From: Paractinoplanes bogorensis | Lineage (GTDB): Bacteria > Actinomycetota > Actinomycetes > Mycobacteriales > Micromonosporaceae | Direction of reading: 5' to 3' | DNA length: 64,000 nt | Assembly (NCBI RefSeq): GCF_018829635.1 | Contig: NZ_JAHKKG010000003.1 | Coordinates: 682,001-746,000 of the forward strand | Shown here: one piece after another, positions 1-64,000 of the stretch | How positions within the stretch are numbered: position 1 is the first letter of the stretch | How the letters are laid out: each line of letters starts with the position of its first letter | Notes under the pieces: generated by a model | Told to the model about the DNA's origin: nothing | Databases searched by the model: none | The model's input: only the letters and a program-made list of their open reading frames with translations | Program-made: the position numbers and the translations under genes

Positions 1-606
1 ACCCTGGACGCGGGCAGCGACAAACCGCTGCCCTATCTGCCCGCGCCGGGGGAGGCCAACCCCTTTCTCGGCGTACGGGGGATTCGCCACTCGCTCGCCC
101 ATCGCGCGATGTTCGCCGAGCAGTTGCGGGCCATCGTACGAGTGGCGCGCCGGACTCCGGTCAGCATCATGTTCCCGATGGTCACCGTGGTCGGCGAACT
201 GCTCGAGGCGCGGCGGATGCTCGACGAGGCGATCGGGGGCGAAACGCCGGACGGCCTTCTCGTCGGCATGATGGTGGAAGTGCCGGCCGCAGCACTCCGG
301 GCCAGAGATTTCGTCCCGTACGTGGATTTCTTCTCCATCGGTACGAACGATCTGACCCAATACACTCTGGCCGCCGAGCGGGGCAACGCGGATCTGCGGG
401 CGCTCACCGAGGGGCTGGATCCGGCGGTTGAGCAGCTCATTCGCGCCGTCGGCGAGGCGGCCGGGGAGCGGGTGGTGGTCTCTGTCTGCGGCGAACTCGC
501 GGCCGCGAGCGCCGTGGTGCCGCGGCTGCTGGCTGCCGGCGTACGGGAACTCTCGGTTGCTCCTTCTCTGGTGCCGGACGTGAAGCAAACCGTCCGGGAC
601 GCGTGA
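1..606 (+). CDS. ptsI: PTS enzyme I (phosphoenolpyruvate-protein phosphotransferase), C-terminal part
   Basis: Cytoplasmic enzyme that takes phosphate from PEP and passes it to HPr at the head of the sugar phosphotransferase system. The gene enters from the left edge, so only about 201 C-terminal residues of a protein usually near 560 are visible. They hold the PEP-binding half of the TIM barrel: the TLD-GSDKP start, the NPFLGVRGIR segment, the GTNDLTQYT motif, and the catalytic cysteine region VVVSVCGELA near the end. The reading frame is open from base 1. No other PTS gene is visible. The next gene is 85 bp downstream, has its own RBS and is unrelated to PTS. Confidence 0.95.
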   Translation, partial: TLDAGSDKPLPYLPAPGEANPFLGVRGIRHSLAHRAMFAEQLRAIVRVARRTPVSIMFPMVTVVGELLEARRMLDEAIGGETPDGLLVGMMVEVPAAALRARDFVPYVDFFSIGTNDLTQYTLAAERGNADLRALTEGLDPAVEQLIRAVGEAAGERVVVSVCGELAAASAVVPRLLAAGVRELSVAPSLVPDVKQTVRDA

Positions 607-691
607 CCGAACGTACACCTCGGCCGGGAGCCTGGGAGTTGTCGTAGGTGTGAGAGAGGATGGGGCACAGGTTGCTGATCAGGAGGGGCTC

Positions 692-2029
692 ATGACGTCA
701 CGCACCGAGGTCGTCGAAGATCTGATGGGGCGGTTCCCGCACGTACCGCGGGAGGCTGTCATCAAGGAGGACCTGCTGCGCGGCGGGATGGCCTTCGACG
801 ATTCGGCGTTGACCGACAACGAGCACGGCGACGTGAAGCCGAAGTCGTACTTCATCTTCTCGTTCGACCACCGCACCCTGCCCGAGCTGGGCTCGGCCGC
901 ATTGCGCCGCCCGCCCGAGGAGCTCGTGCTCACCGGCGGGCCCTATGGCCTTCGCCGGACGGTCGTGTCCGTCCGCGTCAATCCCAGCTCGCCCTACCGG
1001 GTCAAGACCGGCGAAGACGGCGTCATGCGTCTCCACCTCGACGACAAGCCGATCGCCGACGTCGGGCTGCCGCCGATGCCCGACTATTACCGGCACACGC
1101 TGGCCAACGGCAAGTCGGTGATGGAGGTCGCCCCGACCATCCAGTGGGGCTACCTGATCTATCTGACGGCGTTCCGAGTGTGTCAATACTTCGGCGCCAA
1201 GGAGGAATGCCAGTACTGCGACATCAACCACAACTGGCGCCAGCACAAGGCGGCCGGGCGGCCCTACACGGGCGTCAAGCCGATCGACGAGATCCTCGAG
1301 GCGCTCGAGATCATCGACAAGCACGACACCGCGCAGACGTCGAAGGCCTACACGCTGACCGGCGGCAGCATCACGTCGCAGGTGCAGGGCAAGGCCGAGG
1401 CCGACTTCTACGGGCAATATGCGCAGGCCATCGAGGAGCGCTTCCCCGGCCGGTGGATCGGCAAGGTCGTCGCCCAGGCGCTGCCCAAGGCCGACGTGCA
1501 GCGGTTCAAGGACTACGGCATCCAGATCTACCACCCCAACTACGAGGTGTGGGACAAGAAGCTGTTCGAGCTCTACTGCCCGGGCAAGGAGCGTTACGTG
1601 GGCCGCGAGGAGTGGCACCGCCGCATCCTCGACTCGGCCGAGATCTTCGGGCCGCGCAACGTCATCCCCAACTTCGTGGCGGGCGTCGAGATGGCCGCGC
1701 CGCACGGCTTCACCACGGTCAACGAGGCGATCGACTCGACCGCCGAGGGCCTTCAATACTTCATGTCGCGCGGCATCACGCCCCGCTTCACCACCTGGTG
1801 CCCCGAGCCGACGACGCCGCTGGGCCGCACCAACCCCCAGGGCGCGCCGCTGGAATACCACGTGCGGCTGCTCGAGACCTACCGCGCCGTGATGGAGGCC
1901 AACGGCCTGACCAGCCCGCCCGGCTACGGCGAGCCGGGGGCCGGCCGGGCCGTGTTCTCGGTCAGCTCGTTCATGGATTCGCTGCCCGCGAAGGACGAAG
2001 CGAAGGACGATGCACCCGCAAAGGGCTGA
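692..2029 (+). CDS. Radical SAM protein with a CX8CX2C cluster motif
   Basis: About 445 residues. I choose ATG 692 because AGGAGGGG lies 5 bases upstream; the in-frame GTG at 650 has no such site. The segment around residues 160-180 holds C164, C173 and C176 (CX8CX2C) followed by DINHNW, which I read as the [4Fe-4S]/SAM site of a radical SAM TIM barrel. Radical SAM enzymes normally use CX3CX2C, so the wide first spacing is atypical. The rest reads like such a barrel, for example TLTGGSIT after the cluster and IQIYHPNYEVW later. About 150 residues precede the cluster and include FSFDHRTLPELG. The substrate is unknown. The stop lies 20 bp inside the next gene, so the two are probably co-translated. 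Confidence 0.75.
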   Translation: MTSRTEVVEDLMGRFPHVPREAVIKEDLLRGGMAFDDSALTDNEHGDVKPKSYFIFSFDHRTLPELGSAALRRPPEELVLTGGPYGLRRTVVSVRVNPSSPYRVKTGEDGVMRLHLDDKPIADVGLPPMPDYYRHTLANGKSVMEVAPTIQWGYLIYLTAFRVCQYFGAKEECQYCDINHNWRQHKAAGRPYTGVKPIDEILEALEIIDKHDTAQTSKAYTLTGGSITSQVQGKAEADFYGQYAQAIEERFPGRWIGKVVAQALPKADVQRFKDYGIQIYHPNYEVWDKKLFELYCPGKERYVGREEWHRRILDSAEIFGPRNVIPNFVAGVEMAAPHGFTTVNEAIDSTAEGLQYFMSRGITPRFTTWCPEPTTPLGRTNPQGAPLEYHVRLLETYRAVMEANGLTSPPGYGEPGAGRAVFSVSSFMDSLPAKDEAKDDAPAKG

Positions 2030-2771
2030 CGAGTTCCCGCTCGCCGTCCAGACGAGCGGGCTCGCGGACGGCCCGGTGCTGTTGCTGCTGTCCGGGCAGG
2101 CCAACTCGCACGTCTGGTGGACCGGGCTGCGCGAGGCGTTCGAGTCCCGGTTCCGGGTGGTGACGTTCGACTGGCGCGGCACCGGCGGCAGCCGCGGACC
2201 GGTCGGCGAGTGGACGACCGAGACGTTCGCCGACGACGCGGCGCGGGTGCTCGGTGAGGGCGGGGCCCGGCCGGCGACGGTCTACGGAACCTCGATGGGC
2301 GGCCGCGTGGCCCAGCACCTGGCCGCGCGCCGCCCGGAACTCGTCGAGCGCCTGGTCCTGGCCTGCACGTCGCCCGGCGGGGAGCATGCGGTCGAGCGGT
2401 CGGCCGATGTACGGAAGCGGCTGGCCAGCCCGGAGACGAACGCGCGCACCCTGCGCGAGCTGTTCTACACCGATGCCTGGTCGGGGGAGAGTCACCTCTT
2501 CGGCGACCCGACGATGACGGCCGACGAGGCGCGGGCCCATCTGCGGGCCAGCAACCGGCACGACGCCTGGGCCGTGATCCCGTCGATCCAGGCGCCGACG
2601 CTGGTGCTGCACGGGTCGGACGATCACATGGTGCCGACGGCGAACGCCAAGCTGCTGGCCCGGCGCATCCCGGGGGCGGCGCTGCACCTGCACGACGGGG
2701 GCCGGCACGGGTTCTTCGACGAGTTCGAGGCCGAGATCGCGCCGGTCCTGGACTCGTTTCTCACGTCTTAG
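2010..2771 (+). CDS. Alpha/beta hydrolase
   Basis: 253 residues covering one alpha/beta-hydrolase fold. Visible elements are the oxyanion-side strand VLLLLSGQANSHVWW, a nucleophile elbow GTSMGG with S95, the acid strand LVLHGSDDHMVP, and the terminal histidine in GGRHGFF. There is no signal peptide, so it is cytosolic. It starts at ATG 2010 inside the last 20 bp of the radical SAM gene, so it may act on the product or substrate of that enzyme (inference). Esterase, lactonase or thioesterase activity are all possible. Confidence 0.85.
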   Translation: MHPQRADEFPLAVQTSGLADGPVLLLLSGQANSHVWWTGLREAFESRFRVVTFDWRGTGGSRGPVGEWTTETFADDAARVLGEGGARPATVYGTSMGGRVAQHLAARRPELVERLVLACTSPGGEHAVERSADVRKRLASPETNARTLRELFYTDAWSGESHLFGDPTMTADEARAHLRASNRHDAWAVIPSIQAPTLVLHGSDDHMVPTANAKLLARRIPGAALHLHDGGRHGFFDEFEAEIAPVLDSFLTS

Positions 2772-2800
2772 GACAGTTCGCGGCATCTGCGCTTTTGTGC

Positions 2801-2833
2801 CCCGAGGCATAGACACGGAGTACTAGCCTCGGG
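2801..2833 (+). terminator. Possible terminator hairpin after the radical SAM/hydrolase pair
   Basis: CCCGAGGC at 2801-2808 is exactly complementary to GCCTCGGG at 2826-2833, leaving a 17-base loop. It lies 30 bp after the hydrolase stop. There is no clean U-tract, so the call is weak. Confidence 0.3.
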
Positions 2834-3054
2834 AGGCCGCCGACTCCCTGTCACGGCGCTAGTACGGTGTGCAATTCGCCCGCCATTACGGGGAAATGCC
2901 ACTGAGCTGCTCTTTCCCCGATATCCGAGATCATTTTCCATGATCTGACCAGTCAACCGCGACAAGATGGCTGAGCTGCGGAAACGCGCGCCGGGCGGAA
3001 TTGTCAAGCGGCCATTTATCCGTACGGGAAACCGGTGTTGACCGGCCTTGCAAG

Positions 3055-3849
3055 ATGTGGGTCGTGGCAGCGGAAACCAGATCTCAGCGCCGGCATCGAG
3101 CGGCGACCACGGCCCATCCCGAATTCCGGTCGCCGGCGCCTCGCCATTCCTACGTGATTCCGGTCCGGGCCGAACCTCCGTCCACCGTGCGCGGCGACGG
3201 CATTCAGGCGCTGACCCATGACGTGCTGGTCCGCCGGTCCCTGGAGATCTCGCCGGGCGGTTTCATCACCATCGTCAGCATCATTCAGGGGGTCGCGCTC
3301 GCGCTGCTGGCCGAGAACACGTTCGAAAAGCCCGGCCTTCTCGTCGTCGTGCAGAGCATTGCCACGCTGCTGATCTTCGTGACGGTTTTCTATTGGTACC
3401 TGACGATGAGCGTGCTGCTGCGCTGGGCGCCCTCATTCCTGGATTCGTTCCTGCCGTTCGCGATCGCCGGGCTGGAGATCCCACCGGCGTTCTTCCTGGG
3501 CGACGCGCGGGCCTGGAATCTGTGGCTCGCGCTGTTCTGGTTCGGCACCATGACCGGGCTGATGATCACCAAGAAATGGTCGCCGCAGTCCCATTTCGGC
3601 GACCATGTGGAGGCGCATCGGACCCTGCACAACCTGCTGCGCGAACTGCAGACGATGGCGGGCATCACCGCCCTCGCGGTCGGGCTGTGCGGCGTGTTCG
3701 CCTTCCTCGACTGGACCAACCAGCTCTTCTGGGGCCTGTTCGGCGCGATCATCGTGCTGTTCACGGTCGGCATCGTGGTGGCCCGGACCGAGGTGTGCTC
3801 GTCGCAGATCCACGAGCACTTCGGGGTCAGTCGCCCGCCCTTCAACTAG
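3055..3849 (+). CDS. Polytopic membrane protein of unknown function
   Basis: About 264 residues from ATG 3055; an in-frame TTG at 3001 would add 18 residues, and neither has a strong RBS. The first 70 residues are polar and basic. About six hydrophobic segments follow: around FITIVSIIQGVALALL, LLVVVQSIATLLIFVTVF, the region of FLPFAIAGLEIPPAFFLG, LWLALFWFGTMTGLMI, MAGITALAVGLCGVFAF and LFWGLFGAIIVLFTVGIVV. A short charged loop rich in histidine (FGDHVEAHRTLHNLLREL) separates segments four and five. I recognise no family. It probably has its own promoter and ends just before the PadR promoter at 3851. Confidence 0.75.
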   Translation: MWVVAAETRSQRRHRAATTAHPEFRSPAPRHSYVIPVRAEPPSTVRGDGIQALTHDVLVRRSLEISPGGFITIVSIIQGVALALLAENTFEKPGLLVVVQSIATLLIFVTVFYWYLTMSVLLRWAPSFLDSFLPFAIAGLEIPPAFFLGDARAWNLWLALFWFGTMTGLMITKKWSPQSHFGDHVEAHRTLHNLLRELQTMAGITALAVGLCGVFAFLDWTNQLFWGLFGAIIVLFTVGIVVARTEVCSSQIHEHFGVSRPPFN

Positions 3850-3850
3850 G

Positions 3851-3879
3851 TTGACGCATACTCAGATCATCTTTATATT
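3851..3879 (+). promoter_or_regulatory. Sigma-70-type promoter for a leaderless padR mRNA
   Basis: TTGACG at 3851-3856, a 17-base spacer, then TATATT at 3874-3879. This is very close to the housekeeping consensus. The next 7 bases run straight into ATG 3887, so the predicted transcript starts at or within a base of the start codon. Confidence 0.75.
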
Positions 3880-3886
3880 GCCTCGC

Positions 3887-4237
3887 ATGGCTTCAGTGAA
3901 GGCGATGCGCGAGCCCACCTTCTGGATTCTCACCGCGCTGGTCAAACAGGCCCGGCACGGCTACGGGATCATCCAGGAGGTCGGCACCCTGTCCGAGGGC
4001 CAGGTCACGCTGCAGGCGGGCACGCTCTATGCGGCGCTCGACCGGCTGCACGCCGAGGGCCTGGTCGCCGTCGACCGTGACGAGAAGGTGGACGGCCGCG
4101 ACCGCCGCTACTACCGGCTCACCGAGGGCGGCACCGCGGCCCTGGCGGCCGAGACCGAAAGGCTGGCCCGCATTTCCCGTACGGCGGCCACGCAGCTCGC
4201 CGCCGTACGCCCGGATCTCGGCCCGGCGACCGCATGA
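3887..4237 (+). CDS. PadR family transcriptional regulator
   Basis: 116 residues, the usual size of short (PadR-s2) members: a winged-helix DNA-binding domain plus one dimerisation helix. Visible landmarks are FWILTALVKQARHGYGIIQEV, LQAGTLYAALDRLHAEGLV, and the wing DGRDRRYYRLTEGG. The start is ATG 3887, with no Shine-Dalgarno and a promoter ending 7 bases upstream. Its ATGA stop/start overlap with the next membrane gene is the standard arrangement in which PadR represses its own operon until a membrane or drug stress releases it (family knowledge). The ligand is unknown. Confidence 0.92.
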   Translation: MASVKAMREPTFWILTALVKQARHGYGIIQEVGTLSEGQVTLQAGTLYAALDRLHAEGLVAVDRDEKVDGRDRRYYRLTEGGTAALAAETERLARISRTAATQLAAVRPDLGPATA

Positions 4238-5277
4238 GCCGGCCGTACCGCCTGCTTGTCCGGGCCTACCCGCCCGGCCGTCGCCGGGGCGAGCTGCTCG
4301 ACACGTTCGCCGAGGCCGGCCGGGCCCGGCCGTCGGTGCGCGAGACGCTCAACCTGATCCGCCACGGCCTGCGCGCCCGCCTCGGCCGGCCCGCCAGCCG
4401 CGGCGTGGTCGTGCTGGCCACCCTGATCGCCCTGGTCACCGGTTTCGTCGGCGCCTCCTTCTTCGCCCGGGTGGGCTGGGAGTTCGTGCCCGGCTTCCCC
4501 GACACCGGTGCCGTCTCCGAGACTCTGTTCCCGGGCCTGAACGCGAGCACCTCACGGGACGGCGACGGCCTGTTCTTCGACGTCACCTACCCGTCGTACG
4601 CGGAGGTGCTCCTCTCCGGCCACGACGAGGACTTCTCGTTCTCCACGCTGACCATCGCTCCCGACGGCGGCTTCATCCCGGGCGACTATCCGGCCTGGAC
4701 CGCCGCCGCCCAGCAACGCCTGGTGGCCGACGGCTGGCAGGTCAGCGACGCCGAGGTCACCGGGGCCACGTGGATCGCCACCGGCGAGATCGACGACAGC
4801 GGCCGCCGCTTCACCGCCACCCGCGACGGCCTGGCCCTCACGATCCAGACCGAGACCGACGTCGTCGACACCCCCGCCGGCTCGTTCTATGTCACCGCTG
4901 TCATGGACCGCCTGACCCCGCCGTGGCTGACCGTCGTCTCCGTGCTCGGCCTGCTCGCCGGTGCCCTGGCCGGCTGGCTGGGCACCGGCTGGGTGTCCCG
5001 CCGCACCGAGTTCGCCCGCGGCGCCGTCCGCTCGCTGACCCGCGAACCGGCCGTACTGGCCCTGATCCTGCTGCTTCCGCAGGCGTTGCTGGGCTTCACC
5101 GGCCTGGTCTTCACCGCCGTGTCGTCGGGGCCGCCGGGCAAGCCGTTCTGGGCGCTCTCCCTCACTTACGGCTTCGGCTGCGGCCTGCTCGGCTTCGTGT
5201 TGTTCGCCGTCTCCCTCATCACCGCCGTCGTGGCCGGCCGTCCCGCGCCCGACCGCGCTCTGGAGGTGTCGTCGTGA
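4234..5277 (+). CDS. Membrane protein of a PadR operon, unknown function
   Basis: 347 residues. It begins at the ATGA overlapping the padR stop. The N-terminal basic cytoplasmic stretch (residues 1-55) carries YRLLVRAYPPGRR. One membrane helix follows near residues 58-80, then a long extracytoplasmic domain (about 80-225), and three C-terminal helices around VVSVLGLLAGALAGWLG, LALILLLPQALLGFTGLVF and GLLGFVLFAVSLITAVVAG. There are no catalytic motifs. It is coupled by GTGA overlap to a second gene with a similar outside-domain-plus-helices layout. The pair probably forms one membrane complex controlled by PadR (inference). Confidence 0.75.
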   Translation: MSRPYRLLVRAYPPGRRRGELLDTFAEAGRARPSVRETLNLIRHGLRARLGRPASRGVVVLATLIALVTGFVGASFFARVGWEFVPGFPDTGAVSETLFPGLNASTSRDGDGLFFDVTYPSYAEVLLSGHDEDFSFSTLTIAPDGGFIPGDYPAWTAAAQQRLVADGWQVSDAEVTGATWIATGEIDDSGRRFTATRDGLALTIQTETDVVDTPAGSFYVTAVMDRLTPPWLTVVSVLGLLAGALAGWLGTGWVSRRTEFARGAVRSLTREPAVLALILLLPQALLGFTGLVFTAVSSGPPGKPFWALSLTYGFGCGLLGFVLFAVSLITAVVAGRPAPDRALEVSS

Positions 5278-6035
5278 CCTCGACTGTCGCTGCGCCGCCC
5301 GCCCGCCGTGGCGTCGTCGTGAAGGTGCTGCTCGCCCTGCTGGGCGCGGCCGTGCTGGCTCTTCCCGCCGCCCTCGTCGCCCAGTCCGTGGCGTCGGCCG
5401 TGCAGCCCGACCTTGACCCGATCACCACGGCAGCCGCCGTCTACCCCGGCGCCGCGCTGCAGGCCGACGCCGACCCGTTCGCCAACGACCGCCCCGCCTG
5501 GCTGAACTTCATGACGGCCCGGGAGCCCGGTCAGCCCTATGTGGCGCCGAGCGACAAAACGACTCCGGACGCCGAGGCGGCCCGCGCCCAGGGCTGGCAG
5601 ATCGGCCCCGGCCTGACCGATTCCTACCGCTTCTCGGCCACCAAGGGCGACGCCCGCCTGGACGTCTACGACGACTTCACCATCGTGCTCAAGCAGGACG
5701 CGTGGTGGGTGACCGCGCTGGCCCTGCTGGCCGGCCTCCTGGGCGCGGCCCTGGGCGGGTGGCTGGCCTTGTCGGCCGGGCGTCTGGTCAGAGCCAAGAC
5801 CCCACGCTCCCGTACGGTCATTCGCGAGACCGCCGTGGTCGGCCTGGCGCTCCTGGTGCCGGTCCTGGCGCAGACGATCCTCAAGCTGTTCCACGCCGAC
5901 ACACCCAACCTGCCCTACTCGGCCCAGCTCCTCCTCGAGCTGGCCCGCTGGCCGGCCGTGCTGGGCGTGCTCGTGCTGGCCGCCGCCGTGGCCGCCGTGC
6001 GCTGGGCCCCCACCTCACGGCCAGCCATTTCCTGA
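5274..6035 (+). CDS. Membrane protein, third gene of the PadR operon
   Basis: 253 residues from GTG 5274, which overlaps the previous stop (GTGA). One helix lies near residues 15-38 (VKVLLALLGAAVLALPAALVA). An extracytoplasmic domain of about 100 residues follows (DPFANDRPAWLNFMTAREPG onwards). Three more helices come at the C-terminus, around WWVTALALLAGLLGAALGGW, VVGLALLVPVLAQTIL and AVLGVLVLAAAVAAV. Function unknown. It resembles the upstream gene in layout, not obviously in sequence. Its end is 11 bp from the convergent gene. Confidence 0.75.
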   Translation: MTSTVAAPPARRGVVVKVLLALLGAAVLALPAALVAQSVASAVQPDLDPITTAAAVYPGAALQADADPFANDRPAWLNFMTAREPGQPYVAPSDKTTPDAEAARAQGWQIGPGLTDSYRFSATKGDARLDVYDDFTIVLKQDAWWVTALALLAGLLGAALGGWLALSAGRLVRAKTPRSRTVIRETAVVGLALLVPVLAQTILKLFHADTPNLPYSAQLLLELARWPAVLGVLVLAAAVAAVRWAPTSRPAIS

Positions 6036-6046
6036 CCGCTGCGTCG

Positions 6047-6667
6047 TCAGCTGCGGCCTCGCATGTAGTCCTCCGACAGGCCACCGCCACCACCGCCGCT
6101 GCCCATCCGGATGAGCAGGTAGAGAACCACAAAGCCGCCGAAGGCTCCACACAGGCCCATCAGCACCTTCTTGCCCCAGCCGCCGGCCTCGCTCCACCAA
6201 TGCGTCCAGCCGCGCCCGCACGGATCCCCTTCGGCCGAGTACGGCGGGCTCGCGTGCGCCGACCGATAACAGTCCTCGCCGCGGGCCTGGTAGAACCGCA
6301 CGTTCTCGACCCAGGTGGCCACGCAGCCGGCCTCGGTCAGTTCCTGCGCGCTGCCCGGGGCCGCGAAGACATAGTTCGTGGTGTCGCCGAGGGCCGAGCA
6401 CGGCGCGTCCGGCCGGTCGGTGAAGCGGTCGCCGTCGAGATCGCGCAACTCGACCGAGCCGGCCACGGTGGAGCCGTCGTGGCACTGGTTCTGCGCGATC
6501 TGCAGCACTACCTGACTGACGACCAGGTAGTCGGGCGGCTCGGTCATCAGGAAGTCGTAGCGATCGCACGCCTCCGAGGCGGCCGCCTGCGCCGGCGGTG
6601 CAGCGAGGCCGACCAGCAGAACGATCAGAATGCCGACGGCCGAGGCCCACCGGGACGCCTTGGACAT
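6047..6667 (-). CDS. Secreted or membrane-anchored protein, unknown
   Basis: 206 residues. ATG 6667 is chosen because a purine-rich GTGAGGGG lies just upstream and a clean signal peptide follows (SKASRW, then a hydrophobic core ending APPAQA). The external part contains six cysteines that could form disulfides and a WTHWWSEAGGWG stretch. One helix (LMGLCGAFGGFVVLYLLI) near residues 170-187 is followed by a polyglycine tail and a basic end. I recognise no domain. It is monocistronic, convergent with the PadR operon. Confidence 0.65.
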   Translation of the reverse strand: MSKASRWASAVGILIVLLVGLAAPPAQAAASEACDRYDFLMTEPPDYLVVSQVVLQIAQNQCHDGSTVAGSVELRDLDGDRFTDRPDAPCSALGDTTNYVFAAPGSAQELTEAGCVATWVENVRFYQARGEDCYRSAHASPPYSAEGDPCGRGWTHWWSEAGGWGKKVLMGLCGAFGGFVVLYLLIRMGSGGGGGGLSEDYMRGRS

Positions 6668-6840
6668 GAGCCCCTCACCACCACTGATCAACACAGACGA
6701 GCCGAGGCTAAGCCGGCCCGCGCGCACTCGGCGCTGGGCTCCTCCGGCCGAAGATTCGGCACGTTCAGCCTGTGGCCCGGAACGCTGCCCGACAAATCTC
6801 CGGGCTCACCCCCGCGGACCCCTGCGGAGCGCTGGGAGGG

Positions 6841-8613
6841 TCAGAAGCCGACGCCGGTCTCGACGTCGAACTTCTTGGCGGTGACGGTGGTGCCGGAGAC
6901 CACGGTCGTGTTGCTGGTGGTGTTCAGGAAAGTCGCCTGTCCGGTCGTCTCGCCGACGGTGAGCACGCCGACCTGCTCGCCGTTGGGCAGGACGATCCAT
7001 GCGCCGTCCACCTTGGCGTTGCGCACCTTGGACGAGGCGCGATAGAGCGCCGACGGCTTGGTCACGGTCGGGATGTCGTACGCGTAGGTCTTGCCCTTGA
7101 CCGTGACCTGGCCGGTCATGCCGGCTGACGTGTAGACGCCCGTGAGCTGGCCGTTCTTGCCCTTCGCGGAGACCGATCCGTTCGCGGCCGTGCCGTGGAA
7201 CCACGCTTCGATCCGCTTGCCGTCACACATGTACGACACCACGACCCCGTCCCGCACGCCGACATAGAGTGTGCCCGCCTTGTCCGGCAGGTGCGCCGCA
7301 TAGGTGCCGCGCTTCGGGGCGGCCGGCTGGGCCAGCGTCTCTTTGACGACCGGTGGCGGGGTCACGACCGTGGTCGAGACGGCCGCGGAGGGAGAGGCGG
7401 ACACCGTCGGACCCGCGATGGGCTGGTCGTTCGCGCCGGCGTCCAGGTTGACGGCCAGCACGGTCGCCGCGACCAGAGTCGCGGCGGAGGAGGCGATTAC
7501 CGTACGGGTGCGACTCCACCCGAGACGACGGCGCGGCGCGGGCGGCGGGTTCGTGATCGCGTGCACCCGGCCGGGACGGCCGAGGGGTGTGCCGGGGCCG
7601 GGCGTCGCCGGACCGGGGACGCTCGACGTGACGAATACCGATTCCGACTCCACCCACGAGTCGTCCGACTCGACCCACGGCCCGACCACGGGAGAGCCGG
7701 AGAACCCGACCACCTGCCCGTCCAGAATCTCGGAGCCGGCCGCGGGAGCGTCGACGGAAAGAGCCGCGGGAGCGCCGACGGATCGAGCCGCGGGAGCGTC
7801 GACGGATCGAGCCGCGGGAGCGTCGACGGAAAGAGCTGCGGGCGACGCGACCGGCAGGGCCGGAGCGAGCTGCCCGGCCAACGACCGGAACTGCGCGGCG
7901 ACACCGGCCGCCGACGGCCGCGACCACGGTTCATCGGCCAGCATCTTGCGCACGACGGACACGACCGACGGCGGCAACCCCGACAGATCGCTGCGAGCGG
8001 ACTCCGGTCGTACACCGGAAATGATCTCTGCCGTCAGAACACCCAGCGAGTAGACGTCGGCCGCCGGGGTGGCCAGACCGCCCGACCGGATCTCCGGCGC
8101 GGCGTAGGCCGGGGCCGGCGCCACCACCCCCAGCTCGATCAGCAGGGCCGACACGCCGAAGTCGCTCACCTTGACCACCGGCGGCTGCGTTCCGCGGAGG
8201 ATCTGGACCGTGGCCGGCGTCAGGTTGAGATGCAGGATCGTGCGCTCATGCGCCGCGGCCAGCGCGGCCGCGATCTGCCCGGCGATGTGAACGGCTTCCG
8301 CGGCCGGCCGGGTACCACCGTTGAGGGTCAGCCAGCGACGCAGCGAGACGCCGTCGACCAGCTCGGTGACCAGCGCCAACGGCTCGGCCACGAGCCCGCG
8401 GACCTCGACCACGGCCGGGTGCAGCACCCAGGTGAAGGAGCGGGCGAAGGCCTCGCGCACCTGCTCGTCGCCGGCCAGTTCGGGCCGGAACAGCGTCGCG
8501 GCGAGCTCCGGCCCTCCATTGCGGGCGGTCGCGCGCCGGACGACGGCCAGCGCGCCCTGACTGATCACCTCGTGCAGCCGGTAGTCGGCGCCGAGCCATT
8601 CTTCGTCGGCCAT
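6841..8613 (-). CDS. Membrane-anchored serine/threonine pseudokinase
   Basis: 590 residues from ATG 8613, with GGAAGGA upstream. Residues 10-265 form a protein-kinase fold, but key residues are gone. The beta-3 lysine is replaced (LAATLF, T40), and the catalytic loop reads HLNLTPATVQ at 128-137 instead of HRDLKxxN. The DFG motif (D151) and APE motif (YAAPEI) survive. A proline/alanine linker with four 8-residue repeats follows, then one membrane helix near residues 395-415. The extracytoplasmic domain of about 130 residues is rich in beta-strand and contains DKAGTLYVGVRDG and NGQLTGVY. The protein probably acts as an allosteric or scaffold partner rather than a phosphotransferase. It is transcribed divergently from the giant sensor at 8870. 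Confidence 0.8.
   Translation of the reverse strand: MADEEWLGADYRLHEVISQGALAVVRRATARNGGPELAATLFRPELAGDEQVREAFARSFTWVLHPAVVEVRGLVAEPLALVTELVDGVSLRRWLTLNGGTRPAAEAVHIAGQIAAALAAAHERTILHLNLTPATVQILRGTQPPVVKVSDFGVSALLIELGVVAPAPAYAAPEIRSGGLATPAADVYSLGVLTAEIISGVRPESARSDLSGLPPSVVSVVRKMLADEPWSRPSAAGVAAQFRSLAGQLAPALPVASPAALSVDAPAARSVDAPAARSVGAPAALSVDAPAAGSEILDGQVVGFSGSPVVGPWVESDDSWVESESVFVTSSVPGPATPGPGTPLGRPGRVHAITNPPPAPRRRLGWSRTRTVIASSAATLVAATVLAVNLDAGANDQPIAGPTVSASPSAAVSTTVVTPPPVVKETLAQPAAPKRGTYAAHLPDKAGTLYVGVRDGVVVSYMCDGKRIEAWFHGTAANGSVSAKGKNGQLTGVYTSAGMTGQVTVKGKTYAYDIPTVTKPSALYRASSKVRNAKVDGAWIVLPNGEQVGVLTVGETTGQATFLNTTSNTTVVSGTTVTAKKFDVETGVGF
7739..7834 (-). repeat. Four tandem 24-bp repeats in the pseudokinase linker
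   Basis: Four 24-bp units start at 7739, 7763, 7787 and 7811. They differ only at one internal base and in the AAG/TCG trinucleotide near the unit end, and a degenerate fifth unit follows. They encode copies of an eight-residue unit of the type SVDAPAAR/L. The unit is a multiple of three, so copy number can change without breaking the frame. Confidence 0.85.
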
Positions 8614-8869
8614 CGATGGATCCTTCCGGGGAGCGGCGGATCGCCTCTGACCAGCCAATGAAGAGTGACCTCAACGATTAACCGGAGTGCCGCACCCACC
8701 TATCGGTCGGACGTATGAATTCCGGAACCCGTCCGTATCGCCGCCGCGCATGGAAGGTCGATATGCGGGGTAATCCGCCCCCCGATCGAGGGACGGTCAC
8801 GCGGGGCGGATTGCGTACGATACGAAGGCGCGCCGCGGGATGCCGGACGGAACGGGGAGAGTTCGCGCC

Positions 8870-11800
8870 ATGAATGGGGAGGAAACCGGCGACGTGTTCG
8901 CCGGTGGGGGTGACGTCGGCCAAGACCTCCTCGGCGTGGCCTGGGAACAGACCCCGCTCGGCCGGCCGTCGCAGTGGCCGCAGAGCCTGCGCACCGCGGT
9001 CAGCATCCTGTTGTCGTCCCGGTTCCCGATGTGGATGGCGTGGGGTCCCGAGCTCACCTTCTTCTGCAACGCGGCCTACCGCAACGACACGCTGCGCAGC
9101 AAATATCCGTGGGCGCTGGGCCGCCCGGCGAGCGAGGTCTGGGCCGAGATCTGGGACGCCATCGGCCCGCGCATCCTGAGCGTCCTCGACACCGGCCGGG
9201 CGACCTGGGACGAGGGGTTGCTGCTCTTCCTGGAACGCTCCGGCTACTCCGAGGAGACGTACCACACCTTCTCCTACAGCCCGCTCCGTGACGACGACGG
9301 CGCCCTGGTCGGCATGCTCTGCGTGGTCAGCGAAGACACCGTCCGGGTGATCGGCGAGCGCCGGATGGCGACGCTGCGTGACCTCGGCTCCGACCCGAGT
9401 GTGGTGCGCACCGAGGCGCAGGCGCTCGCGTTCGCCGGGTCCCAGCTCGCCCGCAACCTGCACGACCTGCCGTTCACCCTGACCTATCTGTTCGACTCCG
9501 ACGGTGTACGGCTGGCCGGGTCCACCGGCATTCACCAGGATCATCCGCTCACTGATCCGCGGCGCTGGCCCGCCGAGACGCCCGCTCAGGGCGAGTCCGT
9601 GCTGGTGCCGCTCGAGGGTGACCGCCCGTCCGGCGACTGGCACGAGCCTCCGACCGAGGCGCTGCTGGTGCCGCTTCTGCGTCAGGGCGACATCCCGTAC
9701 GGGTTCATGGTGGCCGGACTCAACCGTTACCGCGCCCTCGACGACGGCTATCGCGGTTTCGTCGAGCTCGTCGCCGGGCACGTCGCCGCGGGTCTCGGCA
9801 GTGCCCGCAGTTACGCGGCGCAACAGCACCGGGCGGAGGAACTGGCCGAGCTCGATCGGGCCAAGACCGCGTTCTTCTCGAACATCAGCCACGAGTTCCG
9901 CACCCCGCTGACCCTGATCATGGGTCCGGTCGAGGAGCTTCTTTCCCGTACGGACGTAGGCGGCGACGGTGTCCGCGCCGAGCTGGACGTCATCCACCGC
10001 AACGGCCTTCGCCTGGGCAAGCTGGTCAACACGCTGCTCGATTTCTCGCGGATCGAGGCCGGCCGCATGCAGGCCCGGTTCGCGCCGGTCGACCTGGCCG
10101 CCGCCACGGCCGAGCTGGCCAGCGTGTTCCGGTCGGCGATCGAGCGGGCCGGCCTGACGTTCGAGGTGGACTGCCCGCCGCTGCCCGAGCCGGTGCTGCT
10201 CGACCGCGGCATGTGGGAAAAGATCATCCTGAATCTGCTGAGCAACGCGCTGAAGTTCACCTTCACCGGGGGAGTGCGGATTTCCGTACGGGCGGAGTCC
10301 GGCACCGCCGGGGTGACCGTCGCCGACACCGGGGTCGGCGTCCCCGAGGCCGAGATGCCGCAGCTGTTCGAACGGTTCCACCGCATCGAGAACGCCCGCT
10401 CCCGCTCCAACGAGGGCAGCGGCATCGGCCTGGCCCTGGTCAAGGAACTCGTCGAGCTGCACGGTGGCACCATCGAGGCGGCCAGCGTGCTCGGCTCGGG
10501 CACCGCGTTCACGATCCGGCTGCGGTTCGGGTCAGCGCATCTGCCGGCCGAGGCGGTGACGTCGGAGGCCGGCGCCGCGATGGTGTCCGGGACAGCCGAC
10601 CCCTATGTGCAGGAGGCGCTGCGCTGGCTTCCGGGCGGTCCGGAGGTGCCGTCGACGCCCGACCACAACGATCGTCCGGCCGCGGTGCTGGTGGCCGACG
10701 ACAACGCCGACATGCGCGACTACCTGACCCGGCTGCTGCGCTCGGCCGGCCACCGGGTCGAGGCGGTTCCGGACGGGCAGGCCGCGCTCGAGGCGGCCCG
10801 GGTGCGTAGTCCCGACCTGATCGTCAGCGACGTCATGATGCCCCGGCTGGACGGGCTCCAACTCGTCGCGGCGTTGCGGGCGGAATCCCGTACGGCCAGC
10901 ACGCCTGTCCTTCTCCTCTCGGCGCGCGCCGGGCAGGAAGCCTCGATCGAGGGCTTGGAGGCCGGGGCCGACGACTATCTCGTCAAGCCGTTCTCGTCGG
11001 CCGAGCTGCTGGCCCGCGTACGGGCGAATGTGGAACTGTCCCGGCTGCGCAACCATCACGCGCGGTGGCGGACGGCGCTGGTCGACTCGTTGCAGGAAGC
11101 GTTCTTCGTGTGCGACGCCGACGGCGCGATCATCGAGATGAACTCCACCTTCCAGACGATCCTCGGCTACGGGCCCGAGGGGCTGCCGTACGCCCCGACC
11201 CACCCGTGGTGGCCCGACCGCGAGCGCGAACCCGAGGCGTACCAGCAGGTCGCCGACGCGTTCGCGATGCTGATCGACCGGACCCACGGCACCTACACGA
11301 TCCCGGTCCGGCACCGCGACGGGCACACGCTGTGGGCGGCCGCCGCGTTCAACCAGGTCGAGGATCCGGACACCGGCCGGCACGTCATCGTCGGCACGTT
11401 CCGTGACGTCACCGCCGAGCACTACGCCGTGCAGCGCGACAGCGCCCTGGCCAACGTGAGCGTACGGCTCTCGGAGGCCGACAGCGTGGCCGGCGCGTTG
11501 CAGGGCGTGCTGCCGGTGCTGACCGAACTGTGGTCGGCGACCCGGGTGTACGCGGTCGTGTTCGACAGTTCCGGCAGCCCGTCGCTGGTCACCACGGGTC
11601 CCCAGACCCGCTGGGAGACCCTCTCCGACGAGCGCCGGGAGACGCTCTCCGCACTGCGCGGCCGGGCCCTGCTCACGCCGTTCGCCGAGCAGTCCGGCGG
11701 GGCCGGCATCGCCCTCGAGCACCCCGACGGCGCCATGGTGCTGTGGATCGAACTGGCCGAGAACCGCCCGTTCACCGAGCAGGACCAGACGCTGCTGGCC

Positions 11801-12940
11801 CTGCTGGCCGGGCATCTGGGTCAGGGCCTGCACCGGATCCACCAGATCGACCTGCAGCGGGAGACCGCGCTCGCGCTGCAACGCGCCATCCTCGGCCCGG
11901 CCCAGCTGCCCAACGGCTTCGCCGTCCGCTATTCGCCCGCGACCCGGCCGCTGAAGGTCGGCGGCGACTGGTACGACACGGTCACCCTGACCGACGGGCG
12001 GATCGGCATCGTCGTCGGTGACTGCGTCGGGCACGGCCTGGAGGCGGCCACCGTCATGGGCCAGCTGCGCAGCGCGTGCCGGGCCCTGCTGCTGCAGAAC
12101 ACGGATCCGGCGCAGACGCTGACCGCCCTCGACCGGTTCGCCGCGCAGCTGCCCGGGGCGATGTGCGCGACCGTCTTCTGCGGTGTGCTCGACCCGGCGA
12201 CCGGCGAGCTGACCTACTCCAGCGCGGGGCATCCGCCGGCCGTGGTCACCCACGCCGACGGCTCGACCGTCCTGCTCGACCAGGGGCGGTCCCGGCCTCT
12301 GGGCGTACGCGCTCCCCACGCCGAACGACCCGAGGCGCACTACACCGTGCCGGTCCGGGCCACCCTGCTGCTCTACACCGACGGGCTGGTCGAACGACGC
12401 CGTCAGCCGCTGACCGCCGGGATCGGCCGGGTCGCCACCACGGTGCAGCAGGCCCGCTCGGCCGCACTGGAAGACCTGGCCTCGGTCGTGATGGACAGCA
12501 TGGCCCCGGAGAGCGGCTACGACGACGACGTGGCCCTGCTGCTCTACCGGCATCCCGGCCCTCTCGACGTCGAGTTCCCGGCCGAGGCGACCCGGCTCGC
12601 CCCGGTCCGCACGATGCTGCGGGGCTGGCTCGCCCGCTGCGGCGTCGACCCCGCCACCAGCCAGAACGTGCTGGTCGCGGCGGGCGAGGCGTGCGCCAAC
12701 GCGATCGAGCACGGCCACCGCCAGCTGCCCGGCGGCCTGATCCGCCTGCGGGCCGCCGCCACCGCCCACGACCTGCACCTGACCATCACCGACAGCGGCC
12801 TGTGGAAGACCCCGCAACCGGCTCTGAACCCCCACCGGGGGCGAGGTCTGACCCTGATGCGCGCGCTGATGTCCGAAGTCACCGTCACCACCGGCACCGC
12901 CGGGACCATCGTCGGCCTGCAAACGAGGATTCCCCGATGA
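8870..12940 (+). CDS. Giant hybrid sensor: histidine kinase, receiver, PAS, GAF, PP2C phosphatase and anti-sigma kinase domains
   Basis: 1356 residues, no membrane segments. ATG 8870 follows GGGGAG; an ATG at 8840 is also in frame. Domain order: PAS-like (about 20-160, SRFPMWMAWGPELTFF); GAF-like (170-315); HisKA with H341 in SNISHEFRTPL; HATPase with N-box NLLSNALKFTF, VADTGVGV and GSGIGLALV; receiver with D654 in IVSDVMMP and the lysine in LVKPFS; PAS (730-860, FFVCDADGAIIEMN); GAF (875-1010); PP2C/SpoIIE phosphatase (1020-1225, KVGGDWYDTV, VVGDCVGHGLEA, GYDDDVALL); RsbW-like HATPase (1230-1355, GEACANAIEHGH). It would sense in the cytosol, autophosphorylate, and control a STAS protein by phosphatase and kinase modules. 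The STAS gene overlaps its stop by 4 bp. Confidence 0.92.
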   Translation: MNGEETGDVFAGGGDVGQDLLGVAWEQTPLGRPSQWPQSLRTAVSILLSSRFPMWMAWGPELTFFCNAAYRNDTLRSKYPWALGRPASEVWAEIWDAIGPRILSVLDTGRATWDEGLLLFLERSGYSEETYHTFSYSPLRDDDGALVGMLCVVSEDTVRVIGERRMATLRDLGSDPSVVRTEAQALAFAGSQLARNLHDLPFTLTYLFDSDGVRLAGSTGIHQDHPLTDPRRWPAETPAQGESVLVPLEGDRPSGDWHEPPTEALLVPLLRQGDIPYGFMVAGLNRYRALDDGYRGFVELVAGHVAAGLGSARSYAAQQHRAEELAELDRAKTAFFSNISHEFRTPLTLIMGPVEELLSRTDVGGDGVRAELDVIHRNGLRLGKLVNTLLDFSRIEAGRMQARFAPVDLAAATAELASVFRSAIERAGLTFEVDCPPLPEPVLLDRGMWEKIILNLLSNALKFTFTGGVRISVRAESGTAGVTVADTGVGVPEAEMPQLFERFHRIENARSRSNEGSGIGLALVKELVELHGGTIEAASVLGSGTAFTIRLRFGSAHLPAEAVTSEAGAAMVSGTADPYVQEALRWLPGGPEVPSTPDHNDRPAAVLVADDNADMRDYLTRLLRSAGHRVEAVPDGQAALEAARVRSPDLIVSDVMMPRLDGLQLVAALRAESRTASTPVLLLSARAGQEASIEGLEAGADDYLVKPFSSAELLARVRANVELSRLRNHHARWRTALVDSLQEAFFVCDADGAIIEMNSTFQTILGYGPEGLPYAPTHPWWPDREREPEAYQQVADAFAMLIDRTHGTYTIPVRHRDGHTLWAAAAFNQVEDPDTGRHVIVGTFRDVTAEHYAVQRDSALANVSVRLSEADSVAGALQGVLPVLTELWSATRVYAVVFDSSGSPSLVTTGPQTRWETLSDERRETLSALRGRALLTPFAEQSGGAGIALEHPDGAMVLWIELAENRPFTEQDQTLLALLAGHLGQGLHRIHQIDLQRETALALQRAILGPAQLPNGFAVRYSPATRPLKVGGDWYDTVTLTDGRIGIVVGDCVGHGLEAATVMGQLRSACRALLLQNTDPAQTLTALDRFAAQLPGAMCATVFCGVLDPATGELTYSSAGHPPAVVTHADGSTVLLDQGRSRPLGVRAPHAERPEAHYTVPVRATLLLYTDGLVERRRQPLTAGIGRVATTVQQARSAALEDLASVVMDSMAPESGYDDDVALLLYRHPGPLDVEFPAEATRLAPVRTMLRGWLARCGVDPATSQNVLVAAGEACANAIEHGHRQLPGGLIRLRAAATAHDLHLTITDSGLWKTPQPALNPHRGRGLTLMRALMSEVTVTTGTAGTIVGLQTRIPR

Positions 12941-13251
12941 GCACACCGCTGACCCTCACCCCCGGCCGCAACCCCGACGGCGCCGTCGTGCTCACCGCCG
13001 TCGGCGAGATCGACATGAGCAACGCGGCCACGTTCGCGAACGCCCTGATCGACACCGACTCGGACGCCGACGGCGCCATGTTCACCGTCGACCTGACCGG
13101 AGTCGAATACATCGACAGCGCCGGCCTGGCCGCCCTCTTCCCCCACGTCGAACGCCTGCGCCTGGTCTCGAACCCGCTGCTGGCCCCGGTTCTGTCCATC
13201 GCCGGCCTGGACGACATCACCACCCTCGGAACGGAGCCGGGCCGCGCCTGA
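12937..13251 (+). CDS. Anti-sigma factor antagonist (STAS domain)
   Basis: 104 residues, a single STAS domain like RsbV/SpoIIAA. The conserved phospho-acceptor serine is visible in YIDSAGLAALF, preceded by the typical VLTAVGEIDMSNA start. ATG 12937 overlaps the stop of the giant sensor (ATGA). The partners are therefore obvious: the sensor's C-terminal RsbW-like kinase would phosphorylate this serine and its PP2C domain would remove the phosphate. The sigma factor or other end target is not in this window. Confidence 0.92.
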   Translation: MSTPLTLTPGRNPDGAVVLTAVGEIDMSNAATFANALIDTDSDADGAMFTVDLTGVEYIDSAGLAALFPHVERLRLVSNPLLAPVLSIAGLDDITTLGTEPGRA

Positions 13252-13316
13252 ACCCCTTGGGGTGAAAGCCGCGGACCGGGGGAGCCGGCCCTGTTTCCTG
13301 CACTAGTCTTCGGCCG

Positions 13317-14306
13317 GTGATGGACGAGGACGTGTTCTGGCCGCTGGCCGGTGGGCTGGGCCGACATCCCGATGACGACGCGTTCGAGCGCCTGACCGAT
13401 CTGCTGGCCGGGCGCTCGGAGGCCGACATCACCGGCTTCGCCGACCGGCTGGCCGACGTGTTGTGGGCACTGGACACTCCCGCCCACTTCCAGGCCTGCG
13501 AGACCGTGAGCGACGACGTGTTCCTCTACGTGCGCTGTGCCGTGGTCGGGGCCGGGCGGAAGGCGTACGAGCGGGTGCTGAGCCGGCCGGGCGGGATCGG
13601 CGAGTTCGCCGACGAAGAGGCGGAACTGCTGCTCACCGTGGCCGAGCAGGCGTACGAGCGGAAGACCGGGCGGCTCTGGGAACACGAGACGCCGGTCAGC
13701 TACGAGGCGGGCAGCAACACCGGGGCGTGGGGTGACGCCGCACCCGATTCGGACGACTGGTCTCCTCCCTGGCTCGACCTGATGCTCGGCTCGACGGGCC
13801 CGGCCCCGGTCCACGGGTACGAGTACTGCCTGGGCGAGGCCGCCGGCGCGGTCATCGCCGATCCCGCCTGGCAGAAATGGTGGGCCACGTCCGGAGTCGA
13901 CCGGTGCGAGCTGTTGCTGCTGCTCGACAGCTCAGGCGAGCAACTGCCGTCGACCGCCGTCAAGCGCGGCCGCAAACGGCTGCGGATCGACGTCGTCCGC
14001 GTGCCCGGCCCGCTCCCCGACGACCCGGACGCGTTGATGGCCCTGGCCGTCGACGAGATCCGTGAGCTGATGAGTCTGGCCGATCTGGGCCCGGTGCCGC
14101 CGCTGACGACCCCGGCCGTCGACACCGAGCGACTGGCGATCGCCGCGGCCGGCCCGGTCGTCGTCCCCGAGCTGCCCGCCGAGCTGATGGAACAGGCGAT
14201 GCGCACCGGCGGCCTGGGCCCGTTCGACGTCTTCGACTATTTCCGCGCCCACCCCGACGCGCCCGGCGCCGATGTGTGGCTCAACCTCGATCCGCGCGAC
14301 CCCTGA
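13317..14306 (+). CDS. DUF4240 domain protein
   Basis: 329 residues from GTG 13317, or 328 from the adjacent ATG 13320. The N-terminal part, to about residue 140, matches the DUF4240 pattern: DEDVFWPLAGG, a helix with FADRLADVLWALD, then an LYVRCAVVGAGRKAYERVL block. The C-terminal 180 residues contain DCELLLLLD-like and KRGRKRLRIDVVRVPGP strands. No catalytic residues are evident. It is cytosolic and ends 3 bp before the convergent gene. Actinobacterial DUF4240 proteins are common and unstudied. Confidence 0.75.
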   Translation: MMDEDVFWPLAGGLGRHPDDDAFERLTDLLAGRSEADITGFADRLADVLWALDTPAHFQACETVSDDVFLYVRCAVVGAGRKAYERVLSRPGGIGEFADEEAELLLTVAEQAYERKTGRLWEHETPVSYEAGSNTGAWGDAAPDSDDWSPPWLDLMLGSTGPAPVHGYEYCLGEAAGAVIADPAWQKWWATSGVDRCELLLLLDSSGEQLPSTAVKRGRKRLRIDVVRVPGPLPDDPDALMALAVDEIRELMSLADLGPVPPLTTPAVDTERLAIAAAGPVVVPELPAELMEQAMRTGGLGPFDVFDYFRAHPDAPGADVWLNLDPRDP

Positions 14307-14309
14307 CCG

Positions 14310-14789
14310 TCAGCCGCCCGGAGTCGTATCCCGGTGGTGGCGGGCCAGGTCGACGTATTCGAGGGCGTTGGTGCGGATGTGGGCGCGCTCGGCGTCGGTG
14401 ACCGGGCGGCGGACCTTGGCCGGCATGCCGAGCGCCAGCGAACCCGGCGGCACGACGAAACCCTCGGGGATCAGGGCGCCCGCGCCGACAATCGAGCCGG
14501 CGCCGATCCGGGCGCCGTTCAGGACGATCGCTCCCATGCCGATCAGCACGTCGTCCTCGATCGTGCAGCCGTGCAGCACCGCGCGGTGACCGACGCTGAC
14601 CCGGGCTCCGATGAGTGCCGGGAATCCGGGGTCGGCGTGCACGACGACGCCGTCCTGCAGGTTGGTGCTGTCGCCGACGACGATCGCGTCCCGGTCGGCG
14701 CGCAGCACGGCCGTGTACCAGACGCTCGAGTCGGCGCCGAGGGTCACTTTGCCGAAGACCACCGCGCCCGGTGCCACCCATGCGGTCAT
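14310..14789 (-). CDS. Gamma-carbonic anhydrase family protein (left-handed beta helix)
   Basis: 159 residues of hexapeptide repeats forming a trimeric left-handed beta helix. The metal-binding histidines of the gamma-CA/YrdA/PaaY family are present in LQDGVVVHAD and VGHRAVLHGC, and the C-terminal GMPAKVRRPVTD helix start is typical. ATG 14789 overlaps the upstream dehydrogenase stop, so this is the last gene of the 11-gene operon. PaaY-type members act as thioesterases protecting CoA pools (family knowledge). In a CoA-ester operon that role is as likely as CO2 hydration. Confidence 0.85.
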   Translation of the reverse strand: MTAWVAPGAVVFGKVTLGADSSVWYTAVLRADRDAIVVGDSTNLQDGVVVHADPGFPALIGARVSVGHRAVLHGCTIEDDVLIGMGAIVLNGARIGAGSIVGAGALIPEGFVVPPGSLALGMPAKVRRPVTDAERAHIRTNALEYVDLARHHRDTTPGG

Positions 14790-17536
14790 CGGGTCACCCT
14801 TTCCAGGACATCGAGGACATGGACGTACGGGTGTCCGGTGGCCCGGGTCATGCCGACCTCGCAGGTGCGGTTGCACGAGGCGTACGCGTCGAAGTGCCGC
14901 CCGGCCAGCTCGGCCACCTGGGGTGCGGTGGCGGCCGCGGTGAGCTCGGGATGCAGCAGTCCCCGATCCCCGGCGAAGCCGCAGCAGCCCCAGGAGCTGG
15001 GCACGGTGACCCGCTCGGCGACCGCCCCGGCCACCTTCAGAAGGGCCGGCGTCAGTCCCATCCGCTGGGCCGAGCAGGTCGGATGCAGGGCCAGGTCGCC
15101 GAGGCGTTCCGTCACGGTCAGCCGGTCGAGCAGCACGTCCGCCGTGTACTGCACCGCGTCGATGATCGTGGCGTCCGCGCCGACGAGTTGCCGCAGCCCC
15201 TCGGTGCAGGAGGCGGCGTCGACCACAACCGGGACGTCGCCCGCCAGCGCCGGTCGTACTCGCTCGGCCATGGCGTCGTGCCCGCGCGTCATGCCTTTCG
15301 ACTTCCACGGCGTCCCGCAGCACAGTCCCGGCAGGCCGGGCGGCGTGGCCAGCACGATCCCGGCCCGCGCACAGAGCAGCGCAAACGCCGATCGCATGTC
15401 ACCGGTGTCCCGGTGCGGCGACCTCGGCGGCGTGTCACCGGTGTCTTTGCTGGTCGGGCCAAACATTGTGTTGGTGCACGAGGCGAACAGGATCGCGTCC
15501 GGCCGCCCGGCGGGGGTCAGGCGCGGGCGTGGGGATCCGCCGCCGGGCAGATCGCGGGTCCAGAGCGGAGCGCCGACCGCGCGGTGGGCGGCGCGCGACA
15601 CCGGTGACGCGATCAGGGGCAGCCGGCGGGCCGTGCTGAGGGCCGCGCCCATCGTGCGGGTGGTCGCCGACCAGTGCCGGGCCGCGAACGACCACGCGGC
15701 CTGGGCATCGGTGGAGCGCAGACGCCGTACGAGGTCACCGGTGTTGATCTGCACCGGACACGCGGTCTGGCACATCCCGTCGACCGCGCAGGTGTCAACG
15801 CCGTCGTACTCGTAGTCCTTCTCGAGAGAGGCGACCAGCGCCGGATCACCGTCGCGGCGGGCCTGCTCGATGGCCCGGCGCAGCACGATCCGCTGCCGGG
15901 GCGTGGTGGTGAGGTCGCGGCTCGGGCAGACCGGCTCGCAGAAGCCGCACTCCACGCAGCGGTCCACCTCCTCCTCGACCGGCGGGGACGTCTTGAGCCC
16001 GGCCAGATGCGCGCCCGGGTCGTCGCTGAGCAGTACCCCCGGGTTGAGGATGCCGCCGGGGTCGCACAGCCGCTTGATCTCGCGCATCACGTCGTACAGC
16101 TCGTCGCCGTACTGCCGCCGCACGAACGGTGTCATCATCCGCCCGGTGCCGTGCTCGGCCTTGAGCGTGCCCCCGCGGCTCAGCACGAGCCCGACCATGT
16201 CCTCGGTGAACCGGCCGAACCGGTCCCGCCCCGACGGGTCGCCGAGCCGCTCGGTCAGCATGAAGTGGATGTTGCCGTCCTTGGCGTGCCCGAAGATGAC
16301 GGCGTGGTCGTAGGCGTGCCGCTCGAACAGCCCGATCAGCTCCCGGCAGGTCGGCAGCAGCTCCGGCACCGGGACGGCGATGTCCTCCAGCAGCGCGGCC
16401 GTGCCCGCCGGACGGGCCCCCGCCACCTTGGCGTAGAGGCCTTTTCGCAGGTGCCAGAGCCGATTGCGGGCCGCGGCGTCGGCCATCAGCGCAGGCGGTG
16501 TCTCGAGATCGAGCCGGCCCAGGACACCGGTGGCCCGGCCGGCCTGGTCGTCGGCCTCGGCCGCGCTGCCCGCCCGGTATTCGACGAGTAGGGCGGCCTG
16601 GTCCCGGATGTTGAGGGTGTGCAGCGCGTCCAGGTCGGGTTGGCCGACCCGAAGCGACGTGGCGTCGAGCAGCTCGATCGCGGCCGGCCCGGTGGCCACC
16701 AGTTCGGGCAAGGCGGCGGTGGCGGCAGCCAGATCTTCGAAGACCAGGAATCCCGTACGGGCGTGGGCGTGCACCGGCACCGTCCGCATCACGATCGAGG
16801 CCAGGAATCCGAGCGTGCCCTCGCTGCCGACCAGCAGATGTGTCAGGATGTCGGCCGGCCGGTCGTGGTCGAGCAGGGCGTTCAGGCCGTACCCCATGGT
16901 GTTCTTGAGCGCGAACTGCCGCTCGACCGACGTCCGCGACGCCGGGTCGTCGCGCACCCGGTCCCGCAGCCGCGCCAGCCCCTCCCACAGCGCCGGTTCG
17001 AGCGCCCGCAGCCGGTCGTCGGCGTCCGTGTCACCGGTGTCGAGAATCGTCCCCGACGGCAGCACGACCACCACCGAGTCGATCAGCGCATAGCTGTTGG
17101 CCGCCGTGCCGCAGGCCATGCCGCTGGAGTTGTTGGCCACCACCCCGCCCAGCGTGCAGGCGACCTCGCTGGCCGGGTCGGGTCCGAGCATCCGCCCGTA
17201 ACGGGCCAGCCGCGCGTTGACCTGCCGCACGGTCGCGCCCGGCCCGACCCGGACGCGCAGCCCGTGATCGAGCACCGCGATGTCCCGGAAGTGGCGGCGG
17301 CTGTCCACCAGGATGCCATCGGTGACACCCTGCCCCGACAGGCTCGTCCCACCCGACCGGAACGTCAATGGCAGCCCCACCGCGAACAGCCGTGCGACCT
17401 CCTCGGCCGACGCCACCGTCACCACGGCCCGCGGCGTCAGGTCGAAATGCGACGCGTCCCGGGCCATCCGCAGCCGATCGAGCGGCCGGGTGCTGACCGC
17501 GCCCGGCAACTCCGCCACCAGCCGCTCGACAGTCAC
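14786..17536 (-). CDS. FAD-linked / Fe-S D-2-hydroxyacid dehydrogenase (D-lactate or D-2-hydroxyglutarate type)
   Basis: 916 residues from GTG 17536. The N-terminal half is a PCMH-type FAD domain (LTFRSGGTSLSGQ, GPDPASEVACTLGG, NNSSGMACG) with a GlcD-like cap ending GRMMTPFVRRQYG and PGGILNPGVLLS. The C-terminal half has two ferredoxin-like clusters (CVECGFCEPVCP and CAVDGMCQTACP) and two CCG motifs (GLCCGTPWKS, WGCCGFAGD). This single-chain layout matches bacterial Dld-II/YdiJ enzymes, which oxidise D-lactate or D-2-hydroxyglutarate and pass electrons to the quinone pool. It is coupled by 4-bp overlaps on both sides. The substrate here is inferred to be a 2-hydroxyacid made by the operon. 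Confidence 0.88.
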   Translation of the reverse strand: MTVERLVAELPGAVSTRPLDRLRMARDASHFDLTPRAVVTVASAEEVARLFAVGLPLTFRSGGTSLSGQGVTDGILVDSRRHFRDIAVLDHGLRVRVGPGATVRQVNARLARYGRMLGPDPASEVACTLGGVVANNSSGMACGTAANSYALIDSVVVVLPSGTILDTGDTDADDRLRALEPALWEGLARLRDRVRDDPASRTSVERQFALKNTMGYGLNALLDHDRPADILTHLLVGSEGTLGFLASIVMRTVPVHAHARTGFLVFEDLAAATAALPELVATGPAAIELLDATSLRVGQPDLDALHTLNIRDQAALLVEYRAGSAAEADDQAGRATGVLGRLDLETPPALMADAAARNRLWHLRKGLYAKVAGARPAGTAALLEDIAVPVPELLPTCRELIGLFERHAYDHAVIFGHAKDGNIHFMLTERLGDPSGRDRFGRFTEDMVGLVLSRGGTLKAEHGTGRMMTPFVRRQYGDELYDVMREIKRLCDPGGILNPGVLLSDDPGAHLAGLKTSPPVEEEVDRCVECGFCEPVCPSRDLTTTPRQRIVLRRAIEQARRDGDPALVASLEKDYEYDGVDTCAVDGMCQTACPVQINTGDLVRRLRSTDAQAAWSFAARHWSATTRTMGAALSTARRLPLIASPVSRAAHRAVGAPLWTRDLPGGGSPRPRLTPAGRPDAILFASCTNTMFGPTSKDTGDTPPRSPHRDTGDMRSAFALLCARAGIVLATPPGLPGLCCGTPWKSKGMTRGHDAMAERVRPALAGDVPVVVDAASCTEGLRQLVGADATIIDAVQYTADVLLDRLTVTERLGDLALHPTCSAQRMGLTPALLKVAGAVAERVTVPSSWGCCGFAGDRGLLHPELTAAATAPQVAELAGRHFDAYASCNRTCEVGMTRATGHPYVHVLDVLERVTR

Positions 17537-18477
17537 GCCAGATCCCGTGCAGCCGCCACGGCGGCCGGTCCGATCGAATCGCGGGCCGTCGCCGGATCGC
17601 CGGCGGGGGACTGCTCGATGATCAGGAGCTCGACCGTAATGGCGACCGGGCTGGCGGCCACGTCGATCACGCCGCCGTACAGCGTGCCGGTGCGGTCGAC
17701 GGCCATCGCGTGCAGCGGCGCCGACGGGTCGGCGTCGGGGCCGACCGCGCCGTAGAGCGACATGACCTCGGCGCACGGACCGGCCGGCCCCCGGCCGTCG
17801 GCCTCGGCGTACACCGGGCCGACCAGGCTGCCCAGGCTGGCCCGGATGGAAGCCCGTGCGAACCCGGCCTCGGCACAGATGCGATCGGCGGCCACCCGCA
17901 GATTCTCTCCCGGCAGCACCCGCGAGAACACCACACGCGCGCCATCTGCGGGCGGAGAGCCGGTCGCATAGGGCGTGAAGACCGGCATATGCGTCTCGGA
18001 GTCGGTGGCACTGACGCTGCGGACCCCCGGCAGCGGATGGATGACCGCGTGCACCGGCACCGGCCCGACGGTCGTCTCCGGCCACAGGTGCCCGGCCTGC
18101 AGCACCCCGGCGGCGTCCATCCAGGCCGCGTGGGTGTGCATGAATACCGCTCCGTCGCGTTGCCCCACCGTGGCCGAGCCGCCGATGACACTGACCGGCC
18201 CGCGCGCGTGCCGGGTCTCGCTGTACCAGGCCGTGGTGCTCCCGTCGACGCACTCGGCCGGGATGCAGTAGGCGACCTCGCCGAGCGTGCCGCCGAGCAG
18301 TTCCACCTGCGCCGACTCGACCCCGAGCCGGGCCACCGCCGCCGACACCGCCTCGACCAGCGAAACGCCGGGCGTGAGCAGGACTGTCACCGGTGTCGAC
18401 CGCGTCGGTACCGACACCGCCCGGGTCGGCAGCGCCGGTCCGGGATGCACCAGGAGGGCCGGAACGGTGCTGGTCAC
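17533..18477 (-). CDS. Two-PPC-domain (DUF296-like) protein
   Basis: 314 residues from GTG 18477, which overlaps the ligase stop. I read two tandem PPC/DUF296-like units. The first (about 20-165) has GVSLVEAVSAAVARLGV, the metal-site-like MHTHAAWMD, and AGHLWPETTVGPVPVHAVI. The second (about 170-310) has PGENLRVAADRICAEAG, ASLGSLVGPVYAEA, a changed LHAMAVDRTG, and GGVIDVAASPVAITVELLII. PPC-fold proteins share the acetolactate-decarboxylase/Ptd012 fold, and some bind zinc through HxH (family knowledge). The first unit keeps HxH and the second does not. No function is known for this arrangement. In this operon a lyase, decarboxylase or hydrolase role is plausible. Confidence 0.65.
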   Translation of the reverse strand: MTSTVPALLVHPGPALPTRAVSVPTRSTPVTVLLTPGVSLVEAVSAAVARLGVESAQVELLGGTLGEVAYCIPAECVDGSTTAWYSETRHARGPVSVIGGSATVGQRDGAVFMHTHAAWMDAAGVLQAGHLWPETTVGPVPVHAVIHPLPGVRSVSATDSETHMPVFTPYATGSPPADGARVVFSRVLPGENLRVAADRICAEAGFARASIRASLGSLVGPVYAEADGRGPAGPCAEVMSLYGAVGPDADPSAPLHAMAVDRTGTLYGGVIDVAASPVAITVELLIIEQSPAGDPATARDSIGPAAVAAARDLA

Positions 18478-20006
18478 GGCGTCCACCCCTCGGCGAGCAG
18501 GCGCTCCCGGATCGTCCGCTTGACGATCTTGCCGTAGCCGGATTTGGGCAGCTCCGGCCACTGCACGAAGTGCCGCGGCACCTTGTAGCGGGCCATCCTG
18601 GGCTCCAGCCAGGCCCGCAGCGTGTCCTCGTCAGCGCGGCCGACCCAGACGGCCACGCCGACCTCGCCCCACACCGGGTGCGGCATACCCAGCACCGCGA
18701 CCTCGGTGACATCGGGGTGGGCGACCAGCTTCTCCTCGATGTCGCGGGGGTGGATGTTCGAGCCGCCCGAGATGTACATGTCGGAGGCTCGCCCGGTGAT
18801 GTAGAGATAGCCGTTCTCGTCGGTCATCCCAAGGTCACCGGTGTGGAACCAACCGTCCCGGAAGGCGGCCGCGTCGGCCTCGTCGTTGTCGAGATATCCG
18901 GCGCACACGGCCGGCCCGGCCACGCAGATCTCGCCGGTCTCGCCCGGACCGAGCTCGTGTCCCTCGGTGTCACGGATGGCCAGCTGCATGCCGGTCCGCA
19001 CCCGCCCGCAGGTCCCGAACTCCATCCCCTCGGGCCGCGCGCGCCCGTGTTCGCGCGGCGGAAGCACGGTGATGTTGCCGGTGACTTCGCCGAGGCCGTA
19101 GTACTGCACGAGCACCTCGCCGAGCACCGACCGGGCATGTTCCTGGTCCGCGTGGAACATCGGCGCGCCCGCGTAGATGACGTGGCGCAGGCTCGAGTGA
19201 TCGCGGGTCGCCGCGTCCGGGTGCTCGGCGATCTTCTTGAGGATTGTCGGCACGGTGAACATGTTGGTGACCCGTTCCCGCTCCACCAGGTCCCAGACCT
19301 CGGCCCCGTCCAGCCCGGGCCCGGTGGTCAGCACCGAACGTGCGCCCGCCACGACCTGCGTCAGCAGATGCACTCCGGCGCCGTGCGAGAGCGGCGCCAG
19401 CACGAGCGACGCGTCCTCGGCGGTCGTGCCCGGCATGAGATCGCACAGATGGTTCGTGACGACGAACCCCATCTGGTCGTGCGTCAGGATCGCGCACTTG
19501 GGCCGCCCGCTGGTCCCCGACGTGAAGAAGTACCAGGCCGGAGCCCCGTTCATGACCGGACAGTCGGGGACGGCGCCGGCCGGCAACGAGGAAACAGCGT
19601 CCGGTCCCGTGCCGTCGATCCACAGCACCTGGTCGCACGCGACGGCCGTCGCGTGATCGGGCTGGGAGGCGTGGCACACCATGAGCACCGGACGGCAGGC
19701 CCGGGCGATCACGACGACCTCGTCCGGCGTCAGGCGGCTGTTGGTCGGAGCCAGCACGGCCCCGATCCGCCACACCGCGAACATGGTCTGCACCAGCTCG
19801 ACACTGTTCGCGCTGTGCAGCAGCACGCAGTCGCCGGCCCGCACCCCGCGCCGGGTCAGCTCCGCGGCGAGCGCACCGACCCGGGAGTCGAGTTCCCGCC
19901 ACGTCCACCGCACGTCACCGTGCACGAGAGCGTCTGCCGACGGCAGCCGCTGCGCGGTCTGGGTCAGGAAGGCGGCCAGGTTGACGGCCCTCCGGACGGG
20001 GGTCAT
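18474..20006 (-). CDS. AMP-forming acyl-CoA ligase
   Basis: 510 residues. All ANL-superfamily core motifs are visible: A3 YFFTSGTSGRPK, A5 VQYYGLGEVTGN, A7 GWFHTGDLG, A8 GRASDMYISGGSNIHP, and A10 PKSGYGKIVKR with the catalytic lysine. It activates a carboxylic acid with ATP and CoA in the cytosol. ATG 20006 overlaps the thiolase stop and its own stop overlaps the next GTG. Chain length and substrate cannot be told from the sequence. It is close in layout to medium- and long-chain or aromatic acid ligases. It probably activates the acid freed by the operon's esterase. Confidence 0.9.
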   Translation of the reverse strand: MTPVRRAVNLAAFLTQTAQRLPSADALVHGDVRWTWRELDSRVGALAAELTRRGVRAGDCVLLHSANSVELVQTMFAVWRIGAVLAPTNSRLTPDEVVVIARACRPVLMVCHASQPDHATAVACDQVLWIDGTGPDAVSSLPAGAVPDCPVMNGAPAWYFFTSGTSGRPKCAILTHDQMGFVVTNHLCDLMPGTTAEDASLVLAPLSHGAGVHLLTQVVAGARSVLTTGPGLDGAEVWDLVERERVTNMFTVPTILKKIAEHPDAATRDHSSLRHVIYAGAPMFHADQEHARSVLGEVLVQYYGLGEVTGNITVLPPREHGRARPEGMEFGTCGRVRTGMQLAIRDTEGHELGPGETGEICVAGPAVCAGYLDNDEADAAAFRDGWFHTGDLGMTDENGYLYITGRASDMYISGGSNIHPRDIEEKLVAHPDVTEVAVLGMPHPVWGEVGVAVWVGRADEDTLRAWLEPRMARYKVPRHFVQWPELPKSGYGKIVKRTIRERLLAEGWTP

Positions 20007-21175
20007 CGCGTCACCGCCAGCATCGACGCGTAGTTGGCGACCGCCACGCCGCCCATGTTGAACACGGCGGCCCGCTCGACGCGGGGCAACTGCATCTCGC
20101 CGGCCTCCCCGACGAGTTGCATCGCGGCCATGATGTGCTGCGAGACACCGGTGGCACCGATCGGATGCCCCTTGGCCTTGAGCCCACCGCTCACGTTGAC
20201 CGGCAGCTTGCCATCGCGTTCGGTGTCGCCCGCCTCCAGCACCGAACCCGCCTGCCCCGGTGCGGCCAGCCCGAACGCCTCGTACTGCAGCAGCTCGGCC
20301 TGGGTGAAGCAGTCGTGCGTCTCCAGCAGGTCCAGATCGGACAGAGTCAGGCCGGCCGCGGACAACGCGCCGAGGAAGGCCCGCCGCGCGCCGTCGAAGG
20401 CAAGCGCATCGGCCCGCGCGTCGATCGCCATGTGGTCGTTGGCCTGCACCCGCGACAGCCACGACACCGACCGCCGGGCGGTGCGGGCCACGTCCGGAGA
20501 AGCGATCACCAGGGCCGCGGCCCCGTCCGAGATGAGCGAACAGTCGGTGCGCAACAGCGGGGGAGCGACCATCGGGTTCTGCGGCGACTCGGTGGCGCAG
20601 AACTCGACGCTGAAGTCCTTGTGCAGGTGGGCGTACGGGTTGCGCAGGCCGTTGCGGTGGTTCTTGGCGGCGATCCGGGCCAGGGCCAGCCGCTGGTCGC
20701 CGTACCGCTCGGCGTAGCGCCGGGCCAGTTCGCCGAACACCGCGGCGAAGCTGCCGTACTTGAGCTCGGTCGGGCGGTGGCAGGCGGACAGCAGCGCGCC
20801 GGCCGCGACGTCGCCGGGCACGGCCGTCATCTTCTCGGCGCCGATCACGAGCGCGGCCCGCGCGCGCCCGGCGGCCACGGCGTCCAAAGCCGTGAAAAGG
20901 GCCGCGCTGCCGGTGGCGCAGGCGTTCTCGACGCGTACGGCGGGAACCTGGGCCAGATCGGGCGAGCCGGCCCCGACCAGAGCGGCGTGGAAGCTCTGGT
21001 CCGAGAAGCCGTGGCCGTAGACACCGGCCGAGATGAACTCGATGTCACTCGGGTCGAGTCCGGCGTCGGCCACGGCCGCGGTGGCGACCTCGGCCATCAG
21101 GGTTTCGACGTCGGGTGCGCCGAGCTTGCCGAACGTGGTGTGGGCCCAGCCGATCATCTGTGCGGATGACGTCAT
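20003..21175 (-). CDS. Thiolase (SCP-x / acetyl-CoA acetyltransferase-like)
   Basis: 390 residues. The nucleophilic cysteine lies in VENACATGSAALF, the GHPIGATG histidine motif is present, and an NMGG loop precedes the C-terminus. The HDCF segment (LLETHDCFTQAE) in place of NEAF is typical of SCP2-type and lipid-transfer thiolases acting on branched or sterol side-chain acyl-CoAs. GGAGG lies just before ATG 21175. It would cleave a 3-ketoacyl-CoA. It is followed by the acyl-CoA ligase with a 4-bp overlap. Confidence 0.9.
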   Translation of the reverse strand: MTSSAQMIGWAHTTFGKLGAPDVETLMAEVATAAVADAGLDPSDIEFISAGVYGHGFSDQSFHAALVGAGSPDLAQVPAVRVENACATGSAALFTALDAVAAGRARAALVIGAEKMTAVPGDVAAGALLSACHRPTELKYGSFAAVFGELARRYAERYGDQRLALARIAAKNHRNGLRNPYAHLHKDFSVEFCATESPQNPMVAPPLLRTDCSLISDGAAALVIASPDVARTARRSVSWLSRVQANDHMAIDARADALAFDGARRAFLGALSAAGLTLSDLDLLETHDCFTQAELLQYEAFGLAAPGQAGSVLEAGDTERDGKLPVNVSGGLKAKGHPIGATGVSQHIMAAMQLVGEAGEMQLPRVERAAVFNMGGVAVANYASMLAVTR

Positions 21176-21201
21176 GGAAGACCTCCGGGGGGTGAGGAAG
21201 A

Positions 21202-21999
21202 TCAGGCGGCGCGGACGTGCAGGCCACCGTCGACGGGCAGCAGGACACCGTTGACATAGGCCGAGGCGTCGGACGCCAGGAACAGGGCGGCCCCGGCGAC
21301 GTCGCGCGCGGTGCCCATGATCCCGGTCGGGCTCTTGGCGTTGCGGGCCGCCTGGATGGCGCTGGTGTCGGCATCACCGGAGAGTTCCCGGTACGCCAGC
21401 GGGGTGTCGATCAGCCCGGCCAGGATCGCGTTCACCCGGACGCCGGTGTCCGCGTACAGGATGGCCAGGCTCTGGGTGAGCTGGTTGACCGCGGCCTTCG
21501 CGGCCGAGTAGGCGGGATACGGATACCCGGTCCACCGGATCGATGCCACCGATGACACGTTGATCATCGTTCCGCGGGTGGCGACCAGATGCGGCAGCGC
21601 GTACTTGGCGCCCAGGAACACGGTGTCGAGGTTGATGGCGACTGCCCGCCGCCACTGCTCGAGGCTCAGCTCCTCGGGCCCGCCCAGCTGGGTCGTGCCG
21701 ACGTTGTTCTGCACGATGTCGATCCGCCCGTACGCGGTGACGGTCTCGTCGACCGCGGCGGCCATCGCTCCCTCGTCGAGGGCGTCGGCCACGATCGGCC
21801 GGCACTCGCCGCCGTCCTCGGCGATGAGTTTCGCCGAGCGCAGGGCCGCCTCCCGATCGCGGTCCACGACGACCACGTTCGCGCCGTGCCGGGCGAAGGT
21901 GAGCGCGCATTCGAAACCGATGCCGTTGACGCCGCCCGGTCCGGTGCCGGAGTGGCCGCCGCCGAAAACTATTGCGGTACGGCCGTCGAGCGTGGTCAT
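21202..21999 (-). CDS. SDR family oxidoreductase with an expanded glycine loop
   Basis: 265 residues, classical short-chain dehydrogenase. The catalytic serine lies in NVSSVASI, the YxxxK is YSAAK, and NNVG stands for NNAG. The C-terminal end VNGVLLPVDGG is standard. The nucleotide-binding loop reads GGGHSGTGPGGVNGIG, about eight residues longer than TGxxxGIG, which is unusual. ATG 21999 overlaps the esterase stop. It probably oxidises a hydroxyl group on an operon intermediate using NAD(P). Confidence 0.9.
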   Translation of the reverse strand: MTTLDGRTAIVFGGGHSGTGPGGVNGIGFECALTFARHGANVVVVDRDREAALRSAKLIAEDGGECRPIVADALDEGAMAAAVDETVTAYGRIDIVQNNVGTTQLGGPEELSLEQWRRAVAINLDTVFLGAKYALPHLVATRGTMINVSSVASIRWTGYPYPAYSAAKAAVNQLTQSLAILYADTGVRVNAILAGLIDTPLAYRELSGDADTSAIQAARNAKSPTGIMGTARDVAGAALFLASDASAYVNGVLLPVDGGLHVRAA

Positions 22000-22889
22000 A
22001 CGACGTCCGACCAGAGCCAGCGCATGGTGTCGGGGAAGAGCGCCCCGCCATGGATCAGCGTGTGCCCGCCCTCGCCGAACTCGAGGTGGACGTCGTAACC
22101 GCGGTAGCGCAGCGCCGCCTCCATCTCGCGGTTCGCGAGGGGGATGTGGCCCAGCTTGATGTCCAGGTCCTTCTCTCCGGTCTGCAGATAGACCTTGAGC
22201 GGCCGCTTGTACTGCCGCCGGATCCAGGACGGGTACTGGTGGGCGCCGATGATGTCGAGGAAGCTGCCGCAGTGGCTGACGATCTTGCGGAACTGGTCGG
22301 GCCGGAACCAGCCGGCCGTGAACGAGCAGGCGCCGCCGGAGGAGATGCCGCAGATCGCGCGGTGCTCGGGGTCGCTGGAGATGGTGTACTCCGCGGCGAC
22401 GACCGGGATGAGCTCCTCGGCCAGGAACGTGGCGTAGTCGGCGTTGCAGTTGTCGTACTCGACGTTCCGGTTGCCGCGGCCGCCGTAGACGGGTGCTCCC
22501 GGGCCGGGGTTGCCGGGGTTGACGAACAACGCGATCGTCACCGGCATCTCGCCCGACGCGATCAGGTTGTCGAACACGGTCGGCACGTTCACGACCGGTC
22601 CCGCATAGTCGTCGCCGTCCTGGAACACCATCAGGCAGGCGGGCGTGACCGGGTCGTACTGGGCCGGCACGTACACGGAGTAGGTGCGGCTGGTCTCCGG
22701 GTAGACGAACGTGCTCCCGAATTCCCGGTGCGGCGTCACGGTCCCCTTGGGCGCGCCGTCCTTCGGGAGCGAGTCCGGGCCGAGCTCGTACGGTTCCTTG
22801 CCGTCCATGCTGTAGGCGTAGAAATCCCGGTCCCGGGAGGGCAGCCCACCCCACTCGACCGGCGCTTCGGCCGCGTTGTCGTCACTCAT
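21996..22889 (-). CDS. Putative esterase (Fes/IroE / esterase D-like)
   Basis: 297 residues, alpha/beta-hydrolase of the putative-esterase family: RTYSVYVPAQYD, LMVFQDGDDY, nucleophile in GISSGGACSF, acid in TGEKDLDIK, histidine in GGHTLIHG. There is no signal peptide, so it acts inside the cell after uptake. Related proteins hydrolyse siderophore backbones, feruloyl or other bulky esters. ATG 22889 overlaps the ABC ATPase stop. It links transport to the catabolic genes and suggests that the imported molecule is an ester. Confidence 0.85.
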   Translation of the reverse strand: MSDDNAAEAPVEWGGLPSRDRDFYAYSMDGKEPYELGPDSLPKDGAPKGTVTPHREFGSTFVYPETSRTYSVYVPAQYDPVTPACLMVFQDGDDYAGPVVNVPTVFDNLIASGEMPVTIALFVNPGNPGPGAPVYGGRGNRNVEYDNCNADYATFLAEELIPVVAAEYTISSDPEHRAICGISSGGACSFTAGWFRPDQFRKIVSHCGSFLDIIGAHQYPSWIRRQYKRPLKVYLQTGEKDLDIKLGHIPLANREMEAALRYRGYDVHLEFGEGGHTLIHGGALFPDTMRWLWSDVV

Positions 22890-23995
22890 CGAGAGGCTCC
22901 TTCGGTCCAGAGGAAGTCGTGGGCGGCCCGGGCGGCGGCCGGATCGCCGGCCTTCAGCGCGGCGGCCAGGGTCTGTACGGCGGCTGTGTCACCGGTGACA
23001 ATCAGCTCGATGTCACCGGTGGCTTCCGGGGCGGCCGCGTCGAACAGCAGCCGGTGCGCCTCGGCCGGGGGAGCGCTCGCCAGCCGGTCGGCCAACACCG
23101 CGTTTCCCGTACGCACGGCAAGCCGCTCGATGTCCTGCTGCCATCCCGCCCGATCACCGTCGGCACCGGCCGTCAACGCCCGCCACGCCCGGTTCGCCGC
23201 GCGCCGCAGCCGTTGCACCTCGACGTCGGGCACGGGCGCGGCGGCCAGCAGCTTGCGGGTGTAGGCCGTGGACGGGTTCCCGATGACCTGTTCGGTGCGG
23301 TCGAACTCCATCAGCTGCCCGTGTCTGAGCACCGCGACCCGGCTGCTGACGTGCCGCACCACCGACAGATCGTGGGTGATGAACAGATAGCTGACCCCGA
23401 GATCGCGCTGCAGTTCGACGAACAGGTTGAGCACCTGGGCCTGCACCGACAGGTCGAGTGCGGACACCGATTCGTCGCAGACCACCAGCTTCGGCGACGG
23501 CATCAGCGCCCGCGCGATGGCGATGCGCTGCCGCTGCCCGCCGGAGAACTGCGACGGATAGCGTTCGGCGGCCGACCGGTCGAGCCCGACCCGGGTGAGC
23601 ATCTCGCCCAGGCGCAGGTCCCGCTCGACGGCGGGCATCGTCGTGGCGGTCAGCGTCTCCAGCACCGACTGGCCCACCGTCCGATAAGGATTGAGCGAGC
23701 TGTACGGGTCCTGGAACACCGCCTGGATCTCGGTCGCCAGCGGACGGCGGGCGCCGCCGCGCAGGTGCGTGATGTCCCGCCCGGCGAAGACGATCCGGCC
23801 CGAGGCGGCCGGCACCAGACCCAGCACGGCGTTGCCGAGGCTGCTCTTGCCGCTGCCCGACTCGCCGACCAGCCCGACGGTCTCGCCGACCCCGATGTCG
23901 AGCGACACCCGGTCGACCGCGGTCGCCGCGGCCCGCCGCCGGCGGCCCCGGTAGCTGATGCTCAGGTCGCTGACCTCAAGCAGTGGTGACCGCAT
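22886..23995 (-). CDS. Oligopeptide-type ABC transporter ATPase (OppF/DppF-like) with a C-terminal extension
   Basis: 369 residues from ATG 23995, with AAGGAGG upstream. Residues 1-255 are a full ABC domain: Walker A GESGSGKSS, Q-loop VFQDPYSSLNP, signature FSGGQRQR, Walker B KLVVCDESVSALD, and the THDLSVV switch. The usual C-terminal oligopeptide-binding motif with cysteines is absent. Instead about 110 extra residues, alanine- and arginine-rich (QRLRRAANRAWRALTAG to HDFLWTEGASR), replace it. I do not recognise this tail. The start lies 20 bp inside the OppC-OppD fusion gene. Confidence 0.88.
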   Translation of the reverse strand: MRSPLLEVSDLSISYRGRRRRAAATAVDRVSLDIGVGETVGLVGESGSGKSSLGNAVLGLVPAASGRIVFAGRDITHLRGGARRPLATEIQAVFQDPYSSLNPYRTVGQSVLETLTATTMPAVERDLRLGEMLTRVGLDRSAAERYPSQFSGGQRQRIAIARALMPSPKLVVCDESVSALDLSVQAQVLNLFVELQRDLGVSYLFITHDLSVVRHVSSRVAVLRHGQLMEFDRTEQVIGNPSTAYTRKLLAAAPVPDVEVQRLRRAANRAWRALTAGADGDRAGWQQDIERLAVRTGNAVLADRLASAPPAEAHRLLFDAAAPEATGDIELIVTGDTAAVQTLAAALKAGDPAAARAAHDFLWTEGASR

Positions 23996-25904
23996 CGGCC
24001 GCCTCCTTCTCCTCGAGCCGGTCGACGTGGACGCACCGGCTGACACCGGTGACAGTGGGCGTCAGCGGGATCGGCGCGTGCGTGCAGTCGTCGGTGGCGA
24101 ACCGGCAGCGCCCGGCGAACCGGCACGACGACGGCCAGTCGGCCGGGGCGGGCACGGTTCCGCCGATCATCGGGAGCAGGACGCCCGGGGCGACCTTGGC
24201 CGGGATCGATTCCAGAAGCGCGGCCGAATACGGGTGCCGGGGCGCGGCGATCAGGTCGGCGGTGGGGGCGTCCTCGACGATCTGGCCCGCGTACATGACG
24301 ATCGCCCGGTCGCACACGTCGGCCAGCACTCCCCAGTCGTGGGTGACCAGGATCAGCGACATGCCCCGCTGATCGCGCAGGTCGACCAGCAGATCGAGCA
24401 CCCCGGCCTGCACCGACACGTCGAGCGCGGTGGTCGGCTCGTCGGCGATCAGCAGCTCGGGCTCGCCGGCCAGGGCGCGGGCGATGGCGACGCGCTGGGC
24501 CATGCCGCCCGACATCTCGTGCGGGTACTTCGTGTAGACCGCTTCCGGGTCGGGCAGCCGGACCGAGGCGAGGAGCTCGAGCGCGATCCGGCGAGCCTCG
24601 GACCGGGAGACACCCCGATGAGCCCGTACGGCCTCGGCGACCTGGCGCCCCGCGACGTGCAACGGGTCGAGGCTCGAGATCGGCTCCTGCGAGATGTAGG
24701 CGATCCGCTTGCCGCGCACCTTGTGCATCTGCTGCTCGCTGAGCCCGAGCAGGTCCTCCCCGCCCAGCGTCAGCCTGGCGGCCGAGATCGTCGCGCCCGG
24801 TGGCGGCACGCGCAGCAACCCGGACACGGTCATCGACTTGCCGCAGCCACTCTCGCCGACGATGCCGATCGTCTCGCCGCGGCCGACGTCGAAGCTGACC
24901 CCGTCGACCAGCGTGAGATCGCCGACCGCGACCGACAGGTCCTGCACCTCGAGCAGGATCTCGCGCCCCGCGGTTTGTGAGTACTCACTCACTAAAGCGG
25001 GGGCGGCCGCAGCGGGTGTGGCGGGCACGCGGCGCATCGTCGCGGCGAACGAGCGCCAACTGCTCAGCGACTTCCCGCCGGCGGTCGACTTGCTCGAATA
25101 GGTGTCGCGCAGCGCGATCCCCAGCAGCGTGAGACAGAGGCACATCAGCGCCACGATCCCGCCCGTCGGCACCAGCAGCCACTGCTGCCGGTTGATCGCC
25201 AGTTGCGCGTCCGACACCAGGTTGCCCCAGCTCGCCGCGGGCGGCAGCACACCCAGGTTGAGGAAGCCGAGCGACGCCTCGACCAGCATCGCGATGCCGG
25301 CGAACAGCGACACCTGGGTCAGCACCGGCCCGATCACGGCGGGCCGGATGTGCCGCCACAGGATCTGGAACGGCCCGAGCCCGGCCACCGTACCCGCGGC
25401 CACGTACGGTTCGGTGCGAGCGATCATGCTCACCCCGCGGACCACCCGCATCAGGCCGGCCGAGGCGAAGATGCCGAAGCTGACCATGGCGGCGGTCTCG
25501 CTGCGCCCGAACACGGCCAGCACCACCAGCAGCGTGATCAGCGCGGGAATCGACTGGATGACGTCGGCCACCCGCATCAGGATCGAGTCGACGATGCCGC
25601 CGATGGTGCCCGCGATCAGGCCGATCGAGACCCCGATGACCACGTACGTCACCACGGCCTGGAGCGTCCCGAAGAGGGTGACGCGTCCGCCGTACAGGAT
25701 GCGGCTCAGCACGTCGCGGCCGAGAGCGTCGGTGCCCAGCCAATGTGTGCCGCTGGGCCCGGACAGGATGTTGGCCAGGTCTTGCGCGTACGGGTCGTAG
25801 GGCGCGACGAGGCTCGCGAAGACGCACGCCAGCACGACCAGGGTGATGACGGCCAGGCAGGCGATCGCCAGCGGTTGCCGCAGCAGCCGGCGGAGGAGGA
25901 TCAC
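23976..25904 (-). CDS. Fused ABC transporter permease-ATPase (OppC-OppD type)
   Basis: 642 residues. Residues 1-270 are an OppC/DppC permease (first helix [38 protein letters not shown]-like loop around [14 protein letters not shown]). An alanine/proline linker spans about 275-310. Residues 315-640 are an OppD-type ATPase ([35 protein letters not shown]) with the cysteine-rich C-terminal motif [16 protein letters not shown]. Separate permease and ATPase chains are the rule, so this is a true gene fusion with no frameshift. It overlaps OppB by 4 bp and the OppF-like gene by 20 bp. Confidence 0.9.
24977..24988. repeat. GTGAGTACTCAC palindrome at the OppC-OppD fusion linker
   Basis: Perfect 12-bp palindrome inside the coding linker between permease and ATPase, identical to the palindrome upstream of the cupin-TetR operon at 39933-39944. 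Here it encodes part of LVSEYSQ. Confidence 0.5.
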
Positions 25905-26842
25905 GACGCCCTCACCTTCGGGTTGACGTAGGAGACGAGCACGTCCAGCACCAGGAAGACGACGATCACGGCGAGCGTGTAGAAGACGACGATGCCCTGG
26001 ATGACCGGCAGGTCGTGCTGGGTGGTGGCGGTGACCGCGAGCGCGCCCAGCCCGCCCATGCCGAAGATCTGTTCCATCAGCACGGTGCCGCCGAGCAGGC
26101 CGACGAAGAGCAGGCCGACGACCGGCAGCAGCGGGGCGGCCGCGTTGCGCAGCGTGTGCACGAAGAGGATCCGGCCGACCGGGATGCCGTTGGCCCGCAG
26201 GCTCTTGACGAAGTCGGCCTTGAGCACGGTCAGCATCTCGCTGCGGGTGTTCAGCGCGAGCGACGCCATCGAGCCGACCATCAGCGCGATCACCGGCAGG
26301 AACAGCGACGCCACCCAGTCGCGGGGCGAGACCCCGAACGGCACGTAGCCGGAGACCGAGAACAGGCCGAGCTGCACGGCCAGGATCGCCAGCAGGATGG
26401 TGGCGAACCAGAAGTTGGGCACGCTCATCAGCAGGACCGAGAGGCCGTCGGTGATCCGGGCCGCGATGCCGCCCCGGATGGCGCTGAACGCGCCCAGGGC
26501 GATGCCCAGCACGACCGCGAACAGCAGGGCCGCGATGGCCAGCGACAACGTGATCGACATGCGACTGGCCAGCAGGGCGGTCACCGACTCGCCGTTGAAC
26601 AGCGACGAGCCGAGGTCGCCCCGGACGGCGTGGGCCAGCCAGTCCCCGTACTGGGAAAGAACTGGTCGGTTGGTTCCCAGCTGCTGCTCGACGCGCGCGA
26701 TCTGGTCGGGGGTGGCGCCGGTGCCCAGGATCGAGGCGGCGATGCTGCCCGGCGCGAAGGACGCCAGCACGAAGCTCAGGATCGAGACGATGAACAGGAG
26801 CGGGAGCGCGAGCAGGGCGCGGCCGCCGACGAGTCGTAACAC
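25901..26842 (-). CDS. ABC transporter permease (OppB/DppB type)
   Basis: About 313 residues. GTG 26842 is preferred because AGGGAG lies 5 bases upstream; a GTG at 26863 is also in frame but has no spaced RBS. Six helices in the BPD_transp_1 layout are visible, with LGTNRPVLSQYGDWLAHAVRG and the EAA loop VKSLRANGIPVGRILFVHTLRN. It pairs with the OppC half of the downstream fusion to form the channel. It is separated from the binding-protein gene by 64 bp that hold a strong hairpin. Confidence 0.92.
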   Translation of the reverse strand: MLRLVGGRALLALPLLFIVSILSFVLASFAPGSIAASILGTGATPDQIARVEQQLGTNRPVLSQYGDWLAHAVRGDLGSSLFNGESVTALLASRMSITLSLAIAALLFAVVLGIALGAFSAIRGGIAARITDGLSVLLMSVPNFWFATILLAILAVQLGLFSVSGYVPFGVSPRDWVASLFLPVIALMVGSMASLALNTRSEMLTVLKADFVKSLRANGIPVGRILFVHTLRNAAAPLLPVVGLLFVGLLGGTVLMEQIFGMGGLGALAVTATTQHDLPVIQGIVVFYTLAVIVVFLVLDVLVSYVNPKVRAS

Positions 26843-26871
26843 TGTTACTCCCTGTCTCTGCACCTTTCCGG

Positions 26872-26901
26872 CTGCGGCCGGGGGCGAACCCCCGGCCGCA
26901 G
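26872..26901 (-). terminator. Intercistronic hairpin between binding protein and permease genes
   Basis: Perfect 13-bp GC stem (26872-26884 with 26889-26901) and a CGAA/TTCG loop, located 5 bp after the substrate-binding gene stop and 30 bp before the permease start. There is no U-tract. It probably works as a partial terminator or mRNA 3'-end stabiliser that keeps binding protein in excess over permease. Confidence 0.75.
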
Positions 26902-26906
26902 GGGGA

Positions 26907-28451
26907 TCAGGCCGTGGCTTTCCAGGAGATGTAGTCGAACTGGCCGAGCAGGGCCGACTTGCCGACCTCGATGTTCTTCGAGTAGAGCGTCGCGGGAGCC
27001 TCGGCCACCGGGACGAACCAAGCCTTGCCGGTGATCAGCTTGTTGAACTCGACGGACAGTGCCGGGAGTTCGCTCTCGGAGGCCCGGGCGAGTTTCCCGT
27101 ACGCCGTGTCGACCTCGTCGTCCTTCGGGTGGAACGGGTTCCACACGTCGGCGTACGGGTCCTTGGTCAGCCGGACGGCGTCGAAGTAGACGTCGCCGAG
27201 CAGCGCGTAGCTGACCGCGCCGACCGAGTACTTCTTCTGCCCGACCTCGGTGAAGTAGCTGCCCGCGGTGATCGGCGTGATGGTCGTGTCGATCCCGACC
27301 GCCTTCCACTGCTGGGCCACGGCCTGGGCCATGTTGGCCGCGCCGGCGTCGGCCGCGTCGGTCGCCACGGTCAGCTTGAAGCCGCTCGGGAAGCCGCCCT
27401 CGGCCAGCAGCGCCTTGGCCTTGGCCGGGTCGTACGGATAGCCGCCGGCTAGCGACTCGTCGTAGCCGGTGGTGTTGTCCGGCACGAACTGGTCGAACGC
27501 CTTGTAGCGGGGCCCGAGCACCTTGGCCAGGTTGGGCCGGTCGATGGCGTACTGCATCGCCTGGCGCACCTTCTCGTTCTTGAGCGCCGGAGTGAGCGTG
27601 CCGTCGCGGTCCCAGATCATCAGGCCGGCGCCGAGACGCTGGCCGTCGGCGACGTCGACCCCGGCCGCCTCGGCCGTCGGCACCAGCGTGCCGTCGTTGA
27701 CCGTGGACACCTGGATCTGGCCCGCCTTGACCGCGTCGAGGGCCGTGGTCGCGCTCGAGAACACCCGCAGCACGATCTTCTTCCAGTGCTGGTTCGAGGT
27801 GTCGTAGTAGTTCGGGTTGGGCGTGAGCGTGTAGTGGTCGCCCGACACCGTGTTGGCCGCGTCCAGCGTGTACGGGCCGGCGCCGAAGGTCGCGGTGCCC
27901 ATCTTGGCCGGGTCGGTCAGCCCCGCCTTCGAGATGATCATGCCGTTGTTGCACTCGCCGTCGTTCGCGAGCAGCGTCTCCATGCCGATGAAGGGCTCGG
28001 CGTACTTGATCACGACGGTGGAGGCGTCGGACGCGGTGATCGACGTGAACGGCTTGAGGTAGCCCTGGTTGAGGCCGGGGGTGGTCTGGAAGTACTTCAG
28101 CGTGTCGACCACGCTCTGCGCGTTCAGCTCGGTGCCGTCGGCGAACTTCAGGCCGGACCGCATCTTGAGGGTGAACTCGGTGTTGTTGTTCGCGTAGGAC
28201 CACGACTCGGCCAGGCCCGGCCCGTACTTCCCGTCCGCCGTCACGTTGATCAGCGACGCGTAGGTCAGGGAGAACAGCGGCGAGGAGCAGTTCGTCGGCA
28301 GCGCCAGGCTGTTGATGCCGGGAGGGATCGCGACGGTCAGCGTGTCCGACGCCGTGCCGGTGGTCTGGTTCTGAGCCGAGGTGGTGCATGCGGAGAGCAT
28401 CACTATCGCGAGGCCGGCGACGAGCCCCCGGCGAAGTTTGGTTATCGCCAT
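26907..28451 (-). CDS. ABC transporter substrate-binding lipoprotein (SBP family 5)
   Basis: 514 residues from ATG 28451, with AGGAG 5-6 bases upstream. The signal peptide ends in a lipobox (VMLSAC, Cys about residue 22), so it is tethered outside the membrane. The body has the family-5 pattern: YASLINVTADGKYGPGLAESW, FTLKMRSGLKFADGTELNAQSVVDTL, VRQAMQYAIDRPNLAKVL. Family-5 proteins bind peptides, but also nickel, opines, sugars and other compounds. The downstream esterase, ligase and thiolase argue against a simple peptide. First gene of the operon, divergent from a FadR/GntR regulator. Confidence 0.93.
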   Translation of the reverse strand: MAITKLRRGLVAGLAIVMLSACTTSAQNQTTGTASDTLTVAIPPGINSLALPTNCSSPLFSLTYASLINVTADGKYGPGLAESWSYANNNTEFTLKMRSGLKFADGTELNAQSVVDTLKYFQTTPGLNQGYLKPFTSITASDASTVVIKYAEPFIGMETLLANDGECNNGMIISKAGLTDPAKMGTATFGAGPYTLDAANTVSGDHYTLTPNPNYYDTSNQHWKKIVLRVFSSATTALDAVKAGQIQVSTVNDGTLVPTAEAAGVDVADGQRLGAGLMIWDRDGTLTPALKNEKVRQAMQYAIDRPNLAKVLGPRYKAFDQFVPDNTTGYDESLAGGYPYDPAKAKALLAEGGFPSGFKLTVATDAADAGAANMAQAVAQQWKAVGIDTTITPITAGSYFTEVGQKKYSVGAVSYALLGDVYFDAVRLTKDPYADVWNPFHPKDDEVDTAYGKLARASESELPALSVEFNKLITGKAWFVPVAEAPATLYSKNIEVGKSALLGQFDYISWKATA

Positions 28452-28522
28452 ACCCACTCCTAATTCTTCGAGGACGTTCCGGCGGTCTCGGCGCTGTGAC
28501 CTGTACCACCAGGTGGCGTAAC

Positions 28523-28531
28523 GGTATGACC
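28523..28531. promoter_or_regulatory. Candidate GntR/FadR-type operator (left)
   Basis: GGTATGACC (GGT-N3-ACC), the core used by several FadR-subfamily regulators such as PdhR/LldR, 72 bp upstream of the binding-protein start. A second inverted repeat, CCACCAGGTGG, sits next to it at 28506-28516. Confidence 0.5.
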
Positions 28532-28687
28532 ACTTGCTCGCAATGGCAATACCGCCGACGGCCCGAATTCGAAGCCGCGCAAAACCGTCTTAATCGTGAT
28601 GGAAACCTCGGTAAGCCGTGTCGCGCCCGTAAAATCCGTCGACACTCTGTAACCAGATGGGCGGGAGTGGTGTACGCGTAGCGGTCG

Positions 28688-28720
28688 ATTGGTATGGTGC
28701 GTCATCACATTGGTAGTGCC
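28688..28720. promoter_or_regulatory. Candidate GntR/FadR operators (right), a pair spaced 21 bp
   Basis: ATTGGTATGGTG (from 28688) and ATTGGTAGTGCC (from 28709) are similar sites exactly 21 bp apart, two helical turns, 22 bp upstream of the regulator start. They share the GGT half-site with the left operator, which fits control of both divergent units plus autoregulation. Confidence 0.45.
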
Positions 28721-28741
28721 ACTTGCAGCACAGGGGGACCG

Positions 28742-29449
28742 ATGATCGTTCCGGCCGCGAGCTACGGCGACTCCGTCACCGACGCGCTCGTCGAGCGCCT
28801 GCGGTCGGTCGGGGTCGGCAAGCGCATCCCGGGCGAGCGTCTTCTCAGCGATGAGCTGGGCGTTTCCCGCACCCTGCTGCGCGATCGGCTGGGCACTCTC
28901 GAGGCGCTCGGTGTGCTGCGCCGCCAGACCGGTGCCGGCACCTACGTGCAGGAGCTCGACCCGTCCCGGCTGGGCAACGCGCTGACCATCGGGCTCGCGC
29001 TGTCACACCAGAGCACCGGTTCGCTGCAGTCCGTCCGGGTGGCGCTGGAACGCCAGGCCGCCCGCGAGGCGGCCGCGCAGCGTAACCATCTCGACATCGC
29101 CCACATGCACATCGCGCTCGACGTGATCGAGTCGAATCCCGACAGTGCCACCTCGGAACAGGCCGACTTCGACTTCCATGACGCCCTGCTGCGTGCCTCG
29201 GGCAACCCGTCGATCCGCTTCTTCGCCGACGCCCTGGGCGTGGCCCTGCGCCGCACGTTCTCCCAGCGCCGCGTCATCCTGGAACGGATCGACGGCTACC
29301 AGGAGATGGTGTGCCGGGTGCACCGCCCGATCCTCGAAGCCATCCTGGCCGGCGACGGTGCCACCGCCATGACCGCCGTCGACGCCCACTTCGACGCCTT
29401 CGACAACGCGGTGGCCGAGCTCGGCCTGCCCGCCCCCGGCGACGCCTAG
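28742..29449 (+). CDS. GntR family transcriptional regulator, FadR subfamily
   Basis: 235 residues from ATG 28742 (AGGGGG upstream). N-terminal winged helix: ALVERLRSVGVGKRIPGERLLSDELG and VSRTLLRDRLGTLEALGVLRRQ. The C-terminal FCD helical ligand domain carries the usual metal ligands in DFDFHDALLRASGN, the HRPILEAI histidine and DAHFDAF. FCD regulators commonly sense lactate, glycolate, gluconate or other organic acids (family knowledge). It is divergent from the 11-gene operon, with GGT-N3-ACC-like sites between them, so it very likely represses that operon until an intermediate accumulates. Confidence 0.93.
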   Translation: MIVPAASYGDSVTDALVERLRSVGVGKRIPGERLLSDELGVSRTLLRDRLGTLEALGVLRRQTGAGTYVQELDPSRLGNALTIGLALSHQSTGSLQSVRVALERQAAREAAAQRNHLDIAHMHIALDVIESNPDSATSEQADFDFHDALLRASGNPSIRFFADALGVALRRTFSQRRVILERIDGYQEMVCRVHRPILEAILAGDGATAMTAVDAHFDAFDNAVAELGLPAPGDA

Positions 29450-29569
29450 AGTTCGCCGTCCTCAGGTAAGGTCCATGCGCAGAACGGCCAGGTGGGCCTG
29501 CCTTGGGTCTTGACAAGGTGGGGTGAAATAGACGGGGCTCGCTTCCGACGTCGTACGGTGGGTGGTTCG

Positions 29570-31990
29570 GTGGGTTCCTGGTGGCGCAGGCGGGATCACA
29601 ACCTCGCCTTCAACGTGTTCGCGCTGCTCACGTGTGGTCTGGTGGCGGGGGTCGTGGTCGCCGCGGCGGCCTTCCCGGTGGCCGCCATGTCCGGGCTGAC
29701 GGCCAAGGCGGGCGGCGACGCGTTCGCCAGCCTGCCCGGTGAGCTCAAGGATTTCGCCTCGCCGCAGATCACCCGGGTCTACGCGTCCGACAACAAGACG
29801 CAGATCGCCCAGTTCTACGACGAGTTCCGCAGCGATGTGCCGCTCAAGGACATCTCGAAGCACATGGTCGCCGCGATGGTCGCCGCCGAGGACCGCGACT
29901 TCTACAACCACAACGGTGTCGACCTCAAGGGTGTCGCCCGCGCGGTGGTCAACAACAGCGGCAAGTCGGACTCCAAGCAGGGCGCCTCGACCATCACCAT
30001 GCAGTGGGTGCGGATGTCGCTGGCCTACTCGGCGACCAGCCCGTCCGAGGTCGTCAAGGCCACCGAGGACACGAACAAGCGCAAGGTCACCGAGATCAAG
30101 TACGCCATGCAGGTCGAGAAGAAGCTCTCCAAAGAGCAGATCATGGAGCGCTATCTCAACATGGCGCCGTTCGGCAAGGCGACCTACGGGATCTTCGCGG
30201 CCAGCAAGGTCTACTTCAACAAGAAGCCCAAGGACCTCACGGTCGGCCAGGCCGCCCTGCTCGCGGCCATCGTGCGGGCGCCGTCGTTCTACGACCCGAC
30301 CACCGCCAACGGCTACGACGAGATCCGCCAGCGCCGCAACAACTACGTCATCCCGGGCATGGTCGCCTCCGGCGCGATCACCGTGGCCGAGGGCGAGAAG
30401 GCCAAGAAGGAGGCCATCCCGCGCAAGGTGCAGCCGGTGCCCAACGGCTGTGTCTCGGTGGCCAACAACAACTGGGGCTTCTTCTGCGACTTCTTCTACC
30501 GCTGGTGGATGGAGCGGCCCGAGTTCGGCGCCACCGCGTTCGACCGCGAGCGGCGCCTGAAGAGCGGCGGCTACCGCATCCGCACCACGATCGACCTCAA
30601 GGCGACCGGGCAGGCCCGCGACCGGATCGCGCAGCAGATCAAGGAGAAGGACCAGAACGCGCTTCTGCTGGCGGCGGTCGAACCCCGTACGGGCAAAGTC
30701 AAACTGCTCTCGACCAACCGTAAGTACAAGCTCGACAACTCCAAGAACCCGCTCTCGTCCGACCCGGCCAAGCGGCGCCAGGGCGTCAAGGCGTCCTATC
30801 CCAACACGGTCAACCCGCTGATCAGCGGCGGCGGTGACATCACGGGCTACCAGGCCGGCTCGGTCATGAAGATCTTCACGATCATCGCGGCGCTGGAGAA
30901 GGGCTATCCGCTGCAATACACGATCAAGGCGGAGAAGTTCTACCGGTCCAAATACATCGTGTCGCGCAGCAGCGACTCGGCCTGCTCGGGCACCCACTTC
31001 TGGTGCCCGCAGAACTCGGGCGGTGGCGGCGAGGGCGTCTACGACATGTGGAGCGGGTTCGGCCGCTCGATCAACACGTACTTCGTGCCGCTCGAGGAAC
31101 GGGTCGGCGCGGACAAGGTGGTCGACGTCGCGAAGCGCTTCGGCATCAAGTTCCGCGTGCCTGAGGATGCCAAGCTCGCCTCGGACGGCTACTCGCACCA
31201 GTGGGGCGCGTTCACGCTCGGCGTCTCCGCCACCACGCCGCTCGACATGGCCAACGCGTACGCCACCCTGGCCGCCGACGGCCAGTACTGCGAACCCACC
31301 CCGATCGAGCAGATCACCACCCGCGACAACGAGAAGCTCGACATCGGCAAGCCGCACTGCGTGCAGGCGACCACGCCCGACGTGGCCCGCGCGGCGGTCG
31401 ACGCCGCCCGCTGCCCGGTCGGTGACCGCGCCCGTACGGGAAGCTGCGGTGGCGCCACGGCCCGGGCTGTCCGCGGTGTGGTCGGCCATCCGGTGTTCGG
31501 CAAGACCGGCACCACCGACAAGGACCGCACGGCTTCGCTCACCGCCGGCACGACGTCGCTGGTGGTCAGCGGTTACCTGGTCAACCCGGACTGGCAGGCG
31601 CACCGCGACCGGATGAGCCACGACACGGTCAACCCGGCCGTCTACCGCACGCTCGCCGATTACATGGAGGGCAAGCCGGACGTCCAGTTCAAACGGCCGG
31701 AGAACCGCAAGCTGATCTACGGCGATCAGCGGCGCATCCCGAACGTCGAGTGCGACTCGCTGCGCAGCGCCCGCAACCGGCTGGAAAATGCCGGCTTCTA
31801 CCCGGTGATCGGCGCCGAAGAGGTCGACTCGACCTGCCCGGCCGGCACCGCGGCGGGCACCGAGCCGAGCGGCCGGACGGTCAAGAACGGCGTCGTGGTG
31901 ATCAACGTCAGCAACGGCAAGGGCGCCACCCCGCCACCCGGCACCCCGGGCGCGCCGCCGACCACCGGCCCGCCCCGGCCGCCGCGTTGA
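29570..31990 (+). CDS. Class A penicillin-binding protein (GT51 + transpeptidase + PASTA)
   Basis: About 806 residues from GTG 29570 (GGTGG upstream); earlier in-frame GTGs at 29492 and 29558 are possible. One membrane helix near residues 15-35. The GT51 glycosyltransferase domain shows AAEDRDFYNHNG and QGASTITMQ. The transpeptidase shows the nucleophile S431 in SVMK, SIN at 500 and KTG at 645. A PASTA-like unit (VECDSLRSARNRLENAGF) and a proline-rich tail end the protein. It polymerises and cross-links peptidoglycan outside the membrane. The downstream lipid-kinase-like gene overlaps the stop. Confidence 0.92.
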   Translation: MGSWWRRRDHNLAFNVFALLTCGLVAGVVVAAAAFPVAAMSGLTAKAGGDAFASLPGELKDFASPQITRVYASDNKTQIAQFYDEFRSDVPLKDISKHMVAAMVAAEDRDFYNHNGVDLKGVARAVVNNSGKSDSKQGASTITMQWVRMSLAYSATSPSEVVKATEDTNKRKVTEIKYAMQVEKKLSKEQIMERYLNMAPFGKATYGIFAASKVYFNKKPKDLTVGQAALLAAIVRAPSFYDPTTANGYDEIRQRRNNYVIPGMVASGAITVAEGEKAKKEAIPRKVQPVPNGCVSVANNNWGFFCDFFYRWWMERPEFGATAFDRERRLKSGGYRIRTTIDLKATGQARDRIAQQIKEKDQNALLLAAVEPRTGKVKLLSTNRKYKLDNSKNPLSSDPAKRRQGVKASYPNTVNPLISGGGDITGYQAGSVMKIFTIIAALEKGYPLQYTIKAEKFYRSKYIVSRSSDSACSGTHFWCPQNSGGGGEGVYDMWSGFGRSINTYFVPLEERVGADKVVDVAKRFGIKFRVPEDAKLASDGYSHQWGAFTLGVSATTPLDMANAYATLAADGQYCEPTPIEQITTRDNEKLDIGKPHCVQATTPDVARAAVDAARCPVGDRARTGSCGGATARAVRGVVGHPVFGKTGTTDKDRTASLTAGTTSLVVSGYLVNPDWQAHRDRMSHDTVNPAVYRTLADYMEGKPDVQFKRPENRKLIYGDQRRIPNVECDSLRSARNRLENAGFYPVIGAEEVDSTCPAGTAAGTEPSGRTVKNGVVVINVSNGKGATPPPGTPGAPPTTGPPRPPR

Positions 31991-33210
31991 CGTCCAGCCG
32001 GCGCGCCGCCGCGGTCGTGGCGCTGGCCTCGCCGTTGCTCGCGCTGGCCGCGGCCTTCGAGACGGCGATCCGGCACTTCGGCAACTTCGCGCTGTTCGTG
32101 CTGGCCGCGGCGGTCGCTCTGGCCGCGGTCTGGTACGCCCTGACCCGCCGTGGCCCGCTGCGCTGGATCGCCGCCGTGGTGGCGCTGGCCGCCGCGTCGA
32201 TGGTCATCCTGCTCGGCGTCTCGCTGTTCCTGGTGCAGGTCGGCATGCTGGTCGTGTTCGCCGTCTCGGGCGGATTCGCGCTCGGCGGTCAGCGTCACCT
32301 GGTCGCCGTCGCGGCCGAACCGGCCCGGCGGGCGGTCCTGCTGATCAACCCGAAGTCGGGCGACGGCGCGGCCGAGCGGGCCGGCCTGGCCGCGGCCGCC
32401 GCCGGACGGGGCATCGAGACGATCACGCTGAAACCCGGCGACGACCTCACCGAGCTGGCCGAGCAGGCGGTCCGCGACGGCGCCGACGTGCTCGGCATGG
32501 CCGGTGGCGACGGCTCGCAGGCACTGGTCGCCACGGTGGCGATGCGGCACGAGGTGGCGTATGTGTGCGTACCCGCCGGCACCCGCAACCACTTCGCGCT
32601 CGACCTCGGGCTCGACCGCGCCGACGTGGTGGGCGCGCTGGACGCCTTCACCGACGGCGCCGAGCGGCGGATCGATCTGGGCCAGGTCAACGACCGGGTG
32701 TTCGTCAACAACGCGTCGCTCGGGGTCTACGCCGAGGTGGTGCAGTCGGCCGGCTACCGGAAGGCCAAGATCCGCACGTGGGGACGGCTCCTGCCCGACC
32801 TGCTCGGTCCGGCCGCGTCGCCGCCCGACTTCGGGTTCGACGGCCCCGACGGGAAGCCGCTCACCGGCGCGACCCTGGTGCTGGTGTCCAACAATCCCTA
32901 CGACCTGTCCCACGGGCGGCGGCCGCGGCTCGACGGCGGCGAACTCGGGATCGTGGCCGCGCGCGGACCCTTGCCGGCGGGGGAGTGGACCGCGTCCGGC
33001 TTCGAGGTGCGGTCGAGCGGCGACGTACCGGTCGGGCTGGACGGCGAGGCTCTTGTGCTCACGCCACCGTTGCGCTTCGTGTCGTTGCCGGCGGCGTTGC
33101 GCGTACGGGTGCCCCGGAATCTGACCCCGCCCAAAGCCGGCGCCGTGCCCACCCGGCGCGACTTCGACGCCCTGATCCGGGTCGCGTCAGGCGTGCCAGC
33201 CGTCCCCTGA
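31987..33210 (+). CDS. Diacylglycerol kinase catalytic-domain protein with N-terminal membrane helices
   Basis: 407 residues if TTG 31987 (overlapping the PBP stop) is used; GTG 32017 is an alternative. About four hydrophobic segments occupy residues 8-105. A DAGK_cat domain follows: VLLINPKSGDG, MAGGDGSQALVA, VPAGTRNHFALDLGLD, and VNDRVFVNNASLGVYA. Such enzymes phosphorylate diacylglycerol, undecaprenol or sphingoid lipids. Coupling to a penicillin-binding protein suggests a role in recycling a cell-wall lipid carrier (inference). Its 3' end overlaps the convergent metallophosphoesterase by 24 bp. Confidence 0.85.
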   Translation: MTSSRRAAAVVALASPLLALAAAFETAIRHFGNFALFVLAAAVALAAVWYALTRRGPLRWIAAVVALAAASMVILLGVSLFLVQVGMLVVFAVSGGFALGGQRHLVAVAAEPARRAVLLINPKSGDGAAERAGLAAAAAGRGIETITLKPGDDLTELAEQAVRDGADVLGMAGGDGSQALVATVAMRHEVAYVCVPAGTRNHFALDLGLDRADVVGALDAFTDGAERRIDLGQVNDRVFVNNASLGVYAEVVQSAGYRKAKIRTWGRLLPDLLGPAASPPDFGFDGPDGKPLTGATLVLVSNNPYDLSHGRRPRLDGGELGIVAARGPLPAGEWTASGFEVRSSGDVPVGLDGEALVLTPPLRFVSLPAALRVRVPRNLTPPKAGAVPTRRDFDALIRVASGVPAVP

Positions 33211-33936
33211 GCGCCGCCATTCCGTCGTGTCCGTCTCGCGGAACTTGCCGTCGCGCCAGTGCCGCACGGTGATCCGCAGCCGGTCGCCCTCGTGGTCGAG
33301 CAGCGTCCAGGCCTGAGGTTCGCCGCCGCGCACCCGCCACGAGCAGGCCGTCCCGCTGATGACCCCGATCATCCGGCCGAGTCTCTGCCGGACAGAGATG
33401 TGGTCGTGCCCGCACAGGACCACATCGACACCGGCCGCGTCGGCCACCTGCAGCGCAGCCCGGGAGCCGCGGGCGGGCGTTGCCCCGAAGAGCGGATGGT
33501 GCAGCATGAGCACCTTCAGCTCGGCTTCCTTTCCAAGTTCGGCGGCCAGGAACGAGCGCTGCGCGGCGTCGACCCGTCCGCTCTTCCAGAGGTAAGGGCG
33601 TGACGAGCTCAGTCCGGCCAGGAGCAGACCGCCGTCGCGCACCACGGGCTCCGGATCAGGGGCGATGATCCGCTTGTACGCGTCGAGACTGCCGTACGCC
33701 CGGGCCAGGCGATCGAGGGGCAGGTCGTGATTGCCGGGCACACTCGTCCACGGCCGGCCGATCGCGTCGAGCAGTTCCCGAGCGGCCTCGAACTGCTCGT
33801 CGCGCGCCCGCATGGTGAGGTCGCCGCTGACCAGCACCCGGTCGACGTCCTGGGCGACGACGTCGTCGAGCAGCCCCGCCACCACGGCCGGCACCTCCGC
33901 CCCGAAGTGCAGGTCGGTGATGTGGGCGAGGCGCAT
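33187..33936 (-). CDS. Metallophosphoesterase (calcineurin-like)
   Basis: 249 residues. All metal-site motifs of the family are in order: D-x-H in ITDLHFG, GDLTM, GNHD, a histidine in LMLHHPLFG, and the GHDH pair. There is no signal peptide. Close relatives include cAMP and phospholipid-headgroup phosphodiesterases, so the substrate is open. It stands alone between the terminator of the GH12 gene and the convergent lipid-kinase gene. Confidence 0.9.
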   Translation of the reverse strand: MRLAHITDLHFGAEVPAVVAGLLDDVVAQDVDRVLVSGDLTMRARDEQFEAARELLDAIGRPWTSVPGNHDLPLDRLARAYGSLDAYKRIIAPDPEPVVRDGGLLLAGLSSSRPYLWKSGRVDAAQRSFLAAELGKEAELKVLMLHHPLFGATPARGSRAALQVADAAGVDVVLCGHDHISVRQRLGRMIGVISGTACSWRVRGGEPQAWTLLDHEGDRLRITVRHWRDGKFRETDTTEWRRSGDGWHA

Positions 33937-33951
33937 CCACCAACAGTAGGT

Positions 33952-33983
33952 GGTCCCGTCGCGTCCGGGAGCGCGACGGGACC
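33952..33983 (-). terminator. Terminator of the GH12 gene
   Basis: Perfect 12-bp stem, 33952-33963 with 33972-33983, 8-base loop, starting 12 bp after the GH12 stop in the direction of transcription. GC-rich and without a U-run, as usual in actinobacteria. Confidence 0.7.
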
Positions 33984-33995
33984 GTACCCGGAAGC

Positions 33996-35102
33996 TCAGC
34001 TGTAGCTGAGCGAGAAACTGTTCGTGGTGAAGTTCGACTGACCCGCCGTGCCGCTGATCTCGAAGCCGAACTGCAGCTCACCCACCGTCACGTCGCCCCA
34101 CCAGGCGTTGGTGCGCAGCCAGTTCAGCACCGCCAGCAGATCGATCGTGCCCGAGCTCGTGTTCGTGCGGATGAACGAGAACACCGCGTTGGCGCCGTTC
34201 GAGCCGCGGTAGACGTTCCAGGTGTGGCCGCCGACCGACAGGTTGCGCACGTTCGGCACCGCGCCGTTCGCGTCGTACTGCTCGGCGATCGGACCCACCG
34301 CGCCGTGCTGGTTGGTCCAGATCATCACCTCGTACGCGTGGTTGTTGGCCCAGATGTCGTACGTGGTCGAGTAGTCCCCGTCGGCCGGCACGCTCACGTT
34401 GAACGAGCTCGACACGCTCTTCAGCGAGCTCAGCGTGCGGTTGAGCGTCTTGCCGGTGTTCGGGTACGACTTCACGCCGCTGGTCCGCGGGTGGTTGGCC
34501 ACCACACCCCAGTTGGTGCCGCTGCGGGCCCAGATGGTCTGCGAGCCGGCGCCCGACCCCCAGATGTTGTTGTAGAGCGTGTAGCCGTTGTTCGTCCAGG
34601 ACGCCCACTGCCCGGAGTCGACCCAGGCGGCATCGGACGGAACGCCACCGGTCGAGGGCGGCGGTGTGGTCGCCGGCGGCGTGGTCGGGGTGATGGTCCC
34701 GGTGCAGGCCGTCCCGTTCAGCGTGAACGCCGTCGGCACACTGTTGGTCCCGCTCGCCGAGCCGTTGAACCCGAACGACGCGGTCCCGTTGGTCGCCAGC
34801 GCCCCGTTCCAGCTCACGTTGCGGGCGGTCACCGTCGACCCGCTCTGGGTCAGGGACGTGTTCCAGGCCTGGGTGACGGTCTGCCCATTCCCGTACGTCC
34901 ACACGAGCGTCCACGAACTCAGCGGGTCCCCGAGATTCGTGATCGTCACGTTGGCCCCGAATCCACCCGGCCACGAGCTGCTGACCGCGTAACCGACCCG
35001 GCACCCGGCGGCGGCCGACGCGGGCGCGGCGGTGAGGACGGCCACCCCTCCCGTCACGGCCAGGGCGGCGCTCAACGCCACCCCAAGACTTCGTCCGCGC
35101 AT
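33996..35102 (-). CDS. Secreted CBM2 - glycoside hydrolase family 12 endoglucanase
   Basis: 368 residues from ATG 35102 (GAGGGAGAG upstream). Signal peptide ending APASA. Residues 33-132 are a CBM2 cellulose-binding domain (CRVGYAVSSSWPGGFGANVTI, WTLVWTYGNGQTVTQAWN). A TP-rich linker follows. Residues 155-368 are GH12: YNNIWGSGAGSQ, YDIWANN, the nucleophile in YEVMIWT and the acid/base in ELQFGFEI. GH12 enzymes cut beta-1,4-glucan or xyloglucan outside the cell. It is divergent from two GH43 genes and shares a LacI-type operator with them. Confidence 0.9.
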   Translation of the reverse strand: MRGRSLGVALSAALAVTGGVAVLTAAPASAAAGCRVGYAVSSSWPGGFGANVTITNLGDPLSSWTLVWTYGNGQTVTQAWNTSLTQSGSTVTARNVSWNGALATNGTASFGFNGSASGTNSVPTAFTLNGTACTGTITPTTPPATTPPPSTGGVPSDAAWVDSGQWASWTNNGYTLYNNIWGSGAGSQTIWARSGTNWGVVANHPRTSGVKSYPNTGKTLNRTLSSLKSVSSSFNVSVPADGDYSTTYDIWANNHAYEVMIWTNQHGAVGPIAEQYDANGAVPNVRNLSVGGHTWNVYRGSNGANAVFSFIRTNTSSGTIDLLAVLNWLRTNAWWGDVTVGELQFGFEISGTAGQSNFTTNSFSLSYS

Positions 35103-35220
35103 GTCTCTCCCTCTGTCCGCGACGGTCATCGAAGCGCTTCGACGGTGGCGCCAGCGCAACGAAGACCGTCAATGTCTGATGGTCGCGATGCTAGAACGCC
35201 CGACGGATGCGGGCAACTTC

Positions 35221-35248
35221 TTGACGGCATGGTTGTTATCGTTAACAC
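35221..35248 (+). promoter_or_regulatory. Possible promoter of the GH43 operon
   Basis: TTGACG at 35221-35226 and TAACAC at 35243-35248 with a 16-base spacer. The operator at 35234-35247 lies across the spacer and -10, ideal for steric repression. Confidence 0.45.
35234..35247. promoter_or_regulatory. LacI-family-type operator between GH12 and GH43 genes
   Basis: TGTTATCGTTAACA: TGTTA and TAACA arms around a central CG, the usual LacI/GalR-family layout. It is the only such site in the divergent region, 132 bp from the GH12 start and 90 bp from the GH43 start. No LacI gene lies in this window. Confidence 0.65.
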
Positions 35249-35336
35249 TACGGCGAAACACGTTGGCAAACTTCGATACAGCCTGATCGCGGACGCGTGG
35301 TCACGATCGACAAGACCGGACGGAGTGGCCTCGCCG

Positions 35337-36773
35337 ATGAACGTTCTTCGAAGATTTCTGGCCGTGATGATCGCGCTGGCGGTCGTGTTCGTGCCGACCG
35401 TGCCCGCCCATGCCGCCCCCGGGCGCACCTACAACAACCCGGTCAAGTCGGTGAAGGGCGCCGACCCGTGGATCCAGTTCCACGACGGCAACTACTACAT
35501 GATCTCGACCTCGTGGACGTCCGAGCTGACCATGCGCAAGTCGCCGACCCTGGCCGGCCTCAATACGGCGCCGAGCATCCAGGTCTATCGCGAGACCGTG
35601 GCCGACCGGTGCTGCAACATCTGGGCGCCCGAGATGCACTATCTCAACGGGCGCTGGTACCTCTACTACACGGCCGGGGCGGGAGGTTCCAACTACGACA
35701 GTCAGCGCCTGCACGTGCTCGAGAGCGCCGGCAGCGATCCGCTGGGCCCGTACACGTACCGGAACCGCCTGCAGGGCAACGGCGCGAGCGGCTGGCTCAT
35801 CGACGGCAGCATCCTCAAGGTCGGCAGCGCGCTCTATCTGATCGCGAGCGCGTTCACCACGGCGACACAGAACCTGGTCATCGCGCCACTGTCCAACCCG
35901 TACACGGTAAGCGGGTCGTTCACGACGATCTCGACGCCGGCCCAGGGCTGGGAGCGGCAGGGCGGGGACGTCAACGAGGGCCCGGCCGCGCTCTACCGCA
36001 ACGGGCGCACGATGATCGTGTATTCGGCCAGCGCCTGCTGGGGGCCCGACTACAAGCTCGGCCTGCTCACCCTCACCGGCTCGAACCCGCTCAGCGCCTC
36101 GTCGTGGACCAAGGCCGCCAACCCGGTCTTCCAGCGCAGCGACGCGAACGGCGTCTACGGCCCCGGGCACCACGGCATCTTCACCTCACCGGACGGCACC
36201 GAGAGCTGGATCGTCTACCACGCCAACGACGGCGTGAACGAGGGCTGCGACAACAACCGCACGACCCGCGCCCAGAAATTCACCTTCAACACCGACAACA
36301 CCCCCAATTTCGGTACGCCGATGCGTCTCGGCACAACCGCACCGGGCCCAGCCGGAGAGACGGCGGCGACTCCCACGGCGTACCGGATAATCAATCGCAA
36401 CAGCGGCAAGTGCCTGGACGGCGACGATGTGCGGCAATGGACCTGCACCGGCGCCACCGCTCAGAGCTGGCGCATCGAGGACCTGGGCGACGACACCAAC
36501 CGCCTGATCAACGTGGCCACCGGCAAGGCCCTCGACGTGGCCGACTGCTCGAGCGCGGACGGTGCCGACATCCAGCAGTGGACCTGGCTGAACAACACGT
36601 GCCAGCGGTTCCGCCTGGTCTACACAGCCACCGGCGGCTGGGTGCGCCTGGTCAACGCGGCCACCGGCAAGGTCGCCGACGTCACCAACTGCGGCACCAC
36701 CGACGGCACCGATGTCCGGCAGTGGTCGTGGCTCGGCAACACGTGCCAGCAGTGGCAGGTCGTGCCGGCATGA
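35337..36773 (+). CDS. Secreted GH43 arabinanase/xylosidase with a ricin-type carbohydrate-binding domain
   Basis: 478 residues from ATG 35337. Signal peptide ending VPAHA. The five-blade GH43 propeller (about 30-335) shows the catalytic base in KGADPWIQF, the pKa-modulating aspartate in LIDGSIL, and the acid in GDVNEGPA. A beta-trefoil ricin/CBM13-like domain (about 345-478) carries QSWRI, IQQWTW and QQWQV repeats and KCLDGDD. It would trim arabinan or arabinoxylan outside the cell. Its stop overlaps the second GH43 start (ATGA). Confidence 0.9.
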   Translation: MNVLRRFLAVMIALAVVFVPTVPAHAAPGRTYNNPVKSVKGADPWIQFHDGNYYMISTSWTSELTMRKSPTLAGLNTAPSIQVYRETVADRCCNIWAPEMHYLNGRWYLYYTAGAGGSNYDSQRLHVLESAGSDPLGPYTYRNRLQGNGASGWLIDGSILKVGSALYLIASAFTTATQNLVIAPLSNPYTVSGSFTTISTPAQGWERQGGDVNEGPAALYRNGRTMIVYSASACWGPDYKLGLLTLTGSNPLSASSWTKAANPVFQRSDANGVYGPGHHGIFTSPDGTESWIVYHANDGVNEGCDNNRTTRAQKFTFNTDNTPNFGTPMRLGTTAPGPAGETAATPTAYRIINRNSGKCLDGDDVRQWTCTGATAQSWRIEDLGDDTNRLINVATGKALDVADCSSADGADIQQWTWLNNTCQRFRLVYTATGGWVRLVNAATGKVADVTNCGTTDGTDVRQWSWLGNTCQQWQVVPA

Positions 36774-38161
36774 ACGTCCTCGTGGCAACACTGATCACGG
36801 TGCTCGGCATGCTGGCGCCGGTCTCCTTCACCAACCCGATCGCGGCCCAGCGAGCCGACGCCCACGTCTGGAAGCACACCGACGGCTACTACTACCTGAC
36901 CGCGACCGTCCCCGAGTACGACCGCATCGTCCTGCGCCGCGCCACCACCGTCCAGGGCCTGTCGAGTGCGCCCGAGACGGTCATCTGGCGCAGGCACACC
37001 AGCGGCGAGATGAGCGCCAACATCTGGGCGCCCGAGATCCACTTCATCGACGGCCGGTGGTACGTCTACTTCACCGCCGGCCGTGCCGACGACCGGTTCC
37101 GCATCCGCATGTACGTACTGGAAAGCACGTCCGCGAATCCCCTGACCGGCACCTGGACCGAGCGCGGCCGCATCGTCACGCCGTGGGACACGTTCTCGCT
37201 CGACGAGACCACGTTCGTGCACAACGGTGTCCGCTACCTCGCCTGGGCCCAGCAGGAGCCCGGCATCGCCACCAACTCCAACCTCTACCTGGCCCGCATG
37301 ACCAACCCATGGACCATTTCCGGTACGCCCGTACGCCTGGCCGTACCCACGCTGTCCTGGGAGACCCGGGGCTACGCGGTCAATGAGGGACCCGCCGTGG
37401 TCATCCGCAACGGCCGCGTCTTCATGACCTACTCGGCCAGCGCTACCGATGCCAACTACTGCGTCGGCCTGCTCACCGCGTCGGCCACGGCCAACCTGCT
37501 CAGTGCGTCGTCGTGGACCAAGAGCCCGAACCCGGTCTTCGCCACCAACGCGGCCACCGGCCAGTACGGCCCCGGCCACAACTCCTTCACGGTCGCCGAG
37601 GACGGCCAGAGCGACCTGATCCTTTACCACGACCGCAGCTATCGCGACATCTCGGGCGACCCGCTGAACGACCCCAACCGCCGGACCCGGGTGCAGAAGT
37701 TCTACTGGAACGCCGACGGCACGCCCAACTTCGGGATCCCGGTTCCCGACGGCGCCCATCCCGTACGCCTCCGCTCGCACAACGTCCCCGACCGCTACAT
37801 CCGGCACTGGGAGTTCCGCGCCCGGCTCGACCCGAATGTCACCACGCTCGCCGATTCCCAGTTCCGGATCGTCCCCGGACTGGCCGGTGGTGGCTCGGTG
37901 TCGCTCGAGTCGACCAACTACCCCGGCTACTACCTGCGCCATCGCAACAGCGAGGCCTGGGTCGACCGCGCCGACGGCGGTGCGTTGTTCACTGCGGATG
38001 CGAGCTTCTACCGGCGTACGGGAATGGCCGATTCCTCCGGGGTTTCCTTCGAGTCGGTGAACTATCCGGGCCGCTACCTGCGACACGTCAACTACCTGCT
38101 GCGGGTCGAGGCGGCCCCCGACGCCTCGGCCCGCAGCGACGCCACCTTCCACCTGGAGTGA
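36770..38161 (+). CDS. Secreted GH43 enzyme with an AbfB (CBM42) domain
   Basis: 463 residues from ATG 36770. A short hydrophobic leader with no basic start (NVLVATLITVLGMLAPVS) may be a weak signal peptide. GH43 catalytic residues: aspartate in RADAHVW, aspartate in SLDETTF, glutamate in YAVNEGPA. Residues 325-463 are an AbfB arabinose-side-chain-binding trefoil (RLRSHNVPDRYIRHW, LESTNYPGYYLRH, FESVNYPGRYLRH). It acts with the first GH43 on arabinose-containing polymers. The two are coupled by a 4-bp overlap and differ in binding domain. Confidence 0.9.
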   Translation: MNVLVATLITVLGMLAPVSFTNPIAAQRADAHVWKHTDGYYYLTATVPEYDRIVLRRATTVQGLSSAPETVIWRRHTSGEMSANIWAPEIHFIDGRWYVYFTAGRADDRFRIRMYVLESTSANPLTGTWTERGRIVTPWDTFSLDETTFVHNGVRYLAWAQQEPGIATNSNLYLARMTNPWTISGTPVRLAVPTLSWETRGYAVNEGPAVVIRNGRVFMTYSASATDANYCVGLLTASATANLLSASSWTKSPNPVFATNAATGQYGPGHNSFTVAEDGQSDLILYHDRSYRDISGDPLNDPNRRTRVQKFYWNADGTPNFGIPVPDGAHPVRLRSHNVPDRYIRHWEFRARLDPNVTTLADSQFRIVPGLAGGGSVSLESTNYPGYYLRHRNSEAWVDRADGGALFTADASFYRRTGMADSSGVSFESVNYPGRYLRHVNYLLRVEAAPDASARSDATFHLE

Positions 38162-38180
38162 GGGCCGGCTTCGGCTGCGG

Positions 38181-38194
38181 TTAGGCTTTCCTAA
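38181..38194. promoter_or_regulatory. TTAGG-N4-CCTAA inverted repeat (possible DtxR/IdeR-like site)
   Basis: TTAGGCTTTCCTAA, perfect 5-bp arms, 23 bp upstream of the DUF3159 start. The arms equal the outer half-sites of actinobacterial iron boxes, but the usual spacing is 9, not 4. Confidence 0.3.
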
Positions 38195-38216
38195 CTCTTG
38201 AAGGACGGGGTTGGGC

Positions 38217-38891
38217 ATGACGCAGCCGGAGTCGTTGGCGCAACTGCTGAACGGGCGGCGTGCCGCGATCGACGCCACCCTGCCGGCGGCCGGGTTCGTC
38301 GTCGGATGGCTGGCCGCCGGGCAGTCGATCTGGTGGGGTGCCGGGGTCGCGGTCGTGTGCGCGATCGCCGTCTCGATCTGGCGGCTGCGGCACGGCGACA
38401 AGCCCCGGGCGGTGCTGATCGGCCTGCTCGGCGTCTGCGTGGCGGCCCTGATCGCGCTGCGGACCGGCCGCGCCGAAGACTTCTTCCTGCTGCAGCTGCT
38501 CAGCAACGCCGCGAGCGCGCTGGCCTGGGCGGTCAGCATCGTGGTGCGGTGGCCGCTGCTGGGCATCGTGGTCGGGGGCGTGCTCGGGCAGAAGTTCCGG
38601 TGGCGGCGCGACCCGGCCCTGCTGCGCTCCTACTGCCTGGCCAGCTGGGTGTGGGTGATGCAGTACGTGGTCCGGCTGGCGATCTTCCTGCCCCTCTACG
38701 CCGCCCACCAGGTCGTCGCGCTCGGGGTGGCTCGGGTGGCCCTGACCTGGCCGCTCGTCGCCGCGTGCCTGGCCGTCAGCTGGTGGGTCATCCGCCGGAC
38801 GCTGCCGGCCGATCACCCCGGGCTGCGCCACCCGCGGACGCCGGAGTCAGTAGTGCCGGATCCCGTCGGTGAGGATCCGCGCCCAGTCTGA
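38217..38891 (+). CDS. DUF3159 family membrane protein
   Basis: 224 residues from ATG 38217 (AAGGACGGGG upstream). About six hydrophobic segments and the DUF3159 landmarks SLAQLLNGRRAAIDATLP, TGRAEDFFLLQLLSNA, and VGGVLGQKFRWRRDPALLRSY. The family is widespread in actinobacteria with no known function. The last 45 bp overlap the convergent TetR gene. Confidence 0.85.
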   Translation: MTQPESLAQLLNGRRAAIDATLPAAGFVVGWLAAGQSIWWGAGVAVVCAIAVSIWRLRHGDKPRAVLIGLLGVCVAALIALRTGRAEDFFLLQLLSNAASALAWAVSIVVRWPLLGIVVGGVLGQKFRWRRDPALLRSYCLASWVWVMQYVVRLAIFLPLYAAHQVVALGVARVALTWPLVAACLAVSWWVIRRTLPADHPGLRHPRTPESVVPDPVGEDPRPV

Positions 38892-39365
38892 CTCGTCGCC
38901 CAGCACGTCCAGCGCCACCACGAAGTGGCACAGAAGTCCGCGGGCGAAGAACATCTGCACCTCGGGGCCGTCCGCGCCCGACCGCTCGCGGACGTGCTCG
39001 ACCAGCCGGCTCTGTGCGGCCTGCAACTCCTGCCGGATGACGGTGTCGTCGCAGGCCGCGAGCGCCTGGATCTGGATCGTCATGAGTTCTCGCCGGGTGA
39101 TCAGCCGGGCGTACTGATCGGCCAGTTCGTCCAGCGTGGTGGCGGTGAGCGCCTCGGTGATCTGCTCGAAGCAGTCGCGCAGCACGGTGACGAACAGCGC
39201 CTGCTTGGTGCCGAAGAGCCGGAAGACGTACCCCTCCGAGATACCCGCCCCCGCCGCGACCGTCTTGGTCGATGTGCCGTGATAGCCGGTGCGGGCGAAT
39301 GCCTCGATCGCGGCCTGCATGACGTCGGCGCGGCGAACGTGGGCGGTGGAGCGGACTCTCGGCAT
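38847..39365 (-). CDS. TetR family transcriptional regulator
   Basis: 172 residues. N-terminal HTH: VMQAAIEAFARTGYHGTSTKTVAAGAGISEGYVFRLFGTKQALF. The C-terminal ligand domain is short and helical. It begins 9 bp after the cupin stop, so the two form an operon. The palindrome at 39933-39944 upstream of the cupin gene is its likely operator (autoregulation, inference). Confidence 0.92.
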   Translation of the reverse strand: MPRVRSTAHVRRADVMQAAIEAFARTGYHGTSTKTVAAGAGISEGYVFRLFGTKQALFVTVLRDCFEQITEALTATTLDELADQYARLITRRELMTIQIQALAACDDTVIRQELQAAQSRLVEHVRERSGADGPEVQMFFARGLLCHFVVALDVLGDESDWARILTDGIRHY

Positions 39366-39374
39366 CCGCGCAGT

Positions 39375-39908
39375 CTAGAGCCGCCTTGGTTGCGGCTCCA
39401 CGAACTCCCAGCCCATCGCCTTTCCGCCCGCGAGCAGCTCCTCGACCGACGGATCGCGCGTCTCGTGGGTGGGCATCGACGGCACGGTGGCCGGCTCGCC
39501 CATGTCCTCGAAGAACTTCTCGAAACCGGCGGGCGTGATCACGCAGTAGCCGCGGGTGCGCTTCGACCGTACGAAAATGGAATGTGCCGTTGATTGCGGG
39601 ATCCACACCGTCGAACCGGGCGTGGCCAGGTGCACGGTGTCGTTGACGTACACCTCCCACTCGCCCTCGGTGATGAAGAACAGCTCGCTCTCGTTGGCGT
39701 GCCGGTGCACCGGGGCCTGCCAGCCGTGCGGGACGTCACATTGGAAGAACGAGAGCACTCCCTTCGTGTCGGCCGCCTTGGCCTTGAACGTGATCAGAGC
39801 GCCCGCGAACCAGGTCGTCGACCCGTCGTCGGCGTCCAGCATGTAGCCGGTGGGGTCGGCGCCGGGGATCTGGGTTCCGCCGTGCGGGGCTCGGTAGTCG
39901 AACGACAT
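39375..39908 (-). CDS. Cupin domain protein
   Basis: 177 residues from ATG 39908 (GGAGGGC upstream). One cupin barrel: the first motif is in VHRHANESELFFITEGEWEVYVN and the second in TVWIPQSTAHSIFV. It lies near quercetinase-like and PF07883 proteins. Metal ligands H, H, E and H are present. The long C-terminus after residue 135 has FEKFFEDMGEPA. It probably metabolises the compound sensed by the co-transcribed TetR. Confidence 0.85.
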   Translation of the reverse strand: MSFDYRAPHGGTQIPGADPTGYMLDADDGSTTWFAGALITFKAKAADTKGVLSFFQCDVPHGWQAPVHRHANESELFFITEGEWEVYVNDTVHLATPGSTVWIPQSTAHSIFVRSKRTRGYCVITPAGFEKFFEDMGEPATVPSMPTHETRDPSVEELLAGGKAMGWEFVEPQPRRL

Positions 39909-39932
39909 CGTGTGCCCTCCTGCCGGTAGTAA

Positions 39933-39944
39933 GTGAGTACTCAC
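39933..39944. promoter_or_regulatory. TetR-type palindromic operator upstream of the cupin-TetR operon
   Basis: GTGAGTACTCAC, perfect 12-bp palindrome 25 bp upstream of the cupin start codon, in the expected promoter region. The core TGAGTACTCA is a common TetR-family operator shape. Confidence 0.65.
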
Positions 39945-39988
39945 ATACATAACTACGGCCGGACTCGGCAAGCAAGGGGCGATCAATG

Positions 39989-40013
39989 GTTGTCTTCCGG
40001 CAAGCATGGGTAC
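39989..40013 (+). promoter_or_regulatory. SigB-like promoter of the CsbD gene
   Basis: GTTG at 39989-39992, 15 bases, then GGGTAC at 40008-40013. This is close to the general-stress consensus GTTT-N13-16-GGGTA and lies 36 bp before the CsbD start. Confidence 0.5.
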
Positions 40014-40048
40014 TCCGTAGTCGTAGGCACGACGATGTGGAGGCTGTC

Positions 40049-40222
40049 ATGGCATTCGACGACAAGGTCGAGAACAAGTCCGAAGAGCTCGGCGGCAAGG
40101 TCAAGGAGGGCGTCGGCAAGGCGACCGACAACGAGCGCCTCGAGGCCGAGGGCAAGGCCGACCAGAGCGAGTCGAAGATCAAGCAGGCCGTGGAGAACGT
40201 GAAGGACGCCTTCAAGTCCTGA
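40049..40222 (+). CDS. CsbD family stress protein
   Basis: 57 residues, hydrophilic and lysine/glutamate-rich. The CsbD pattern is clear: FDDKVENKSEELGGKVKEG, then NERLEAEGKADQ. ATG 40049 has GGAGG 5 bases upstream. CsbD proteins belong to sigma-B general-stress regulons in Gram-positive bacteria; their molecular role is unknown. A sigma-B-like promoter precedes it and a strong terminator follows. Confidence 0.92.
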   Translation: MAFDDKVENKSEELGGKVKEGVGKATDNERLEAEGKADQSESKIKQAVENVKDAFKS

Positions 40223-40243
40223 GCCGTCGCTTCCTCAGCCATC

Positions 40244-40276
40244 GAAGCCCCAGCCGTCCCGTACGGCCGGGGCTTC
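40244..40276 (+). terminator. Terminator of the CsbD gene
   Basis: GAAGCCCC (40244-40251) + GCCGT (40253-40257) pair with ACGGC (40263-40267) + GGGGCTTC (40269-40276), one A/C mismatch, 5-base loop, 22 bp after the stop. Confidence 0.85.
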
Positions 40277-40329
40277 TCGTTGTCCGGTTTGTCACTCGCG
40301 CGGAGTGGTTACCGGCGGTCCGGCCGAGG

Positions 40330-40335
40330 TATTCA
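40330..40335 (+). promoter_or_regulatory. -10 element for a probable leaderless mRNA
   Basis: TATTCA ends 6 bases before ATG 40342, and no Shine-Dalgarno lies between. No good -35 is seen. Confidence 0.35.
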
Positions 40336-40341
40336 GACCTT

Positions 40342-40986
40342 ATGAATCGCCTTCTCGCCGTCGCCGTGGTGCCGGTTCTCCTGCTGGGCGCTTGTTCGTC
40401 TTCGTCGGGCTCCTCCGACGCGGGTCCGCCCGCGTCGAGCTCGCCGGCGCCGGCTTCCGGTGACGCCGGGGCCGGGCCTGCGCCCACCACCTCTTCGCCC
40501 GCCACCTCGTCGCCCGCCACCTCGTCGCCATCACCCGGTGCGAGTGGCCGGGCCATGGCGCGCTGTCACACCGCCGACCTGAGCATCACCCCGGGTGAGG
40601 GCGGAGCCGCCGCGGGCACGCACTCGGTCAACCTGGTCTTCACCAACAAAACCTCCAAAACCTGTTCCCTGTACGGATATCCGGGCGTCTCCTGGGTCAC
40701 CGGCGACAACGGCACACAGGTCAATTCGGCGTTCGCCCGTGAGTCCGGTGATTCGGGAAAGGCGACCATCACCCTGCGCGCCGGCGGGAAGGCGTACGCG
40801 CTGCTGCTGTGGCCGTACTACGCCAACTACGACTCCGCTCAGTGCAAGCCGGTCGAGGTGCGCGGTTACCGCATCTATCCGCCCGACGAGACGGCCGCCG
40901 TCTTCGTCAGCGATCCGCAGACGGTCTGCTCGGCCAAGGGCGTCGGCGCGGGCCGGGTGCACCCCGTTTCCCGTGCGGCCGGCTGA
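40342..40986 (+). CDS. DUF4232 lipoprotein
   Basis: 214 residues. Lipobox LLGAC with Cys at about 17, then a Ser/Pro/Ala linker to about residue 75. DUF4232 domain follows: CHTADLSITPG, HSVNLVFTNKTSKTCSLYGYPGVSWV, and the C-terminal CKPVEVRGYRIYPP. It is anchored on the outer face of the membrane. The function of the family is unknown. The absence of an RBS and a -10-like TATTCA six bases upstream suggest leaderless translation. Confidence 0.85.
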   Translation: MNRLLAVAVVPVLLLGACSSSSGSSDAGPPASSSPAPASGDAGAGPAPTTSSPATSSPATSSPSPGASGRAMARCHTADLSITPGEGGAAAGTHSVNLVFTNKTSKTCSLYGYPGVSWVTGDNGTQVNSAFARESGDSGKATITLRAGGKAYALLLWPYYANYDSAQCKPVEVRGYRIYPPDETAAVFVSDPQTVCSAKGVGAGRVHPVSRAAG

Positions 40987-41064
40987 CTTCGTTTCCCGGC
41001 TCCCAGATTACCGTCAGGTTAAACACAGCATGCATTCTGGCCTGCGAAAACAGAACGTGTAGTC

Positions 41065-41092
41065 CGTTCGTACCATCCGATGGGGACGAACG
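41065..41092. repeat. Imperfect 10-bp inverted repeat upstream of the DUF3455 gene
   Basis: CGTTCGTACC (41065-41074) and GGGACGAACG (41083-41092) pair with one mismatch and an 8-base loop. It lies 78 bp after the DUF4232 stop and 98 bp before the next start, so it could be a terminator or an operator. Confidence 0.5.
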
Positions 41093-41190
41093 TACCTCAT
41101 CGATGTTGATCTAGATCTGCGCGCGACGGAGATCCGTGTCAGCGGTCGAAGGGGCGACGCTCATCGCCCCCAGACGAGGAGAGACCTCAC

Positions 41191-41778
41191 ATGCTGAACA
41201 CGAAGCGTTCCCGGGTCCGCGCCGCCGCCGGAGTGGGGATGGCGGCCGTGGTCGCCACCGTCGGTGCCGTGACCTTCAACGCCTCAGCCGCGGAGCGGGT
41301 CCCGGCGGCCCCGGCCGCCGTCGGTGCCGACGCCCGCGCGGTCTCCATCCCTGGCATCGCCCCGGAGATCAAGCCCCCGGACGGCTCCAAGCCGATCGGC
41401 GCCTACATCGTCACCAACGGCACCCAGAACTACAAGTGTGACCCGGCCACCCTGACGTTCGAGAAGACCTCCACACCCGAAGCTCAGCTGATCGGCACCG
41501 GCGGCCGCCTGCACCATTTCGGTGGCCCGACGTGGGAGTCCCTGCGCGACGGCTCCAAGGTGACCGCCAAGAAGGCCGGCGAGAAGGCGCGTCAGGGCAC
41601 CATCGCCGAACTGCTTCTCAAGGTCGAACAGCCCACCACCGGTAACGGCGTGCTGAGCAAGGCCACCTACATCAACCGCCTGCTCACCTCGGGTGGCGTG
41701 GCCCCCACCACCCCGTGCAAGACGGGCGACGTCGCCTCGGTCAAGTACGGCGCCGTCTACGTCTTCTGGACCAACTGA
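41191..41778 (+). CDS. Secreted DUF3455 protein
   Basis: 195 residues from ATG 41191 (GAGGAGAG upstream). Signal peptide (KRSRVR, then hydrophobic, ending NASAA). DUF3455 landmarks: GAYIVTNGTQNYKCD, HHFGGPTWESLRDGSKV, and VKYGAVYVFW at the end. Domain function unknown. It is followed by a strong terminator. Confidence 0.85.
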   Translation: MLNTKRSRVRAAAGVGMAAVVATVGAVTFNASAAERVPAAPAAVGADARAVSIPGIAPEIKPPDGSKPIGAYIVTNGTQNYKCDPATLTFEKTSTPEAQLIGTGGRLHHFGGPTWESLRDGSKVTAKKAGEKARQGTIAELLLKVEQPTTGNGVLSKATYINRLLTSGGVAPTTPCKTGDVASVKYGAVYVFWTN

Positions 41779-41795
41779 CAACCGGACTCCCTTCC

Positions 41796-41823
41796 GGCGC
41801 CGGCCATCCCGATGGCCGGCGCC
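41796..41823 (+). terminator. Terminator of the DUF3455 gene
   Basis: Perfect 12-bp stem (41796-41807 with 41812-41823) and a CCCG loop, 17 bp after the stop codon. Confidence 0.75.
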
Positions 41824-41885
41824 CGGGCGGGGACCACGACCGGCGCCGCCAGTTCGCCGGCCTGCTCCAGGGCCTGGCCGTCGGC

Positions 41886-43109
41886 ATGGGCATCAACCTC
41901 GCCACCGACGACTTCGGCCATCGGGGCTGGGCCGCCGCCTCGGCCGCGGCCGCCGTGCTGGCCACGAGCGCATGGATCCGCTCGCTCCACGTCCAGGCGC
42001 CCCTTCGCCGCTACGCCCTGCACGTCCTGCTGATCGCGGCACTCGTCCTTTCCGTCGCCGTGAGCGTGACGCCCGGCTCGTGGGCCGGACCGCTCCTGCT
42101 GGCGACATGCGCGATCGTCGCCACGGCCGTCCTGCTGCCCACGGCGTTGTCGGCCGCGGCCCGCCTGCTCGGCGGCGTCGCGCTGGTCGGCGCGGGCGAG
42201 GCGTTGCTGGTCGCCGCGTTCACCTCACAAGACTCCGCGGGTGCCGCCGCGCGGGCGGTCGCCATCGCTCTCGTGCTCGTCGGCGGCACCGTGGTCGTCG
42301 TGCTCGGCATATCCCGGATGTTCGCCGGCCGCGTCACCGCCGGCGTCGTCCTGACGGGTGCCGGGACGGCCGCCACGACCAGCGCGGCGCTGCTGATGCA
42401 GGCCGACATGGCCGCCGGTGTCGCGGTGTGGGTCGACGTCCTGTTCGGCCTGGCCGGCTGCCTGCTGGCGGGCCTCGGCGTGGCCAAGGTGCTGGGATCC
42501 GAGCGGATCGCCGGTCTCAGCGCCGTCGGCTTCGGTGCCGCGTGCTGCATCCTCGTCCTGTCGCGCCTGATGGTCCGGTTGACCGGTCATTGGCGGATGC
42601 GGGACGTGGACGACGAGCGGTCGGCGATCCTGCTGTTCGTCGCGTTCGTCGTTCTCGGTGTCATCACCGTCTCGTGGGGAGCGGCCAAGCTGGTCGAGAT
42701 CCCCTACCTGGCCGGCGCCACGCTGACCGGACTGGGCGCACTCCTGCTCACGGCGGCCACGGTGACCTGGATCCGGACCGACGGCGGTGACGTCATGGGA
42801 TTCGCCCTGGTCCTGAGCTGGGGCGCGGCCCTGGTCGTGCTCGGTCTGGCCCGGCTCGCCAACCGGCGCGGAGCGGCCGCCGCCGTCGGCATCGCGGCCG
42901 GCGCGATCCTGGTCATCTGGGCCGTGACCGGCCTGGTCGGCGACAACGACTCGACCATGCCGGCGGTCGTTCTGGCCGGCGGGTCGGCCGCCCTGCTGTG
43001 GGGCGTGGCCGAGTTGCGGGCCGCCGGTCTGCTGACCCGCCCGCGATCCTTGCTGCGGCGTCTGGTCCGCGAACCCGAGGACGCCCCGGTCGACCCCGGG
43101 CCGGGGTGA
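41886..43109 (+). CDS. Polytopic membrane protein, unknown; start uncertain
   Basis: 407 residues from ATG 41886. The frame is open upstream to a GTG at 41715, and the residues just before 41886 (RRQFAGLLQGLAVG) also look protein-like. No other ATG/GTG/TTG is available and no RBS is clear. The protein is almost entirely hydrophobic, about 12 helices, with small-residue-rich segments such as VAIALVLVGGTVVVVLGIS and VLSWGAALVVLGLARLA. The C-terminus is cytosolic and charged (SLLRRLVREPEDAP). I recognise no family. It ends 4 bp before a convergent gene. Confidence 0.6.
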   Translation: MGINLATDDFGHRGWAAASAAAAVLATSAWIRSLHVQAPLRRYALHVLLIAALVLSVAVSVTPGSWAGPLLLATCAIVATAVLLPTALSAAARLLGGVALVGAGEALLVAAFTSQDSAGAAARAVAIALVLVGGTVVVVLGISRMFAGRVTAGVVLTGAGTAATTSAALLMQADMAAGVAVWVDVLFGLAGCLLAGLGVAKVLGSERIAGLSAVGFGAACCILVLSRLMVRLTGHWRMRDVDDERSAILLFVAFVVLGVITVSWGAAKLVEIPYLAGATLTGLGALLLTAATVTWIRTDGGDVMGFALVLSWGAALVVLGLARLANRRGAAAAVGIAAGAILVIWAVTGLVGDNDSTMPAVVLAGGSAALLWGVAELRAAGLLTRPRSLLRRLVREPEDAPVDPGPG

Positions 43110-43113
43110 CGGC

Positions 43114-43806
43114 TCACCAGGCGACGGTGCGGCCCTGGTAGTCCAGGAACTGCAGACCGCCGTGGCCGCGCTGGGCGTCGATCGTGGTGACCAGCTTGGG
43201 GATGCTCTCGTCGATCGTCAGCGCGGCATCCGCCCCGCCGAGGTCGGTCTTGACCCAGCCGGGCGCGGTGAGCAGCAGGGTGCGCGGGTCGTCCCGGTGG
43301 CGGGCCGCGTAGCTGCGCATCAGCTGGTTGAGGGCCGACTTGCTGGCCCGGTAGATCTCGAAACCGCCGCGCTCGTTGTTGGCGACGCTGCCCTGCCCGG
43401 ACGACATGATCGCGATGGTGCCGTCGGCGGGAACCAGGTCGCCCAGCGTCTCGATCACGCGCATCGGGCTCAGCGCGTTGGTCACCATCAGCCGGGTGAA
43501 CTCGTCGGTCGTCACGTCCGCGGCCGTCTCCGCAGGGCCGTTGGTCACGCCCGCGTTGACGAACAGCAGGTCGAATTCGCGGCCGCCGAGCCGCTCGCGA
43601 AGAGCCCGCACCTGCTCGGGCTCGGTGATGTCGACATGCTCGATCTCGAGGCGGTCGTTCACCAGGTCGTGCAGGTCGGTGCGGCCCGTCCCGCGGACGG
43701 TCGCCACCACCCGGGATCCCCGGTCCAGATATTCCGCCGCGAGGGCCCGGCCGAGCCCACGCGAGGCGCCGATGAGCAGAACCGAGCCGTTGATCGATTT
43801 CGTCAC
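43114..43806 (-). CDS. SDR family oxidoreductase
   Basis: 230 residues from GTG 43806. LLIGASRGLG nucleotide-binding loop, D of VDITEPEQV, NAGVTNG, MSSGQGSVAN with the catalytic serine, and YRASKSALN. It resembles carbonyl reductases of the sniffer/C-factor group. It is cytosolic and stands alone between convergent and divergent neighbours. Substrate unknown. Confidence 0.88.
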   Translation of the reverse strand: MTKSINGSVLLIGASRGLGRALAAEYLDRGSRVVATVRGTGRTDLHDLVNDRLEIEHVDITEPEQVRALRERLGGREFDLLFVNAGVTNGPAETAADVTTDEFTRLMVTNALSPMRVIETLGDLVPADGTIAIMSSGQGSVANNERGGFEIYRASKSALNQLMRSYAARHRDDPRTLLLTAPGWVKTDLGGADAALTIDESIPKLVTTIDAQRGHGGLQFLDYQGRTVAW

Positions 43807-43962
43807 CTGACCATGGTGACCCGTCCGCGCGCGATCAAACGGAGACCGGCGAAATGGGGCGGCCGAGCGCGGTGGCCGAGCGCGTTCCGAGCGCGGGCGG
43901 TGGCGGTTCCAGGGCCTCGTAAGTCGGTGGTCGAGGCGAGCTCGCGGTGGTCCAATGTCCGG

Positions 43963-44946
43963 ATGATCGAGACGGCGGAGACGACGGCGCGCCTGCGCGC
44001 ACACGGCGAGCTGACGGCGGCTGAGGAGGGTGATGAGCTGCTGTCAGTTTCGGTCGGGCCGGACGGCGAGGCGGTGGCCCTCTGGTCCGCGAAGGCCGAC
44101 CGGGAGGCGTTGAGCGCGGTCACGGTCCAGCCGGGGTTCGCGACGTTCCCCGACGCGCGAGCGGCCCGTCCGGCGCCGGCCCGGGTCACCGTGCACTCGC
44201 CGGGGCTCGACCGCGTTGTCCGGATCAGTGACCTGCCGCTGGCCCACGCGACCGCGCAGCCGCTGCCGGACGGCCGCGTGCTGGTGGTCGCCGCCCGGTG
44301 CCGCTGGCGGCCGGAAGGCGCGGACCGCAACGCGATCGTCTACGACGCGGACGGCACTGTGGTCGCCGAGCACACCTTCGGCGACGGTATCGAGGACGTG
44401 TTCACGACCCCCTCCGGAGATGCGTGGGCCGGCTATTTCGACGAGGGTGTCGTCGGTAACTACGGGTGGGGCAGTGCACCCGGACCGGAGCCGATCGGCC
44501 AGTGCGGGCTGATCCGTTTCGGACCGGACGGTGAGCCGGACTGGCGGTTCCCGATGGATGACGCGCCCGGCATCACCGACTGCTATGCCCTCAACGTGAC
44601 CGGCGAGACGGCGTGGGCCTGCTACTACACCGATTTCCCGCTGGTGCGCGTCGAAGGCGGTCAGGTCACCGTCTGGCGCAACGGACTGGTCCGGGGAGCT
44701 CTCAGCCTGATCGTGGACGGCGACCGTGTCGGCTTGTACGGCGGCTACGACTCGGGCGCGGGCCGGCTGGTGATCGGGCAGGTGAGCGAGGGCGGTGGCG
44801 AGTTGACGGAGACCGGGCGTCATCGGCTGACGCTCCCCGGCGGCGAACCCCTGCCCGACCGCATCCGCACGGTCGGGCGTGGGGCTGCCCTGCACGTCTT
44901 CCACGGCACCACCTGGTACCGGCTGTCGCTCGACGAAACAAAGTAG
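43963..44946 (+). CDS. Hypothetical protein, possible beta-propeller
   Basis: 327 residues from ATG 43963. No signal peptide or membrane helix. Repeated short beta-strand blocks with aspartate turns (AIVYDADGTVVAEH, LIRFGPDGEPDWRF, VRVEGGQVTVWRNG, SLIVDGDRVGLYGG) suggest a propeller. Similar unnamed proteins occur in actinobacteria. The last five codons plus the stop are duplicated in tandem immediately after it. Confidence 0.6.
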   Translation: MIETAETTARLRAHGELTAAEEGDELLSVSVGPDGEAVALWSAKADREALSAVTVQPGFATFPDARAARPAPARVTVHSPGLDRVVRISDLPLAHATAQPLPDGRVLVVAARCRWRPEGADRNAIVYDADGTVVAEHTFGDGIEDVFTTPSGDAWAGYFDEGVVGNYGWGSAPGPEPIGQCGLIRFGPDGEPDWRFPMDDAPGITDCYALNVTGETAWACYYTDFPLVRVEGGQVTVWRNGLVRGALSLIVDGDRVGLYGGYDSGAGRLVIGQVSEGGGELTETGRHRLTLPGGEPLPDRIRTVGRGAALHVFHGTTWYRLSLDETK

Positions 44947-44964
44947 CTCGACGAAACAAAGTAG
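44929..44964 (+). repeat. Perfect 18-bp tandem duplication across a stop codon
   Basis: Two identical 18-bp units (44929-44946 and 44947-44964), each coding LDETK then TAG in the same frame. The second unit provides a backup stop. Confidence 0.95.
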
Positions 44965-44982
44965 AGAGCGACCCGGCGCGGG

Positions 44983-45711
44983 TCAGTCGGTGATGTGGGC
45001 GGCCGCGGCCAGGATCGCGTCGATCGAGGCCTGCGGCTGCGACACCATCGACACGTGTGAGGCGGACACGTCGGTGATCTTCGCGCCGGCCCGTTCGGCC
45101 ATCGAGCGTTGCGTCCCGGCCGGGATCACCCGGTCTTCGGTGCCGACGACGGCCCAGCTCGGCAGCGTCTTCCAGGCCGCGCCGGGCGACGGCGTCGTGT
45201 TGGCGCTCAACGTGATCGGCCGCTGCCCGGCCGCGATCAGCCAGCGGTCGGACGCCGGCAGGTCCTGCGCGAACGAGTTGTGCACGGTGTCGGGCTTGAG
45301 GAAGGCTTCGGCGTCGCCCTCGGGCGCCCCCGGATAGCCGGCGATGTCGAAGACCGTGGTCGGGTCGGGCACGTCGAACGCCGACCCCGAGCCGCCGAGG
45401 ATCTGGAAGACCGTCTCGCCCTCGTCGGGCACGAACGCGTCCACATAGACCAGCGCGCGCACGTCACCGCCGCCGGTGGCCGCGTTGGTGATGACGAAGC
45501 CGCCGTACGAGTGGCCGGCCAGCACGACCGGCCCGCTGGTGCGCTGGGCCAGGAACGAGGAGACGTACGCGGCGTCGGTGGCCGGACCGCGCAGCAGGTT
45601 GGTCGGGGCGAGCACGGTGAATCCCTGGTCCTGCAGGGTGGTGGCGACGGCGTTCCAGCTCGACGCGTCGGCCCACGCCCCGTGCACCAGGACGATGGTT
45701 GGTCTCGGCAT
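44983..45711 (-). CDS. Alpha/beta hydrolase (EstC/methylesterase-like)
   Basis: 242 residues from ATG 45711. The start TIVLVHGAWADASSWN, nucleophile in LAGHSYGGF, acid in VGTEDRVIP, and histidine in ASHVSMVSQP match the group of small alpha/beta hydrolases related to EstC and plant methylesterases. Cytosolic. It begins 23 bp after the histidine kinase stop, so it may be the last gene of that unit. Confidence 0.85.
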   Translation of the reverse strand: MPRPTIVLVHGAWADASSWNAVATTLQDQGFTVLAPTNLLRGPATDAAYVSSFLAQRTSGPVVLAGHSYGGFVITNAATGGGDVRALVYVDAFVPDEGETVFQILGGSGSAFDVPDPTTVFDIAGYPGAPEGDAEAFLKPDTVHNSFAQDLPASDRWLIAAGQRPITLSANTTPSPGAAWKTLPSWAVVGTEDRVIPAGTQRSMAERAGAKITDVSASHVSMVSQPQASIDAILAAAAHITD

Positions 45712-45734
45712 GACTGTCCCCCTGAAAGTCGTGA

Positions 45735-46940
45735 TCAGGGCCGATCGTAGGAGCCTGGGAGCGCTGCCACTACCACCCATCCGCCGCCCGGAGCCGGTCC
45801 GGCGGTGAGCTGCCCGCCGCCCTCCTGCAGGCGTTCGCGCAGCCCAGTGAGCCCGCGCCCGGTTCCCGAGAGTTCGAGGCGGGGTTGTCGCGGCGGGTCG
45901 TTTTCCACGCGTACGCGCAAAGAACGTTCCTCGGTCGTGACAAGCACCCGCACCGGTGCGCCGGGTGCGTGCCTCAGCGCGTTGGTCAGGCTCTCCTGCA
46001 CCACGCGGAAGGCCAGGTGCGCGACCGGCGCCGCCACGCCGGTGCGCTCGCCCTCGAAACGGCATGTCACGTCGAGTCCGCTGCGGGCCGCCCGCGTCAC
46101 GACCTCGTCGATCAGGGACAGATCGGGTCCGACGGCCTCGGAGCCGCCGAGAAGGTCGACCAGCCGCCGCAGATCGGCCTGCCCCTGCCGGGCCGACTCG
46201 GCGATCACCCCGAACGTCTCGCGGGCCCGCACCGGATCGCGCTCGACCAGCTGCTGCCCGGCCGCGGCCTGAATGATCATCACGCTGATCGCGTGGCCGA
46301 CGATGTCGTGCAGCTCGGCCGCGATCCGGGCCCGCTCGTGCCGCAGCGCCAGATCGGCGAACAGCTCCCGTTCCTCCTCCAGCTCCCGCCCGCGTTCGGC
46401 CAGTTCACGGGCCGTCTCGCGACGCAGCCGCAGCACCGTGCCGGCCAGGAACGCGGGCACACTGAACATGGCCAGCCCGATCAGACTGCCTTTGACGATC
46501 AAGGACAGGGTTCCCACGTACGCCACCAGGACCGCCCCGGTGATCCAAGCCGCACGGCCGCGGAACGCCAGGGCCGCGACGCCCGCCAGCAGCGCCATGA
46601 TCACGAGGGCCGGGTCAGGGAACCAGTCGTTCCCGGCGACCACGGCAGCCGCCAGCCACAGACCGCCACCCACGACCGCGACGAGCCGCGGATGCTCCCG
46701 CCACCACACCAGCGTCAGACCGGCCGCCGACAGCAGCACGGTGAGCGGACCCCACTGGCCGGCGACAGCCGTCGGCACCACGACGACCCCGGCGATCAGG
46801 ACCGCGATCAGCGCCTTCTCGATCACCGGCCGAGACCGGGACCGCATCAGCCGAGACCACATCAGCCGAGACCGGGACCGCATCAGCCGAGACCGGGACC
46901 GCATCAGCCGAGACCGGGACCGCATCGGGCGGGACCGCAT
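45735..46940 (-). CDS. Sensor histidine kinase (HisKA_3, NarX/DesK type)
   Basis: 401 residues from ATG 46940, whose A is shared with the TGA stop of the upstream kinase. The N-terminus is an arginine/serine repeat, MRSRSRL and variants, with six in-frame methionines from a minisatellite. About five helices follow (residues 40-170). The phospho-acceptor histidine (about residue 210) lies in ARIAAELHDIVGHAISV. The ATPase shows VVQESLTNALRHAP and GTGRGLTGLRERL. Likely partner: the divergent NarL-type regulator at 48773. Confidence 0.9.
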   Translation of the reverse strand: MRSRPMRSRSRLMRSRSRLMRSRSRLMWSRLMRSRSRPVIEKALIAVLIAGVVVVPTAVAGQWGPLTVLLSAAGLTLVWWREHPRLVAVVGGGLWLAAAVVAGNDWFPDPALVIMALLAGVAALAFRGRAAWITGAVLVAYVGTLSLIVKGSLIGLAMFSVPAFLAGTVLRLRRETARELAERGRELEEERELFADLALRHERARIAAELHDIVGHAISVMIIQAAAGQQLVERDPVRARETFGVIAESARQGQADLRRLVDLLGGSEAVGPDLSLIDEVVTRAARSGLDVTCRFEGERTGVAAPVAHLAFRVVQESLTNALRHAPGAPVRVLVTTEERSLRVRVENDPPRQPRLELSGTGRGLTGLRERLQEGGGQLTAGPAPGGGWVVVAALPGSYDRP

Positions 46941-46943
46941 CAG
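46830..46943 (-). repeat. 21-bp minisatellite on the junction of two kinase genes
   Basis: Units of the type CCGAGACCGGGACCGCATCAG (plus strand) start at 46830, 46866, 46887 and 46908, with 15-bp shortened units at 46851 and 46929. On the coding strand each full unit carries TGATG, the stop/start overlap of the two kinase genes. All units are multiples of three. Confidence 0.9.
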
Positions 46944-48082
46944 CCGAGACCGAGGCCGGCGACCGGCAGCTGGGCCACGACCCTGGCCCGGCCCCGGGTG
47001 ACCTTGGCGTCGACCGACCCGCCGAGCAGCCGGGCCCGCTCGCGAGCCCGGGTGACCGCGGCCCGCACCTCGCCACCCCGGCTGACCGAGCCGTGCACCC
47101 GGATCTCCAGCGCGTCGTTCTCGAACCGGATCGCCACCTCGAGCCCGCCCAGCGCCCCGACCAGGTATTCGACGATCCGGTAGGCCGACAGCTCCACCGT
47201 GGCCGGCAAGGATCGCGGGTCGCCGGTGACGGTCAGCCGGGCGCGCGGCGTGTGCTGCCGGGCCAGCAGCGCGTCGAGGTGCGCCACGGTCGGTGCCGGG
47301 GCCAGGTCGACCTCGCCCCCGCGCAGCAGCCCGACGATCTCGCGCATGTCGTCCATGGTCCGGCGGCTGTCCGTCTCGATCGTCTCGAGCAGCGCCCGGG
47401 CCTGCGCCGGAGGCAGCCCACCGGCCGACTCGGCGGCCCGGCTGAGCTGGTCGAGGCGTTCCTGCAACAGCCCGTCGAGCTGCCGCGACAGCCGGGCCCG
47501 GTCGTCGGCCACCATCAGCGCCGCCCGTTCGTCGCGCAGCTGCCGCAGTTCCTCGTCGCGGTGACGCAGTTGCCGGTTGAGCGCGGTCCGGTGCCGGGCC
47601 GCCCGGCCGACCCCGAACACGATGACCAGGACCGGCGCGGCCAGCACCATGGTGCCCGGTCCGGCCGAGGCGTCGACCACCAATACGGCCCAGCAGAGCA
47701 GCAGATTCAGACCGAGGACGGACCATGCCCTCGTACGGGAGGACATCAGCGCCCCGAGAAACGTCAGGACGAAGGCGAGCGGCAGACCGGCCCCGCAGCG
47801 GGTCACCCACCCGAAGATCAGGTCGTGCAGCACCATCACGCCGAGCGCGACGCCGGTGACGGCGAGAACGTTGCGCCGCCACCACAGCACCGGAACCGTG
47901 GCCGCGGCGAACAGCGGGACCATCCACACCGAATGCGACTCGATCGGGTGGGCGGCGGCACCGCGGGCGATCTCGCGGGCGAACTCCGTGTCGTCGGTCC
48001 GCACGTTGAAGACCATCAGGACGACGCCGAGCGCGGTGAGGCACCCCGCCACGAACCAGTCGATCCTCCGGATCCCGCTCAT
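46940..48082 (-). CDS. Degenerate histidine kinase-like sensor lacking the phospho-acceptor histidine
   Basis: 380 residues from ATG 48082. About five N-terminal helices, including FGWVTRCGAGLPLAF, then a coiled linker (RQLRHRDEELRQLRDERAAL). The dimerisation block reads DDRARLSRQLDGLLQERL: where HisKA_3 kinases have ELHD, this has QLDG. The ATPase N-box reads YRIVEYLVGALGG, without the conserved asparagine. A helix RRTMDDMREIVGLLRGGEVDL follows, as in real kinases. It is probably a regulatory partner for the true kinase next to it. Its N-terminus is clearly paralogous to the small membrane protein upstream. Confidence 0.8.
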   Translation of the reverse strand: MSGIRRIDWFVAGCLTALGVVLMVFNVRTDDTEFAREIARGAAAHPIESHSVWMVPLFAAATVPVLWWRRNVLAVTGVALGVMVLHDLIFGWVTRCGAGLPLAFVLTFLGALMSSRTRAWSVLGLNLLLCWAVLVVDASAGPGTMVLAAPVLVIVFGVGRAARHRTALNRQLRHRDEELRQLRDERAALMVADDRARLSRQLDGLLQERLDQLSRAAESAGGLPPAQARALLETIETDSRRTMDDMREIVGLLRGGEVDLAPAPTVAHLDALLARQHTPRARLTVTGDPRSLPATVELSAYRIVEYLVGALGGLEVAIRFENDALEIRVHGSVSRGGEVRAAVTRARERARLLGGSVDAKVTRGRARVVAQLPVAGLGLG

Positions 48083-48105
48083 CGCCGCACCCTTCCCGAG
48101 GAGAG

Positions 48106-48627
48106 TCAGACGGTCGCGTGCTCGGCGGCCGGCTGGACTGCGTGCTTCCGGGCACTTCGATTCTGGACCGCGAGACCGATGCCGTAGAAGAGGGCGGCCC
48201 CCGGAAGGGCGATCTCGAGACCGCTGGGCAGGCCGCCGATCGAGGAGTCCTGGGCCAGCACGAGCAGGATCACCGCGAGCACCCCGGCCAGCCCGATGGC
48301 CTGGTTCCGCAGGTTTCCGGCGAAGCGCGCCACCGCGTACGACAGAGCGAAGGCCAGCGGAAGCCCGGCCCCGCACCGGGTCACCCAGCCGAACGCTACG
48401 AGGTGCACCGCCATCGCGGCCACGGTTACCCCGACCACGGCCAGGATGTGCCGCCGTCGCCACAGGATCGGCACTGTGGTCAGCAGGAACACCGGCAGCA
48501 TGACCCAGGTGTTGGTGGACAGCGGGTGCACCAGCGATTCGTCGGCGATCCCCGAGATGTTCTCGACCATGAGCAGCACCCCGCCCACGGTGAGCAGCGT
48601 CGCCAGGATCCAGTCGGTCTTCTTCAT
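48106..48627 (-). CDS. Stand-alone membrane sensor paralogous to the degenerate kinase N-terminus
   Basis: 173 residues, about five helices and no catalytic domain. It aligns by eye with the first 150 residues of the next gene: DWILATLLTVGGVLLMV versus DWFVAGCLTALGVVLMV, and an identical FGWVTRCGAGLPLAF segment. It is first in a likely three- or four-gene unit (23-bp gap to the next gene). It may modulate the kinases by hetero-oligomerising through the membrane domain. Confidence 0.75.
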   Translation of the reverse strand: MKKTDWILATLLTVGGVLLMVENISGIADESLVHPLSTNTWVMLPVFLLTTVPILWRRRHILAVVGVTVAAMAVHLVAFGWVTRCGAGLPLAFALSYAVARFAGNLRNQAIGLAGVLAVILLVLAQDSSIGGLPSGLEIALPGAALFYGIGLAVQNRSARKHAVQPAAEHATV

Positions 48628-48772
48628 GGTGGGTTCCTCTCCACGTCTTCGATGCCGACGACATTAGGAACCCGGGCTCGTGGCCCTCGTCTGCCGCAAG
48701 GACGACTTCCGGCCGGGGCATCGTCCTCAGGGATGACCCCGGGGAGTAGTCCGGACCGGCAGAATCGCCTTT

Positions 48773-49438
48773 GTGGGCGAGACGATCCGGGTGCTGATAG
48801 CCGACGACCAGACGCTGGTCCGGACGGGTTTCCGCGTGATCCTGGAGGCCGAGGGCGACATCGAGGTGGTGGCCGAGGCGGGCACCGGCGCCGAGGCGGT
48901 CCGCCAGGCGCGGCAGGCCCGGCCCGACGTGATCCTGATGGACATCCGGATGCCCGAGCTCGACGGCCTGGCCGCCACCGAGGAGATCCGGCGCCACGCC
49001 GATCCACCGACGATCGTCGTGCTGACCACGTTCGACCAGAACGAGTACGTCTACCGGGCCCTGCGGGCGGGCGCGGCCGGCTTCCTGCTCAAGGACGCGC
49101 CCTCGACCCGCCTCATCGCCGCGGTCCGGGCCGCCGCCACCGGCGACTCGCTGATCGAGCCCGCGATCACCCGCCGCCTGGTCGAGCGCTTCGCCGCGCC
49201 GCCCCCGCCGAGCGGCCCACCGGCCGTGCTGGCCGCCCTGACCGAGCGCGAACGCGACGTCCTGCGCCTGATGGCCCGCGGCCTGTCCAACGCCGAGATC
49301 GCGGCCGAACTGGTGGTGGCCGAGACGACGGTCAAGACGCACGTGGCCCGCATCCTGGCCAAGCTGAACATCCGCGACCGGGTCCAGGCGGTGGTGCTGG
49401 CCTATCAGTCCGGCTTCGCGACTCGCGGCCAACGGTGA
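48773..49438 (+). CDS. NarL/FixJ family response regulator
   Basis: 221 residues from GTG 48773. Receiver domain with DD in LIADDQT, phospho-acceptor D57 in ILMDIRMPE, threonine in VLTTFD, lysine in LLKDAP. C-terminal LuxR HTH: LTERERDVLRLMARGLSNAEIAAEL and ETTVKTHVARIL. Divergent from the sensor/kinase unit, so it is its likely output. Targets unknown. Confidence 0.93.
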   Translation: MGETIRVLIADDQTLVRTGFRVILEAEGDIEVVAEAGTGAEAVRQARQARPDVILMDIRMPELDGLAATEEIRRHADPPTIVVLTTFDQNEYVYRALRAGAAGFLLKDAPSTRLIAAVRAAATGDSLIEPAITRRLVERFAAPPPPSGPPAVLAALTERERDVLRLMARGLSNAEIAAELVVAETTVKTHVARILAKLNIRDRVQAVVLAYQSGFATRGQR

Positions 49439-49533
49439 GCGGGCGTACGGGGAAATTGGTTGTTCATCACGTGTTGTGGTCGCGCGCGAGACGGCGGGCA
49501 TAGCTTGAGGGCATCCGCACTGAGGAGGCTGGA

Positions 49534-50358
49534 ATGCCCTACGTGACCACGACCGACGGCGTCGAGATCTTCTACAAGGACTGGGGGAGCGGGCAGCCCA
49601 TCGTGTTCAGTCACGGGTGGCCGCTGTCGTCCGACGACTGGGACACCCAGATGCTGTTCTTCCTGTCGCACGGCTACCGGGTCGTCGCGCACGACCGGCG
49701 TGGGCACGGGCGGTCCACCCAGGTCTCCGACGGCCACGACATGGACCACTACGCCGACGACCTGGCCGCCGTCACCGCGCACCTCGACCTGCACGACGCG
49801 ATCCACGTCGGACACTCGACCGGCGGCGGCGAGGTCGCGCACTACATCGGCCGGCACGGCGAGGATCGGGTCGCCCGGGCCGTGCTGATCAGCGCCGTCC
49901 CGCCGATCATGGTGCAGACCCCGGCCAACCCGGGTGGCCTGCCCAAGGAGGTGTTCGACGGCCTGCAGGCGCAGCTGGCGGCCAACCGTTCCGAGTTCTA
50001 CCGGGCCCTGCCGTCCGGCCCGTTCTACGGCTTCAACCGGCCCGGCGTCGAGTCGTCCGAGGCGATCATCCAGAACTGGTGGCGCCAGGGCATGATGGGC
50101 GGCGCCAAGGCCCACTACGACGGCATCGTCGCGTTCAGCCAGACCGACTTCACCGAGGACCTGCGCCAGATCACCGTGCCGGTGCTGGTCATGCACGGCG
50201 ATGACGACCAGATCGTCCCGTACGCGGACTCGGCTCCCCTTTCGGCCGAGCTGGTCAAGGACGGCACCCTCAAGACGTATGCCGGTTTCCCGCACGGCAT
50301 GCCGACCACGCAGGCCGACACCATCAACGCCGACCTGCTGGCCTGGCTGCAGCAGTAA
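49534..50358 (+). CDS. Alpha/beta hydrolase, non-heme chloroperoxidase-like
   Basis: 274 residues from ATG 49534 (GAGGAGG upstream). Typical bacterial chloroperoxidase/arylesterase features: [35 protein letters not shown], nucleophile in [10 protein letters not shown], acid in HGDDDQIVP, histidine in FPHGMPT. Cytosolic. In vivo most such proteins are esterases. A small hairpin with TTTT follows. Confidence 0.92.
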
Positions 50359-50393
50359 AGCCGGCCGCGAAGGACAGTAGTAGGAGAGCTGCG

Positions 50394-50414
50394 GTCCGTA
50401 ATTGGCGGACTTTT
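50394..50414 (+). terminator. Possible weak terminator of the hydrolase gene
   Basis: GTCCG (50394-50398) pairs with CGGAC (50406-50410), 7-base loop, then TTTT. The stem is short. Confidence 0.4.
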
Positions 50415-50430
50415 ACTATTGTCGTCGTCG

Positions 50431-51393
50431 ATGAAGACGCTATCGAGGGTCGTCGTCGCTCTGGTCGCCGCCACGCTGGGCACCGGGGCGGTGTGCACGC
50501 CGGCCCACGCGATAGCGAACGGTGAGGACGTGGCCGACGGACAGTACGAGTTCGCGGTCAAGCTCACCGATCTCGGCATCCCGACCAAGGACGGCGGCAC
50601 CCGCGACAGCTCCTGCTCGGGCGGCCTGATCTCGCCCCGCTGGGTGCTGACGGCCGGCCACTGCTTCAAGGACGAGAACGGCCGCCGCGTGTCCCGCCCG
50701 GTCGCCGAGCGCACGGTGGCCACGATCGGGCGGGCCGATCTGACCGGGAAGGCCGGGTTCAGCGCCAACGTCGTCGAGGTGCGCCAGCACGGCGACGCCG
50801 ACGTGTCGCTGGCCCGGCTCGACCGGCCGATCACCGGCATCACCCCGATGAAGCTGAACCGCAAGAAGCCGGCCAAGGGGCAGAAGCTGCGCCTGGTCGG
50901 CTTCGGGTTCACCAAGGAGGGGGCGAAGCAGACCACCCTCCGGCTGCAGTCCGGCGAGTTCGAGATCACCTCGACGTCCAAGCTCGAGATGGGTGTGACC
51001 GGTTCGGCCCCGCGCGCCGACACCAGCGCCTGCGAACGTGACTCGGGCGGGCCCTATTTCACCGGTGGCCCGACCGGCCCGGTGGTCGTGGTCGGCGTGG
51101 TCAGCCGCGGCCCGAACTGCCCGCACACCGGCGCCGACACGTCGGCCCGGGTCGACGCGATCGCCCCGTGGATCCTCTCGGTGATCGGCGCCGACCTGAA
51201 AGCGACCCCGAAACCGACGCCCAGCACCAAACCCCCGGCCCAGGTCCGCCCGGCCCAGCAGGCCGCGCCGCAGTCGGACGACGAGCCGGTGCCGCCGCTG
51301 CTCTGGGTGGCCGCTCTGCCTATCGTGCTGCTGATCGGGGCATTGGTGATGTGGACCGGCAAACCGCGCAAAGGGTCGCACCGGCGCCGCTGA
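50431..51393 (+). CDS. Membrane-anchored trypsin-like serine protease
   Basis: 320 residues from ATG 50431; TTG 50419 is also in frame. Signal peptide ending TPAHA, mature start IANGEDV resembling IVGG. Catalytic histidine in LTAGHCF, aspartate in GDADVSLARL, serine in CERDSGGPYF. A Pro/Lys-rich stalk (about 250-285), one helix (LLWVAALPIVLLIGALVMW) and a basic tail keep it on the cell surface. No RBS is visible, and a -10-like TACTAT sits 11 bases upstream, so the mRNA may have almost no leader. Confidence 0.9.
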   Translation: MKTLSRVVVALVAATLGTGAVCTPAHAIANGEDVADGQYEFAVKLTDLGIPTKDGGTRDSSCSGGLISPRWVLTAGHCFKDENGRRVSRPVAERTVATIGRADLTGKAGFSANVVEVRQHGDADVSLARLDRPITGITPMKLNRKKPAKGQKLRLVGFGFTKEGAKQTTLRLQSGEFEITSTSKLEMGVTGSAPRADTSACERDSGGPYFTGGPTGPVVVVGVVSRGPNCPHTGADTSARVDAIAPWILSVIGADLKATPKPTPSTKPPAQVRPAQQAAPQSDDEPVPPLLWVAALPIVLLIGALVMWTGKPRKGSHRRR

Positions 51394-51522
51394 GATACCC
51401 CTCTGACATGTGACAGCGACCGTGTCAGCGGTATGTGCGCGCGCTGTCAGCGGGGAGAGGAAGTCTCTACGTCGAGGGCCGCTGCCGACTGCGCGGCCCG
51501 CGACGGAGGGGACGGAAACATC

Positions 51523-52506
51523 ATGAGCGATCTCGTGGTGCGCGCGGAGGGGCTGCGCAAGCGATTCGGCAAGACGCAGGCGCTCGACGGGGTGGACCTG
51601 GCCATGCGGCGCGGCACGGTGCTGGGGGTGCTCGGCCCGAACGGGGCCGGTAAGACCACGGCCGTACGCGTGCTGGCCACCCTGCTGCGCCCGGACGAGG
51701 GCTACGCCGAGGTGGCCGGCATCGACGTGCTCAAGGAACCCGGCCGGGTGCGCCGGCGGATCGGCTTGACCGGCCAGTACGCCAGTGTCGACGAGGACCT
51801 GACCGGCACCCAGAACCTGGTGCTGATCGGCCAGCTGCTCGACCTGACCACCCGGGACGCCCGCAAGCGCGCGGCCGAGCTGCTTGACTGGTTCGACCTG
51901 GCCGAGGCGGCGGGGCGACCGGCCAAGACGTACTCGGGTGGCATGCGCCGCCGGCTCGACCTGGCCGCGAGCCTGGTCGGCCACCCCGAGGTGATCTTCC
52001 TGGACGAGCCGACCACCGGCCTCGACCCGGCCAAGCGCGAGGACATGTGGGGCGTCGTGCGCAGCCAGGTCACCCAGGGCGCCAGCGTGCTGCTGACCAC
52101 GCAGTACCTGGAGGAGGCGGACGCGCTGGCCGACGAGATCGTGGTGGTCAACCACGGCCGGGTCATCGCGCACGACGACCCGGACGGTCTCAAGCGGCGC
52201 GTCGGCGGGCTGACCCTGCGCGTACGGCCGGCCGACCCGGCCCGGGTGCCGGACGTGATGCGCGTGCTCGACGCCGTGGCCGCCCCAGGTACGAACGCGT
52301 CGGCCGACACGGCCGCCGGCGCCCGCCCCGGTGCGGTGAGCGTGCCGGTCAAGGACGACCTCGCGCTCGACGTGGTCGTCCCGGCCCTGCGCCGCGACGG
52401 CATCGAGGTCAACGACCTCGGCCTGCACCTGCCCAGCCTCGACGAGGTGTTCCACTCGCTGACCGACGACAACCCGGCGACCCCGAAGGAGAGTGAGCTG
52501 GTATGA
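51523..52506 (+). CDS. ABC transporter ATPase, DrrA (daunorubicin-resistance) type
   Basis: 327 residues from ATG 51523 (GGAGGGG upstream). Walker A GPNGAGKTT, Q-loop TGQYASVDEDLTG typical of the DrrA group, signature YSGGMRRRLD, Walker B VIFLDEPTTGLDP, and a C-terminal DrrA extension ending LPSLDEVFHSLT. It powers export of a drug or lipid with the overlapping permease. The neighbouring SARP regulator may control it. Confidence 0.93.
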   Translation: MSDLVVRAEGLRKRFGKTQALDGVDLAMRRGTVLGVLGPNGAGKTTAVRVLATLLRPDEGYAEVAGIDVLKEPGRVRRRIGLTGQYASVDEDLTGTQNLVLIGQLLDLTTRDARKRAAELLDWFDLAEAAGRPAKTYSGGMRRRLDLAASLVGHPEVIFLDEPTTGLDPAKREDMWGVVRSQVTQGASVLLTTQYLEEADALADEIVVVNHGRVIAHDDPDGLKRRVGGLTLRVRPADPARVPDVMRVLDAVAAPGTNASADTAAGARPGAVSVPVKDDLALDVVVPALRRDGIEVNDLGLHLPSLDEVFHSLTDDNPATPKESELV

Positions 52507-53330
52507 CCACCCTCGACGTTCCCGTCCGCAACATCATCGGCGACATCGACAAGCCCCGCGGCGGCGCGCTGGCGGCTCTCGTGCGCCACAGTGTGGCCTT
52601 GGCCAAGCGAAGTCTGATCAAGACGATCCGGACACCGGAGGCGTTGATCGATGTGACGCTGCAGCCGGTGATCTTCCTGGCCCTGTTCACCTACCTGTTC
52701 GGCGGCGCCATCGCCGGCGGCGACCGCGGCGCCTACCTGCAGTTCCTGCTGCCCGGCCTGCTCGCACAGACGCTGTCGATGGGCAGCATCGCCCTCGGCC
52801 AGAACCTCAACGCCGACATCGAGAAGGGCGTGTTCGACCGGTTCCGGTCGCTGCCCGTGGCCCGCTCGGCCCCGCTGATCGGCGCGGTCTCGGCCGACGT
52901 CGTCCGCTACATCACGCTGACCGTGGTGATGCTGGGCTTCGGCACGCTGATGGGGTTCCGGGTGCAGACCGGCTTCGTGCCGGCCGTGGCCGCGGTCGGC
53001 CTGGCCATCGCGTTCGGCCTGTGCTTCGGCTGGATCTCGGTGTGGGTCGGCATGATGGTCCGCACCTCGGGCGCCGTCCAGGGCGTGATGTTCCTGCTGG
53101 TCTTCCCGCTCGGTTTCGGCAGCAACGTGTTCGTGCAGACCGACACCCTGCCCGGCTGGCTGCAGGCGTTCGTGCACGTCAACCCGTTGACACCGCTGGT
53201 CGCGACGATCCGGGGACTGCTGATCGGCGGTCCGGTGGCGCACAACCTGCTGCTCACCCTGGCCTGGATGGCCGGCCTCCTGGCGGTCTTCATGCCGCTT
53301 GCCGTGCGGGCTTACAACCGGCGGGCCTAA
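52503..53330 (+). CDS. ABC transporter permease, DrrB (ABC-2) type
   Basis: 275 residues from ATG 52503, overlapping the ATPase stop. Six helices in the ABC-2 layout; a cytosolic start precedes SLIKTIRTPEALIDVTLQPVIFLALFT. The region GVFDRFRSLPVARSAPLIGA and LPGWLQAFVHVNPLTPLVATIRGL are family landmarks. It forms the channel of the exporter. The last bases overlap the convergent regulator stop. Confidence 0.93.
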   Translation: MTTLDVPVRNIIGDIDKPRGGALAALVRHSVALAKRSLIKTIRTPEALIDVTLQPVIFLALFTYLFGGAIAGGDRGAYLQFLLPGLLAQTLSMGSIALGQNLNADIEKGVFDRFRSLPVARSAPLIGAVSADVVRYITLTVVMLGFGTLMGFRVQTGFVPAVAAVGLAIAFGLCFGWISVWVGMMVRTSGAVQGVMFLLVFPLGFGSNVFVQTDTLPGWLQAFVHVNPLTPLVATIRGLLIGGPVAHNLLLTLAWMAGLLAVFMPLAVRAYNRRA

Positions 53331-56300
53331 GAGCCGAGCTGCAGGCGGGACGGGTCGACCTGGACGGAAGCGGTCTTTCCGTCCAGGTCCCAGCCTTTCC
53401 CGTACGCCTCGGCGAAGCCGTCCTCGCCCAGCGCCGCGCGTCCCCGGCCGGTCAGTTCGAGGATCTGCGGATCGGTGCGATCGTGGGTCCCGCGTAACCG
53501 GGCCGCGGCACCGAGCATCCGGGCCGCCTCGTCATGGTGTCCCCGCGCCGAGGCCAGCCCGGCCGCGGTGACCGCCACCAGCGACAGGAGCGGCATGTCA
53601 CGGCTCTGGACCCCGGCCGCGTACGCCGTCACCAGCGCCCGCTCGGCCCCGGCCTGGTCGCCGAGGGCGAGGCAGTGCGCACCCCGCATGGCCCCGGCGA
53701 TGGCCCGGCCGTGGTCGCCCCCGAGGAAGGGGTCGGCGGCCATCCCGGCCTCGGCCAGGTCGAGCAGCCGGCCGGCCCGGTCGTACTCGCCGAGCCGCAT
53801 CCACAGGCCGCCCTCGAGCGCGTTGAGCAGCAGGAGCAGTTCGGTCGAGCCGGACCGCTCGGTTCGTTCCCGGGTCGCCCCGAGCAGCTCGATGGCCTGC
53901 TCGTTGTCGCCCCGCCGCATGTGCAGGTCGATCCAGCGCAGGTCGATGAAGATCTCGTCACTGAGGCTGAGCGACCCGAACTCGCGGGCCTGCCGGCGGG
54001 CCTCGCTCAGGTCGGCCAGCGCGCCGTCGAGGTCGCCGTCGTACTGCCGGACCATCGCCCGGATCGGCAGGGCCGTGGTGACACCCCAGCGGTCGCCGAC
54101 CCGGCCGAAGCAGTCGAGCGCGGCCGCCACGTCGACCCGGACCTGGTCGAGGTCGCCCTGATTCTCGGCGAACTGGGCCCGGAACATGTGGGCCAGCCCG
54201 GCCAGCCACGGGTCGGGGCCGGCCACGATGCGCTCGATGACGGCGAACGAGGCGTCGGTCTCCTGCAGGAAGAACAGCGCCATCGCGGTCAGCGCGCCGC
54301 CCAGGCCGGGCAGTTCCGGATAGGCCAGCAGCCGGCCGGTCAGCGCCCGCAGCTCGGCCTCGGTCTTCTCGACGGCCTCGGTCGTCATCAACGACCGGCT
54401 GCTGATCCGGTTGATCACCAGCGTCGCCTCGGCGTAGTCGCGCTCCCGCGACGGCGTGCCGCCCGGCGTGTCCAGAGCCGCCCCCAGCCAGAAGGACGCC
54501 TCCTGATGCCGCCCGAACATCTGCCAGTACCACGCCAGATCCATCGCCAGCACGACCGCGCTGTCGGCGTCGCCCGAGTCGCACAGGTGACGCAGGGCGG
54601 CCAGCGCGTTGTCGTACTCCGCGCTGAGCTCCCGCAGCGCCTCGATCTGACCGCGGCCGCGCAACTGCGGGTCGAGCCGGGCGATCAGGCCGGTCAGGTG
54701 GCGTGCGGCCAGGTCGCGGGTCGAGGCGAGCGCACCCTGCTCGGTGAGCCGCTCGGTGCCGTACTCGCGCAGGGTCTCGAGCATCCGGTAGCGGCCGGCG
54801 TCGGGCGCGAGCTGCAGCAGCGACCGGTCGACCAGCGAGGCGAGCAGCTCTCCGATGGCGGCCGGGGAGACCGGCGTGCCGGCGCAGACCGCGGTGGCCA
54901 GCGGAACGGTCACGCCGCCGGGCAGGACCGAGATGCGTTCCGCGACCGTACGCTCGTCATCGCCCAGCAGATCCCAGCTCCACGCGATCACCGCCCGCAG
55001 GGTGCGGTGGCGGGGCGCCGCGGTGCGGCTGCCCGAGGTGAGCAGCCGGAAGCGGTCGGACAGTCCGGCCGTGAGCTCGGCCAGCGACAGGGTGCGCAGC
55101 CGAGCCGCGGCCAGCTCGAGGGCCAGCGGCATGCCGTCGAGCGCCCGAGTGACGCGGCGGACGTCGTCCAGCGTGTCCTCGTCGACGTCGAACCCGGGGC
55201 GGACGGCCGCCGCCCGCTCGGCGAAGAGCCGGACCGATGCCGTACGCCGGGCCTGCTCGACCGGCGCATCCGGATCGGGCAGGGTCAGCGGCCCGAGCGG
55301 CACCAGCGCCTCGCCGTCCACGGCCAGCGGTTCCCGGCTGGTGGCCAGCACCCGCAGCTCGGCGCACTGCGACAGGAGCGTGGTGACCAGGTGGGCGACC
55401 GCGTCGATCAGGTGCTCGCAGTTGTCGACGACCAGCAGCGTGGACCGGTGGCCGAGCTGGTCGACCAGCACGCCGATCTCGTCGCCGTCGCGGCGCAGCT
55501 GGGCCGTGGTCTCGAAGCGGGCCGCCCCGCGCAGGCCGATCGCGGTCAGCACGGCCGCGGCGACCTTGGCCGGCTCGGTGATCGCGGCCAGGTCGATCAG
55601 CCAGGTGCCGTCGGGGTATTCGTGGACGTGCCGGCGGGCCGCCTCGAGAGCGATCCGGGTCTTGCCCGCGCCACCCGGCCCGAGCACGGTGACCAGACGG
55701 CCGGTGGCCAGCCGGGTGTCGATCCGGCCCAGGTCGTCGTCGCGGCCGATGAAGCTGGTGAGCGGCGCCGGCAGGTTGTTGGCGGCCCGGGCCTCCGGGG
55801 CCGCGGCGGGGGCCTGCAGCAGCCGTACGTGCCGCTCGCGCAACGCCGCCCCCGGGTCGGCGCCGAGCCGGTCGGCCAGCGACTCCCGGACGGTCTCGTA
55901 GAGCGCCAGGGCCTCGGCCTGGCGGCCCTGGGCGGCCAGCGCATCCATCAGCAGCGCGGCCGCCCGCTCGTGCACCGGATCGTCGGCCAGCAGCGCCGTC
56001 AGCCGGGCGGCGGCCTCCTCGGCCCGGCCCAGCAGGAGCTCGGCCTCGGCCAGATCGGCTCGCACCTCGGCCGGGGGCCGGTTGCCGCCCCAGAGTGCGA
56101 CGGCCTCGGTGAACAGCTCGTGGGCGGCGTGCGGATCCCCGAGGCGCAGCCGGTCGTGCGCTTCGGCGGTCAGCCGTTCGAACCGGATCGAGTCGACGTC
56201 GCCGGGGTCGACGGAGAGGCAGTAGCCGCCGTTGACCTGGGTGACCGCGCCGGTGTCGCCCAGCACGCGGCGCAGACGGGACACGAGCGACTGCAGCGAG

Positions 56301-56497
56301 TTCGCCGGGTCGGCCGGGGTGTCGTCGGGCCAGAGCGCCTCGACCAGGGCGGCCGTGCTCACCGGGCGTCCACCGGCCTGGGCGAGGCGGGCGAGCAGGC
56401 CTTGAAGGCGGGCGCCGGGCACGGTCAGCGTCGTGTCGCCGCGGCGCACCTCGAAGGCGCCCAGCAGCGTCACACGCAGCCCCCCGTGCTCACCCAC
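53327..56497 (-). CDS. SARP/AfsR-like regulator with BTAD, NB-ARC ATPase and TPR-like region
   Basis: 1056 residues from GTG 56497, with GGGAGG 8 bases upstream. OmpR-type winged helix (1-90: LRVTLLGAFEVRRGD, ALVEALWPDD, LQSLVSRLRRVLG). BTAD (95-240). NB-ARC-like ATPase (about 260-550) with P-loop GPGGAGKTRI, Walker B LLVVDNCEHL, TSREPLAVDGE, and LDGMPLALELAAARL. The C-terminal 450 residues are TPR-like helices. Such proteins activate secondary-metabolite or transport genes. It is convergent with the exporter and divergent from the antiporter (77 bp between starts). Confidence 0.92.
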   Translation of the reverse strand: MGEHGGLRVTLLGAFEVRRGDTTLTVPGARLQGLLARLAQAGGRPVSTAALVEALWPDDTPADPANSLQSLVSRLRRVLGDTGAVTQVNGGYCLSVDPGDVDSIRFERLTAEAHDRLRLGDPHAAHELFTEAVALWGGNRPPAEVRADLAEAELLLGRAEEAAARLTALLADDPVHERAAALLMDALAAQGRQAEALALYETVRESLADRLGADPGAALRERHVRLLQAPAAAPEARAANNLPAPLTSFIGRDDDLGRIDTRLATGRLVTVLGPGGAGKTRIALEAARRHVHEYPDGTWLIDLAAITEPAKVAAAVLTAIGLRGAARFETTAQLRRDGDEIGVLVDQLGHRSTLLVVDNCEHLIDAVAHLVTTLLSQCAELRVLATSREPLAVDGEALVPLGPLTLPDPDAPVEQARRTASVRLFAERAAAVRPGFDVDEDTLDDVRRVTRALDGMPLALELAAARLRTLSLAELTAGLSDRFRLLTSGSRTAAPRHRTLRAVIAWSWDLLGDDERTVAERISVLPGGVTVPLATAVCAGTPVSPAAIGELLASLVDRSLLQLAPDAGRYRMLETLREYGTERLTEQGALASTRDLAARHLTGLIARLDPQLRGRGQIEALRELSAEYDNALAALRHLCDSGDADSAVVLAMDLAWYWQMFGRHQEASFWLGAALDTPGGTPSRERDYAEATLVINRISSRSLMTTEAVEKTEAELRALTGRLLAYPELPGLGGALTAMALFFLQETDASFAVIERIVAGPDPWLAGLAHMFRAQFAENQGDLDQVRVDVAAALDCFGRVGDRWGVTTALPIRAMVRQYDGDLDGALADLSEARRQAREFGSLSLSDEIFIDLRWIDLHMRRGDNEQAIELLGATRERTERSGSTELLLLLNALEGGLWMRLGEYDRAGRLLDLAEAGMAADPFLGGDHGRAIAGAMRGAHCLALGDQAGAERALVTAYAAGVQSRDMPLLSLVAVTAAGLASARGHHDEAARMLGAAARLRGTHDRTDPQILELTGRGRAALGEDGFAEAYGKGWDLDGKTASVQVDPSRLQLGS

Positions 56498-56574
56498 GCC
56501 TTCGATCCTCCCGCGCCGCGTCCACTGACCCAAACCCGCCCCTCCCGTCGAGGGCTCCTGGAAGGCTGGAGATC

Positions 56575-58245
56575 GTGACCGAGCTGCTTCTCATCGCCGT
56601 GGCGGCGCTCGCCGTGATCGCGGGGGCGGCCGTGGTCGGCCCCCGGCTCGGCATCGCGGCCCCGCTGGTGCTGGTCGCGATCGGCGTCGGGGCGAGCTTC
56701 CTGCCGTTCTTCGCCGAGACCCACATCGAGCCGGAATGGATCCTCGAGGGCGTCCTGCCGCCGCTGCTCTACTCGTCGGCCGTCTCCATGCCGGCGATGA
56801 ACTTCCGGCGCGAGTTCGGGGCCATCAGCGGGCTCTCGGTGCTGCTCGTCGTGGCCAGCTCGCTGCTGCTCGGGCTGTTCTTCATGATGGTCGTGCCGGG
56901 GATCGGGTTCGCCTGGGGTGTCGCCCTGGGCGCGATCGTCAGCCCGACCGACGCGGTAGCCACCTCGATCATCAAACAGACCTCGGTGTCCAAGCGCGTG
57001 GTGGCCCTGCTCGACGGCGAGAGCCTGCTCAACGACGCCACCGCCCTGGTCATCCTGCGCACCGCGATCGTGGCCACCGCGGCCACGTTCTCGGTCTGGG
57101 AGGCGGCCGGCACCTTCGCCTGGTCGGTCGCCGTCGCCGTGCTCGTCGGCGGGCTGGCCGGCTGGCTCAACCTGGTGATCCGTAAGCGGGTGACCGACCC
57201 GACGGTCAACACCGTCATCTCGTTCACGGTGCCGTTCGTGGCCGCCGTACCGGCCGAGATGCTCGGCGCGTCCGGGCTCGTCGCCGCCGTCGTGGCCGGG
57301 CTGGTCACCGGTATCCGGGCGCCCCGCGACCTCTCGCCGCAGAACCGGCTCTCCGACTCGCAGAACTGGCGCACGGTCGAGCTCGTGCTCGAGGGCGCGG
57401 TCTTCCTGACCATGGGCGTGCAGATCAAGGCGATCGTGACGAGCGTCGAGCAGGACCATGCGGGGGTCGGTACGGCCGTGCTCGCCGCCGCCGGGGCACT
57501 GGCGCTGACCGTGCTCGTGCGGGCCGCGTACGTGGGACCGCTCCTGGGGGTTCTGGTCTGGCGCGCCGGGCACGGCCTGAAGATGCAGGAACACCTGCAG
57601 GCGATGCAGGCCCGGATGAGCACGCCGGAGGGCCAGCAGGAGACGTTCGCCGAGATGAACCGGCGGAAGAAGGAGCCCTCGGAACGGGAGCTGACCTGGC
57701 TGGCCCGCCGGATCACGCAGGGGCTGGCCACCATCGAGTACTTCGTGCGCGAGCCGCTCGGATGGCGCGAGGGGGTTGCGGTCGTCTGGGCCGGCATGCG
57801 CGGCGCGGTGACCGTGGCCGCGGCCCAGTCCCTGCCCGAGGACACGCCGCAGCGCTCGGTGCTGGTGCTGATCGCCTTCGCCGTGGCGACGCTGTCGCTC
57901 GTCGTGCAGGGCGGCACCATCGGGCCGCTGCTGAAACTGATCACGCCACGGGCCGATCCCGCCGCTGCCGAGGACTCGATGAAGGCCGAACGGGACCGGA
58001 TCTTCGAGCTGCTCCGGTCGAGCGCCCAATCGATCGCCGAGCCGCCGCACCCCGAGGGCGGACTGACGCCGGAGTCGTTCGGCGAGGCCAAGAAGTATCG
58101 GCTGGCGGTGCTGGAGGCCCAACGGGCGTCGCTGCTCGACGCCCGGGACAACGGCACCTTCGACGCCGATGTGCTGGCCGGCGCGCTGGCCAATCTGGAC
58201 GCCTCGCAGATCGACATCGAACTGCGAGGCAAGCTGGTGAGCTAG
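56575..58245 (+). CDS. Na+/H+ antiporter (CPA1 / NhaP-like)
   Basis: 556 residues from GTG 56575. About 12 helices, with the CPA1 ion-site motifs SPTDAVATS and LLDGESLLNDATALV, and the arginine helix in WAGMRGAVTVAAAQSLP. A large cytosolic loop (KMQEHLQAMQARM to RELTWLARR) and a C-terminal cytosolic tail of about 100 residues are present. It exchanges protons for Na+ or K+ at the membrane. Divergent from the SARP regulator. Confidence 0.93.
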   Translation: MTELLLIAVAALAVIAGAAVVGPRLGIAAPLVLVAIGVGASFLPFFAETHIEPEWILEGVLPPLLYSSAVSMPAMNFRREFGAISGLSVLLVVASSLLLGLFFMMVVPGIGFAWGVALGAIVSPTDAVATSIIKQTSVSKRVVALLDGESLLNDATALVILRTAIVATAATFSVWEAAGTFAWSVAVAVLVGGLAGWLNLVIRKRVTDPTVNTVISFTVPFVAAVPAEMLGASGLVAAVVAGLVTGIRAPRDLSPQNRLSDSQNWRTVELVLEGAVFLTMGVQIKAIVTSVEQDHAGVGTAVLAAAGALALTVLVRAAYVGPLLGVLVWRAGHGLKMQEHLQAMQARMSTPEGQQETFAEMNRRKKEPSERELTWLARRITQGLATIEYFVREPLGWREGVAVVWAGMRGAVTVAAAQSLPEDTPQRSVLVLIAFAVATLSLVVQGGTIGPLLKLITPRADPAAAEDSMKAERDRIFELLRSSAQSIAEPPHPEGGLTPESFGEAKKYRLAVLEAQRASLLDARDNGTFDADVLAGALANLDASQIDIELRGKLVS

Positions 58246-58248
58246 GTC

Positions 58249-58416
58249 CTAGCTCTTGTCGGTCTCGGGGGCGGCATGCCGGCCGGCGCTCTCGGCGGCG
58301 GCGCGGCGCTCGAGCTCCTCGTCCTTCAACAGGTACTTCTTGATGTTGACGGTGGAGCGAGCCCCGAGATCGTCCGGCTTGGCGGCGTGACGGCCCGCGT
58401 GCTGGTTGTCGGTCAT
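58249..58416 (-). CDS. Small hydrophilic protein, 55 residues
   Basis: ATG 58416 to TAG at 58249. Reads MTDNQHAGRHAAKPDDL, then STVNIKKYLLKDEELERR and AGRHAAPETDKS at the end. An internal AGRHAA is repeated near both ends. There is no signal peptide or membrane helix, and the centre is a predicted charged helix. The codon use fits the window (GC-rich third positions). The RBS is weak. Convergent with the antiporter, 3 bp apart. Function unknown. Confidence 0.6.
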   Translation of the reverse strand: MTDNQHAGRHAAKPDDLGARSTVNIKKYLLKDEELERRAAAESAGRHAAPETDKS

Positions 58417-58616
58417 GACCGGAAACCGTACCGGGTTCGGATTTTCCTGTCGCGGGTCCGGACGTAAATATTGATGTCGGCCTAAATGGGTAGCGGATCT
58501 ATGACTTTTGGTAACCGGATTCTGCGCAACGCATCGTTCGTTGCCGATGGACAGAAAGTGACGGAGAAATTTTTGCGGAGGATGTCGAGAACCGTCGAGC
58601 GGCTCCGTCCCAGGGC

Positions 58617-59114
58617 ATGCGAACGAACGAGATTGCCGACATTCTGAGCAAGCCGACCAGCCAGGAACTGCTGCACCGCGACCTGACCCGGCTGGCCTAC
58701 GTGGCCACCGACGGCACGCCCCGCAGCATTCCGATCGCCTTCACCTGGAACGGCACCGAGATCGTGCTGTGCACCACCCGGAACTCGCCCAAGCTGCCCC
58801 ACCTGCGGGCCAACCCGATGGTCGCGCTCACCATCGACACCGAGGTGCACCCGCCCAAGATCCTGCTGCTGCGCGGCCGGGCCGAACTCGACGACGTCGA
58901 CGGCATCCCGGAGGAGTACCTGCAGATGAACGGCACCTACGGAATGACCGCCGAGCAGCGCGTCGAGTGGGAGGCCGAGGTCCGTTCGCTGTATGACGGC
59001 ATGGTGCGGATCGTCATCACCCCGACCTGGGTCAAGCTGATCGACTTCGAGACGACCCTGCCCAGCGCGGTCGAGGAACTGGTCCGGCAGCGGGCCGAAC
59101 GTCAGAGCGCCTGA
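58617..59114 (+). CDS. Pyridoxamine 5'-phosphate oxidase-like flavin/F420-binding protein
   Basis: 165 residues from ATG 58617. Split-barrel fold: LAYVATDGTPRSIPIAFTWNG, LCTTRNSPKLPHLRANPMVALTID, KILLLRGRAEL, and VRIVITPTWVKLIDF. It is likely to bind FMN or F420 and reduce an unknown compound. Downstream at 15 bp comes the DGPF/sigma pair, possibly the same transcript. Upstream lie 200 bp of relatively AT-rich DNA. Confidence 0.85.
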   Translation: MRTNEIADILSKPTSQELLHRDLTRLAYVATDGTPRSIPIAFTWNGTEIVLCTTRNSPKLPHLRANPMVALTIDTEVHPPKILLLRGRAELDDVDGIPEEYLQMNGTYGMTAEQRVEWEAEVRSLYDGMVRIVITPTWVKLIDFETTLPSAVEELVRQRAERQSA

Positions 59115-59129
59115 GAGAGGACACCGACA

Positions 59130-59534
59130 ATGGCCAAGTACCTGTTGCTCAAGCACTACCGCGGCGCCCCGGCCCCGGTCAACGACGTGCCGATGGACCG
59201 GTGGACCCCGGACGAGGTCACCGCCCACGTGCAGTACATGCAGGACTTCATCCGGCGGGCCGAGGCCACCGGCGAGTTCGTCGAGAGTCAGGCGCTGCTG
59301 CCGCAGGGCACCTTCGTCCGCTCGGACGGCGCCGGGCCGCCGGTCACCGACGGCCCGTTCGCCGAGACGAAGGATCTGATCGCGGGCTGGATCGTGATCG
59401 ACGTGGAGACGTACGAGCGGGCCCTGGAACTGGCCGCCGATCTCTCGGCCGCCCCCGGCGCGGGTGGCAAGCCGATCCACGAATGGCTCGAGCTGCGACC
59501 GTTCATGGCGGAGATGCCCACGGTGACCGAGTGA
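59130..59534 (+). CDS. YCII/DGPF domain protein
   Basis: 134 residues, RBS GAGAGGA upstream. Contains the DGPF signature VTDGPFAETKDLIAGWIVIDV and the N-terminal KYLLLKHYRG strand of the YCII fold. Genes of this type accompany ECF42 sigma factors (family knowledge), and here the sigma gene overlaps its stop (GTGA). Molecular role unknown; possibly an effector or target of the sigma factor. Confidence 0.9.
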   Translation: MAKYLLLKHYRGAPAPVNDVPMDRWTPDEVTAHVQYMQDFIRRAEATGEFVESQALLPQGTFVRSDGAGPPVTDGPFAETKDLIAGWIVIDVETYERALELAADLSAAPGAGGKPIHEWLELRPFMAEMPTVTE

Positions 59535-60700
59535 ACGTCCGCGAGCTGGTGCCCGCGGTGATCGGCGTCCTCGTCCGGCGCGGGGCCGACTTCGCCTCGG
59601 CCGAGGACGCCGTGCAGGAAGCCCTGATCAAGGCGTTGCAGGCCGACGAACCGCCCCGCGATCCGATGGCCTGGCTGATCGCGGCGGCCTGGCGCAAGTT
59701 CCTCGACGCGGCGCGGGCCGAGAGCTCGCGCCGCGGCCGGGAACTCGCCGTCGAGACCGAACCGCCGGCCGGCCCGGTGAGCAGCGCCGACGACTCGCTG
59801 TGGCTCTACTTCCTGTGCGCGCACCCGTCGCTGTCGCCCGGGTCGGCGGTGGCGCTGACCCTGCGCGCGGTCGGCGGCCTGACCACCCGGCAGATCGCGG
59901 CGGCGTACCTGGTGCCCGAGGCGACCATGGCCCAGCGGATCAGCCGGGCCAAGCGGCAGCTCGCCGGGCTGCCGCTGGACCGGCCGGGCGACCCGGCGAC
60001 CGTGCTGCGGGTGCTCTACCTGGTCTTCAACGAGGGCTACGGCGGGGATGTCGACCTGGCCGCCGAGGCGATCCGGCTGACCCGTCAGCTGGCCCGGGCG
60101 ACCGGTGAGCCCGAGGTGGCCGGTCTGCTCGCGCTCATGCTGCTGCACCACGCCCGGCGGGCGTCCCGGCTGGGCCCGGGCGGGCGGCTGGTCCCGTTGG
60201 CCGAGCAGGACAGGTCCCGGTGGGACACCGCACTGATCGCCGAGGGGGTGGCGATCCTGCAGGCCGCGCTGGCCCGCGACCGGCTCGGCGAATATCAGGC
60301 CCAGGCCGCGATCGCCGCCCTGCACGCCGACGCGCAGAGCGCCGAGGAGACGGACTGGGTGCAGATCGTCGAGTGGTACGGCGAGCTGCTGACGCTGACC
60401 GGCAGCCCGGTGGTGCGGCTCAACCGGGCGGTCGCGGTCGGCGAGGCCGACGGTCCGCGGGCCGGCCTCAAGGAGTTGGCCGAGGTCGATCCGGGCCTTC
60501 CCCGGTACGCCGCGGTCCGCGCCCACCTGCTCGAACGCGCCGGCGACCGGGAGCAGGCGGCCGAGCTCTACGCCGAGGCCGCCCGCGCCGCCACCAGCGT
60601 GCCGGAACGTGAACACCTCACTCGGCAGGCCGCTCGAATGCGGACTCCAGACCGTCCAGCAGGCGCTGCAGACCGTACTCAAGAAGAATGTCCAGGTTGA
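59531..60700 (+). CDS. ECF RNA polymerase sigma factor, ECF42-like with TPR-type C-terminus
   Basis: 389 residues from GTG 59531. Sigma region 2 (FASAEDAVQEALIKAL, PMAWLIAAAWRKFLDAAR) and region 4 (LRAVGGLTTRQIAAAYLVPEATMAQRISRAKRQL) fill residues 1-155. The rest is the ECF42-type helical extension (VLYLVFNEGYGG, LLLHHARRASRLGPGG, LTGSPVVRLNRAVAVGEADGP), which replaces a separate anti-sigma factor. The last 83 bp overlap the convergent regulator gene. The final 20 residues are low in complexity and may be a secondary extension. Confidence 0.93.
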   Translation: MNVRELVPAVIGVLVRRGADFASAEDAVQEALIKALQADEPPRDPMAWLIAAAWRKFLDAARAESSRRGRELAVETEPPAGPVSSADDSLWLYFLCAHPSLSPGSAVALTLRAVGGLTTRQIAAAYLVPEATMAQRISRAKRQLAGLPLDRPGDPATVLRVLYLVFNEGYGGDVDLAAEAIRLTRQLARATGEPEVAGLLALMLLHHARRASRLGPGGRLVPLAEQDRSRWDTALIAEGVAILQAALARDRLGEYQAQAAIAALHADAQSAEETDWVQIVEWYGELLTLTGSPVVRLNRAVAVGEADGPRAGLKELAEVDPGLPRYAAVRAHLLERAGDREQAAELYAEAARAATSVPEREHLTRQAARMRTPDRPAGAADRTQEECPG

Positions 60701-61514
60701 ACGATTTATCCGGGCCGGCAATGAATCGTGCCATCAGCGGCAGCCGCCCGGTGGACAGCACGGCGGCGAAGCGTTGCTGCTGCGCGTCGAGCCATTCGAC
60801 GTCGGAGATGCCGGTCTCCTGCACGGCCTGCGCCTCCTCCTCGAGGTTGACCGCGGTGCCCCGCACGTAGTTGGCCACGGTCACGGCGGCACGGAACTGG
60901 ATCCCCGGCTCGAGATCGAAGCCCTCCATCGCCCGCATCGCCCACTCCGTGTGGGCCATCGCGTGCGGCGCCAGCAGCGGCCGGGTGAACGACACGGCCT
61001 GGGCCAGCCAGGTGTGCCGGCGGTACATCGACCACTGAAGCCGCGCCAGCGCCTCAAGGCAGGCCCGCCAGCCGTCGGACGCCGGCGACAGGAGCGGCGG
61101 GGGCGGGTTGGCCGCCATCACCTTGTCCATCATCAGCAGGACGAGCTCTTCCTTGTCGGCCACGTGCTTGTAGACCGCCATGGTGGGGATGCCCAGCTCG
61201 CCGGCCAGGCGCCGCATCGACAGGCCGGTCAGCCCCTCGGCGTCGGCGATCGTGATGGCCGTGCGGACGACCAGGTCGGTGTCGGGCCCGCCGCCGATCG
61301 GCCGGGCGCCGATCGCCACCACCGTGCCGACCCCGGGCTTGGCCCGCACCAGACCCTGGTCGCGCAGGTGGGTGATCACCTTGGTCGCGGTGGCCATGGC
61401 GACGCCGTACTCGGCCATGATCTGCCGGGTCGACGGGATGCGCTCGCCCGGACCGGGTTCACCGGCGGCGATGCCGGCCGCGATCTCGTCGGCGATCCGG
61501 ATGTACACGTGCAC
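60618..61514 (-). CDS. Hybrid regulator: GntR winged helix plus TetR domain
   Basis: 298 residues from GTG 61514 (GGAGG 7 bases upstream). Residues 1-70 are a GntR HTH (YIRIADEIAAGIAAGEPGPG, IPSTRQIMAEYGVAMATATK, VRAKPGVGTVV). Residues 80-290 are a full TetR protein with its own HTH (LSMRRLAGELGIPTMAVYKHVADKEEL) and a TetR C-terminal ligand domain. Two DNA-binding modules in one chain are unusual. Divergent from the ABC transporter at 61598, which it probably represses. Confidence 0.9.
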   Translation of the reverse strand: MHVYIRIADEIAAGIAAGEPGPGERIPSTRQIMAEYGVAMATATKVITHLRDQGLVRAKPGVGTVVAIGARPIGGGPDTDLVVRTAITIADAEGLTGLSMRRLAGELGIPTMAVYKHVADKEELVLLMMDKVMAANPPPPLLSPASDGWRACLEALARLQWSMYRRHTWLAQAVSFTRPLLAPHAMAHTEWAMRAMEGFDLEPGIQFRAAVTVANYVRGTAVNLEEEAQAVQETGISDVEWLDAQQQRFAAVLSTGRLPLMARFIAGPDKSFNLDILLEYGLQRLLDGLESAFERPAE

Positions 61515-61580
61515 TAGGACACCTCCTCGTCCCGCACTACCCGGATACGGGTGCCAGCACTACCGAAATCAGACTAGTGC
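61511..61580. promoter_or_regulatory. Divided inverted repeat GCACTAG / CTAGTGC in the divergent promoter region
   Basis: GCACTAG at 61511-61517 overlaps the regulator start codon; CTAGTGC at 61574-61580 is 17 bp before the ABC ATPase start. Arms are exact complements. Candidate operators for the hybrid regulator. Confidence 0.45.
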
Positions 61581-61597
61581 GTTCGTACGGTGTATCC

Positions 61598-62335
61598 ATG
61601 ACCGACATCGTCAGAGTAGAAGAGCTGTACAAGACCTACGAGGGTGGCGTCACCGCGCTGGACGGCGTCACGGTCGGCTTCCCGGCCGGCAGCTTCACCG
61701 CCGTGATGGGTCCCTCCGGATCCGGCAAGAGCACCCTGTTGCACTGCGCGGCCGGGCTCGACCGGCCGACCGGGGGCAGGGTGTTCATCGACGGCACCGA
61801 GTTGACGGCCACCAGGGACACCCCGATGACGAAGTTCCGCCGTACGCGGGTGGGGTTCGTCTTCCAGGACTACAACCTGCTCCCGTCGCTCACCGTCGAA
61901 CAGAACACGGTGCTCTCGCTGCGCCTGGCCGGCCGCCGTCCGGATCGGAACCGGGTGCGCGCCGTCCTGACCGGGCTCGTCCTGGGCGACAAGCGGAGTG
62001 AGCGGCCCGAACGCCTCTCCGGCGGGCAGCGGCAGCGGGTGGCCGTGGCGCGGGCGCTGGTGACCGAACCCGCCGTCATCTTCGCCGACGAGCCCACCGG
62101 CGCGCTCGACCTGCGCAGTGCCCGCGAGGTGCTGACCTTGCTGCGGGCGGTGGTGCATGAGCACGGGCGGACCGTCGTCATGGTCACGCATGATCCGGTC
62201 GCCGCCGCGTACGCGGACTCGGTCGTCTTTCTCGCCGACGGCCGCGTGGCCGGATCGCTGAGCGCGCCCACCGCCGACGTCGTGGCCGAGCGGCTGGCCC
62301 ACCTCGGCGACCGGATCGCGGAGGTGGCGGCATGA
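61598..62335 (+). CDS. ABC transporter ATPase (MacB/LolD type)
   Basis: 245 residues from ATG 61598. Walker A GPSGSGKST, Q-loop FVFQDYNLLPSLT, signature LSGGQRQR, Walker B VIFADEPTGALD, H-loop VTHDP. No RBS is visible; a TACGGT -10-like hexamer ends 6 bases upstream, so translation may be leaderless. Its partner permease overlaps its stop by 4 bp. Such pairs export peptides or antibiotics or sense them. Confidence 0.92.
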   Translation: MTDIVRVEELYKTYEGGVTALDGVTVGFPAGSFTAVMGPSGSGKSTLLHCAAGLDRPTGGRVFIDGTELTATRDTPMTKFRRTRVGFVFQDYNLLPSLTVEQNTVLSLRLAGRRPDRNRVRAVLTGLVLGDKRSERPERLSGGQRQRVAVARALVTEPAVIFADEPTGALDLRSAREVLTLLRAVVHEHGRTVVMVTHDPVAAAYADSVVFLADGRVAGSLSAPTADVVAERLAHLGDRIAEVAA

Positions 62336-63642
62336 TCGCCGTGGCCCTGCGCAACCTGCGGCACCGTCCGGGCGGGTTCGTCGCCACGTTCCTCTCCGCG
62401 TTCCTCGGCGCGACGCTGATCATGGCGTTCGCGTCCCTCCTGGACACCGCATCCAGTCGGCCGGCCGCCGACGGCACCGACTCGCTGGTCACCACGGCGA
62501 GCGTCGGCGGCGGCTGGTGCCTGGTGATCGTCGCGTTCGCCGTCACGTCGACCCTGAGCCTGGCCGTGCGGCAGCGGTCCGAGCAGATCGAGCTGCTGCG
62601 CCGGGCGGGGGCGACGCGGCCGCAACTGCGCCGGATGATCGTGGGGGAGGCCCTGGTCGTGGCCCTGCTCGCGTCGGTGGTGGCCGTGCCGGCGGGCTGG
62701 TTGCTCGGCCGGTGGCTGGTGTCGCTGCTGCAGGGCACCGGGCAGGTCGCCGCTTCCGTTTCTCCCGGCTTCGGGCTTTTCGCGCTGGTGGCCGGATTCG
62801 GGGTCACGCTGCTCGGCTCGTTGGTGGCGGCCCTGGCTACCGCCCGGCGCACCTCCCCGGCGCTCTCACGTCGCCCGAAACCTCTGCTAAGGCGGATCGG
62901 CGCGGTGCTGTTCCTGCTGATCGGCGCGAACTGCTCGGTGCTGACCGCGACCCTGATGGACGGTAAGGGCATCGACGCCATGCAGACCGCCGGGCAGGCC
63001 GGCATCTGGGCCTCGATCGGCCTGGCCCTGCTCGCCCCCGAGCTGCTGCGCCTGGTCACGGTCGTGCTCGGCCCGCTGTTGCGGGGCGTCACCGGATCGC
63101 TGGCGGTGACCGGAGTGCACGCGCGGACCCGGCCGCTGGCCTCGGCCGTCATGCCGGTGCTGTTGTTCACCGGCATCGCCACCGGGACCGTCTACATGCA
63201 GGGCATCGAGGACCGGGCCGCGGCCGGGCAGCTCCAACCCGATTTCGCCCGGGACGTCCAGACGCTCAACTACGTGGTGGTCGGCATGATCACCGTGTTC
63301 GTGGCCGTCATGCTGGTCAACACGCTGGTCGCGGCCACCGCCCACCGTCGCCGCGAGTTCGCCCAGCAGCGTCTGGCCGGCGCCACCCGTCCGCAGTTGC
63401 TGGCCATGGTCTCGCTCGAGGGCGTGCTGATCACCGCCACCGGCGTCGTGGGTGGACTGATCGCCTCGATGTTCACGATCCTGCCGTACGGGCTGGCCCG
63501 GGCCGACCGCCTCTGGCCCGACGCCTCGCCCCTCGCGTTCGGTCTGATCGCCGCGGTGGCGGTCGCTCTCACCGGTTTCGCCCTGCTTAACACCGTTTCC
63601 CGTACGACGCGGGGGCCGGCCACAACCGCAGTCCACGCCTGA
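62332..63642 (+). CDS. ABC transporter permease, FtsX/MacB-like
   Basis: 436 residues. Two FtsX-type halves: the first with VVALLASVVAVPAGWLLG after RQRSEQIELLRRAGATRPQL, the second with VNTLVAATAHRRREFAQQRLAGATRPQL. The repeated RxxGATRPQL loop contacts the ATPase. About eight helices. It lacks the large periplasmic domain of MacB, as in actinobacterial drug-export and bacitracin-type permeases. Start ATG 62332 overlaps the ATPase stop. Confidence 0.9.
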   Translation: MIAVALRNLRHRPGGFVATFLSAFLGATLIMAFASLLDTASSRPAADGTDSLVTTASVGGGWCLVIVAFAVTSTLSLAVRQRSEQIELLRRAGATRPQLRRMIVGEALVVALLASVVAVPAGWLLGRWLVSLLQGTGQVAASVSPGFGLFALVAGFGVTLLGSLVAALATARRTSPALSRRPKPLLRRIGAVLFLLIGANCSVLTATLMDGKGIDAMQTAGQAGIWASIGLALLAPELLRLVTVVLGPLLRGVTGSLAVTGVHARTRPLASAVMPVLLFTGIATGTVYMQGIEDRAAAGQLQPDFARDVQTLNYVVVGMITVFVAVMLVNTLVAATAHRRREFAQQRLAGATRPQLLAMVSLEGVLITATGVVGGLIASMFTILPYGLARADRLWPDASPLAFGLIAAVAVALTGFALLNTVSRTTRGPATTAVHA

Positions 63643-63653
63643 ACCGGCACAGG

Positions 63654-63667
63654 CGCAATCGTTTGCG
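63654..63667. promoter_or_regulatory. LacI-type operator 1 upstream of the aldehyde dehydrogenase
   Basis: CGCAATCGTTTGCG, 5-bp arms around a central CG, 9 bp upstream of the -35. Confidence 0.7.
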
Positions 63668-63675
63668 ATCTGGTC

Positions 63676-63705
63676 TTGATTAACACCGTGTTTCGCGCCT
63701 AGTCT
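63676..63705 (+). promoter_or_regulatory. Promoter of the aldehyde dehydrogenase gene
   Basis: TTGATT at 63676-63681, 18 bases, TAGTCT at 63700-63705. It lies between the two identical operators. Confidence 0.55.
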
Positions 63706-63716
63706 CCCAGAACATC

Positions 63717-63738
63717 GGGTCGCAATCGTTTGCGACCC
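63717..63738. promoter_or_regulatory. LacI-type operator 2 over the transcript start region
   Basis: The same 14-bp core as operator 1, extended by GGGT and ACCC to a perfect 9-bp-arm palindrome. Core centres are 67 bp apart. Confidence 0.75.
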
Positions 63739-63758
63739 GATTTGGGGAGGAGCTTCCT

Positions 63759-64000
63759 GTGACCGTCACCCTTCCGTCCGCGGCCCCGTCCGGCTACACC
63801 GGCCGCGAACTCTGGAGCGCCTACATCGGCGGCGAGTGGACCGGGGCCGAGGGCGCCGACACCTTCGTCGTGCACGAACCGGCGACCGGGCAGCCGATCG
63901 CCCGGGTCCTGAACACTCCGGCCGAGCTGGTCGACCGGGCCGTCGCAAGCTCGCGCGAGGCCGGGAAGGCGTGGCGGGACATGCCGCCCCGCGAGCGGGG
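63759..64000 (+). CDS. Aldehyde dehydrogenase family protein, N-terminal part
   Basis: First 80 residues of an NAD(P)-dependent aldehyde dehydrogenase cut by the right edge. GTG 63759 has GGGGAGG upstream. YIGGEWTGAEGADTFVVHEPATG and RAVASSREAGKAWRDMPPRERG are the usual N-terminal blocks. Catalytic residues lie outside the window, so the substrate cannot be named. Two LacI-type operators suggest control by a sugar or sugar-acid. Confidence 0.9.
   Translation, partial: MTVTLPSAAPSGYTGRELWSAYIGGEWTGAEGADTFVVHEPATGQPIARVLNTPAELVDRAVASSREAGKAWRDMPPRER

Follow-up and report, generated by a model that had tools for sequence, protein, structure and literature searches.

In the window, a 64-kb stretch of Paractinoplanes bogorensis DNA (64,000 nucleotides), we observed eleven minus-strand genes spanning 14.1 kb (14310-28451), all of them open reading frames for which Pfam upholds the domain names given in the original prediction. 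Their ten junctions consist of seven 4-bp overlaps, one 20-bp overlap and gaps of 26 and 43 bp; overlaps thus account for 8 of the 10, and the original prediction was exactly right in counting nine junctions that overlap or are separated by 26 bp. The unit as first described is right for these eleven genes but omits a twelfth, a divergent GntR/FCD regulator. Scanning the window for tRNA genes and, at the gathering threshold, for Rfam families gave no matches. The features are as follows.

14310-14789, minus strand: gamma-class carbonic anhydrase (gamma-CA)/PaaY-like hexapeptide protein (Hexapep, Pfam)
14786-17536, minus strand: FAD/Fe-S D-2-hydroxyacid dehydrogenase with a Dld-II-like domain set (PF01565 FAD_binding_4, PF02913 FAD-oxidase_C, PF13183 Fer4_8)
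17533-18477, minus strand: two-domain PPC/PCC (DUF296) protein (PCC in two stretches, Pfam), with a candidate metal site in domain 1
18474-20006, minus strand: acyl-CoA ligase, PRK07470-like (AMP-binding; 759 bits, slightly below the cut-off of 774)
20003-21175, minus strand: SCP2-type thiolase, PRK07516 subfamily (Thiolase_N/_C; 547 bits, cut-off 412)
21202-21999, minus strand: SDR dehydrogenase (adh_short_C2, Pfam)
21996-22889, minus strand: esterase, CE1 feruloyl-esterase/Fes-like (PF00756; GISSGG nucleophile elbow)
22886-23995, minus strand: OppF-type ATPase (ABC_tran, Pfam)
23976-25904, minus strand: OppCD, an OppC permease fused to an OppD ATPase, 642 aa (OppC_N, BPD_transp_1, ABC_tran and oligo_HPY in a single chain)
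25901-26863, minus strand: OppB-type permease (BPD_transp_1, Pfam; below every NCBIfam equivalog cut-off)
26907-28451, minus strand: extracellular solute-binding lipoprotein (SBP), SBP_bac_5, Opp/Dpp class (Pfam, 201.7 bits)
28495-28557, minus strand: 63-bp block upstream of the SBP gene, identical between the two species compared
28694-29449, plus strand: divergent GntR/FCD regulator, LldR-like (79 bits, cut-off 311)

All eleven genes occur in identical order in P. ovalisporus, with 80-98% protein identity, and this repetition in a second species makes the order more than chance. Operon marker proteins, and likewise the SBP, are found in 2 of the 67 genomes of the genus. Two operon-free genomes keep the flanking genes, 2.9 kb apart and without the divergent GntR gene; genome G038 carries a 94% identical copy of the regulator, and neither of the two empty sites has a match to it. 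Sites that lack both operon and regulator therefore point to one horizontally acquired catabolic block of 12 genes, regulator included, that is probably GntR-controlled. The conserved upstream block contains TGGTCATACCG at 28522-28532, a candidate site with one mismatch relative to TGGTnnnACCA, which we take to be the consensus of GntR/FCD-type sites.

The operon is a mosaic of an importer-esterase module, a thiolase-ligase-PPC-SDR core, and the FAD/Fe-S dehydrogenase with the gamma-CA/PaaY-like protein. The idea of a single unique pathway was not borne out, as two of the modules live apart in other genomes. The importer, with its SBP_bac_5 protein, two permeases and two ATPases, is of the Opp/Dpp ABC type; the closest solved relative of the SBP is YliB (1uqw, about 96 bits), too distant for a ligand class. 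SBP, OppB, OppCD and OppF recur together with the same esterase in three genomes of a different genus, g48 (G111, G285 and G570). At 5 of 6 g48 loci the fused OppCD aligns without a break across residues 7-626 or more, with 47-56% identity; in the sixth (L186) it lies in two pieces in different frames. An Opp-type importer feeding a thiolase/ligase branch had been thought unusual, but such an importer with an esterase near acyl-CoA genes is recurrent: at two of the three esterase-bearing g48 loci, CoA-transferase III genes lie no more than about 6 kb from the esterase. Among ten loci examined that hold esterase relatives, Opp genes occur only at L167 and L168; the neighbors there (PrpF, PrpD, CoA-transferase III, a citrate-synthase-like protein and an S15 hydrolase) indicate merely organic acids or esters, and we set this context aside as a substrate clue.

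The core is far more widespread. A gene-neighborhood search with the PPC protein gave 80 loci, kept from 135 relatives, with a ligase in 69, an SDR in 54 and a thiolase in 47; in all 47 thiolase-bearing loci the ligase directly follows the thiolase on the same strand. The core thiolase also lies on at least 87 plasmid records, the PPC protein being present at 9 of 12 thiolase-anchored plasmid loci, and the core is common to many soil, root and marine bacteria. Our literature search found no described operon with the same gene set, no description of the cassette and no named substrate for the core. The claim that no such set is known therefore holds for the substrate and fails for the core, because PPC, ligase, thiolase and SDR genes are widely found together. 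In Actinomycetes, the core is partnered with an MFS carrier and a GlcD-type oxidase; its partner in Proteobacteria is a TRAP importer. With the core unchanged and the importer exchanged among TRAP, MFS and Opp types, this is a clean example of modular pathway assembly. Since the window's importer and esterase differ from those of other cassettes, its substrate may differ from theirs as well.

The window's thiolase carries the SCP2-type motifs NACATG, ETHDCF, GHPIGATG and NMGG, and its best solved match is 4bi9 (188 bits). The SCP2-thiolase motifs, with the nucleophile cysteine, HDCF and GHP, are present in 59 of 59 cassette thiolases found. None of the 25 NCBIfam families listed for the SDR reached its cut-off; from its family, we propose a role in 3-hydroxyacid or 3-hydroxyacyl-CoA oxidation. 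Crotonase-type hydratase queries, which find one another at E 1e-20, matched at 0 of the 80 PPC-anchored loci, so the acid probably enters the pathway with C3 already oxygenated. Queries with acetolactate synthase (ALS), mmsB and LutB likewise matched at 0 of 80; acetolactate synthase, ilvC, mmsB and Lut-type neighbors each occur at single plasmid loci. A link to valine or isobutyryl-CoA, hinted at by plasmids of R. leguminosarum (L114) and R. pseudokoreensis (L109), was rejected on the mmsB result.

Outside Paractinoplanes, a GlcD-type FAD oxidase lies just downstream in 8 of 9 Actinomycete loci with thiolase, ligase and PPC genes (L030-L037 and L028), so that a 2-hydroxyacid product appears to recur, handled by an enzyme unlike that of the window. 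No clustered GlcD-type or FAD/Fe-S oxidase matched in the 71 proteobacterial loci, in the Actinomycete loci L027 and L028 or in the plasmid locus L109. The window's FAD/Fe-S dehydrogenase also contains a CCG domain (23.8 bits, Pfam). In Streptomyces chartreusis, the FAD/Fe-S gene is accompanied by an M24 peptidase and a flavin reductase, an uninformative context. The gamma-CA/PaaY-like protein reaches neither NCBIfam equivalog, as both its scores fall below the cut-offs (159 bits against 250 for gamma-CA, 121 against 320 for PaaY); it lies within the cluster at L029, L030, L031 and L109 and is perhaps a thioesterase.

The PPC protein matches PPC/PCC (PF03479) in two stretches with 56.2 bits (cut-off 25), and its structural model (pLDDT 91.4) retrieves the PPC fold by Foldseek (3hwu, 2hx0, 2h6l). 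Domain 1 contains a candidate metal site, H114-x-H116...H130; an H-x-H motif is found in the second half too in 3 of 81 sequences. The pattern used to scan genome contigs held D108, F112, H114 and H116, and the invariance of these residues in the 80 loci is therefore partly built in; H130, W119, D159, E161 (80 of 81) and E237 are conserved outside that pattern. The protein looks like a metalloprotein, and we read it as acting on a 3-oxo or 3-hydroxy intermediate, as an isomerase, lyase or hydrolase, rather than as a DNA-binding protein. Its likeness to acetolactate decarboxylase is weak: hhalign pairs H114, H116 and H130 with the decarboxylase motif at a probability of 3% (E 0.014), a score equaled by 1 in 200 shuffles of the columns, and the structures superpose with a TM of about 0.2-0.3. 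The decarboxylase profile PF03306 is not among the Pfam matches of the PPC protein, and acetolactate decarboxylase has no match in the P. bogorensis genome. The DUF296 literature, surveyed partly by title, yielded no bacterial catabolic operon; if the extended reading given below is right, the protein would be, to our knowledge, the first catabolic PPC-domain enzyme.

The families, gene order, thiolase active-site motifs and co-inheritance are read from the sequence; what we infer from them is which reactions take place and in what succession, how the block is regulated and which substrate it serves. Our best reading, held at slightly less than even confidence, keeps the originally proposed course, in which an ester is imported and hydrolyzed inside the cell, the acid is activated with CoA, oxidized and thiolytically cleaved, and a 2-hydroxyacid delivers electrons to respiration, in keeping with the constant SCP2 motifs and with an esterase in which we saw, by eye, no hydrophobic N-terminal segment or signal peptide. 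The Opp-type importer would take up a small ester (or lactone), from which the cytoplasmic CE1-like esterase would free a 3-hydroxy or 3-oxo acid of short chain length. Once the ligase had converted this acid to its CoA ester and the SDR had supplied the 3-oxo form, the thiolase would split that form into acetyl-CoA and a 2-hydroxyacyl-CoA. From the latter a thioesterase, a part that the gamma-CA/PaaY-like protein may play, would release the D-2-hydroxyacid for oxidation to the 2-oxoacid by the FAD/Fe-S dehydrogenase, with electrons passing to respiration; the PPC protein would act as a metalloprotein on the 3-oxo/3-hydroxy intermediate.

The nearest solved relatives of the cassettes' TRAP binding proteins are 4oan and 4p8b, presumably small-acid types; that of L046 is 64% identical to 4oan, and that of L018 scores 508 bits. 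We take the ligand modeled in 4oan to be (S)-2-acetolactate. According to a passage of one review, 2-acetolactate is a TRAP ligand from EFI screening. Resting partly on the ligand of 4oan, our best guess is that the acid resembles acetolactate, being a 2-hydroxy-2-alkyl-3-oxo (or 2,3-dihydroxy-2-alkyl) butanoate that would yield acetyl-CoA and lactoyl- or 2-hydroxyisovaleryl-CoA, although acetolactate itself would need no SDR. It is rather unlikely that the whole of the following extension is right: the core as an undescribed, importer-swapping pathway taking the CoA esters of such acids to these products, the two-PPC protein as a relative of acetolactate decarboxylase that works as a metal-dependent isomerase or lyase, and, in Paractinoplanes, a connection to an importer that takes up esters, perhaps those that plants make from such branched dihydroxy acids.

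Catabolism of 2-deoxyaldonates as in Klebsiella michiganensis would follow a similar course of lactone import and opening, CoA ester formation, C3 oxidation and thiolysis to acetyl-CoA and glyceryl-CoA, with the FAD/Fe-S enzyme oxidizing glycerate. The deoxyribonate pathway, as outlined in the sections consulted of PMC6365646, shares this logic and its enzyme classes (CoA-synthetase, 3-hydroxyacyl-CoA dehydrogenase, thiolase and lactonase), sugar-acid or sugar genes adjoin some cassettes (at L120 those for mannonate dehydratase and for idonate dehydrogenase, at L117 an FGGY kinase gene), and the Rhodococcus-type cluster encodes both an MFS carrier resembling galactonate/HpaX transporters and an MDR of the threonine/polyol type. 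We nevertheless consider it improbable: Pfam finds neither glycerate kinase nor CoA-transferase among the eleven genes, and the paper's main text mentions no DUF protein. A plant phenolic ester of the rosmarinate or chlorogenate type is a quite improbable substrate, from which the esterase would free a hydroxycinnamate for activation by the ligase, the PPC protein would be a new hydratase, SDR and thiolase would deacetylate beta-oxidatively, and the D-2-hydroxyacid would be phenyllactate. CE1 and feruloyl esterases are the nearest solved relatives of the esterase, but the best CE1 matches reach only 38 bits; feruloyl-CoA synthetase is the second-best solved match of the ligase (253 bits), crotonase-type queries have no match at any of the 80 loci, and paa genes lie near the Paracoccus cassette. 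Against it stand the presumably small-acid types nearest the TRAP proteins and the annotated loci viewed, where no ring-cleavage genes were conspicuous save amidohydrolase and Rieske genes in L109.

Hydrolysis of imported 3-hydroxybutyrate oligomers, followed by oxidation, activation and thiolysis to acetyl-CoA, would fit the matches of two enzymes: the SDR scores 145.9 bits against a model of 3-hydroxybutyrate dehydrogenase (cut-off 258), and the esterase 23 bits against one of short-chain PHA depolymerase (cut-off 150). Every one of these scores is below its cut-off, however, and the 2-hydroxyacid oxidases of the window and the other Actinomycete loci, the PPC protein and the gamma-CA would be left without use, which makes this reading very unlikely. 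It is equally hard to credit that a peptide-type importer with its esterase and an acyl-CoA unit are independent and only adjacent: the modules do occur separately elsewhere, but the 4-bp overlap between the esterase and SDR genes, the same gene order in a second species, and the presence or absence of the block as a whole with one regulator argue for one unit. If the ester-to-2-hydroxyacid pathway is correct, PPC/DUF296 proteins, for which DNA binding is a frequent annotation, would gain a metabolic role open to testing, and the pathway would point to a common organic acid of soil and plants whose breakdown was overlooked.

Compared by enzyme class with the Klebsiella michiganensis deoxyribonate pathway (Price et al. 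2019, PMC6365646), as far as the sections consulted describe it, the operon is alike in its CoA ligase, 3-hydroxyacyl dehydrogenase, thiolase and lactone/ester hydrolase, and in the proposed products, acetyl-CoA and a 2-hydroxyacyl-CoA. It differs by the absence of the CoA-transferase and glycerate kinase and by the addition of PPC, gamma-CA, FAD/Fe-S dehydrogenase and Opp importer. The thiolase shares the nucleophile cysteine, HDCF, GHP and NMGG with SCP2-type thiolases (4bi9, 3zbg, 6hsj) and belongs to the bacterial PRK07516 subfamily. The Ltp2/Sal steroid side-chain aldolases, as described in part of PMC12329534, share the thiolase fold but have YDHF/YDCY in place of HDCF and a DUF35 partner that is missing among the eleven genes; with ETHDCF in 59 of 59 cassette thiolases and the aldolase motifs missing, a steroid aldolase reading was rejected. 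By domain set, the FAD/Fe-S dehydrogenase has the same single-chain PF01565, PF02913 and PF13183 arrangement as Dld-II FAD/Fe-S D-lactate dehydrogenase in the portion consulted of PMC4481167. The PPC protein resembles PH0802 (2dt4) and AF0104 (2h6l) in PPC fold and H-x-H...G-H motif, and may share these with acetolactate decarboxylase (5yho, 4bt3), to which its likeness is weak; it differs from all of them in carrying two PPC domains per chain, with H-x-H in domain 1.

The operon joins two recurring modules in a combination that is new; its class of chemistry is familiar, its substrate is not. In the 10.19-Mb source genome, its eleven minus-strand genes run in close packing from 28451 to 14310 of the window, as the original prediction held, with all frames open and with seven 4-bp overlaps, one 20-bp overlap and gaps of 26 and 43 bp at the junctions. 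Each of the proposed gene names (binding lipoprotein, OppB, OppC–OppD fusion or OppCD, OppF-like ATPase, esterase, SDR, SCP-type thiolase, acyl-CoA ligase, two-domain PPC protein, FAD/Fe-S dehydrogenase and gamma-CA/PaaY-like protein) is backed by Pfam. Among the best NCBIfam families shown, only that of the thiolase lies above its cut-off (PRK07516, 547 bits versus 412); the ligase falls narrowly below PRK07470 (759 versus 774 bits), and the gamma-CA protein falls below the cut-offs of both gamma-CA and PaaY.

The operon is real and well delimited, and it behaves as one acquired block. Of 67 genomes of the genus, own genome counted, two carry the PPC protein; the counts for the binding protein and for the thiolase, taken at strict E-values, are likewise two. 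PPC matches at E 0.001 number eight among 394 genomes of the class, four of them strong, own genome again counted. In a second species, P. ovalisporus (G038), the eleven genes recur with their order unchanged (80–98% identity per protein), accompanied by the divergent GntR/FCD gene (94%) and matching outer flanks. In genomes G001 and G028, the two flanking genes lie only 2.9 kb apart:

Window 8840–12940, SpoIIE-type kinase gene, operon flank
Window 29492–31990, penicillin-binding-protein gene, operon flank

Neither the operon nor the GntR gene had a match between these flanks in the stretch fetched from G001 and G028. Because both are missing there, we infer from sequence that regulator and operon were gained together, joint loss being the less simple alternative; having been gained (or lost) jointly with the operon, the GntR/FCD regulator is treated as belonging to the system. 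Upstream of the binding-protein gene, a stretch of 63 bp shows no difference between the two species, the remaining intergenic DNA being more divergent; this stretch contains a candidate GntR/FCD-like site.

Between the kinase gene and the operon end lies a DUF4240 gene (13317–14306), for which neither the G038 locus nor the empty sites of G001 and G028 gave a match. The adjoining kinase is a 1366-residue hybrid histidine kinase with receiver, PAS, SpoIIE phosphatase and second ATPase domains, and positions 33996–35159 encode a GH12 glycoside hydrolase with CBM2 and, by eye, a signal-peptide-like start. At the P. ovalisporus locus, the OppCD frame is broken in its ATPase half (L024:3010–4982), either genuinely or through assembly error.

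The uptake module recurs in genus g48, where the binding protein has a match at E 1e-60 in six of 196 genomes. Three of these (G111, G285 and G570) hold the binding protein, OppB, OppCD and OppF with a homologous esterase, encoded in G570 on the strand opposite the importer; the other three (G605, G144 and G596) have the importer without such an esterase. In the three with the esterase, identity to the window is 44–47% for the binding protein and 63–66% for OppF, and OppCD is one unbroken frame in five of the six loci. Thiolase and PPC had no match in the 20 kb fetched around the three esterase-bearing modules, two of which (G111 and G285) have CoA-transferase III genes less than 6 kb away. 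Since the window esterase appears cytoplasmic, the imported compound is probably the ester itself.

The interest of the finding lies in the second module, a widespread and unnamed core of thiolase, ligase, PPC and SDR genes, and in its PPC protein. Scanning a PPC alignment against 84,980 species genomes confirmed 135 relatives, from which 80 loci were kept; these contain the ligase in 69 cases, the SDR in 54 and the thiolase in 47, the ligase directly following the thiolase in all 47 loci having both. The ligase lies within 1.2 kb of the PPC gene in 57 of the 80. It is missing, at the cut-offs used, from 11, so PPC is not exclusive to the core. When the thiolase served as anchor instead, nine of 12 plasmid loci proved to hold a PPC gene, detected by tblastn in eight and known in L118 from annotation only; the other three (L109, L112 and L117) gave no PPC match. 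In the Aminobacter MSH1 plasmid (L112:1949–13645), nitrile hydratase, amidase and hydrolase genes lie upstream of thiolase–ligase–SDR; in a Rhodococcus plasmid (L109:11771–19424), two amidohydrolases, a Rieske protein and a reductase immediately precede thiolase–ligase–gamma-CA. A two-domain PPC gene adjoins ParB-family and AAA ATPase genes on a Skermanella plasmid (L022:13968–14840), the remaining core genes being unmatched in the stretch fetched.

In Proteobacteria the core is usually accompanied by a TRAP importer, whose large permease had a match in 55 of 80 loci, and by an IclR regulator, which clustering placed in 43 of 86 loci. The eight Actinomycete loci outside Paractinoplanes numbered L030–L037, among the 80, all have a GlcD-type FAD oxidase and an MDR dehydrogenase, and seven an MFS carrier; no GlcD-type/FAD oxidase was found at two further Actinomycete loci, L028, where the core is present, and L027, where PPC occurs but thiolase and ligase do not. 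Variovorax, Roseomonas and Bartonella encode the two PPC domains in separate adjoining genes, and an Agrobacterium plasmid (L018:14924–15884) has an extra split pair opposite its two-domain gene, beside an Lrp regulator.

Clues to the substrate come from the TRAP binding proteins and from the PPC fold. The proteobacterial form matches PDB 4oan (508 bits in L018, 64% identity in L046); Rhodobacterales have a different TRAP set, nearest to 4p8b (222 bits, L120). We take 4oan to carry (S)-2-acetolactate and, less surely, 4p8b likewise. What a review confirms is limited to 2-acetolactate being one of the new TRAP ligands from the EFI screening (PMC5812351). The PPC model (pLDDT 91.4) matches single PPC domains, including the metal-containing AF0104; the weak matches ranked below them (probability 0.33–0.84) are the zinc protein PTD012 and several acetolactate decarboxylases or their homologues. 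Profile comparison pairs the H-x-H...GH motifs of PPC and acetolactate decarboxylase at E 0.014, with a probability of only 3%; one of 200 column shuffles scored as high, and a control family gave E 0.15 with the motif unpaired. These lines agree with one another yet none is strong, and we therefore consider it unlikely that the core serves acetolactate-like acids with PPC as a relative of acetolactate decarboxylase.

All 59 cassette thiolases found in 92 loci carry SCP2-thiolase motifs, unlike the retro-aldolases Ltp2 and Sal (PMC12329534). Crotonase-type queries matched none of 80 loci in a search whose positive control worked, so in the simplest pathway the starting acid would already be oxygenated at C3. 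If that acid bore a hydroxyl on the carbon adjoining the cleaved carbonyl (at C4, or at C2 for a 2-hydroxy-3-oxo acid cut between C2 and C3), thiolysis would give a 2-hydroxyacyl-CoA. Such a product would explain why 2-hydroxyacid oxidases recur in Actinomycetes, as the FAD/Fe-S protein of the window and as GlcD-type enzymes in eight of the nine loci outside Paractinoplanes that bear the core; counting against it, none of the 71 proteobacterial loci has a clustered 2-hydroxyacid oxidase. The same logic was put forward for deoxyribonate in Klebsiella from mutant fitness data (PMC6365646).
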